Assembly: GCA_015296075.1 (NCBI GenBank) | Contig: DVDV01000060.1 | Coordinates: 1-35,060, forward strand | Direction: 5' to 3' | Length of the DNA stretch: 35,060 bases | Origin: Leptolyngbyaceae cyanobacterium M33_DOE_097 | GTDB lineage: Bacteria > Cyanobacteriota > Cyanobacteriia > Leptolyngbyales > Leptolyngbyaceae | Shown here: piece after piece, positions 1 through 35,060 of the stretch | How the letters are laid out: each line of letters starts with the position of its first letter | Numbering within the stretch: position 1 is the first letter of the stretch | Position numbers and translations under genes: made by a program | Notes under the pieces: model-generated | What the model was told of the DNA's origin: nothing | The model's input: the letters and a program-made list of their open reading frames with translations, nothing else | The model's database searches: none

Positions 1-152
1 GACACGACTGAGCGGCTGACTGAAGGAGTACCGACGGGTAGTAAGGCTTAAAAATAAAGTTGTAGTATGACCTAGAACAATTGCCGTAAAAGGGTTTCAG
101 GCGGAGATAGTAACATTTTTCCAGGATCGTCGCCATACCCCTTGTAGGAAAG

Positions 153-1316
153 ATGGGTGCCGAGGCCATTTTTGAACAGCAATTACGCGGCTACCGAGGT
201 GGTCAGCAAGTTGAAATTGATGGGCCAGGGCGGGTAATCCGGGTTTTAGGAGAAAATCCAGGTCGGCTGGGGCAGGACGTGCAGCTCACTCTGGATTTGG
301 ATTTGCAAAAAGCAGCAGAAGCTGCCTTGGGTAATCGGATTGGCGCGATCGTAGCGCTTAACCCCGAAACAGGTGAAGTTCTAGCGATGGTGAGTCGTCC
401 TGCGTTTGATCCCAACATGTTCACAGGACAGATTAATTCAGGTCAGTGGCAGCAACTTCAAAGTAGAAAATTTCCATTCCTTAATCGTGCATTGCAGGGC
501 TATCCACCTGCCAGCACGTTCAAAATTGTCACCACAGCAGCAGGCTTAGAGTCAGGTCGCTATTCCCGCAGTACGATTTTACCGACTTACCCCTATCTTA
601 GTATCGGTAGCACTCGGTTCTGGGATTGGAATAAAGCAGGATTTGGACCATTAGATTTTACTGGGGCAATGGCAAACAGCAGCAATACTTTTTTTGGACA
701 GATAGGGCTGGGTGTAAGCGAATCAACGTTGATTGAATGGGCACAGAAGTTTGGCTTTGGGCAGCAAACGGGGATTGAACTAAGCGATGAAGAGGCACAT
801 GGCCTGGTGCCAAATGCTACCTGGAAACAGGAGGTACTCAATGAAGATTGGTACCCTGGTGATACCCTCAACTTCTCGGTGGGGCAAGGGGCAATTCAAG
901 CAACACCGCTCCAGGTAGCTGTCATGTTTGCTGCGATCGCGAACGGTGGTAATCGGATTACCCCTCATTTGCAAAAAGGCTCAGATGCCTTAACCCGTCG
1001 CCAGCCAGTAAACCTTAGCCCTACCACTCTAGAGGAACTGCAACAAGGGCTGAGAGCAGTCGTCACCCGTGGCACCGGCAAAGTATTAAACATTCCTTCA
1101 CTCCCCCCCGTGGCAGGCAAAAGCGGCACTGCCGAAGACCCACCGCGCCAGTCTCACACATGGTTTGGTGCTTACGCTCCGGCAGAGAAACCTGAAATTG
1201 TTGTCGTTGCTTTTGCTGAAAATTCAGGCGGCGGTGGCGGCTCTATTGCAGGTCCAATAGTTCGTCAAGTCCTAGAAGCTTACTTTAAGCGTGAGGAGAC
1301 AGCAAAAGCTCAATAG
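153..1316 (+). pseudogene. mrdA: Penicillin-binding protein 2, transpeptidase part only (5'-truncated)
   Basis: Class B penicillin-binding proteins cross-link peptidoglycan in the periplasm during cell elongation. All three active-site motifs are present: STFK at residues 121-124, SSN at 176-178 and KSGT at 323-326. The reading frame looks intact to a normal C-terminus. However, complete family members are about 600 residues and carry an N-terminal membrane anchor and a dimerisation domain; here only 387 residues remain. The frame is open back to a stop at 111-113. The two codons before the ATG read Gly-Lys, which fits the conserved family segment before the linker, so ancestral coding sequence seems to extend slightly upstream and then end. 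AGGA at 146-149 is only 3 nt from the ATG, so translation would be poor. Without an anchor or signal peptide the product could not reach its substrate. I read it as a remnant, though a soluble truncated protein cannot be excluded. Confidence 0.8.
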
Positions 1317-1514
1317 TTTGTTGGGTGCACCTTTCCAGGTTAGTACGGTGGGGTCAGCTCGCTATGCTAATTTATCCCAGAGTTTGTGTTTTAATATTTC
1401 TGTTGGTGCAGGACAAGTAGATAACCGAGTATCAATGTAGTGCTACTGATCAATTGGCTTTCGAGACTTACCAACTGTTGTGGGCTTTGGTCATCGCCTG
1501 CACAATAACAATAG

Positions 1515-2909
1515 CTAATCCCGATCTTTTGCCGCCCGTTTTGCGTGAGTGGTTGCCATTTCTAACGTAAACAAGCTCCCTTGCCCTACTAGACTTTCGA
1601 CGTTGAGATGGGCTTGATGCTTTTGGGCAATTGCCTGGGCGATCGCCAACCCCAATCCTGTTCCTCCTGTTTTGCGAGAGCGATCGCCATCTACTCGATA
1701 AAAGCGATCAAAGATTTTGCTTTGTTCAGTCAGCGGAATCCCAACCCCTGTATCTTTCACAGTAATGATGGCAGCGCGATCGCGAACGGTGAGACTCGCG
1801 CTCACCTGTCCTCCACTGGGTGTGTATTGAATGGCATTGGCAATCAAATTCGACACTAAGCGGTAGAGTTGCGATTCATCGCCCAGGACATAAACCTCAA
1901 AATTGGGAAGTTGGCTGGTTAGATGAATATCTGATGCTGTTGCAAGCTCTAAAAACTCTTCAGTTAAATCGTTGATGAGATCATTTAAGCAGCAGGGTTG
2001 AAAGGGCTTTGGCGATGAATTTTGCTCAAGACTAGTTAGAAAAAGTAAATCTGTGATCAAATAGCTCAATCGCCGCCCTTGTCGCTCAACGGTGTACAGC
2101 ATCGTTTGGGTATTGTGTTGATTGGATTGGGGAACTCGCAAGATGGCTTCTACGGTTGCCAGTAAGCTGGCTAAGGGCGATCGCAACTCATGGGCTGCAT
2201 TGGCGGTAAACTGCTGCTGTTGCTGGTAGGACTGATAAATGGGCTGCATCGCCAACCCGGAGAGCCACCAACTTGAAACAGCTACCAAACCCAGTGCAAT
2301 CGGAAATCCGATGATGAATGTCCATTGAATGCGCCTGGTTTCAGCGTCGAAAGATGCCAAAGTACGTCCAATTTGCAGATAGCCCCAGGATGGATGGTTA
2401 GTTGTTTGAGTTGCCTGATGTTTTGCATCGGCACTATGTAAAACTGTTGTAAATTGACGATAGCGCGTACCATCAGCAGTATGAATGGTTTGCCAAGAAG
2501 CAGAATTCAATGAGTTAGAAATTTGAGTCGGGTGGTTAGCCGAGAAAGCAAGCAGCTTTCCGTGGTAATCAAACAAGCGAATGTAATATATGTTGCGATC
2601 GCTAATACCGGTTGTATGTCGTTGAATTAACGTAGGGCTAACAGCACACAGTTGATCAGCCAGACATAAATCAGGAAAAATGCGCTGTAAAGTAATTGCC
2701 GGATCGCCCGACGCAGGTAACATTGGCTCTAAGCTGTCGTGCAGGGTTCCAGCAATAGACTCAATTTCTCGTTCTAAAGCTGCCCAGTTAGACTGAACAA
2801 TTGCCCGATAAATCCCAACTCCAGATAGGCTTAAAATTATCCCCATCACAAGCACGTACCAGAGTGCCAAACGGGTACGGCTGCGACGAAAAAGCTGGTG
2901 ACTGTTCAT
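1515..2909 (-). CDS. rppB: Sensor histidine kinase, RppB/NrsS type
   Basis: Membrane histidine kinase of 464 residues. One membrane helix lies at about 14-36 and a second at about 195-218. They bracket an extracytoplasmic sensor domain of roughly 160 residues with two cysteines (C82, C88) that could take part in metal sensing. The dimerisation helix carries the phospho-accepting His240 in AAHELRSP. The ATPase domain shows the N box (LIANAIQYTP), G1 (DTGVGIP) and G2 (GGTGLGLAIAQ). The ATG lies 9 nt after the stop of the response-regulator gene, so the two form one operon. In Synechocystis the related NrsS/RppB protein works with NrsR/RppA, and the Nrs system controls nickel resistance. The efflux genes just across the divergent promoter suggest the same role here. 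The ligand is inferred from context only. Confidence 0.88.
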   Translation of the reverse strand: MNSHQLFRRSRTRLALWYVLVMGIILSLSGVGIYRAIVQSNWAALEREIESIAGTLHDSLEPMLPASGDPAITLQRIFPDLCLADQLCAVSPTLIQRHTTGISDRNIYYIRLFDYHGKLLAFSANHPTQISNSLNSASWQTIHTADGTRYRQFTTVLHSADAKHQATQTTNHPSWGYLQIGRTLASFDAETRRIQWTFIIGFPIALGLVAVSSWWLSGLAMQPIYQSYQQQQQFTANAAHELRSPLASLLATVEAILRVPQSNQHNTQTMLYTVERQGRRLSYLITDLLFLTSLEQNSSPKPFQPCCLNDLINDLTEEFLELATASDIHLTSQLPNFEVYVLGDESQLYRLVSNLIANAIQYTPSGGQVSASLTVRDRAAIITVKDTGVGIPLTEQSKIFDRFYRVDGDRSRKTGGTGLGLAIAQAIAQKHQAHLNVESLVGQGSLFTLEMATTHAKRAAKDRD

Positions 2910-2918
2910 AGCAGTTGT

Positions 2919-3611
2919 TCACAAGGCTGTGTTGAATCGATAACCCTGAGCCGGAATAGTTTCGATCGGGCATTCGCAACCATAGCTGGCTAACTTGCGT
3001 CGCAACAGGCGCATTTGTGCTGCAACTACATTGCTGACCGGTTCCTCTTCTAAATCCCAGAGTTGATGCCGAATTTTGCTACCTGAAATGATGCGATTGG
3101 GATTTTGCATGAGATAGGCAAGAATCTGAAATTCCTTCACAGTTAACGGAATCGCTTGAGGCGGCTGAGCGCGTTCGCTGCACAGGACATTGTTGGCATA
3201 ATCTAGCGTGAATGCCCCAAGTGTGAGGTTTTGGGGCTGGAGTTGGGGCGATCGACGCTGAAGTGCCCGCAGCCGCGCCAGCAGTTCTTCCATCACAAAT
3301 GGTTTGACCAAGTAATCATCGGCTCCAGCATCCAGTCCGGCAATTCGGTTTTCAGGTTGACCCAGAGCAGTCAGCATTAGTACAGGTAGGGGATTTTTGT
3401 GCAACCTAAGACGCTGACATAATTCCAGTCCTGATAATCCGGGAATTAGCCAATCGACGATCGCCACCGTGTAATCGGTCCACTGGCTTTCCAGACAGTG
3501 ACATGCCTCAGCACCATCAGCTACCCAGTCCACCACATATTTTTCGCTGATCAAAACTTGCTTAATCGCCAGTCCCAGATCCGCTTCATCTTCTACCAGT
3601 AAAATCCGCAT
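2919..3611 (-). CDS. rppA: Response regulator, OmpR family, RppA/NrsR type
   Basis: Two-component response regulator of 230 residues, the normal length for the OmpR/PhoB class. The receiver domain (about 1-118) has the acidic pair E7-D8, the phospho-acceptor Asp53 (IVDWLIPG) and the conserved lysine in LVKPF. The C-terminal winged helix (about 130-230) ends in ETIPAQGYRF, typical of the family. The opening MRILLVEDEADLG and the segment AGLDAGADDYLVKPF match the cyanobacterial RppA/NrsR group as I recall it. It is the first gene of a leftward operon with the kinase. It most likely activates the divergent efflux genes starting at 3729, and perhaps its own operon, from the shared 117-bp spacer. 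Confidence 0.9.
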   Translation of the reverse strand: MRILLVEDEADLGLAIKQVLISEKYVVDWVADGAEACHCLESQWTDYTVAIVDWLIPGLSGLELCQRLRLHKNPLPVLMLTALGQPENRIAGLDAGADDYLVKPFVMEELLARLRALQRRSPQLQPQNLTLGAFTLDYANNVLCSERAQPPQAIPLTVKEFQILAYLMQNPNRIISGSKIRHQLWDLEEEPVSNVVAAQMRLLRRKLASYGCECPIETIPAQGYRFNTAL

Positions 3612-3659
3612 GGCTCCAGGAAATCAACCACAAGATTGATTCTACAGAAACCGCGGCCA

Positions 3660-3679
3660 TTTCACCTGGTTTTCATCTG
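3660..3679. promoter_or_regulatory. Direct repeat with 11-bp period, candidate RppA/NrsR binding site
   Basis: TTTCACCTG at 3660-3668 is repeated as TTTCATCTG at 3671-3679. The copies match at 8 of 9 positions with an 11-bp offset. OmpR/PhoB-class regulators typically bind tandem half-sites 10-11 bp apart, and this pair lies near the middle of the 117-bp spacer between rppA and the efflux genes. Binding is inferred. Confidence 0.45.
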
Positions 3680-3728
3680 CTTTTTGGCAAGCTATGGAAG
3701 ATCTTTCTAGCCCTAGAGCGAGTGAACC

Positions 3729-4430
3729 ATGCGTTATCCCCAGAGACCCTTTTTAGAGGCTGTCCTAGTCACTATACTTTTGCTATCTGTGCCAAAAGCC
3801 GCTGTTGCTCATGTCGGTCATGGCGATGAGTTTCAGGCCACAGGCGGAATTGAACGGGTGCAGGTAAATGCCGAAACCGATCAGATGTTGGGCATTGTTG
3901 CCACCCCGATCGAGCCAGCTGCCGACGGTAGCTCAGCGATTATGGTTCCCGCTACCGCAGTGGTGGATGCAGACGGTAAGCAGTTGGTTTTTGTGCAATA
4001 CAACGATTTTTATGAGCCAGTTGAAGTGACAACGGGTGCAGCCCAAGGCGAACTGATTGAGATCACTCAAGGATTGTCAGTCGGGGAAAATCTTGTCACT
4101 CAGGGCAGCCTGTCACTCTATGCCGAATCTCGCAAAACTCAAGCCGCGCCCAGCCCAGATGCGATCGCTTCTCCTCAAACTTCTCCTCAAGCTGCTGATC
4201 ACGCTCAGGCAGATGCCGCTGGCATCGCTCACAGCCATGATGCTGCTGGCAACATGACCGAACAGCCGGGTGATGCGGCGGGTGATGTGGCTCAGCGCTC
4301 CGGCGGATTTCCGATCGGCTGGCTGGCTGCCCTTGGCGGAGGAGCCGCGCTGTTGGTGGGCGCGATCGCCGTGCTGGGTGGTGGGCGCAAAAAGAAGAGC
4401 GCCTTTTCCGACAAGAAAGGGGGTTACTAA
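3729..4430 (+). CDS. Short metal-efflux adaptor-like membrane protein (HlyD/CusB C-terminal region)
   Basis: Product of 233 residues with an N-terminal signal sequence (about 8-27) followed by a His-containing start (HVGHGDE). Residues about 40-135 resemble the beta-barrel and membrane-proximal part of CusB/HlyD adaptors (MVPATAVVDADGKQLVFVQ, then GLSVGENLVTQGS). A Gln/Ala/Asp-rich linker with scattered His follows at about 136-190, then one membrane helix (about 197-218) and a basic tail. Ordinary adaptors are about 350-500 residues and have a coiled-coil hairpin and lipoyl domain; both are missing, and the C-terminal anchor is unusual. The stop is 6 nt before the pump gene, so the two are co-transcribed. 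It probably joins the pump and may bind metal, but with no hairpin it may not reach an outer-membrane channel. No such channel gene is visible here. Confidence 0.7.
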   Translation: MRYPQRPFLEAVLVTILLLSVPKAAVAHVGHGDEFQATGGIERVQVNAETDQMLGIVATPIEPAADGSSAIMVPATAVVDADGKQLVFVQYNDFYEPVEVTTGAAQGELIEITQGLSVGENLVTQGSLSLYAESRKTQAAPSPDAIASPQTSPQAADHAQADAAGIAHSHDAAGNMTEQPGDAAGDVAQRSGGFPIGWLAALGGGAALLVGAIAVLGGGRKKKSAFSDKKGGY

Positions 4431-4436
4431 TTTAAG

Positions 4437-7400
4437 ATGTTCAACTCAATTTTGAATCAGACGCTCAAGAACTCGATCGCCCAGCGATGGTTTATTGTAA
4501 TCTGTGCAATTTTAGTGACCCTGTGGGGTGTGGTAAGCGTTACCCAGATGCCGCTGGACGTGTTTCCCGAATTTGCACCTCCTCAAGTTGATATCCATAC
4601 TGAAGCGACTGGACTTGCGCCAGAGGAAGTGGAATCACAAATTACCGTGCCCATTGAAAGCGCAGTGAATGGCTTGCCGGGAGTAACCACTGTCAGATCG
4701 TCCTCTAAGGTGGGATTGTCAATGGTTCAAGTGGTGTTTGACCAGGATGCCGATATTTACAAAGCTCGGCAATCAGTAACGGAACGGCTCCAGCAAGTCA
4801 CCAATCAGCTTCCTGAAGGGGTGCATCCTCCCGAAATTTCGCCTTTGGCATCTCCGCTGGGCACCATTTTGATGTATGCCTTTACGGTCAATGGGCAGGG
4901 GCAAACCTCGCTGATGGAACTGCGTCGTTTAGTAGAAGTCACTCTCAGCAACCAAATTTTGTCCGTACCAGGTGTTACTGATGTCACGATCTACGGTGGG
5001 GATGAGCGTCAGGAACAAGTACTGGTTGATCCCGCAAAACTGCGATTGCTCAACGTGTCTCTCACCGAAGTCACGGATGCTGCCAGAGGCGCAAATTCTA
5101 ATGCCCCTGGTGGATTCCTGATTGGTGGGGGTCAAGAGCTATTGGTGCGCGGGATTGGGCAGGTGAGATCCATTGAAGATTTGCAAGAATCCGTCGTGAA
5201 AGTTCAGGACGGCAAGCCAGTTCTTCTTAAAGATGTGGCAGAAGTCACAACCGGAGCCGCATTGAAGCGCGGTGATGGCAGCTTTGACGGGCAGCCTGCG
5301 GTAGTGATGATGATTAACAAACAGCCTGATGTTGATACGCCTACCGTCACCAAAGCAGTGGAAGCAGTGATGCGATCGTTGCAGCCGACCTTTCCTCCTG
5401 ATGTTCAGGTTGCACGGACGTTCCGCCAGTCAAATTTTATTGATTCTGCCATCAGCAATGTCAGCGTTTCTCTAATAGAAGGCATCGTTATCGTTTCCGT
5501 GATTATGCTGCTGTTCTTGATGAACTGGCGGACGGCAGTGATTACCCTGAGCGCAATTCCACTGTCTTTGTTGATTGGGTTGATGTTTATGAAAGCGTTT
5601 GGCTTGGGCATCAACACAATGACACTAGGCGGGTTAGTCGTTGCCATCGGCTCAGTCGTCGATGACTCGATCGTGGATATGGAAAACTGCTATCGCGGAC
5701 TTCGCACCAATCAGGCACAGGGTAACCCCAAGCACCCCTTTCAAGTGGTCTACGACACCTCTGTGGAAGTACGGCTGGCGGTAATTTTTTCCACGGTGAT
5801 TATCGTCGTGGTGTTTGCACCGATCTTTAGTTTGACGGGTGTGGAGGGACGGATTTTTGCGCCGATGGGTTTGGCTTATTTGCTCTCGATCGCAGCTTCT
5901 ACCCTGGTCGCCATGACCCTTTCCCCTGCCCTCTGTGCCATTCTGCTAGCCAATCAAACTCTGCCCCAAGAAGGCACATTTATTTCACGCTGGGCAGAAC
6001 GGCTGTATCGTCCTCTGCTCAACCTGTCGCTTCGATCGCCCCAAATTATTTTGGGCTTGGCGCTGGCTGCACTGGTCGCTGCTTTTGCGATCGTTCCTTC
6101 CTTAGGGCGAGTGTTCTTGCCAGAATTCCAGGAAAAATCATTGGTCAACTCAATGGTGCTGTTCCCCGGTGTTTCGCTGGACATGACGAATCGGGCAGGG
6201 GTAGCGCTCTCCAACTCACTCAAAGATAATCCGCTGTATGAGTGGGTGCAGGTGCGAGCAGGGCGCACGCCGGGTGATGCAGATGGGGCAGGGGTCAACA
6301 TGGCACACGTTGACGTAGAACTTAGCGATCTGGCGCTGAAAGACCGGGAAGCCAGTGTGAAACAACTGCGTGAAGCGTTCCTCAAATTACCTGGTGTTGC
6401 ACCTAATATTGGCGGGTTTATCTCCCACCGCATGGATGAAGTGCTGTCTGGGGTGAGAAGCGCGATCGCTGTAAAAATCTTCGGACCTGACCTGACTGAA
6501 CTGCGGCGGATTGGCGAACAGGTGCGCGATGTCATCCAGCCCATTGCTGGGGTTGTAGATTTGCAGCTTGAACCCCAATTGCCGATTCGCCAGGTGCAAA
6601 TTCAATACGATCGGGCTGCTGCTGCAACTTACGGATTGAGTATGGAGCAGTTGTCAGAGATCGTGGAAACGGCTCTGAACGGTCGTGTCGTGTCGCAGGT
6701 GGCAGAGAACCAGCAGCTTATTGATATTTCCATCTCGCTGACAGAGCAGGCTCGCAATAGTCTAGACGCGATTCGCGCCATTCCCATCAGCACGCCTACC
6801 GGAGAAACCATTCCACTGGGTAATGTTGCTAGCGTTGAGTACGGCATGGGAGCCAATGTAGTAAATCGGGAAGACGTTTCACGCCTCATTGTCGTTTCCG
6901 CCAATGTTGCAGAACGTGATTTGGGTAGTGTAGTAGGCGATATTCAAACTCAGCTTCGGCAAAAGGTGCAGTTGCCCAATGGCTACTTTATCCAGTACGG
7001 CGGGCAATTCGAGGCGGAGCAAAATGCTACCAATAACCTGCTGATTTTTAGCATTTTGGCGATCATCGTTATTGCAGTGCTAATGTTCTTCTCAGTGAAG
7101 TCCTTGCCTGCCACGATCGCCATCATGATCAACCTACCGTTAGCGCTGGTGGGTGGCATTGTTTCCATTGCTTTGACTGGCGGCGTAATTTCGATCGCGT
7201 CTTTGATCGGATTCATTACCCTATTTGGTGTTGCCGTCCGCAACGGTTTGTTGTTGGTAGACAACTACAACAACAAGTTTGCTCAAGGGATGCACCTCAA
7301 AGATGTCATTGTCAACGGTTCTCTGGAGCGAGTAAACGCCATTCTAATGACTGCTCTCACTTCCGCCCTGGGGATGCTGCCGTTGGCAATCGCCAGTGGA

Positions 7401-7601
7401 GCCGGAAACGAGATTCTGCAACCCTTAGCGATCGTAGTTTTAGGTGGTTTGTTTACCTCCACGGCACTGACTTTGTTAGTCATTCCTGCTGTCTACGCAA
7501 AGTTTGGCAAACGCTTGATGCCCAAGCAAAAATCAGCCGCAGTTGAGACGGGTTTTCCGGTGACTGCGGAGCCACAACCATCGACCAGTTCAGTGTTGTA
7601 G
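4437..7601 (+). CDS. Heavy-metal efflux RND permease (HME family, CzcA/CusA/NrsA-like)
   Basis: Proton-driven inner-membrane pump of 1054 residues, full length for the RND superfamily. The N-terminus shows the first membrane helix and the motif MPLDVFPEFAPPQVDIHTEA, typical of heavy-metal RND pumps. Two large periplasmic loops alternate with two groups of membrane helices. The fourth helix region carries acidic residues D409, D410, D414 and E416 (VVDDSIVDMEN), where HME pumps have their proton-relay acids. This signature differs from the Zn/Co/Cd CzcA form (DFGIIVDGAVV) and resembles the less characterised HME group, so the ion cannot be read from it. It is second in the operon with the adaptor-like gene and lies next to rppA-rppB, matching the logic of the Synechocystis nrs locus for Ni and Co. 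The end is intact. Confidence 0.9.
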   Translation: MFNSILNQTLKNSIAQRWFIVICAILVTLWGVVSVTQMPLDVFPEFAPPQVDIHTEATGLAPEEVESQITVPIESAVNGLPGVTTVRSSSKVGLSMVQVVFDQDADIYKARQSVTERLQQVTNQLPEGVHPPEISPLASPLGTILMYAFTVNGQGQTSLMELRRLVEVTLSNQILSVPGVTDVTIYGGDERQEQVLVDPAKLRLLNVSLTEVTDAARGANSNAPGGFLIGGGQELLVRGIGQVRSIEDLQESVVKVQDGKPVLLKDVAEVTTGAALKRGDGSFDGQPAVVMMINKQPDVDTPTVTKAVEAVMRSLQPTFPPDVQVARTFRQSNFIDSAISNVSVSLIEGIVIVSVIMLLFLMNWRTAVITLSAIPLSLLIGLMFMKAFGLGINTMTLGGLVVAIGSVVDDSIVDMENCYRGLRTNQAQGNPKHPFQVVYDTSVEVRLAVIFSTVIIVVVFAPIFSLTGVEGRIFAPMGLAYLLSIAASTLVAMTLSPALCAILLANQTLPQEGTFISRWAERLYRPLLNLSLRSPQIILGLALAALVAAFAIVPSLGRVFLPEFQEKSLVNSMVLFPGVSLDMTNRAGVALSNSLKDNPLYEWVQVRAGRTPGDADGAGVNMAHVDVELSDLALKDREASVKQLREAFLKLPGVAPNIGGFISHRMDEVLSGVRSAIAVKIFGPDLTELRRIGEQVRDVIQPIAGVVDLQLEPQLPIRQVQIQYDRAAAATYGLSMEQLSEIVETALNGRVVSQVAENQQLIDISISLTEQARNSLDAIRAIPISTPTGETIPLGNVASVEYGMGANVVNREDVSRLIVVSANVAERDLGSVVGDIQTQLRQKVQLPNGYFIQYGGQFEAEQNATNNLLIFSILAIIVIAVLMFFSVKSLPATIAIMINLPLALVGGIVSIALTGGVISIASLIGFITLFGVAVRNGLLLVDNYNNKFAQGMHLKDVIVNGSLERVNAILMTALTSALGMLPLAIASGAGNEILQPLAIVVLGGLFTSTALTLLVIPAVYAKFGKRLMPKQKSAAVETGFPVTAEPQPSTSSVL

Positions 7602-7645
7602 GGATTCTGGGGTCTGACTAGGGGCGCGATTCGTTTTACTGATAT

Positions 7646-7663
7646 GGGGAGCGATCGCTCCCC
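7646..7663. terminator. Perfect palindrome containing HIP1, possible terminator
   Basis: GGGGAGCGATCGCTCCCC is an 18-bp perfect palindrome 44 bp after the pump gene. As RNA it would fold into a 7-bp GC-rich stem with a GATC loop. There is no clear T tract after it on the plus strand, so termination is only possible. It may simply be an extended HIP1 site. Confidence 0.35.
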
Positions 7664-7682
7664 AACATTCTATACGAACTTA

Positions 7683-7750
7683 GAACCTATCCGAAAACCT
7701 CTTAAAACCCTTGATATTTCGTGGTCAAAATGGGGTTTTCGGATAGGTTC
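7683..7750. mobile_element. MITE-like element, 68 bp, 17-bp perfect terminal inverted repeats, TTA target duplications
   Basis: The left arm GAACCTATCCGAAAACC (7683-7699) is repeated in exact inverse at 7734-7750. The element is bordered by TTA on both sides (7680-7682 and 7751-7753), which looks like a 3-bp target duplication. Short TNA duplications are known from some IS5-family groups, so it may be a non-autonomous derivative of such an element; this is inference. The right-hand TTA is the reverse complement of the TAA stop codon of the sigma-factor gene. The hairpin also sits between two convergent transcription units and could terminate both. No transposase is encoded. Confidence 0.65.
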
Positions 7751-8638
7751 TTAAAACAGCAGTTTGATGGCTTTTAGCTTTTCCGGATTGACCACTGCAA
7801 AAATTGATCGAATCCGATCACCCGCAAACTCAAAACTGAACGTACTATGAGGCTTTTCATCCACCATGTTGATCACTCCAAGTTGATGATTGACTGCTAT
7901 AACTTGCGAAACTAGCGTCGGCGTTAATCGGCTGCATCGAATCGCCACCAAAAATCGAGCTACCTTTATGCAGCCATGTAGTGGTTTTTGGGCTGCGACA
8001 ACCTTGCCTCCTCCGTCTGACCAAAAGGTTATATCTTCTGCCATCAGCGCAATGAGTGCCTGCAAATCACCTTGATTCCAACAGTCTAGAAATTTCTCAA
8101 CCAAGATGTCTTTGTCATGATTGGCAGCGTTCACAAAGTGGCTCTGAAAGAGCATCGTGGGTCTGCGTAGGATAAGATGCCGACGGGCACGACGCACAAT
8201 CTGACGACAATTTGGAGTACTTTTACCTACAGTTTTGGCGATTTCATCGTAGTCATAATCAAAAACTTCGCGCAACAGAAAAATGGCTCTTTCTGTTGGG
8301 GATAGGCATTCCAGTAACATGAGAAATGCAAATGAAAGGGATTCTGCCAATTCAGCATCATCTTTGATATCTGGTGACTCCGCTATTAGTGGTTCTGGCA
8401 ACCATGTGCCTATGTACTGTTCTCGTTTCACACGCACCGATCGCAAATGGTCGATACACAAACGAGTGACGGTACTGGAGAGAAAGGCTTTCGGAGCCTG
8501 TACGACGCTCTCAGTATTTTGCCAGCGTATCCAAGCTTCTTGCACAATGTCTTCAGCATCGCTAACGCTGCCCAGCATTCTGTAGGCAATTGCAAACAGA
8601 AGCGATCGATACTGGTTAAACAGGTCTAATCGGTTCAT
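7751..8638 (-). CDS. sigJ: ECF41-type RNA polymerase sigma factor (SigJ) with SnoaL-like C-terminal domain
   Basis: Extracytoplasmic-function sigma factor of 295 residues. Region 2 lies at about 5-70 (FAIAYRMLGSVSDAEDIVQEAW) and region 4 at about 110-160 (SPTERAIFLLREVFDYDYDEIA). An NTF2/SnoaL-like domain follows at about 175-290. Three hallmarks of the ECF41 group are present: WLPEP in the linker, DGGGKV in the C-terminal domain and a final NPEKL. In that group the fused domain controls the sigma factor in place of an anti-sigma protein. The ATG is 3 nt after the azoR stop, so it is the last gene of a three-gene operon. ECF41 factors are usually linked to a carboxymuconolactone decarboxylase, oxidoreductase or epimerase gene that they regulate; here the neighbour is an azoreductase. 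The stop codon coincides with a target repeat of the adjacent MITE-like element. Confidence 0.9.
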   Translation of the reverse strand: MNRLDLFNQYRSLLFAIAYRMLGSVSDAEDIVQEAWIRWQNTESVVQAPKAFLSSTVTRLCIDHLRSVRVKREQYIGTWLPEPLIAESPDIKDDAELAESLSFAFLMLLECLSPTERAIFLLREVFDYDYDEIAKTVGKSTPNCRQIVRRARRHLILRRPTMLFQSHFVNAANHDKDILVEKFLDCWNQGDLQALIALMAEDITFWSDGGGKVVAAQKPLHGCIKVARFLVAIRCSRLTPTLVSQVIAVNHQLGVINMVDEKPHSTFSFEFAGDRIRSIFAVVNPEKLKAIKLLF

Positions 8639-8641
8639 AAG

Positions 8642-9271
8642 TTACCAAGTTGCCGCAATTGTCTTCAGCTTTGTTCGCGCCTGTTCAACTTCCTGGTGTC
8701 GAGTTTCATCAGGCATAAACTGATTTGGCACAGCAATGGTTGTAATGTCTTCAATGCCAATAAAACCCAAAATCGATCGCAGGTAGGTTTCGCAAAAATT
8801 CATGCTCCCCATTGGTGTACCGGGCGCAAAATTTCCGGCACTCGGAGCAATCACCAATGCCTTTTTGTCAGTTGCAAGTCCTTCAAAAATAAAGCTAGCT
8901 GGATCAAACGTGAAGGTGCGATTCACTCGAACGATATTATCCACATATGCCTTGAAGGTTGATGGCACACCGAAGTTATACATAGGCACACCAAGTAATA
9001 GGCGATCTGCCCATAGCAATTCTTCAATCAGTTGCTCGGATTCAATCAGTGCCGTTTCCATCTCTGGAGTACGGCTGTCTGGCGGAATGTAGTTTGCAGT
9101 TGTCCACAGTTCTGTCGGATGAGCCGGAGGATTCATTCCAACATCTCGCTGTTTATGTCGTCCATTGGGATGGAAGTTCTTCCATATCTGAATAAATTCT
9201 TGACTGAGTGTGCGAGAAACTGATTGTTCTAACCGTACACTAGATTGAACTTCAAGTAGTTTCATAAACAT
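8642..9271 (-). CDS. azoR: FMN-dependent NADH-azoreductase family flavoprotein
   Basis: Flavodoxin-fold NAD(P)H oxidoreductase of 209 residues, usual length for AzoR. These cytosolic FMN dimers reduce quinones and azo compounds by two electrons and protect against electrophile stress. The family signature PMYNFGVPSTFKAYVD, followed by IVRVNRTFTF, is clear at about 96-122, and PSAGNF precedes the partner-binding loop. The second methionine (9265; MKLLEVQSS) fits the family N-terminus better than the first; neither has a strong ribosome-binding site. It follows the SMI1/KNR4-like gene by 18 nt and precedes sigJ by 3 nt. A plausible model is that the sigma factor controls this operon, so azoR is its regulated oxidoreductase; this is inferred from typical ECF41 loci. 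Confidence 0.88.
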   Translation of the reverse strand: MFMKLLEVQSSVRLEQSVSRTLSQEFIQIWKNFHPNGRHKQRDVGMNPPAHPTELWTTANYIPPDSRTPEMETALIESEQLIEELLWADRLLLGVPMYNFGVPSTFKAYVDNIVRVNRTFTFDPASFIFEGLATDKKALVIAPSAGNFAPGTPMGSMNFCETYLRSILGFIGIEDITTIAVPNQFMPDETRHQEVEQARTKLKTIAATW

Positions 9272-9289
9272 TTCGGTAAGCTCGAAGAT

Positions 9290-9991
9290 TTAGCCTTTAT
9301 ATTTTTGATAAAGTTGTTCAAACTGCATCAGATTAAGTTCAGAATCAAATGACTTGTCTGTGATAGCTGCTGCATCCGTTGAATATCCTCGACTTACTGA
9401 AATAGGTTGAACCGCTTGCTGAAAAATTGCGGTCAGAAATGTGATTAGTTCGCTCAATCGGCTAAATTGTGGCTGTGTTGATAAAAATGATTCAGTTACT
9501 CTCATCGGCGGTAGGTTTGTCCCGTCGGCACAATAGATAATGGGTTCGTCTGTGTCTAAGCGCATCATGCAGTAGATTGTCTTTTCGCCATCAGTCAAGA
9601 GAGAAAAAGGCAGTAAATCGATCAGACATCTACCCAGTTTTAGATGGCGATTTCCTGCTAAGGCATAATTCAACGGCAAGAATTTGGCAACAATGAGGCG
9701 ATTTCCGAGTTGTAAATGGACTTCGTTCTCTCGACCGGATAACTCCCCATGCCATTTCCCTTTGAGCCTGAGTAATTTCTCTGCCAAATTTAACTTCCCA
9801 GGTTTGCCAGACAGTCTATTGTGCCATTGGTACAGGTCAAAAGCGTCCTGTGGTAAGCTCCATGAGAATGAAGCAATTTGCACCTCAATCTCAGCATGGG
9901 TTAATCCATGCTGTAGGCGGCTAGAAACTGTAGGGGCATTTGGGATTAGCACAGTGTCAAAACGGGTGAGGGTTTCAAGTGCTTCAGTCAT
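9290..9991 (-). CDS. SMI1/KNR4-like (SUKH-type) protein
   Basis: Product of 233 residues, cytoplasmic, with no signal or membrane segment. The stretch at about 35-60 (HAEIEVQIASFSWSLP, then DAFDLYQWHN) is typical of SMI1/KNR4-like proteins, which open with a helix and an LPxDxxxLYxWHNG-like motif. The middle part fits the mixed alpha/beta fold of that family. SUKH proteins serve as immunity proteins against contact-dependent toxins in many bacteria and as signalling scaffolds in fungi; in cyanobacteria they often stand alone without a known role. No toxin gene adjoins it. It is the first gene of the operon with azoR and sigJ. The assignment rests on the N-terminal motif alone. Confidence 0.6.
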   Translation of the reverse strand: MTEALETLTRFDTVLIPNAPTVSSRLQHGLTHAEIEVQIASFSWSLPQDAFDLYQWHNRLSGKPGKLNLAEKLLRLKGKWHGELSGRENEVHLQLGNRLIVAKFLPLNYALAGNRHLKLGRCLIDLLPFSLLTDGEKTIYCMMRLDTDEPIIYCADGTNLPPMRVTESFLSTQPQFSRLSELITFLTAIFQQAVQPISVSRGYSTDAAAITDKSFDSELNLMQFEQLYQKYKG

Positions 9992-10167
9992 GGCGATTGC
10001 TCACAGCTAACTTACTTAATTAAGACGAGGAAAGCACTTTGTTTGTGACATCCCCTCAAAGACTCATCATCGTGACTCCATTTGGCAGAGAAAAATGCAG
10101 AGCTAATCCTTCTTCACACCCACCTACACGGCAACTATTCCCCTAGTAACGGGTTGAAGCAATCAAA

Positions 10168-10207
10168 AAGCGATCGCGTTACCTCCTCGAAGTTAACGCG
10201 ATCGCTT
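10168..10207. terminator. HIP1-based hairpin, likely terminator of the cbtB operon
   Basis: A 14-bp inverted repeat (10168-10181 with 10194-10207; arm AAGCGATCGCGTTA) surrounds a 12-nt loop. It lies 33 bp beyond the stop of the leftward membrane-protein gene and upstream of the leftward SMI1-like gene. The stem is strong and could end the riboswitch-controlled transcript. The 249 bp between 9992 and 10240 hold nothing else that I can support. Confidence 0.5.
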
Positions 10208-10240
10208 CTATTACACTCAAACGCTGCTAGATATGCGCGA

Positions 10241-11428
10241 TCAATTGAGTTGACGCATAAATGCTCCTTGCTTGTGGCGATGCTGAATGCCTAACCCCAA
10301 CAAAAATCCCAGGATCACAAGTCCAATCATGTAAGTTAGGGATATCAGTCGGACAGATAACGGGGGCGCAACACCTTGAACTGAAAGCGTTTGTGCGACT
10401 TGGAAAGGCTGAAACTGTCGAGTTGAAGTTGCTTGGGGTGCAACTTCAACTTCAATTTTGTGCGGCGCACCATCAAAGAATTGCTGTTGCCATGTGAGGT
10501 TTCCGGTGCTGTCTGGAATCCCCTCATAAGCAAACGCCACCCAATTATTTTCTAATTGTGTAGCGGCTACTTTCAAGCTTACATTCGATACTGGCTGTTT
10601 AGTGTTGGCATCCATCACGCTGACGTTTAGGGTGGCAGGTTGCCCCACTGTGGCACTTAGATCCCCAGATAGCTGCATCTCTAGTCCCTGTGATTGCATC
10701 TGGGCGGGTGTCTCCAGGGGGGGTACGTCTTCCGTTGGGTGAGACATTGCCATTGCCAGATGAGATTGCGCCAGTTCAGCATTGATGTTGACGAAGAGGA
10801 GGGTGGCGATCGCCACTACAATTGCGCCACTTAACAATAGCTGCACTCGTTGTGGGGACACTTCTCCCGGTTGAATGGGCTGTTTGCCGCCAATTACCCA
10901 TCCACCGACAAGTCCAACGGTCAACAGTATGACTGCTAGAATCGCAAAGTTTTGAAGTTTTACCCCATTTTCTGCCACTGATAGAGTCAGGGTTTGCTGA
11001 AATGGCACAAAGGCTGCGGGCGCGATCGGTTTGACATTAACCAATAATCGATACGTTCCCCGCACTGGCAGCATTTGTTGAAACTGCAACTCACCTTTAG
11101 GTGCTAGAGCCTCCATGTCAAGCAATGTGGTGCCTTCCACGATTGGAAAATCCGTTGGTAGCCAAGGATTTCGCGGCGGGGTCAAAATTTGCAGGTGTAT
11201 CTGGGCATCCTCAACCGGAAGACCTGCGGAGTCCATTGCTTGTAGCATCACCTGCACAGGAGATTGAAGATTTGTTGCTTCTGCTTCAAAGGGCCGTATC
11301 TGGCTAACGGCTGGAGTAGTAGTTAATTGTACAGAAGGCTGAGGTTGAGATAATCCAATCCAACCACTAAAAACAATTGCCATCAGGAAAATTGCGCTGA
11401 TGAGCACGGAACGCTTGAGTCTTGACAT
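10241..11428 (-). CDS. Unrecognised membrane protein, duplicated TM-Ig-TM architecture, in the cobalamin-riboswitch operon
   Basis: I do not recognise this 395-residue protein as a named family. It has a helix at about 7-27, an Ig-like beta domain at about 30-155, two helices at about 158-182 and 195-216, a second Ig-like domain at about 240-350 and a last helix at about 362-385, then a basic HRHKQG tail. The halves are related: SPVQVMLQAMD parallels QPATLNVSVMD, KGELQFQQ parallels TGNLTWQQ, and PFQQTLTLSV parallels PFQVAQTLSV, each followed by a membrane helix. It is a tandem duplication with both Ig domains on the outer face. It follows cbtB by 48 nt and shares its riboswitch, in the place where cbtA is usually found. 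CbtA has five or six helices and no Ig domain, so this is not CbtA. A role in cobalt uptake is inferred from position. Confidence 0.75.
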   Translation of the reverse strand: MSRLKRSVLISAIFLMAIVFSGWIGLSQPQPSVQLTTTPAVSQIRPFEAEATNLQSPVQVMLQAMDSAGLPVEDAQIHLQILTPPRNPWLPTDFPIVEGTTLLDMEALAPKGELQFQQMLPVRGTYRLLVNVKPIAPAAFVPFQQTLTLSVAENGVKLQNFAILAVILLTVGLVGGWVIGGKQPIQPGEVSPQRVQLLLSGAIVVAIATLLFVNINAELAQSHLAMAMSHPTEDVPPLETPAQMQSQGLEMQLSGDLSATVGQPATLNVSVMDANTKQPVSNVSLKVAATQLENNWVAFAYEGIPDSTGNLTWQQQFFDGAPHKIEVEVAPQATSTRQFQPFQVAQTLSVQGVAPPLSVRLISLTYMIGLVILGFLLGLGIQHRHKQGAFMRQLN

Positions 11429-11476
11429 AGAGTTTTATCTTGAACGTTTACAACACGAACTAGCTGAACCCAATCC

Positions 11477-11668
11477 TTAATGACAGCTCACCAGCGCCGT
11501 ATGGTGACGGAGCGAATGAACCCGATCGTGAACGGCTGGATAGGTCGTGAAGTAAACAGTCCAGAGAATGAGTCCACAAAGCGAGACGTAAAGTGCTGAT
11601 TGTACAGGCACTGAAAGCGTCCAGCGAGTGACTTGTTGCTGAATGGAACTAGGAGATTGAGCCGTCAT
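11477..11668 (-). CDS. cbtB: CbtB, small subunit of a predicted cobalt transporter
   Basis: Protein of 63 residues with a single membrane helix (about 21-41, ALYVSLCGLILWTVYF). The C-terminus is rich in metal ligands, VHDRVHSLRHHTALVSCH, the CbtB hallmark of spaced His ending in Cys-His. I chose the ATG at 11668 over one at 11701 because GAGG lies 6 nt upstream of it and the upstream ATG falls in the 3' edge of the riboswitch. CbtA/CbtB were predicted as cobalt importers because they are controlled by cobalamin riboswitches, as here. No cbtA adjoins; the next gene encodes a different membrane protein. Cobalt would feed B12 synthesis. Confidence 0.85.
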   Translation of the reverse strand: MTAQSPSSIQQQVTRWTLSVPVQSALYVSLCGLILWTVYFTTYPAVHDRVHSLRHHTALVSCH

Positions 11669-11702
11669 CTTGTACCTCGCAGATGAGATTGGAACATGCA
11701 CG

Positions 11703-11830
11703 ATCGGCGGGCATTCTGGCTAAGAGTTTTAAGTAAGGTACTCTTTCACAGTTGCGGGACAGCGTTGGACTTACACCTAACTTTCCCCGTTACCTCTGAT
11801 GGCTGCTCCCCATCAGAACCGATTACCCAA
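11703..11830 (-). ncRNA. Cobalamin (B12) riboswitch upstream of cbtB
   Basis: On the minus strand the conserved cobalamin-aptamer core is easy to read: GGGGAAAGTTAGGTG, then AAGTCCAACGCTGTCCCGC and AACTGTG (about 11747-11788). The 5' arm GGTTCTGATGG and paired CCATCAGAGG precede it. The 3' closing segment AGCCAGAATGCCCGCC lies at about 11706-11721. The order and spacing match the B12-box element. It sits directly upstream of cbtB, whose GAGG ribosome-binding site follows about 25 nt later. This fits repression of translation or transcription when adenosylcobalamin is plentiful. Boundaries are approximate. Confidence 0.92.
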
Positions 11831-11832
11831 GA

Positions 11833-11838
11833 ACTATA
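11833..11838 (-). promoter_or_regulatory. Candidate -10 element of the cbtB operon
   Basis: TATAGT on the minus strand lies just upstream of the 5' edge of the riboswitch, where the start of the leader RNA is expected. A good -35 box is not seen at 17-18 bp, which would fit activation by a regulator bound to the GTAAA array further upstream. Confidence 0.4.
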
Positions 11839-11844
11839 CAGCCG

Positions 11845-11905
11845 TTTGTAAAAGAGCAGTAAATTTTTTGTAAAAAGGTTTACATTTATTGTAAAAATTT
11901 GTAAC
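11845..11905. promoter_or_regulatory. Helically phased GTAAA array between cbtB and a methyltransferase gene
   Basis: GTAAA or GTAAC starts at 11848, 11859, 11870, 11891 and 11901, giving spacings of 11, 11, 21 and 10 bp, which places all copies on one face of the helix. TTTAC at 11879-11883 is an inverted copy; with the copy at 11870 it forms GTA-N8-TAC, which also matches the NtcA consensus. The array lies between divergent genes (cbtB riboswitch left, methyltransferase right). Remaining bases of 11702-12006 show nothing else that I can name. Confidence 0.45.
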
Positions 11906-12006
11906 AAACCGTACAGATGACTGAATTGTTGGCCTCAATAATTTGGCTGCTACAAACCTTCCTAAACTGACTACACTTGAATCTTTAATCCACTTTTAGA
12001 TTCACT

Positions 12007-12657
12007 ATGATCGAAGCTAGAGTTCGTGAGCAGTATGACCAGTTGGCAACCCAATATGACCAACGGTGGAGCCGGTATGTGTCCAATACGCTGTCGTTTC
12101 TTAAAAATTGGGCGCAGATTAGTCCAACAGATATCGTACTTGATGTTGCTTGTGGAACGGGGGAGTTTGAGCGGTTGATCTTGAGTGAGAACCCAGAGCA
12201 GCAGATGGTAGGGATAGATATCTCTGACAAAATGCTGGCGATCGCTCAAAAAAAACTACAAGCCTACCCCAACACTGCTTTTTCCCTTGCGTCTGTGACT
12301 AATTTGCCCTTGGCTGATCAAAGTTTTGATGTTGTTATTTCTGCCAGTTCCTTCCACTACTTTGATGATCCAGGTGCGGCGCTCGCAGAAATGAAACGAG
12401 TGCTTAAGCCTAATGGTAAGGTGATCATTCTCGACTGGTGTAAGGATTATTTGTTTTGTCGGCTCTGTGATTTTCTCTTAAAGATTCTCGATCCTGCTCA
12501 TAAGCAATGTTATACCCAAGCGGAGTTTCACCATCTTCTGACCGCCCCAGGGTTTAGCATTCAATGCGCGACCAAAGTTCGTTTTGGCTTAGTCTGGGGG
12601 CTGATGGTAGCAACTGCTACGTTAGATAGATTGGACGGAAATGAGAAGTTCGTGTAG
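12007..12657 (+). CDS. Class I SAM-dependent methyltransferase (Methyltransf_11/UbiE-like)
   Basis: Cytosolic protein of 216 residues with a Rossmann-like methyltransferase fold. Motif I is VLDVACGTGEFE at about 44-55, the acidic residue after strand 2 lies in VGIDISDKM, and the motif IV region reads FDVVISASSFHYFDDP. This type acts on small molecules or lipids; the substrate cannot be read from the sequence. Single-gene unit, divergent from the cbtB operon and separated from it by the riboswitch and the GTAAA array. The gene to its right is convergent. Length and both ends look normal. Confidence 0.85.
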   Translation: MIEARVREQYDQLATQYDQRWSRYVSNTLSFLKNWAQISPTDIVLDVACGTGEFERLILSENPEQQMVGIDISDKMLAIAQKKLQAYPNTAFSLASVTNLPLADQSFDVVISASSFHYFDDPGAALAEMKRVLKPNGKVIILDWCKDYLFCRLCDFLLKILDPAHKQCYTQAEFHHLLTAPGFSIQCATKVRFGLVWGLMVATATLDRLDGNEKFV

Positions 12658-12722
12658 ATGATTTCGAGAAACTGTTTAGGCTTAAAAAGCTGTATTTTGG
12701 TAGCTCTTCTTGAAAGATTCAC

Positions 12723-13310
12723 TCAACGATTTTGGTGATGTGGATTGGGTGTAGATTGTGTTTCCAAATTAGAATAGCCACGCAATTGATCGTATCTTGC
12801 AACTTGTTCTGGTGAAAGCAGATGCTTTATTTTGAAATGAGGTTGAAGATGGATTGCTCGATACGCACCGTATAGCAGCGCTAATTCTTGCGTTTGCGCT
12901 TCAATCTCAGCTTCGGTAATTGTACCGGATGCGAATGCATTGCTAAATTCTTCTTCCCGTTCCACGATCGCCTGTCCAACCCGCTCAGCCTCTTCATTCA
13001 TTTGTTGAAATATTGCCTCAATGCGCTGAATTTGCTCAGGAGACAACGCAAGTTCCTGGCGTAAATCGAGAACGTGTCTGGGCCCCGGATAGCTGTTTAA
13101 CTCTGCGGTCATTGCATATCCAGCGCCTCTACCGTTGAGCAAATCGTCAACGGCTTGAGCCGTTAGACCTCGCACGGGGCTATCTAGCTCTGAAACGTAA
13201 GGGGATTGCTGCTGCGCTAAAGTGTTTGGTTCAGCCTTGAAGAGATTGAAGCTCGACACAATACCCAGACTTAAAAGTGTTGCGATCGCCCAATTTGTTT
13301 TCATTCCCAA
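12723..13310 (-). CDS. Periplasmic Spy/CpxP-like heavy-metal-associated protein
   Basis: Protein of 195 residues. The second methionine (13304) may be the true start, since MKTNWAIATLLSLGI begins a normal signal peptide that ends near residue 30. The mature part is helical: LRQELALSPEQIQRIEAIFQ at about 83-102 is the LTPEQ-type motif of Spy/CpxP and related periplasmic metal-sensor or chaperone proteins. A second LSPEQVARYDQLRGY at about 166-180 repeats it. The C-terminus has HxxHH-like residues (PNPHHQNR). Such proteins bind metals or unfolded proteins in the periplasm and often modulate a sensor kinase or ECF system. It follows the Crp-type gene on the same strand by 75 nt and may belong to that operon; a small stem-loop lies between them. 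Confidence 0.75.
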   Translation of the reverse strand: MGMKTNWAIATLLSLGIVSSFNLFKAEPNTLAQQQSPYVSELDSPVRGLTAQAVDDLLNGRGAGYAMTAELNSYPGPRHVLDLRQELALSPEQIQRIEAIFQQMNEEAERVGQAIVEREEEFSNAFASGTITEAEIEAQTQELALLYGAYRAIHLQPHFKIKHLLSPEQVARYDQLRGYSNLETQSTPNPHHQNR

Positions 13311-13325
13311 TGTCTGCTAATGCAA

Positions 13326-13355
13326 CGTCCGTTCATTCTTGACAATAGACGGACG
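13326..13355. other. Small stem-loop between the Crp-type and Spy-like genes
   Basis: CGTCCGT (13326-13332) pairs with ACGGACG (13349-13355) around a 16-nt loop. It could be a weak terminator, an mRNA-processing site or an operator of the Spy-like gene. No T tract follows on the minus strand. Confidence 0.25.
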
Positions 13356-13385
13356 CTTCCCATCGGACTATGATTAGAATCATAT

Positions 13386-13994
13386 TTATTGAACTTCTAC
13401 GAGTTGAATGAATCGTCGTTTGCGTGCAATGATTCCCTCTTTTTCAAGCTGTGACAGCGTTCGATAGAACACTTCGTGCGTCAATCCAATATCACTGGCA
13501 ATGTCTTTAAGGGCACGGTCAAAGGCAATCGCGCCTTGAGAGTCAGCGCATAATGATAGGCAAGCTAAGACTCGATCACGGGCAGAGCGGATATTGCACA
13601 GTTCCAACCGCGTTCGCAATGATTGAACGTGATGGGTAAGTAAAGCCATAAAATGAAGGGCTGATTCTGGATGATGGCGCAGTGCATCGATCAGCGATGA
13701 TTTAGGGTAGATCACAACTTGGGATGGCGAATCAGCGATCGCATCACAATGATAGACCTCTGAAAACAAAGCCGCTTCTGCAAAGGTTTCTCCGGCTCTA
13801 GCAATATGCAATCCTAATACGCTGCCATCTTGCAGATAGCGAACCAGCCGGATTCGCCCCGTTTTTATAGCAAAAAGAGCGATCGCTGGATCTCCCTTGT
13901 GAAATAGCATTTGTCCAGTGTTGACCTGCTGTGTGTACTCAAGATCTTTTAGAAAAGAGAATTCAGCGAACTGGGCAAAGGTGAGGTCAATCAT
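13386..13994 (-). CDS. Crp/Fnr-family transcriptional regulator
   Basis: Regulator of 202 residues. I start it at 13994 (MIDLTFAQFAEF): the open frame continues upstream, but that part overlaps the preceding ynfA gene in another frame. The N-terminal cyclic-nucleotide-binding fold (about 15-125) includes HKGDPAIALFAIKTGRIRLV. The phosphate-binding cassette reads GETFAEAALFSEVYHCDA and lacks the Arg-Ser/Thr pair that holds cAMP in Crp, so the effector is probably not cAMP. The Fnr N-terminal iron-sulfur cysteines are absent. The C-terminal helix-turn-helix (about 150-200) includes DIASDIGLTHEVFYRTLSQL. The ATG is 2 nt after the ynfA stop, so the two genes are co-transcribed. Confidence 0.85.
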   Translation of the reverse strand: MIDLTFAQFAEFSFLKDLEYTQQVNTGQMLFHKGDPAIALFAIKTGRIRLVRYLQDGSVLGLHIARAGETFAEAALFSEVYHCDAIADSPSQVVIYPKSSLIDALRHHPESALHFMALLTHHVQSLRTRLELCNIRSARDRVLACLSLCADSQGAIAFDRALKDIASDIGLTHEVFYRTLSQLEKEGIIARKRRFIQLVEVQ

Positions 13995-13996
13995 TG

Positions 13997-14326
13997 CTAG
14001 CCTCTGGGTGCATACATGATCACCATGACACCCACCAGGGCGATCGCGGCTCCTAGCCAATCCAGGCGATCGGGCAAAACGTGGTCTACCTGCCATCCCC
14101 AGAGAATTGAGAGGGTGATAAAAATGCCACCGTAGGCGGCGTAGACTCGTCCAAAGTTAGCAGGTTGCAGGGTTGCGACAAATCCATACGCAGCCAGAAG
14201 AATTGACCCACCTAACGCAAACCAAATACTTTTGCCCTCGCGCACCCAGAGCCAGACTAAATAGCCGCCTCCAATTTCACACAAACCAGCCAGCACAAAG
14301 ATCAGCAGTGAAAGAATTTTTGTCAT
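13997..14326 (-). CDS. ynfA: YnfA family (UPF0060) small membrane protein
   Basis: Protein of 109 residues with four membrane helices (about 5-24, 32-52, 60-80 and 88-106). The C-terminal part matches the family well: [12 protein letters not shown], then [18 protein letters not shown] and [10 protein letters not shown]. YnfA proteins share the small-multidrug-resistance fold, and some export cationic compounds; the substrate here is unknown. First gene of a leftward operon with the Crp-type regulator, divergent from the NrsD-like exporter across a 178-bp spacer. Location beside metal genes makes a stress role plausible but does not prove it. Confidence 0.88.
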
Positions 14327-14457
14327 AACAAGTCTCGATCTAACGGCTAATCTGCCACAAAACTCAGTTTTCTATTGATACATGAGAACAAAATAGACCG
14401 TCACAAACCGTAACGCTTCATAAATTAGCGTTGAGATTTTTGTTAGCTTAGAAATAA

Positions 14458-14480
14458 CGTATCCCCCCTGGGGGGATACG
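14458..14480. promoter_or_regulatory. GC-tract palindromic operator of CsoR/RcnR/InrS type
   Basis: An 11-bp perfect inverted repeat around one central T: arm CGTATCCCCCC and its exact complement. Six-C/six-G tracts flanked by ATAC/GTAT are the hallmark of operators of the CsoR/RcnR family, which includes InrS, the nickel sensor that represses nrsD in Synechocystis. It lies 24 bp before the ATG of the NrsD-like exporter, a position that would block transcription. No such repressor gene is present in the window. Confidence 0.75.
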
Positions 14481-14504
14481 CTTAGAGTACTTCAATTTAG
14501 GATC

Positions 14505-15887
14505 ATGCAATCCTTCCAACTGTTTCGCAGCCTTCGCAACCCAGTTTTTGCCCGTTTATATGCCGCGCAAACAACCAATTTGCTGGGTGATGCGCTCACT
14601 TGGTTAGGTCTGGCGCTGCTTGCGTTTGAATTAGCCGGGAAAGATTCAGCCGTTGTGCTGTCAGTAGCCTTGACCTTACGAGTGACCGCGTTTGTTATAC
14701 TGTCGCCGTTTGCAGGGGTACTTGCCGATCGCCTCGATCGCAAAACCATTCTCGTAACGACGCACTTAGCACGAATGGGCATTGTCAGTTTGCTGCCCTT
14801 TGTGAATGCTATCTGGCAGATCTATGTACTTGTCTTTGCCCTGAACGTCTTTTATGCATTCTTTACGCCGACCTATCAAGCCACCATTCCGCTAGTGACA
14901 GGGCAAGAAGACTATCCGCAGGCGATCGCCCTTTCCAGTGCAACCTTTCAACTATTAGGCGTTCTCGGTCCCGGCATTGCAGGCGCGATCGCGGCTTTTG
15001 TTGGGGCAAGGCAAGTCTTTTTTCTAGATGCCTTCACATTTTTAATTGCAGCTATTTTAATCGTCACTCTGCCCGGTCAACTGCGGGTTGAACAAACACC
15101 CGATCAAACCCGTTCATCGGGTCGAACGTGGCGTGATATCTGGGCAGGTACGACTCGCCTGTTTGCTGATAGCTATCTTCGATATGCCCTGGCAATGCAG
15201 TTCGTCGCTTCTGTTACAGGAGCACAAGTTCTCGTCAATACTGTGGGTTATGTTCAAGGCACCCTCAAATTGAGTGGCGTTCAATATGGTTGGGTGATGG
15301 GTGCGTTTGGCATCGGGGCAACCCTGGCGGCGGTTGCCGTTGGGTCGCTCGGTCAGCGTTGGGCACGGACAACTCTGATTATGCTGGGAGCAATCCTGAT
15401 TACGATCGCGCTGTTGCCTGCTAGCTACGTTGGACTCATCCTGTTGATGCTGCTGTGGTTAGTGGCAGGGGCAGGACAAACATTGGTTAACGTGCCTGTT
15501 CAGACGTTGATCGCCGATCGAACCCCAACTGAGTTTCAGGGACGGGTTTACGGTGCCCATTTTGCCTGGAGCCATCTTTGGTGGGTATTTGCCTACCCAC
15601 TGGCAGGATGGTTGGGAAGCAATCAAAAAGAGTTGCCGTTTCTCTACGGGAGTTTAATAGGTTTCGTTTTGCTTGCGATCGTTCAACTCCTTCTTTCACC
15701 TAAAGAACAAGAGCATGTCCATGAGAGCTATTGGCATGAGCATGAACATCATCACGACGAACATCATCAACACAAGCATCATCCCGGCATCTTAGTGGCA
15801 GAGTCTCATTTGCACCCTCACCAGCACAGAGTAATTCGTCATGCCCATGCCTACTCTGATTCACACTGTCACCATGAATATGGTTAG
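14505..15887 (+). CDS. nrsD: MFS metal exporter with His-rich tail (NrsD/NreB-like)
   Basis: Major-facilitator protein of 460 residues with about twelve membrane helices in residues 15-400. The loop after helix 2 has the MFS motif GVLADRLDRKTILV. The tail from about 404 to 460 contains 21 His in 57 residues plus one Cys, in runs such as HEHEHHHDEHHQHKHH. NreB and NrsD nickel exporters have this architecture, with the tail as a metal-binding sensor or buffer. The perfect GC-tract operator just upstream supports control by a nickel/cobalt-responsive repressor. In Synechocystis nrsD belongs to the nrs locus; here the exporter is about 7 kb from the RND pump and has its own promoter. Ni is the most likely substrate, with Co as an alternative. 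Confidence 0.82.
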   Translation: MQSFQLFRSLRNPVFARLYAAQTTNLLGDALTWLGLALLAFELAGKDSAVVLSVALTLRVTAFVILSPFAGVLADRLDRKTILVTTHLARMGIVSLLPFVNAIWQIYVLVFALNVFYAFFTPTYQATIPLVTGQEDYPQAIALSSATFQLLGVLGPGIAGAIAAFVGARQVFFLDAFTFLIAAILIVTLPGQLRVEQTPDQTRSSGRTWRDIWAGTTRLFADSYLRYALAMQFVASVTGAQVLVNTVGYVQGTLKLSGVQYGWVMGAFGIGATLAAVAVGSLGQRWARTTLIMLGAILITIALLPASYVGLILLMLLWLVAGAGQTLVNVPVQTLIADRTPTEFQGRVYGAHFAWSHLWWVFAYPLAGWLGSNQKELPFLYGSLIGFVLLAIVQLLLSPKEQEHVHESYWHEHEHHHDEHHQHKHHPGILVAESHLHPHQHRVIRHAHAYSDSHCHHEYG

Positions 15888-16035
15888 TCAAAAGGTCAAC
15901 GGAATATGCTCGAAGCGTTCTGAACTTAGGCAGGATGAGCGATCACTCATGCAATTTACTCAAAAACTTTAGGGTTTAACCACCCCACATTGTTCGATTT
16001 GTGGAATTATGAAAGAAATATGAAAATAAAACGAT

Positions 16036-17124
16036 ATGGATCTGAGTTTCAATCGACGATCGCTCATCGGCAGTGGCGTTTTGGGTGCTGGGGCATTACT
16101 GAGTAAGCTTCTGCCCAATAGTGTCTTTGCCCAAACTCCCACTTCTGTGGACACTAGCCTACCTTCAGAGCATTCTGTGCCCGTGCATGGAGGCAGCATG
16201 ACGATGGGAGATGTAGACAATGCCCGCAACGGATTTGATCCGCAAGCGATCTTGACAGATTGGAATGCAGGAAAAGTCTCACCATTGCCCGATGGCAAGA
16301 CGCTGCGGGAGTTTGAAATCTCAATCGCAGAACGAGACGTTGAGATTGCCCCTGGAGTTGTTTATCCTGCCTGGACTTATAATGGGCGCGTTCCGGGGCC
16401 AACTTTACGGGTGACGGAGGGCGATCGCGTCCGGATTCGCTTCAAAAATCCGGGGATTCATCCTCACACGCTCCACTTTCATGGGATTCACTCGGCTCGA
16501 CAAGATGGCGTTCCCGGTACGCTCGAAGCATTTCCTGCACAGGAGGTGGTGTATGAGTTTGATGCCAAACCCTTTGGCTGTCACCTCTATCACTGTCATT
16601 CTGCCCCATTCAAACGGCACCTACACAAAGGACTCTACGGCGCGTTCATCATTGATCCTGACCCCAAACGGCACCCTGACCAGGAAGAAGTGGCTCAGTC
16701 TCGGTTGTTAGGCAGTTCAGAGAATTCCAAGTGGCAAGAACTTTTGATGGTGATGAATGCATTTGACACCAACTTTGATGAGGCGAACGAATTCTACGCC
16801 ATCAATACGATTCCCCATGAGTTTATGAAACGCCCGATTCGTATTGAGCGCGATCGCCCGGTGCGAGTTTATTTGATTAACGTCACTGAATTTGACCCGA
16901 TCAATTCTTTCCATCTCCACGGCAACTTCTTTGATTACTACGACCACGGCACCACGTTAACACCGACGCTACAAACGGTTGATACCGTGATGCAATGCCA
17001 AGCTCAGCGGGGAATTTTGGAATTTACATTTCAGGAACATGAACCGGGTATTTATATGTTCCATGCCCACCAATCAGAATTTTTGGAACTGGGTTGGATG
17101 AGTGCATTTGAGGTAGTGGCATGA
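16036..17124 (+). CDS. Two-domain multicopper oxidase, probable type C
   Basis: Protein of 362 residues beginning with a Tat-type signal (NRRSLIGSGVLGAGALLSK), so it is exported folded. Two cupredoxin domains follow. Domain 1 has H147/H149 in HTLHFHG and H186-C187-H188 with H195/H197 downstream (YHCH, then HLHKGLYG). Domain 2 has HLH (in NSFHLHGNFF) and HAH (in MFHAHQSEFLELGWM). All four HxH pairs for a trinuclear copper site are present. The type 1 Cys occurs only in domain 1; domain 2 has Ala at that place. That is the pattern of type C two-domain oxidases, which would act as a trimer. Leu200 stands where many type 1 sites have Met, suggesting a higher potential. The gene overlaps the ZIP gene by ATGA, so the products are probably coupled. 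Cuprous, ferrous or manganous ion oxidation is possible. Confidence 0.85.
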   Translation: MDLSFNRRSLIGSGVLGAGALLSKLLPNSVFAQTPTSVDTSLPSEHSVPVHGGSMTMGDVDNARNGFDPQAILTDWNAGKVSPLPDGKTLREFEISIAERDVEIAPGVVYPAWTYNGRVPGPTLRVTEGDRVRIRFKNPGIHPHTLHFHGIHSARQDGVPGTLEAFPAQEVVYEFDAKPFGCHLYHCHSAPFKRHLHKGLYGAFIIDPDPKRHPDQEEVAQSRLLGSSENSKWQELLMVMNAFDTNFDEANEFYAINTIPHEFMKRPIRIERDRPVRVYLINVTEFDPINSFHLHGNFFDYYDHGTTLTPTLQTVDTVMQCQAQRGILEFTFQEHEPGIYMFHAHQSEFLELGWMSAFEVVA

Positions 17125-18278
17125 AGAAAACAACGTGGCTTTGGATCGTTTTGCCGCTAGTAGCACTGGCTGGGGCGATCGCCATTTTTCTTAATAGCAA
17201 TCCTCTAGCTCTATTAGGAGTCTCTACCCCACCCGTCGAAAACTTAATCATCGAACGCACTATCCTCAACGACAAGGGCATTTCGCTTTTGGTCAGAGCA
17301 GAGGGTTCAGAGCCGATGCAGATTGCCCAAGTTCAGGTGGATGGTGCGTATTGGCAATTCAAACAAGATCCACCTGGAGCATTACCTCGCTTAGAAGCAG
17401 CCTGGATTAATGTCCCGTATCCCTGGGTGCAGGATGAAACCCACCATATTGCCTTTATCACCAATACTGGAGCTGGGTTTGAGCATGAAATTACAGTTGC
17501 GGTGCCAACGCCAGGGTTTTCTCTGACTCGTTTGCTCGCCTATGGCTTGCTAGGTTTATATGTGGGCGTACTGCCTGTGGCATTGGGGATGCTCTTCTAC
17601 CCATCCTTGAAAACACTTGGTGGACAAGGGATGAAATTTATTTTGGCGCTGACGCTTGGGATGTTGGCGTTTCTCTTGATCGACACACTTGAGGAAGGAT
17701 TAGAACTGGCTGGCACTGCTGCGACTGCTTTCTCTGGAAATGCTTTAGTTTGGTTGGCAATGGTTGCTTCATTCTTGACTATCTTTACGCTGGGTAGACG
17801 AGGTGGTAAATCTCCTGAAGGACACACCTTAGCAACGTATCTAGCATTCAGCATTGGGTTACATAACCTGGGAGAGGGATTGGCGATCGGCAGTGCTTTT
17901 GCTGTTGGAGAAGCGGCTTTGGGTTCGCTCTTAGTCATTGGTTTCACACTGCACAACGTGACAGAGGGAATCGGTATTGCTGCTCCTCTAGTCGGATTTA
18001 ACCCCAAATTTTCCACATTTTTTGCATTGACTGCTTTAGCAGGGCTACCTGCGGTTTTAGGCACTTGGATTGGAGCCTTTGCCTTTTCCCCTCACTGGGC
18101 AGCCCTGTTTCTGGGAATTGGAGCAGGGGCGATTTTGCAAGTGATGGTAGAGGTTGGCTCGTACCTAATGCGGACTGCCCATAAGCTGGGCGGAACCTGG
18201 CTCTCTAGAGTCAGCTTAGCTGGGTTTGGTGTTGGACTAACTGTAATGTACGCAACGGCTCTGTTGGTGAACGTTTGA
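17121..18278 (+). CDS. ZIP-family metal transporter with N-terminal periplasmic domain
   Basis: Membrane protein of 385 residues. One helix (about 5-25) precedes an extracytoplasmic beta-rich domain (about 35-133), followed by about eight helices with the ZIP metal-binding motifs H248-N249-L-G-E252-G and H278-N279-V-T-E282-G. ZIP proteins usually move divalent metals (Zn, Fe, Mn) into the cytoplasm. The front domain is not part of ordinary ZIP proteins and could dock the oxidase encoded just upstream. Translational coupling is shown by the shared ATGA. An oxidase-transporter pair recalls yeast Fet3-Ftr1, although ZIP is unrelated to Ftr1. Confidence 0.85.
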   Translation: MKKTTWLWIVLPLVALAGAIAIFLNSNPLALLGVSTPPVENLIIERTILNDKGISLLVRAEGSEPMQIAQVQVDGAYWQFKQDPPGALPRLEAAWINVPYPWVQDETHHIAFITNTGAGFEHEITVAVPTPGFSLTRLLAYGLLGLYVGVLPVALGMLFYPSLKTLGGQGMKFILALTLGMLAFLLIDTLEEGLELAGTAATAFSGNALVWLAMVASFLTIFTLGRRGGKSPEGHTLATYLAFSIGLHNLGEGLAIGSAFAVGEAALGSLLVIGFTLHNVTEGIGIAAPLVGFNPKFSTFFALTALAGLPAVLGTWIGAFAFSPHWAALFLGIGAGAILQVMVEVGSYLMRTAHKLGGTWLSRVSLAGFGVGLTVMYATALLVNV

Positions 18279-18459
18279 TCAATAGGCTTTTGAAACCCTG
18301 ATAATTTCGCTGATGATAAGCGATTGCACCCAGATGGAAGCACATACCCTCTTTAGGATAAATCTTTCCAACCTTCGCGGGTTGATTGTTATGGTGGAAC
18401 TGAGTAGTTGGTAACTGTTGTAACCTTGAGTGAGATGGCTTCATTCTGGATTGAAACAG

Positions 18460-18621
18460 AGTCTGCTTCCAGTCGGGTGCACTGGTCACAAATAGTTCCC
18501 CATCAATAATTTCGTAGCGATTGACGCGATCGCCCTCAAAAATTGCCAGATCAGGAAGCGTCCAACAGACTGAATTGGTGGTCGCGGACTGTATAGAACC
18601 GCCTCGCCATTCGTCGAACAT
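18460..18621 (-). pseudogene. Uma2-family (DUF820) nuclease fragment
   Basis: On the minus strand residues 19-47 of an open frame read CWTLPDLAIFEG, then NRYEIIDGELFVTSAPDW. This is the start of the Uma2 domain, which is greatly expanded in cyanobacteria. After about 52 codons the similarity stops and the frame continues (to 18211) as unrelated sequence. The PD-(D/E)xK catalytic core and the rest of the roughly 190-residue domain are missing, so this is a remnant. It lies in the 469-bp stretch between the ZIP gene and the secretion cluster (18279-18747), which otherwise shows nothing that I can support. Confidence 0.6.
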
Positions 18622-18747
18622 ATTTCATCCAGCCTAGTTGTAGCCAGATGGACACCGGATAAATCGCCATTAGATATAGGTAGCTTGAGCGATCGCCTTG
18701 TTAGGGTGACATCTACAGCAACCTTAACTTGTGTTCCAGGGCTGCCT

Positions 18748-20697
18748 ATGGCTACCAAAACACCCACCCGACCCAAGCAGCGACAGAGTACCCAGAAGCG
18801 ATCCTGGCAAAACCTGACCGATCGCCGCAAACTCCGCCATCTTGAAAACACCCTGGATAAAGCCATCACTAAGGCGCTCCAGGAAGGAGGAATTGAGTCT
18901 CATGAGGACTTCAAGGCTTCTGTTGAGTCATTTAGTGAGCGATCGGGCAAGGCTCCCATTACCGTTGAACTTTGTGAAGGTGGTGGCAGTGATGATGAAA
19001 TTCGGGGCTACCGCTTCTACCTCACCAGCGATCCCAATCAAAGAACTAGCGGCAAGTATTTGATCAAGAACCTGGAAGGCGTTACAGATAAGGATGAAAA
19101 CTACTTTACGCCATCCAACATCGCTGAGATGTTTGGGTTTGAAGAGGCAGCATTCGGTGATTTGGATACGGACCTGGATGATGCTCTTGATCTGGACGAT
19201 GACTTGGATGAAGAGCCAGACGAGGCACTGAATACCCTGTTGGATGGAGACCTTGATGATGATCTAGAGGATCTGAGGGATGAAGAGCTTGCTCCAGTTC
19301 CGACAGCTAAAAATCAAGTCAAATTATCATCGAAAGCTCAGAGCAAGACTCAATCTAAGGCGCAGACTCAAGGCAAAGCTAGTCAAGCTCATGGTCGGGA
19401 CTTCCGCTACCGAGACCCGATAGAGGAGGCATCTCGTCTGAGTGCCTCGGCGGCTGTGAACGGACGCGAGACAAATGGGGTCAATGTGGCGGGGCTGGCA
19501 GGGCAACTGGCAGCTCTGGGCATTGTGGTTGGACAGGGGCTGTTAGAAAACCTGGCAGCTCAGGATGACGAAGAACGGATCGAACGAATTGTTCGAGAAC
19601 TTCAGCGGCAGAATGAGCAGGTTGATCATCTAACCAGCCGTTTGCAAGAGGCAACAACCGGGCGCTCAACGGTAACGCCATCGGCGGAACCAGAACCAGT
19701 TGCGGGTGAAAATCCTCTAGCAGATGCGGCTGCAACGGTGGGGAATAAGGTAGACACGCTGGGTGTAAAACTAGACCCCACTTACAAAGGGCAACCCCTG
19801 GAGATTGATCGGGAAGCCAGTATTAGCGAACAGCTTGACCAGATTGAGGCATATCTGGAAGGGCTATCCAAACGGCTTGACCGCTTAGAGGTGGTGGTGA
19901 GTCGTTTGGAGAAGCAAATCGCAGAACAAACCAATTCCGCAATGGTTGAGCCAGAGGTGGATACAGAAGAAAGTCAGGTTGCGGCACCCGTACAAGCGAT
20001 CGCAGAGTCCAAAGTGCTGGAACAACTGATGGCGCGACGCGCTGATCCTGAGCAAATTGCCTGTGCAGAATCATTAGTGGGGTTTGCCAGAGCTGCCAAT
20101 GCAGACTTGGATGATGCCGATCGGGAGGGAATTACGATTTCCAGTAACAAAACGCTGCAACTTGAAGAGCAAGGGAATCAAGTAGCGATCGCCCTTAACA
20201 ACAATCAGGGTAATACCCTTTTTGCAGGCAACCGCACCGATGGACAGTGGGCGATCGCAGCAGATCACCTCAGTTCTGATGAGAAAGCTACCATTGCTAA
20301 ACTTCCCCAGTCCAAGCAGGAATACGCCACCAAAGCCAGTGCCCAGGCATTGATTGCCACCTTCCAGGAACGCTTATCGGATCGATTCAATGGGGAGGCT
20401 GAACCTGTATTCACCTGGACAGATCAAGGTAAAGCCAAGTATGAATTTGAGGTTGTGACGTTACCGAACGGGACTCAGTTGCTACAAGGATTTGACCCGA
20501 ACCACAAGGATGAACAGGTTTTTGATGCCATGTTGGTGCCTGGTCAGTCACCAGACATCTTGCATTGCAGTATTCCAATACGAGAGATGGAGTCAGCCAT
20601 CAATGAACAGATACCTGAACAACCAGATGAAAAGCATCTGAATCGCCGTTCTGGTAAAGCGTCTGCCAAACCGAATCGCGAAGAATTGCAAGTTTAA
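18748..20697 (+). CDS. Unrecognised 649-residue protein, first gene of the secretion cluster
   Basis: I cannot assign a family. I chose the ATG at 18748 because AGGG lies 6 nt upstream; a TTG at 18685 would add 21 atypical residues. The start is basic (about 1-30). Residues about 30-125 form a small domain with GYRFYLTSDPN and GKYLI; this loosely recalls a C-terminal relaxase segment, which I hold weakly. A very acidic stretch (about 132-183, mostly Asp/Leu/Glu) is followed by a Lys/Ser/Gln-rich one (about 188-218). Coiled coils are likely at about 270-300 and 355-400. The last 190 residues look globular, with no membrane segment. It lies 33 bp upstream of the pilin-like gene on the same strand, so it may be a cytoplasmic accessory factor, substrate or DNA-processing partner. 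Confidence 0.6.
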   Translation: MATKTPTRPKQRQSTQKRSWQNLTDRRKLRHLENTLDKAITKALQEGGIESHEDFKASVESFSERSGKAPITVELCEGGGSDDEIRGYRFYLTSDPNQRTSGKYLIKNLEGVTDKDENYFTPSNIAEMFGFEEAAFGDLDTDLDDALDLDDDLDEEPDEALNTLLDGDLDDDLEDLRDEELAPVPTAKNQVKLSSKAQSKTQSKAQTQGKASQAHGRDFRYRDPIEEASRLSASAAVNGRETNGVNVAGLAGQLAALGIVVGQGLLENLAAQDDEERIERIVRELQRQNEQVDHLTSRLQEATTGRSTVTPSAEPEPVAGENPLADAAATVGNKVDTLGVKLDPTYKGQPLEIDREASISEQLDQIEAYLEGLSKRLDRLEVVVSRLEKQIAEQTNSAMVEPEVDTEESQVAAPVQAIAESKVLEQLMARRADPEQIACAESLVGFARAANADLDDADREGITISSNKTLQLEEQGNQVAIALNNNQGNTLFAGNRTDGQWAIAADHLSSDEKATIAKLPQSKQEYATKASAQALIATFQERLSDRFNGEAEPVFTWTDQGKAKYEFEVVTLPNGTQLLQGFDPNHKDEQVFDAMLVPGQSPDILHCSIPIREMESAINEQIPEQPDEKHLNRRSGKASAKPNREELQV

Positions 20698-20730
20698 TTA
20701 ACAAGCTGGATCAGCATTGATGGAGAACCG

Positions 20731-21363
20731 ATGATGCAAAACATTAAAACTCCCGTTACTAAGTCTCACTTAACTCAACTACGTCGTCGCTCTACTCAAC
20801 AGTTGGGGCATTTCAACCTTACCAAACCTGATTTATTGTTCATTGGGCTTTGTGTTGGTGTTGTTATCTATTTGTTGATCAAAGAGCCGTTGCTCATAAC
20901 TATTTTGGGTTGTGCCAGTGTGGTATTCCTCAGCCTCTGGCATTTGATTGAGGCAGTACCCATTCTGGAAAAATACCTGGGTGCCAAAATTCGTTTCTGG
21001 CATATTGCCTCACTCATTATTGCGATCACGGCACTGCTCAATACCTTCGCGGCACCTGCCCAGGCTATCTTTCTCAGCGGATTAGAACAATTTTTTGTCA
21101 ATCTGGCTCAACAAAGTTCACAGGCAGGTGGCGGCACTGCCACGCTGGATGCCAATGTGATCGGGCTAATTTTTAACTTGATTCGAGGGGTGTTTTTATT
21201 ACTGGTTGCTGCTGCGTCACTCTTTGCTTACAACCAGGCTCAGCAAGGAAATGACTGGCGACCGATCGTAACCCAGGTAGGACTGGCATTTGCGATTGTA
21301 ATTGCGATTGATGTGGTCACGTTTATCTTCGTAGGGAATGGTACAGGAACGGCTGGTGGTTGA
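20731..21363 (+). CDS. VirB2-like pilin precursor with N-terminal membrane extension
   Basis: Protein of 210 residues. Residues 113-210 have the plan of a conjugative pilin: after a helix (92-108) ending in the signal-peptidase-like APAQA-I site, about 98 residues follow with two hydrophobic helices (about 144-167 and 178-201) joined by a short polar loop. Gly-rich segments lie before and after. VirB2/TrbC pilins are processed in just this way. The extra N-terminal 90 residues hold two more helices (about 33-50 and 52-75), recalling small VirB3-like proteins, so a fusion is possible. GGAG at 20722-20725 supports the start. It lies directly before the VirB4-like gene, in the usual virB2-3-4 order. 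Confidence 0.6.
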   Translation: MMQNIKTPVTKSHLTQLRRRSTQQLGHFNLTKPDLLFIGLCVGVVIYLLIKEPLLITILGCASVVFLSLWHLIEAVPILEKYLGAKIRFWHIASLIIAITALLNTFAAPAQAIFLSGLEQFFVNLAQQSSQAGGGTATLDANVIGLIFNLIRGVFLLLVAAASLFAYNQAQQGNDWRPIVTQVGLAFAIVIAIDVVTFIFVGNGTGTAGG

Positions 21364-21388
21364 TCTGGCAACGTGAATTGCAAGCATT

Positions 21389-24300
21389 ATGGAACGAGAT
21401 TTCAATCGAGAATTCATCAAAGTCAATCGAATTTTAGGTAAGCAGGCGAGCATTGGTCCTATTCCGGCAGATCAACTCGGTCCCTGGGTTGCCATTGTTG
21501 TTCTTTGTTACGTCATCACGAATGGCTTTTTTAGCCTGGGTCTTGGCTGGTTCTTTGGAGCATCGTTCTGGTTGATTGCGAGCTGGTGGATTCTGACCGG
21601 GAATCAACCCCATCAATTTCTCGATCGCTGGCGTAATCCGCCGGGAACCGAGTGGTGTAACGGCAACAACATCTATGTTTCGCCTATCCCAGAACATAGA
21701 CCAACCTGGATTCGCAAACGTTATGGTGATGCACGGGTCAACATTCGACTGAAACCAGTGCAAGTGCCCAATCAGTATGGAGGCAAAAGTACGTTTATGC
21801 CATTCCAGAATGAAGTCAATATCTGCTGTATTGCAGAAATCAAAAAAGATGATCGTGAAGTCGCAGCACTGTTGCTAGAGAAAGGTAAATCTCAGTATCA
21901 GCTTGTGTTTGGATTTCGTGTTGCTGGACTGCACGATGTACTGTACGACAGTGAGGTGAATGCGTTTGCTCATGCAATTGAAGAAGGGATGAAAGAGTTA
22001 CCGATCGGTGAACGGATTACCTTCTGCACAGGTTGTTCAAGTGATGATGTAGCGCGACAAGAAGAACTGTCTACCCTGGCAGAGGAATGCCAATTAAAAC
22101 CTGTTTCTGTGCTGACTCGCAATGAGCAATTACGAGTGCAGCAACTTACGCAGGGAGGGACGCGGCAGACTTGGCATCAACTTGCTTTTTGTACCTGGAC
22201 GAGTGATGACGAAGCAGGTACGCAACACAAAGATTTGGTTGGCGGACTGATTGAAAGACTAAGAAAAGCGGGTTCCTGGGTGGTTGAGCAGATTACAGGA
22301 AATAAGCGGGTTTATCAAGAAGCATTTTTCAAAAAGCTTTTACTGCAAGGGTTTCAACAGGGGTTTATTCAATGGGAAGTATTGCTCAATACTAAAGTGG
22401 GGCTGGAGGTAACGCCCTGTAGCGCAGCAGATCTGTGGCAGTGGCTCTGGAGCCGATTCAATCAGGGCGTTGCGCCTCCCATTCCGCAGGTCATTACTTT
22501 AAAGGAGACAGAAACCGGACTGGAACTGACCGAAACTGTGACGACGGACAAGCACCTGTGTACCTTGCTCATTGAAGGAACTCAGGGGCGGTCTGCTTGC
22601 CCGGAGCATCGAGGTGATCACGATCGGATTTACCTGACGGGAAGAGGTAAGGTCTGCGGTGTGATGACGATGACCGATCCACCGATGGGCTGGACGAGTA
22701 CCCGAGAACATTTGAAATGGGTTTGGAAAATTCTCTCTTCGAGCTATGTGCATGACACTGAAGCCTGGATTGAGATCAGTCGTGGCAATGACTTTTTTAT
22801 TCAGGACAACTTGGCACGGCAGGCAAAGCAGTCCAAGGCAGCTCGCACCATTGCGGTTACGAAAGGGCAGGGGCGAGATGTAGGAGCTGAAATGAAGCAG
22901 GAAGAGTCCTTTGAGGCACAGCGCCGTCTCTATGAGGGTACGAAAGCGCTACACTGTGCGCCAGTCTTTTTGGTCTATCGCAACAGTGCTGAGGAGTTGA
23001 CCCATGCCTGCAATTTGCTGGCGAACAGTTTTGAAACGGCGAAGGTGATTCGAGAGCGTCATATTGCCTGGGAAATCTGGCTCCAGGCATTACCGATTAC
23101 TTGCAAGCGTCTGTTGCATGGCAACAACTTGAATGAGCGCCGATTGACCCTTGATACACATACAGTGGCGGGAATTATACCCCTGACGATGCCGAAGGAT
23201 ATCGATCGATGCGGTGTAGAGTTTTTAACCGGACGCGGTGGCAAGCCGATCTACATTGACTTATTTCATCATCAGATTGGACGGGCGCTGATTACTGGAA
23301 CGTCAGGTTCAGGCAAGAGTGTATTGGGCTGGCGATTTGCCATGGAAGCTCTGGCAAATAACATTCCAGTGGTTGGGATGGACATTTCTTCCAGTGGTAA
23401 TAGTACATTCAAAACGGCGATCGAACTCTTAGGTGATCAAGGAGCGTATTACGACATCTCCAGTGGTAGCAGCAACCTGCTGGAACCTCCTGACTTGCGC
23501 CGATTTGATAAGTTGGAGCGCGATCGCCGTATGGAGTCCTGGAAGGACTTTATTCGCCGTGCATTGAGCGCGATCGCCATGGGAAAGATCCATAATCCTC
23601 ACTTAGCACAACGGGTAGATGCGTTGTTGATCAGAGCGTTGGATGTTTTTCTGCGCGACCCAGAAATCATTACTCGTTACAACCGTGCATTTGAAATGGG
23701 TTGGCGATCGCCCGAGTGGCAACAGATCCCAACCTTGCCAGACTTCATCAAGTTCTGTACCCGTGAACGGTTAAATCTCCGCTCGTTTGAGGATTTGGAT
23801 CGACACTCGCTTAACCAAATTCAGAGCCAGGTGAGCGCGTTGCTGGCTTCACGCTTGGGGAAGGCGATCGCCCGTCCCAGTACTTTCTCACCTGAACCTG
23901 CGATCAAATTCTTCGCCCTCAGTGGGTTGACCAATGAACAGGATGCTTATCTGATGGCAATCAATGCCCATGCTGCCTGTATCCGCAATGCACTTTCCCA
24001 TCCCCGCAGCTTGTTCATAGGGGATGAGTTATCGGTCTTGCTTCGCAGAGATGGATTTGCCCAGATTGTCGGAGAAACCTGCGCGACGGGACGTAAAGAC
24101 GGTATTGCCGTGCTGTTGCTCTCTCAAGATCCAGATACCATTTGTGAGTGTTCAGCCGGTTCGCAAATCATGCAGAACATTAATTATCGGATTACCGGAC
24201 GCATTACCAGCAGCGGGATTAACTCTTTTCAACGGTATCTTGGCTACCCCCCTAACATCATCAGTCAGAACGCCACGGAAGCTTTTTTGCCTCGTAGCAG

Positions 24301-24634
24301 TGATCTCTACTCTTGCTGGTTACTAGAACTGGGTGGTTGCTTCTGGAGGACTCGTTTCTACCCTGGTGAATTGATGCTTGCCAGCGTTGCTAACAATCAG
24401 GATGAACGCGAGGCGCGCGATCGGGTGATGGCACACTATTCTCTCACGCCCAAAGGCAGATTACTGGGTTTGAAAGCGTTTGCAGATGAATATATTCCAG
24501 CATTGCGGGAAGGCAAAGGGTTTAGTCATATCGGGCAGGGTTTACCTGTAGAGAAATCAGGGCGATCGCCCCAACAGGAGGATTATCCTAGTGATCCTGC
24601 TGAACATGATCAACGCTCACTTATTGCACGTTAA
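21389..24634 (+). CDS. virB4: VirB4/TraC-type secretion ATPase with N-terminal membrane segment
   Basis: Protein of 1081 residues. Walker A is GTSGSGKS at 637-644; Walker B is SLFIGDEL with D879-E880. Between them are conserved VirB4-like parts, including VVGMDISSSGNS after Walker A; LLLSQDPD follows Walker B. VirB4 ATPases drive pilus assembly and substrate transfer at the inner membrane. Residues about 28-72 form two membrane helices (LGPWVAIVVLCYVITNGFF and GASFWLIASWWIL), absent from classical VirB4, which suggests a fused VirB3/PrgI-like anchor. The gene starts 25 bp after the pilin-like gene. The end is intact, and the stop at 24632-24634 overlaps the ribosome-binding site of the next gene. 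Confidence 0.85.
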   Translation: MERDFNREFIKVNRILGKQASIGPIPADQLGPWVAIVVLCYVITNGFFSLGLGWFFGASFWLIASWWILTGNQPHQFLDRWRNPPGTEWCNGNNIYVSPIPEHRPTWIRKRYGDARVNIRLKPVQVPNQYGGKSTFMPFQNEVNICCIAEIKKDDREVAALLLEKGKSQYQLVFGFRVAGLHDVLYDSEVNAFAHAIEEGMKELPIGERITFCTGCSSDDVARQEELSTLAEECQLKPVSVLTRNEQLRVQQLTQGGTRQTWHQLAFCTWTSDDEAGTQHKDLVGGLIERLRKAGSWVVEQITGNKRVYQEAFFKKLLLQGFQQGFIQWEVLLNTKVGLEVTPCSAADLWQWLWSRFNQGVAPPIPQVITLKETETGLELTETVTTDKHLCTLLIEGTQGRSACPEHRGDHDRIYLTGRGKVCGVMTMTDPPMGWTSTREHLKWVWKILSSSYVHDTEAWIEISRGNDFFIQDNLARQAKQSKAARTIAVTKGQGRDVGAEMKQEESFEAQRRLYEGTKALHCAPVFLVYRNSAEELTHACNLLANSFETAKVIRERHIAWEIWLQALPITCKRLLHGNNLNERRLTLDTHTVAGIIPLTMPKDIDRCGVEFLTGRGGKPIYIDLFHHQIGRALITGTSGSGKSVLGWRFAMEALANNIPVVGMDISSSGNSTFKTAIELLGDQGAYYDISSGSSNLLEPPDLRRFDKLERDRRMESWKDFIRRALSAIAMGKIHNPHLAQRVDALLIRALDVFLRDPEIITRYNRAFEMGWRSPEWQQIPTLPDFIKFCTRERLNLRSFEDLDRHSLNQIQSQVSALLASRLGKAIARPSTFSPEPAIKFFALSGLTNEQDAYLMAINAHAACIRNALSHPRSLFIGDELSVLLRRDGFAQIVGETCATGRKDGIAVLLLSQDPDTICECSAGSQIMQNINYRITGRITSSGINSFQRYLGYPPNIISQNATEAFLPRSSDLYSCWLLELGGCFWRTRFYPGELMLASVANNQDEREARDRVMAHYSLTPKGRLLGLKAFADEYIPALREGKGFSHIGQGLPVEKSGRSPQQEDYPSDPAEHDQRSLIAR

Positions 24635-24647
24635 GGAGGCAAAACTT

Positions 24648-25463
24648 ATGCGACTCAGATGGATGTCCATTCGGCTTATTACGCTGTTTCTAGTCGTAGG
24701 TGTTGGGTCTGTAAATAGTCCGGCATTTGCACGCACTCAAGATACGGGCAGGGACCCGGTTGAGGCAGCAATTCGTGATCAGGTAAATGGCAGCAATGTC
24801 TACGTATCGAATACAGGCAATCAAATCAATGATTTCTTGGGAGATGTGCAAAACTTTGTGCAAAACGATTTACTGAGTCCGGTTAACAATTTAATTCAAT
24901 CGACTTTGGGTGCTTTTCAGGTTCCAGATCTATCTCAACTCTGGAGTCAAATTATGGGTGGTTCAGCCAGCCGTGATCCGGGTGCGGTTTTATCTGAGAC
25001 TTTAGAGAATAAGACTAATGGGCGCAGTTCTTATGGCATTCGCGAGGATCTGAGCAAATATGCTGCTAGAGCCACAGCTACAGGAGTAGCGGATCAGTCC
25101 ACCTTGAGTCAGGAAGCACAAACCCAGATGGCTCAAGTACGGCAAGCAACGCAGCAGAACACGCAGGAAAGTGTGCGTTTGGGTGAGGAATCCCAGGGTT
25201 TGGACGTGACTCAACGGATTATGCAAAACCTTTCCCAACAGACTGCCCTCAACAGTCAGATGAATGAGCGGGTGCTGCAAGAGGCACAGCAAGCGCGAGT
25301 TGATCGGGCAATCGGCAATACATTGTCGGCTCAAACTGCCCGTGAACTTTCAGCGATTACCACTGCCGATCGGCGCAAAAATATTTCCGCAGGCAATGCA
25401 GCCAGTCAGCAAGGTGGTTTGTTGATGATGCCGGGTGGAGTGACGCTGGGTTCCGATCAATAG
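24648..25463 (+). CDS. VirB5-like secreted helical protein
   Basis: Protein of 271 residues. The start at 24648 is fixed by a near-perfect AAGGAGG (24633-24639) 8 nt upstream; an earlier ATG at 24591 would overlap virB4 and spoil the signal peptide. The signal peptide (1-28) ends in PAFA. The mature protein is helical and rich in Gln, Asn and Ala, with NQINDFLGDVQNFVQNDLLS near the front and a long Gln-rich helical middle (about 150-230). VirB5/TrbJ minor pilins, placed at the pilus tip, are of this kind. Position between virB4 and a virB6-like gene matches the canonical order. Sequence motifs alone would not settle it. Confidence 0.6.
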   Translation: MRLRWMSIRLITLFLVVGVGSVNSPAFARTQDTGRDPVEAAIRDQVNGSNVYVSNTGNQINDFLGDVQNFVQNDLLSPVNNLIQSTLGAFQVPDLSQLWSQIMGGSASRDPGAVLSETLENKTNGRSSYGIREDLSKYAARATATGVADQSTLSQEAQTQMAQVRQATQQNTQESVRLGEESQGLDVTQRIMQNLSQQTALNSQMNERVLQEAQQARVDRAIGNTLSAQTARELSAITTADRRKNISAGNAASQQGGLLMMPGGVTLGSDQ

Positions 25464-25511
25464 CCAACTCGAAACAATCGTGATGTCTTTAATGGTTTGA
25501 TTTGACGGCTA

Positions 25512-26636
25512 ATGCTCATGATGCCCCTGATTGCTCAATCCTTTCCAACTACAGGCGGAGAATCCGATGCCCTGGACATTATCACCAGTTCGCTGGAATT
25601 GTCCCGTGCCACGGTGGAGTCCTGGAATACGGTCTGGCTAGTAACGCTAGACCCGCTTGCGTCTGGACTCTGGATTGGGCTGATCCAATTGGGCATTACG
25701 TTGGGAGCTGCCAGCATTCTGTTTATTGCGATGACTACAGGTAAAGACATTATCGATAAGCAGTCCTGGTCAGAGCTAGCTTCAATCTTCGTCTGGCCGT
25801 TGGTGATTATGATTTTCCTGGGTGCGAATGGCAATGTCCTGGCAGGCACGATCAAGTTTATTCGAGGCTTTTCCTATACGCAGGTGCAGAATGTATTGCA
25901 ACTTCAGGTGGGTGAACTGACTTTTCGGGATGCCATTTCCAATGTGACGATCACCGGCATTGCCAAACAACAGCTTGAAAGTCTTTACAGCGAATGTCAG
26001 GGTAAGGTCGGCACGGAACTGGTGGAATGCTGGAACTCAAAGCAAGAGCAGGCACAAGCGATCGTAGCTGAAGCAGAGCGACAAGCGCGATCGCCCCTGG
26101 AGCCGTTACGTGCCTTTGGTCAGGCGTTATGGAATGCGTCATTGCCCGGTCAAATCAGCACAGCCGTGCGATTAACAACTGACCCTGGTAGCGTCTTCCG
26201 AGATACTGCGATTCCCATCATCCGGTTTATTCTCTACGCTTTGCAATGGGGATTCGTCAATATTCTGGAAGCGGCACTGTTGCTAACGGCGCTGTTTGCA
26301 CCGATCGCGATCGGACTCTCGCTTTTACCGCTGCAAGGTCGTCCGATCTGGGCATGGCTAACTGGATTCATCACTCTGTTCGGGATTCAACTGGGTTACA
26401 ACATTGTGGTTGGCTTAACTGCCGTTGTGCTGGTTAAGTCTGGAGCAGAGTTGGTGTCGGATGTGGCATTTCTCTTTTTCCTCAGCATCTTTGCACCGGG
26501 ACTGGCGGTTCTGGTCGCGGGCGGTGGAGGCTTTGCACTTTACAACGGCATTTCATCCAACGTGAAAAGTTTGATCGACATTTTTAGTAATGCGATCGGT
26601 ACAGTCACGAGCATTGCGCTGATACGACGGGGGTAG
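25512..26636 (+). CDS. VirB6/TrbL-like polytopic membrane protein
   Basis: Membrane protein of 374 residues with about six hydrophobic segments: about 50-75, 90-110, 235-265, 270-290, 297-322 and 325-350. A large hydrophilic loop (about 115-225) contains four cysteines in about 45 residues near its centre. Members of the VirB6/TrbL/TraG-N class form the inner-membrane pore of the type IV channel and show such a loop between helix groups. The late Gly-rich segment AGGGGFALYNG is typical of membrane packing. It lies 2 bp before the VirB8-like gene. Assignment rests on topology and gene order. Confidence 0.6.
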   Translation: MLMMPLIAQSFPTTGGESDALDIITSSLELSRATVESWNTVWLVTLDPLASGLWIGLIQLGITLGAASILFIAMTTGKDIIDKQSWSELASIFVWPLVIMIFLGANGNVLAGTIKFIRGFSYTQVQNVLQLQVGELTFRDAISNVTITGIAKQQLESLYSECQGKVGTELVECWNSKQEQAQAIVAEAERQARSPLEPLRAFGQALWNASLPGQISTAVRLTTDPGSVFRDTAIPIIRFILYALQWGFVNILEAALLLTALFAPIAIGLSLLPLQGRPIWAWLTGFITLFGIQLGYNIVVGLTAVVLVKSGAELVSDVAFLFFLSIFAPGLAVLVAGGGGFALYNGISSNVKSLIDIFSNAIGTVTSIALIRRG

Positions 26637-26638
26637 CT

Positions 26639-27364
26639 ATGCAAATTAAACGACTTCAAGCTCCACTCTTACCAGAGGCAAAAAACTTGCTGGCAGTGTG
26701 TTTCATCTGCCTGACTATCTTCAACAGCTTGATTTTTGTCTTAACGCTATTCACTGCCTTTCAAGTGAACCGTATTGCCGACCGGAAGACAACCTTTGCT
26801 CAGTTGGTGAATGGTGAAACGATTTATGTCTCGGAGCAAGAGCGGCACTGGCGCTATCCATCGGTGATCCAGAAAGTCGTCAGTGATTGGACGACCTTGA
26901 CGTTTAATTGGGATGAAAAGATTCCTGGCACGAATGAACCCGATCAGGGGGTTCGAGTTGGTAATAACAAACGAATTCCGACCAATGCCTGGTTTGCTTC
27001 TCTGCTGCTGGAATCGGAGTTTGCTAAAGCGTCTCTGCCCAAGGTTGCGGAACTGGTTCCTCCGGCGCTTTTTTCAGGGCAGATTCGTAGCACGACGATC
27101 ATTTCTTACCTGTCGGAACCGAGGGAAATTCGACCCGGAGAATGGGAAGTGGATCTGGTGGCAACGCGGGTGTTGATCGATCGAACGACGGGTAAGGATG
27201 AGCGAATTCCTTTCAATCGCACGTTTACGTTGCAGGCGGTTGAAGTGCCGCGATCGCCCCTCGGAGCCGATGCGCCTCTGGTAGAACGCAAAATCTACGA
27301 AATGCGTGCTGCGGGATTGCAAATCACCCGAATTGTCGAGTTTAACCCCCAGCAACAGCGGTAG
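26639..27364 (+). CDS. VirB8/TraE-like bitopic protein
   Basis: Protein of 241 residues with one membrane helix near the N-terminus (about 18-43, LAVCFICLTIFNSLIFVLTL) and a periplasmic domain of about 195 residues. Features such as RTFTLQAVEVPRSPL near the end suit the NTF2-like fold of VirB8/TraE proteins, which bridge the inner-membrane complex to VirB10. It is tightly packed between the VirB6-like gene (2 bp) and the VirB10-like gene (16 bp). No family motif is decisive; topology and order are the basis. Confidence 0.6.
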   Translation: MQIKRLQAPLLPEAKNLLAVCFICLTIFNSLIFVLTLFTAFQVNRIADRKTTFAQLVNGETIYVSEQERHWRYPSVIQKVVSDWTTLTFNWDEKIPGTNEPDQGVRVGNNKRIPTNAWFASLLLESEFAKASLPKVAELVPPALFSGQIRSTTIISYLSEPREIRPGEWEVDLVATRVLIDRTTGKDERIPFNRTFTLQAVEVPRSPLGADAPLVERKIYEMRAAGLQITRIVEFNPQQQR

Positions 27365-27380
27365 TGCAGTGAGGATGATC

Positions 27381-29045
27381 ATGACGAATGCGAACCGGCA
27401 GTTTGAATCCCATGAGTTTGATGAGGTGTCTGAGGCATTTTCCAACCCGACTCATCATTCAAACGGAAATGGCAAAACTTCTACAACATCAATTCAGCAT
27501 GGCTTGGAAGCTGATGATGATCTGACTCCAGAGGAGGAACAGCAGCTAGCGGGTTTTAATCCTGCCACTCCGCAGCTAATTTCAGAAGAATATCGACTGA
27601 AGCAAGACCAAGAAAGTGCAGTAGAGCGTCCACTGGCGGAACGTGCCAGCATTCGATTGGGTTCCGTCGTGGCAGTGGTTGGAACAGTGATGGGAGCCGG
27701 AGCTGTCTTGTGGTTTGGCTTCCTTCAACCTCGCCCACCAGCTCGACAAGTTACTCAGTCGCCCACCCCAACCCCGACAACGCCTCCAACGTTTGATGAG
27801 ACGGCTGAACTGAAAAGCCGTCTAGCGTTCCAGGATCAGCAGCAACAACTCCAGCCTGAATCTGCTGCTAGACCTCAATCTCCAGCCCCATCCAGACCTG
27901 TGGCTTCGAGGTCAACGGCTCCAGCGCCGACTCCGGCTGCGGTGTCTCCTCCTATCACAGCCTCTAGACCAGACCCAGTGATTATAAGATCACCTGTTAC
28001 TCCGCCAGAGAGGATTCAACCTGTCGAAAGAGTCGATCCGTTTCAGCGCTGGGCACAACTGGCAAATGTTGGACAACTACGAGTGAGTCCCGGTGCAATG
28101 GAGCCTTCGAGAACAGCTTCCGGCGCTCTTGGTGTTCAGTCTAATCCATCGGCATCAGCGACTCAGCAAAACCCGGTTATTCCCGTAGTCTCTATTGGTA
28201 GGACGGAAACAGAATCATTAAGCCTGACAACCAGTTCCGACACAGTTCCTAACTCCTTTGGGGTGGCTTCGCCTTCCGCGTTTAGTGCTGACATGACTCC
28301 TGGCATGATTGGCATTCTGAATCGTACTCCGGCTGACCAGCTTGATGTACAAATGGGTGGCTTCAGGGAAGTCGCGCTCGGAACGTTTACTAAAGCCAGG
28401 GTGATTATGCCGATGATTTGGGATGAGGGTAGCAATAATTCCACAGGTGGTACAGCGTCTGCCCAAGAAAATCGCTTTGCCGTAGAGCTGGTTGAAGATA
28501 TGAAAGCCACCAATGGCACAGTAGCACTCCCTACGGGTACGGTTTTGGTGATTCGTACCAGTGCTGTAGGGCGAGGTAATAATTTAGTATCGGCAAGTGC
28601 GATCGCCATTGTGTATCGCGATCGCAGCGGTCAAATCCGTCAGCAAACCTTACCGCCTGATAGCCTTCAGATTCGGGGGCAAGACAATCAACCATTAATA
28701 GCCCAAAAGCTCAATGATGTGGGACCTGATATCGCTCGCCAAGACCTGTTGACAGGGTTACTCAGCAGCTTGGGTCGGGTGGGAACGATTATCAATCAAC
28801 CGCGTACCCAATCCAGCACTACCACATCGGCAGGTAACTTTAATCAGAGCGTGATCACTTCGAGTGCTGAACCTCAGATTTGGGCGGCTGCACTGGAAGG
28901 TTTCTTCAATCCCATTGCTGAACGGCTATCCCGCCGCTCTGATCAAACGATGCAAGAACTCTTACAACGACCCAATGTGCAGTTTGTTCCTGAAGGAACT
29001 GAAGTTTCTGTGGTGGTCAATAGCTTTTTGAGGGTAGACCGATGA
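27381..29045 (+). CDS. VirB10/TrbI-like channel protein
   Basis: Protein of 554 residues. GAGG 6 nt upstream favours the ATG at 27381 over earlier in-frame starts. A cytoplasmic tail (about 1-90) is followed by one helix (about 95-115, SVVAVVGTVMGAGAVLWFGF), a Pro/Thr/Ser/Gln-rich periplasmic linker (about 118-230) and a C-terminal beta domain (about 330-460) with ALGTFTKARVIMP, then TVALPTGTVLVIRTSA. This is the plan of VirB10/TrbI, which spans inner and outer membranes and gates the channel. The end overlaps the next ATG (ATGA at 29042), so the two are translationally coupled. Confidence 0.78.
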   Translation: MTNANRQFESHEFDEVSEAFSNPTHHSNGNGKTSTTSIQHGLEADDDLTPEEEQQLAGFNPATPQLISEEYRLKQDQESAVERPLAERASIRLGSVVAVVGTVMGAGAVLWFGFLQPRPPARQVTQSPTPTPTTPPTFDETAELKSRLAFQDQQQQLQPESAARPQSPAPSRPVASRSTAPAPTPAAVSPPITASRPDPVIIRSPVTPPERIQPVERVDPFQRWAQLANVGQLRVSPGAMEPSRTASGALGVQSNPSASATQQNPVIPVVSIGRTETESLSLTTSSDTVPNSFGVASPSAFSADMTPGMIGILNRTPADQLDVQMGGFREVALGTFTKARVIMPMIWDEGSNNSTGGTASAQENRFAVELVEDMKATNGTVALPTGTVLVIRTSAVGRGNNLVSASAIAIVYRDRSGQIRQQTLPPDSLQIRGQDNQPLIAQKLNDVGPDIARQDLLTGLLSSLGRVGTIINQPRTQSSTTTSAGNFNQSVITSSAEPQIWAAALEGFFNPIAERLSRRSDQTMQELLQRPNVQFVPEGTEVSVVVNSFLRVDR

Positions 29046-29746
29046 GACGATTGCCCGCTCTGACCTTAGTTAGCACAGCATTATTGGTTGGTTTGGTATC
29101 TCCTGGGCTGTCCGTTCAGGCACAAACGTCAGCTTATCAGGTCGTCGATCGCAACAGAGCGACTACCAGTGCGGTTCAAGTTCAAGTTGCTCCTGGACGA
29201 GCAACTTCGATTAGTTTTAGCCAGACTGATGAAACGATCGCCTATATCCTGCTAGCAGATGCCTCGCGGGTAGTCTACAGCACTGATGCTGAGTTAGAGA
29301 CTGGGCGGGCAAAGACTATTTTCTTGAGAGTGATTCAACCGCTTCGCTTTCCAGGAGCGACCACTACGCCTGTAACCAACCTGATGGTACAAACGGTAGA
29401 TGCTAGAGGGCAGAATCGGCTCTACACGTTTGATATTGTTCATAGCAGCAATCCACGTTATGTCGGTGTTCAGATTTTGCCTGCGATCGCCCGTTCACAA
29501 GCTGATCCCGCTGTTGGTAATCTCAACTTAACGCTGGACAACATTCAAACCGGGTTAAGCATTGCCATTATGCGAGGCTACACGTCGATCGATGATCCTG
29601 TTGTTGCTAAAGTGCGCCAGCTTCTGGAACTGATGCGAACTGAGAATATGACAGCTTCGGAGGCAGCCCAGTCAGTTGGGTTGCCATTAGATCTACTTGC
29701 ATCTTTGGCAAGGCTTGTTCGAGAAGAAAGGGGTTTACCCGTCTAG
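29042..29746 (+). CDS. VirB9/TraK-like secreted protein
   Basis: Protein of 234 residues with a signal peptide (1-27, ending SVQA). The mature part begins with a beta-rich domain (about 30-145) containing ATSISFSQTDETIAYILLAD, then NLMVQTVDARGQNRLYTFDI. This pattern recalls the N-terminal beta-sandwich of VirB9/TraK, which links VirB10 and VirB7 at the outer membrane. The C-terminal third (about 165-234) is helical and unlike classic VirB9. It is coupled to the VirB10-like gene by ATGA. The order 8-10-9 departs from the usual 8-9-10. It closes the secretion cluster; no VirB11, VirB7 or coupling protein follows. Confidence 0.65.
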   Translation: MRRLPALTLVSTALLVGLVSPGLSVQAQTSAYQVVDRNRATTSAVQVQVAPGRATSISFSQTDETIAYILLADASRVVYSTDAELETGRAKTIFLRVIQPLRFPGATTTPVTNLMVQTVDARGQNRLYTFDIVHSSNPRYVGVQILPAIARSQADPAVGNLNLTLDNIQTGLSIAIMRGYTSIDDPVVAKVRQLLELMRTENMTASEAAQSVGLPLDLLASLARLVREERGLPV

Positions 29747-29792
29747 AAAATCTATAAAAGTAGAATATTATGGGAAGCCTATGCTAAAGCAG

Positions 29793-29813
29793 CTTCGTTA
29801 AAATTTAACGAAG
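29793..29813. promoter_or_regulatory. Perfect palindrome before drmD, candidate operator
   Basis: A 10-bp arm CTTCGTTAAA, one central A and its exact complement lie 65 bp before the drmD ATG and 47 bp after the last secretion gene. It is AT-rich with no T tract, so an operator for a dimeric repressor of the defence operon is likelier than a terminator, though both remain possible. Confidence 0.5.
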
Positions 29814-29877
29814 TTTGCTGAGTATTTACACGGGGTGGGAAGTTTATATAGTAAGAACCCTAAAGACTAGGCGTATT

Positions 29878-32800
29878 ATGTCTCCCCCTGACCAAGGTCA
29901 ACTTGTTGATGTCCGGCAGCGCCGCTATGTGGTGACAGAAGTTCAGAAGACGGTGTTACCGAGTAATCCGTTGATTCAGGGCATTCAATCTGCCCAGCAC
30001 CTGATCACCCTGACCTCAGTTGAGGATGATGCTCTGGGGGAAGAGTTGCAGGTGATCTGGGAACTGGAGCCGGGGGTTCATGTCCATGAAAAAACAGAAC
30101 TACCTGAGCCAACAGGGTTCGATTCTCCTGAACGGCTTGATGCATTTTTGGATGCCGTGCGTTGGGGAGCCTCCTCTTCTGCGGATATTCGCAACATTCA
30201 GTCTCCCTTTCGGAGCGGTATTGATATTGAAGATTACCAGCTTGATCCGGTCGTGCGGGGAATTCAGATGCCTCGCGTGAACCTGTTGATTGCTGACGAT
30301 GTGGGGCTAGGCAAAACGATCGAGGCTGGATTAGTTGCCCAAGAACTGATTTTGCGTCAACGGGTCAGGCGAATCTTGATTGTTTGTCCGTCTGCGCTGC
30401 AAATTCAGTGGCGCGATCAAATGCGGGATAAGTTTGGGCTAGATTTTCGGATCGTTGATAGTACCTTGATGAAAGAGTTGCGGCGACGACGGGGCATTCA
30501 CGTCAACCCCTGGACGCACTTTCCTCGTCTCATTACTTCCATCGACTTTCTGAAGCGCGATCGCCCCATCCGTTTATTTCGTGAGGTGTTGCCTGCGGAA
30601 GGAGAATCCATCTATCCCCGGCGATTTGATCTACTGATTGTGGATGAGGCTCATAATGTTGCCCCATCAGGGAGTGGTCGCTATGCAATCGACTCCCAAC
30701 GCACGGCTGCCATCCGCCTACTGGCTCCCCACTTTGAACACAAACTGTTTCTGACCGCAACTCCCCACAATGGCTACCGGGAAAGCTTTACGGCTCTGCT
30801 AGAACTGTTGGACACTCAACGGTTTGCCAGAGGAGTGGAGCCAGACCGGAACCAGCTTCAGGTCGTCATGGTGCGGCGATTGAAGCGAGAACTACCGCCC
30901 AAGTGGGATGGTACGCCCAGATTTCCAGAGCGGAAGTTGGCAGCTATTCCAGTTGATTACTCAGACATCGAGCGTCGGGTTCACACGGCTTTGCGGGAGT
31001 ATACCGATTTACGCCGTAAAGCTGCCGCTGATGATCCCACTGAACTATACGCCACCGAGTTTGTTCTGAAGCTCCTGAAAAAGCGTCTTTTTTCTTCCCC
31101 AGCCGCCTTTGCCACTACGTTGGAGCAACACCAAAAGTCGTTACAGGCTGCTAAACGCCGTTCAACGAGCCGGATTGCTAAACCGACTGTGGGCATTCTG
31201 CGACGGCAGGTTGAGCAAATTGAGGAAGAGTTTGCAGACGATGGATTGTATGAGGAATCGACAGAGGATGCGATCGCCAATACTAGCCTGCTATTTCGGG
31301 AGGTTACGCCTGAAGAGCAAGCACTGTTGCGAGAGATGCAAGCTTGGGCAGATGTAGCGGTCAAACGATCCGATTCTAAAGCGAAGCAGCTCTTGAACTG
31401 GATTAAGCAGTACATCAAGCCCGATGGACAGTGGTCGAATGAACGGGTTTTGATTTTTACAGAGTATCGGGCAACTCAGAAGTGGCTTTATGATTTGCTG
31501 GCAACGGAGGGACTGGTTGCAGGCGATCGCTTGATGACGCTGTATGGGGGTATGGATTCCCAGGAGCGTGAGAAGGTAAAGGCGGCATTCCAGGCAAACC
31601 CTGAGCTTTCCCCAGTACGGATTTTGCTGGCAACCGATGCCGCTTCTGAGGGGTTGGACTTACAGAACCACTGCTCTCGCCTGATTCACTATGAGATTCC
31701 CTGGAACCCGAACCGCATGGAGCAGCGGAATGGGCGGGTTGACCGTCACGGGCAGAAAGCGTCAGAAGTTCTGGTTTATCACTTTGTGGGCAAGGGTTAT
31801 CAGCACTCTGCGGTTGGAACTCGTCCTGGAGATCTGGAAGGGGATCTGGAGTTTTTGATGCGGGCAGCGTTGAAGGTGAATACGATTCGGGAAGATCTGG
31901 GCAAGGTAGGTCCGGTGATTGCGACCCAGGTTGAGGAAGCCATGTTAGGGCGGCGAACCACACTGGATACCAGCCGAGCGGAACGGGAGTCGGAACCCGT
32001 GCGGCGGATGCTGAAGTTTGAGCGATCGGTGCGGGAGCAAATTGAAAAGCTTCGAGAGCAGTTAAGTGAAACTCGCCGCAATTTCCGACTTACCCCAGAG
32101 AACATCGAAGCCGTTGTTAACATTGGGCTGGAATTGGCAGAACAACCGCCGCTGATACCAATAGAGATAGAGGGGTTGAGGGGACAAGCCTATCATCTGC
32201 CTGCGTTCCGGGGAAGCTGGTCAGCCTGCACGGAAGGACTGGCACATCCGCACACTCAAGAGATTCGCCCGGTTGTCTTTGACCCAGATCAATCGAATGG
32301 TAGGGATGATGTGGTGCTGGTGCATCTCAACCATCGTCTAGTGCAAATGTGTCTGCGCTTACTGCGAGCAGAGGTTTGGTCACGGGAAGGGCGGAAGCGG
32401 CTGCATCGCGTCACGGCTCGATTAGTTCCTAGTTCGGCATTAGAGCATCCGGTGGTGATTGCTCACGGACGCTTGGTGATTTTAGGCGGCGATCAGCAAC
32501 GGCTCCATGAAGAGGTGATTACCGCTGGGGGAATGCTTAAAGAGGGGCGGTTCAGCCGACTCAATGTGGGACAGGTGCAGATGGCGTTAGATGCGGCGTT
32601 GCCTGATCCGATTCCAGAAACAGTTCAGCAGCGCCTCATGACGTTGTGGGAGGGACACAAAGAACCGCTGTTGCGATCGCTAGAAGCTCGCATGGGCGAT
32701 CGCACCGCAGGTCTTCAGAAAGCGCTGCAAGACCGCTGTGATAAGGAGGTTGCCGATATTACGGCAATTTTGACGGAACTGCGTCAGAGCATTTTGAATG

Positions 32801-33015
32801 AACTGAAACAACCAGAGGTTGAGCAACTTGAGTTATTTAGCAATACGGAGCGGGAGCAGCTTGAGCGCAATCTCAAGAGCCTCGAAGCTAGATTAGAACA
32901 GATTCCCCAGGAGATTGAACAGGAGGCAGTCGCTATCCGAGCCAGGTTTAGAGATCCGACACCCCGATTATTTCCGCTGGCTGTTACGTATTTGATTCCT
33001 CAAAAGTTGATCTAG
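29878..33015 (+). CDS. drmD: DISARM-type SNF2-like helicase DrmD
   Basis: Protein of 1045 residues, with the start taken at 29878 (MSPPDQGQLVDVRQRRYVV) because the open frame upstream is only TTG-started and runs through the palindrome. The N-terminal region (about 1-115) is a family-specific lead-in. The helicase core follows: motif I DVGLGKT with K146-T147, motif II DEAH at 256-259, motif III LTATPHNG, then the second lobe with LLATDAASEGLDLQ and motif VI QRNGRVDRHGQ at 616-626. The C-terminal 350 residues include coiled coils (about 930-1010). This order matches DrmD of class 1 DISARM, a phage-restriction system in which drmD travels with the methylase gene drmMI and drmABC. The next genes support that placement. 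Other SNF2-type helicases are a possible but less likely assignment. Confidence 0.82.
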   Translation: MSPPDQGQLVDVRQRRYVVTEVQKTVLPSNPLIQGIQSAQHLITLTSVEDDALGEELQVIWELEPGVHVHEKTELPEPTGFDSPERLDAFLDAVRWGASSSADIRNIQSPFRSGIDIEDYQLDPVVRGIQMPRVNLLIADDVGLGKTIEAGLVAQELILRQRVRRILIVCPSALQIQWRDQMRDKFGLDFRIVDSTLMKELRRRRGIHVNPWTHFPRLITSIDFLKRDRPIRLFREVLPAEGESIYPRRFDLLIVDEAHNVAPSGSGRYAIDSQRTAAIRLLAPHFEHKLFLTATPHNGYRESFTALLELLDTQRFARGVEPDRNQLQVVMVRRLKRELPPKWDGTPRFPERKLAAIPVDYSDIERRVHTALREYTDLRRKAAADDPTELYATEFVLKLLKKRLFSSPAAFATTLEQHQKSLQAAKRRSTSRIAKPTVGILRRQVEQIEEEFADDGLYEESTEDAIANTSLLFREVTPEEQALLREMQAWADVAVKRSDSKAKQLLNWIKQYIKPDGQWSNERVLIFTEYRATQKWLYDLLATEGLVAGDRLMTLYGGMDSQEREKVKAAFQANPELSPVRILLATDAASEGLDLQNHCSRLIHYEIPWNPNRMEQRNGRVDRHGQKASEVLVYHFVGKGYQHSAVGTRPGDLEGDLEFLMRAALKVNTIREDLGKVGPVIATQVEEAMLGRRTTLDTSRAERESEPVRRMLKFERSVREQIEKLREQLSETRRNFRLTPENIEAVVNIGLELAEQPPLIPIEIEGLRGQAYHLPAFRGSWSACTEGLAHPHTQEIRPVVFDPDQSNGRDDVVLVHLNHRLVQMCLRLLRAEVWSREGRKRLHRVTARLVPSSALEHPVVIAHGRLVILGGDQQRLHEEVITAGGMLKEGRFSRLNVGQVQMALDAALPDPIPETVQQRLMTLWEGHKEPLLRSLEARMGDRTAGLQKALQDRCDKEVADITAILTELRQSILNELKQPEVEQLELFSNTEREQLERNLKSLEARLEQIPQEIEQEAVAIRARFRDPTPRLFPLAVTYLIPQKLI

Positions 33016-33032
33016 ATTTGAAAAACGTTCTT

Positions 33033-33557
33033 ATGACTACTGCCCCAAAAATCACTCACGCTTTTGCCATTCTTGCACCCGTACCAGAGGAGCACTTGCT
33101 ATCTGGATTAGAGGCAATTCAAGTACAGGAAGCCAAGGGTATTGAAGAACCGATTGTTGCTTTTGGCAGTACAGCCTTTAATATTTTTCGCAAAGCTGAT
33201 GAGTTACGAGGGGGGCATGGAGGAAGTCTGGTAGAAGTTTTTCTCTACGCTTCTCATGCTGAAGAACAACCCTTAACTCCAAGGGCAACATGGCATGCAG
33301 TTTATGTGAAGCATATTGAAGCAAGAAATGGGCGTTACCCCAAGGAGCGATCTTATGAACGTCCTGAAACCGCTCTCAATGGCGATAAGCCTGTTTGGGC
33401 AATTTTTTGGCAAGTTCAGAGCTTGAAGAAATTGAATGTACCGATTCCCATCAAGCAATTTCACGGTTTAGATAAGCGATCGCCCTATCAAGCTCGTTTT
33501 ATTCCTGAAGGTCCGCTATTGGTGCAATATCCTCAGCTACCAGGGAGCGTATCCTAA
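33033..33557 (+). CDS. Unrecognised protein between drmD and drmMI
   Basis: Protein of 174 residues from the ATG at 33033 (MTTAPKITHAFAIL). No signal or membrane segment. It is a compact alpha/beta protein with GSTAFNIFR, FLYASHAEEQP, ATWHAVYVKHIEAR, PVWAIFWQVQSL and EGPLLVQYPQL. The aromatic-rich strand in the WAIFWQV part distantly recalls EVE/PUA-like domains that read modified bases; that is a guess from pattern only. Its stop shares a base with the start of the following gene (TAATG), so the two are coupled. It starts 17 bp after drmD, so it is part of the same operon. Confidence 0.7.
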   Translation: MTTAPKITHAFAILAPVPEEHLLSGLEAIQVQEAKGIEEPIVAFGSTAFNIFRKADELRGGHGGSLVEVFLYASHAEEQPLTPRATWHAVYVKHIEARNGRYPKERSYERPETALNGDKPVWAIFWQVQSLKKLNVPIPIKQFHGLDKRSPYQARFIPEGPLLVQYPQLPGSVS

Positions 33558-34549
33558 TGCGCTCGATCAGTTCTTACGATGCACTTGAAAATCTTGGGAG
33601 AGTGCGGCTTTCCAAAAACTTCTTTATGCGAGATTTTCTGTATAGCGAGATCTCCAATTACTACAAAATTCCTAATATTCCAGAAAATCCAGACCTTGCC
33701 ATTGAGGTGGGCAAGCATTTATGTGAAGACTTGCTGGAACCGCTTCAAGAAGCCTTTGGGCGAATTACTATTCGGTCTGCCTACCGTTCTCTGGCGGTTA
33801 ATCAGTTTGGAAATGAGCATGACCACAACTGCGGTAGTAACGAGAACAACCGGGCTGGACATATTTGGGATTGGCGTGACAAGGATGGCTGTATCGGAGG
33901 GACCGTTTGTATTGCTGTGAACTGGTATCTCGACCAGTATGAGCAAACGGGCGATTTTCGACCGCTTGCCTGGTGGATTCATGACCACCTCCCTTACTCA
34001 AGTCTGTGCTTCTTTCCGAAACTGTGCGCTTTCAACATTACCTGGCGTGAAAACCCCAGTCGCAGCATCAGTAGTTATATTGCTCCGCATCGTGGCTATT
34101 TAACCCATGCAGAGATGGATAACTTTTTGGGAAACCACCGTGAGCATTATTCTGGCTTTCCAACCTTGAAAACAGGGCTAACAGTAGATGACTACCGACG
34201 AGCATTTGAGGCGATCGCCTCTGATCTGACAGAGGGACATCGGGCAATGCTCAAATCGCACTACCACGCTCCGCATCGAACCATCACCGCTTCACAGTTG
34301 GCAGAAGCAGCCTGCTATGAAGGCTATCAAGGGGCAAATATACAGTATGCCAAAGTCGGTCAAAAGGTGGCTAACTTCTTGGGCTATGAACCGCCGCAAA
34401 CTGAGAGGAATGGGCAACCCTTTTGGTCATGGGTTCTTGCGGATGGCGGATGGCGACGAAAAGACGATAGCTCTCAGCAAAATTGGTACTGGGTCATGCA
34501 TCCGCAGGTGATTGCAGCCCTTCCGCTTACAAGTTGGTTCGAGGTCTAA
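33557..34549 (+). CDS. M15-like peptidase-fold protein with C-terminal domain, in the DISARM-type operon
   Basis: Protein of 330 residues without a signal peptide. Residues about 17-75 (RLSKNFFMRDFLYSEIS, then EPLQEAFGRITIRSAYRS) match the front of M15-type peptidoglycan peptidases. The usual SxHxxGxAxD zinc motif is not present; instead it has AGHIWDWRDKDG, followed by LAWWIHDHLPYSSLCFF. Catalysis is therefore doubtful. A second domain at about 215-330 contains HRAMLKSHYHAPHRTIT, YAKVGQKVANFLGYEPP and FWSWVLADGGWR, ending in a Trp-rich strand; I recall this C-terminal type from other bacterial proteins but cannot name it. Such a two-domain protein in a restriction operon would act in the cytoplasm. 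It is coupled to the preceding gene and lies 2 bp before drmMI. Confidence 0.65.
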   Translation: MRSISSYDALENLGRVRLSKNFFMRDFLYSEISNYYKIPNIPENPDLAIEVGKHLCEDLLEPLQEAFGRITIRSAYRSLAVNQFGNEHDHNCGSNENNRAGHIWDWRDKDGCIGGTVCIAVNWYLDQYEQTGDFRPLAWWIHDHLPYSSLCFFPKLCAFNITWRENPSRSISSYIAPHRGYLTHAEMDNFLGNHREHYSGFPTLKTGLTVDDYRRAFEAIASDLTEGHRAMLKSHYHAPHRTITASQLAEAACYEGYQGANIQYAKVGQKVANFLGYEPPQTERNGQPFWSWVLADGGWRRKDDSSQQNWYWVMHPQVIAALPLTSWFEV

Positions 34550-34551
34550 CA

Positions 34552-34998
34552 ATGTCCACTGCACGTCACCACGCTGAATGGCTCTCTCTGGTTGAAGTAT
34601 CGGGTCCGTTCCTGAGCCTACCTGTGTTGCTTCAGGTATTTCCGAACGGGCTGGAGGCGCATGAACCAGAGCAGATGAGATTGCTGCGGTTTGCCCATGA
34701 GGAGTGGGAAGACAACCAGAAGAGCTTGCAGCCGGAGACTGCCATCCATCGCGCTTGGGTGGAGTTTGTGTTGCAAGAGACGCTGGGGTTGCCGGGTGAG
34801 GTGTTGTTATCGGGGCAGGCAATTCCAACCGGGTTGCAGGTGATGATTGCCGAGCATCAGGAAACGTTGCGTCCCGATTGGGTGGTGGTGAATCCCCGTG
34901 ATGCAGCAGAGGTAGGTAAACTGAGATCTTGCACCAGTTTCAACAAGGGGTTGCCAAAGAAGGAAAAATCTGAAAGAAAGGGCGTAATCAAAATTTAA
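34552..34998 (+). pseudogene. drmMI: DISARM methylase drmMI, N-terminal part only, interrupted
   Basis: Open frame of 148 residues. The first 116 or so (HAEWLSLVEVSGPFLSLPVL, then FAHEEWEDNQ and LRPDWVVVNP) look like the N-terminus of the large N6-adenine methylase of class 1 DISARM, which is normally over 1000 residues. The methylase motifs lie further downstream in the family and are not reached. From about 34905 the frame continues with 30 unrelated residues to a stop at 34996-34998. The sequence switches at about 34900-34925 to what looks like the end of an insertion sequence. Without the methylase, host-DNA marking by this locus should be lost unless the gene is complete elsewhere. Confidence 0.65.
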
Positions 34999-35060
34999 CT
35001 GAACGGTTATGGAAACCATTGTTCAACACGCCCAAGGATTAGTGTATAGCCTGCTTTGCC
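34921..35060 (+). mobile_element. Left end of an insertion sequence (continues past the window)
   Basis: The drmMI-like coding sequence stops at about 34900-34925. From CTGAGATCTTGCACCAGTTT (34921-34940) onward the DNA is unrelated. It carries no gene until an ATG at 35009. An IS terminus near 34921 with a transposase start 88 bp inside is a normal layout. The right end and target duplication lie outside the window, so the family cannot be fixed. Confidence 0.5.
35009..35060 (+). CDS. N-terminus of a probable IS transposase (partial)
   Basis: Seventeen codons are visible before the window ends: METIVQHAQGLVYSLLC. This opening resembles the N-terminus of a transposase type common in cyanobacteria, as I recall it. 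The match is too short to be sure, but the position just inside the presumed IS end supports it. No good ribosome-binding site is seen. Confidence 0.45.
   Translation, partial: METIVQHAQGLVYSLLC

Follow-up and report, generated by a model that had tools for sequence, protein, structure and literature searches.

The question raised by this locus is what function can be given to a gene that follows a cobalamin riboswitch and cbtB, in the place where CbtAB systems have CbtA. The locus lies in a window of 35,060 nucleotides (the whole stretch of DNA that was analysed). This is contig 47 in an assembly of 6.96 Mb, the relatives of which in our searches are cyanobacteria. The second gene is called X here, and the elements concerned are the following:

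11689..11838, minus strand: cobalamin riboswitch aptamer (RF00174), 51.1 bits (gathering score 31.5; E 4.6e-10)
11674..11689, minus strand: hairpin AUCUC-AUCUGC-GAGGU of the minimum-energy fold, directly after the aptamer and containing the cbtB ribosome-binding site
11477..11668, minus strand: cbtB, 63 aa, PF09489 at 27.6 bits (cut-off 27), ATG start just after GAGG
10241..11428, minus strand: gene X, open reading frame of 395 aa without Pfam or NCBIfam family, 48 bases after cbtB
10691..10777, minus strand: His/Met-rich linker of X (residues 218-246), between helix 3 and Ig domain 2
10460..10480, minus strand: FFDGAPH motif of X (residues 317-323) with the invariant His323, a His in 51 of 51 homologues

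The aptamer exceeds the gathering threshold of its Rfam family, in agreement with a first-pass annotation made from the letters of the DNA, which had named a riboswitch here. It is this match that constitutes the evidence, since the fold of the whole leader is no more stable than that of shuffled sequences (z 0.19). Between the end of the aptamer and the cbtB start there are 20 bases, and in an alignment of 16 leaders the GAGGTA ahead of the start codon is nearly invariant. As the ribosome-binding GAGG lies within the predicted hairpin, it is likely that the riboswitch acts on the translation of cbtB; promoter and terminator scans gave results at chance level. The genome of the window has one further cobalamin riboswitch (L001:1501-1647, minus strand; G000:C218). 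It is followed by two open reading frames of 145 and 153 aa (L001:386-1287, minus strand), alike by eye and without Pfam family, which are possibly an unknown B12-regulated pair.

The open reading frame of cbtB extends in full over 11477-11701 on the minus strand from a GTG, the likely start being the ATG at 11668. Its product was also called CbtB in the first-pass annotation, and the match to PF09489 upholds the name marginally, the score of the protein standing just above the cut-off and that of the six-frame genome search just below it (26.6 bits), whereas for the CbtB equivalog TIGR02459 it reaches 18.6 bits, below the cut-off of 64.4. The protein has one predicted membrane helix and a C-terminal HDxxHxxRHH...CH tail. 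An H-x3-H-x2-RH tail with a CH end is found in 45 of 46 CbtB proteins (FH in L043), a constancy that the pattern search of open reading frames does not itself show, because the regular expression required a tail of the His/Cys type. Two published results concern the role of CbtB, one in Methylococcus capsulatus and the other in the strain 'denitrificans ATCC 13867', which we take to be a Pseudomonas. In the former, a knock-down of cbtB improved growth, as did less cobalt in the medium, the cobalt of which proved growth-limiting (PMC13108547). In the latter, coenzyme B12 suppressed four named genes, with cbtBA the most affected at 43-fold (PMC8123684). By analogy, both results agree with a cobalt-uptake role for CbtB.

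The identity of X with CbtA was considered and rejected. PF09490 had no match in the genome of the window nor in 385 other cyanobacterial genomes, while a control search with Haloferax was positive, so that no CbtAB system was found in these 386 genomes and the earlier statement that the second gene is not CbtA is borne out. The best E-values of X are 0.035 against Pfam and 0.047 against NCBIfam, both far under the cut-offs, and at E <=1 neither X nor any of 21 homologues has a Pfam match to CbiN, NikN, NikK or NikL. The YtkA-like family (PF13115) was matched by 8 of these 21 homologues (best E 0.0053), the X of the window being without a match. A sequence search of solved structures gave five weak matches, the best of them to a short segment within a giant protein. 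A phage origin of X is unsupported, as tblastn found no match in 50,697 phage records; the best E-value against PHROGs was 0.057.

The link between X and CbtB was assessed in 386 cyanobacterial genomes, drawn from a larger group and including that of the window. The X profile matches 31 of them, in 27 of which X is substantial (counting G334, where it is split over two frames); the other four (G129, G149, G352 and G013) hold fragments or weak matches. CbtB was found at E <=0.001 in 25 genomes, at 26 places, above the Pfam cut-off in 18 genomes and below it, in the genome search, in the remainder, which include that of the window. At all 26 places X is present within about 1.5 kb. Conversely, CbtB is never missing where X is substantial: of these 27 genomes, 25 have it by Pfam and two (G060 and G167) by reading of an open reading frame ahead of X (loci L028 and L023). 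Among the 47 loci L003-L049 (L026 is the window, L028 repeats L021 and L024 repeats L007), CbtB lies upstream of X within 0.5 kb in 46. The exception is Aliterella (L019), where a pyrE-like gene, named by eye, is upstream of X; the CbtB of this genome lies elsewhere, with its own riboswitch and with no X in the 3.1 kb around it. Pfam detected no CbtB at E <=0.001 in the genome of L020, where the CbtB was assigned by reading an open reading frame with the typical tail. G376 carries two cbtB-X copies (L108 and L111), one in each of two clades of the X tree. No homologue of X outside cyanobacteria was found among 20 genome-scan loci, a search with the reach of close relatives, and 15 plasmid records.

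The association of CbtB and X is therefore real, as the first-pass annotation had proposed from one locus, and the homologues listed do not lie mostly away from cbtB, riboswitches and cobalt genes. Because the pair is B12-controlled at this locus and X is in the company of CbtB in the cyanobacterial genomes sampled, X is probably an undescribed component of cobalt uptake in some cyanobacteria.

Along the protein, X is predicted to consist of a helix, Ig-like domain 1, a helix, a short loop, a third helix, the His/Met-rich linker, Ig-like domain 2 and a last helix. The AlphaFold2 model, built with 21 sequences, has a mean pLDDT of 79.6 and a pTM of 0.72. It predicts a helix at residues 3-23, beta strands at 32-151, helices at 155-180 and 193-228, beta strands at 243-351 and a helix at 357-394; pLDDT falls below 50 at 189-200 and 213-237. 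The same strands were predicted when the N-terminal half was modelled alone (pLDDT 82.4). Judging from the charges, both ends of the protein would be inside. X had earlier been described as two related Ig-like halves held between membrane helices, and the modelled architecture agrees with this. That the two halves are related is moderately supported: their profile comparison gave an hhalign score of 40.2 with the helices included, where 100 column shuffles reached no more than 22.4, and of 29.5 for the Ig parts alone, where 200 shuffles reached no more than 27.1. A separate hhalign run, that of the tool itself, gave an E-value of 2.6e-4 and a probability of just 42.5%, for which reason the support is regarded as moderate.

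Both Ig domains have Ig/macroglobulin-type domains as structural neighbours, with best VIA Z-scores of 10.2 for domain 1 and 7.8 for domain 2. For domain 1 the best Foldseek rows are PmoD and CrdA (E 1e-4 to 5e-4), and VIA lists FetP at Z 7.8. This domain shares its beta-sandwich with PmoD (Foldseek E 1e-4), CrdA (VIA Z 9.1, rmsd 2.8, 98 residues aligned), FetP and the YtkA-like proteins; however, unrelated Ig/macroglobulin domains score equal or higher, up to the best Z given above, and the likeness is one of fold only. A shared fold of this kind shows no function, and since common Ig and macroglobulin domains dominate the searches with the whole model, no family was assigned from the fold.

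The linker of X is rich in His. In 51 homologues its His content is 0.0875 per residue, against 0.0095 elsewhere in the protein, with at least one His in all 51 and at least two in 40. It is rich in both Met and His in the clade of the window, and most other rows have His without Met. The His residues of the linker and His323 are thus possible metal ligands, as judged by conservation, and would fit the capture of cobalt and its transfer to the CbtB tail, as suggested in the first-pass annotation, without proving it.

The best account of the gene content, the gene order and the riboswitch is a role in cobalt uptake, which is supported by context. We propose, with a probability of about 0.6, that cobalt is taken up with the help of an inner-membrane module of CbtB and X, which feeds permeases. 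CbtB would span the membrane with one helix and expose its His/Cys tail, and X would expose on the same outer side its two membrane-anchored Ig-like domains, along with the His/Met-rich linker and the invariant His of its second half. Together they would collect Co(II) on the periplasmic side and hand it to an inner-membrane permease, which would vary by lineage: CbiM(N)QO, encoded near X, in several genomes of the family to which Desmonostoc belongs, and elsewhere perhaps HupE or an FTR1-like protein; in the genome of the window the permease is possibly unlinked (CbiM or HupE). In the ancestral form the cobalamin riboswitch by the cbtB ribosome-binding site would lower expression when B12 is plentiful, and in other lineages this control would have been lost or replaced.

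The gene neighbourhood bears on the part of the proposal that concerns permeases. In 7 of the 27 genomes with X (G101, G074, G328, G338, G382, G385 and G245), cbiM, cbiQ and the gene for an ABC ATPase are found downstream of X on the same strand. All seven belong to family f7, which is presumably Nostocales because Desmonostoc is one of its members, contig G376:C254 having an X identical to that of L007. The cbiM gene starts 0.43 to 3.9 kb after X, far enough to have a promoter of its own. It is the very next gene in four genomes (L085-L088), and other open reading frames intervene in L089, L090 and L091. At L088, the one locus of the seven that was checked with Pfam, CbiM with a PDGLE domain, CbiQ and ABC_tran are confirmed. 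This gene order is absent in the window, where the genes after X show no link to cobalt. In L020, the most divergent row, a riboswitch, a CbtB-like open reading frame and X are followed by CobW (499 bits, cut-off 332.1), and in G014 a truncated HupE (67.1 bits) starts 124 bases after X. In G197, which has a NicO match of 79.7 bits, X is followed by a gene that by eye is an FTR1-like permease. At 14 of 52 loci the gene after X falls into one cluster, a member of which is DUF1636 by Pfam. In Desmonostoc a gene for a BtuB-like receptor (TIGR01779, 188.6, below the cut-off of 599.7), which has a cobalamin riboswitch, points away from cbtB-X. The names FTR1, TauE/SafE-like, ferritin-like, pyrE and multicopper oxidase were given to neighbours partly by eye. 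The link of X to cobalt and B12 drawn in the first-pass annotation is thus sustained by the riboswitch upstream and by CobW, CbiMQO and the truncated HupE as downstream genes.

Since a CbiM-CbiQ-CbiO set follows X in these seven genomes, an accessory role seems more plausible for X than that of a substitute permease. By analogy with CbiN, which presents the metal to CbiM (PMC7689651), X would offer the metal to the permease and not be a second permease itself. The earlier phrase 'in place of CbtA' is right for gene content and probably does not extend to a substitute permease. It is unlikely, in our view, that CbtB and X are instead the importer itself, with the four helices of X and CbtB forming the membrane path and no other permease taking part. 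Most loci have no recognised permease directly after X (most of these neighbours being without a family search), G197 has neither CbiM nor HupE, and the helix residues K157, G172, G175, G176, S200, N214, A217 and E218 of X are conserved, all of which can be read in favour of such an importer. Nevertheless the helices are few, the model with its stretches of low pLDDT predicts no confident helix core, and in seven genomes the CbiM-CbiQ-CbiO genes come after X.

The preferred reading of CbtB and X as a module that feeds permeases was also considered at the level of whole genomes. CbiM is present in 24 of the 27 genomes with X (broken in one) and HupE in 20, so the module fills no obvious gap. 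NicO exceeds its cut-off in 10 of the 27, and HupE_UreJ_2 in none. In 53 genomes without X, CbiM was found in 25 and HupE in 16, and CobW exceeds its cut-off in all 27 genomes with X against 16 of the 53, a contrast not taken as proof, since small and distant genomes are numerous among the controls. CobW was also seen 0.03-0.65 kb downstream of a same-strand cobalamin riboswitch in four cyanobacterial genes:

G091:C3:4298359-4299586, CobW behind riboswitch
G280:C2:1831443-1832624, CobW behind riboswitch
G296:C90:14449-16237, CobW behind riboswitch
G125:C1:304200-305751, CobW behind riboswitch

A survey of 2009, in contrast, stated that cyanobacterial cobW is not under B12 riboswitches (PMC2770081).

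Control by B12 was part of the original proposal, and for the locus of the window the riboswitch match agrees with it; it is not a general property of cbtB-X. A riboswitch that passes the gathering score precedes cbtB-X in 8 of the 27 genomes (G000, G060, G014, G133, G167, G197, G296 and G308), at 7 of 20 genome-scan loci (L003, L005, L010, L012, L015, L020 and L021) and at 5 of the 6 plasmid loci that were fetched from 15 plasmid records. In the tree of 51 X proteins it accompanies 19 rows, leaving 32 without a match. The 19 rows are spread over many branches, including the long, most divergent one, and the state changes at least six times on the tree, the root of which is a midpoint only. 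A simple reading, under this root, is that the riboswitch is probably ancestral and was lost several times. In most relatives of Nostoc the conserved ribosome-binding site is still preceded by the end of the aptamer, and another conserved leader, which has short inverted repeats, has taken the place of the earlier part (upstream of cbtB in L004, L006-L009, L011, L013, L014, L016, L018 and L022). This is perhaps a change of regulator.

The lineages without the riboswitch bring up the question of the metal. Nickel, alone or with cobalt, may be what the module serves, at least in the branch with cbiM, where it is possible; as a whole we consider this reading doubtful. The CbiM that was examined, which has a PDGLE domain, might import nickel. 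In a permissive scan no riboswitch was found at 18 of 20 CbtB loci, 17 of these 20 loci being of family f7, and NikKMLQO systems appear to have switched metal in five proteobacteria (PMC2667541). The riboswitch and CobW neighbours on other branches speak against nickel, as do the DUF1636 gene near X and, in Desmonostoc itself, the riboswitch-led BtuB-like receptor gene.

Other metals are brought in by the plasmid copies of X. The 15 plasmid records with an X match annotate it as hypothetical or unknown in 14 and have no feature for it in one. At the six loci fetched, the neighbours are genes for metal P-type ATPases, multicopper oxidases, Nramp, ZupT-like or RND proteins. Moreover, a multicopper-oxidase-like gene, recognised by eye and clustering, lies within about 2.6 kb of X at 16 of 27 genome loci. 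PmoD is a copper protein and CrdA is one by its title. Because of the copper, zinc and RND efflux genes around the plasmid copies, and of these two fold neighbours of Ig domain 1, another metal is possible. X could then be a periplasmic protein that travels with resistance islands and buffers copper or other metals or confers resistance to them, tied to CbtB through regulation only. We hold this to be quite improbable, as there would be little reason for B12 to repress copper resistance and CbtB accompanies X outside plasmids too in our sample.

The window itself is probably a plasmid or an integrated conjugative element. Its regions 1515-7601 and 14505-29746 hold a two-component system, an RND-pump-like protein recognised by eye and clustering, and TraC-like and TrbI-like genes below cut-offs. 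Weak matches, likewise below cut-offs, point to a conjugation ATPase, ZupT and an oxidase of copper resistance. At four other loci (L019, L021, L080 and L103) a secreted-looking protein of 208-249 aa, without Pfam family in L080, faces X from the opposite strand downstream, and in three of the four the protein that comes next is in the membrane, was named TauE/SafE-like by eye and has an HCxGMCGP motif.

Cobalt uptake by a CbtB-X module resembles several known systems without coinciding with any of them. An earlier survey describes CbtAB and several other predicted cobalt transporters (PMC2667541). With CbtAB (PF09489 and PF09490) the locus shares a CbtB with a His/Cys tail and the cobalamin riboswitch in front, and differs from it in that CbtA is absent and a membrane protein with two Ig domains is found in its place. 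Like the small components of the CbiMNQO and NikMNQO systems (CbiN/NikN, NikK-NikL), X is membrane-anchored, probably periplasmic, and in the seven genomes near CbiMQO; moreover the plan of CbiN and NikN, two helices (PMC2667541, PMC7689651) around an outer part, is similar. In contrast to them, X has four helices and two folded Ig-like domains and mostly occurs without CbiMQO. The HupE/UreJ permeases likewise serve cobalt uptake under a cobalamin riboswitch in cyanobacteria (PMC4284471, PMC7689651), but have no sequence match to X, and a truncated HupE follows X in one genome only. HupE and CbiMNQO are the cyanobacterial systems given in a review (PMC4284471), and according to another source cobalt uptake in cyanobacteria and its control are still to be established (PMC10878165). 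In the literature searched there was no paper on X, on CbtB in cyanobacteria or on CbtB without CbtA, and a cobalt system in which CbtB has a different partner is new with respect to that literature.

The strict presence of a partner gene with a defined architecture makes the role of CbtB testable, and since the permeases next to it are exchanged, capturing the metal and moving it across the membrane may be separable steps. A wider form of the idea, which we put forward tentatively and consider doubtful, is that CbtB-X is a portable metal-capture adaptor which stays constant while the permease is exchanged (CbiMQO, HupE or FTR1-like) and which also travels on conjugative plasmids. Should this be true, it would be a periplasmic loading of both secondary and ECF permeases, which was not found described in the literature searched, and the plasmid copies would let the hosts of metal-efflux islands still obtain cobalt for B12.
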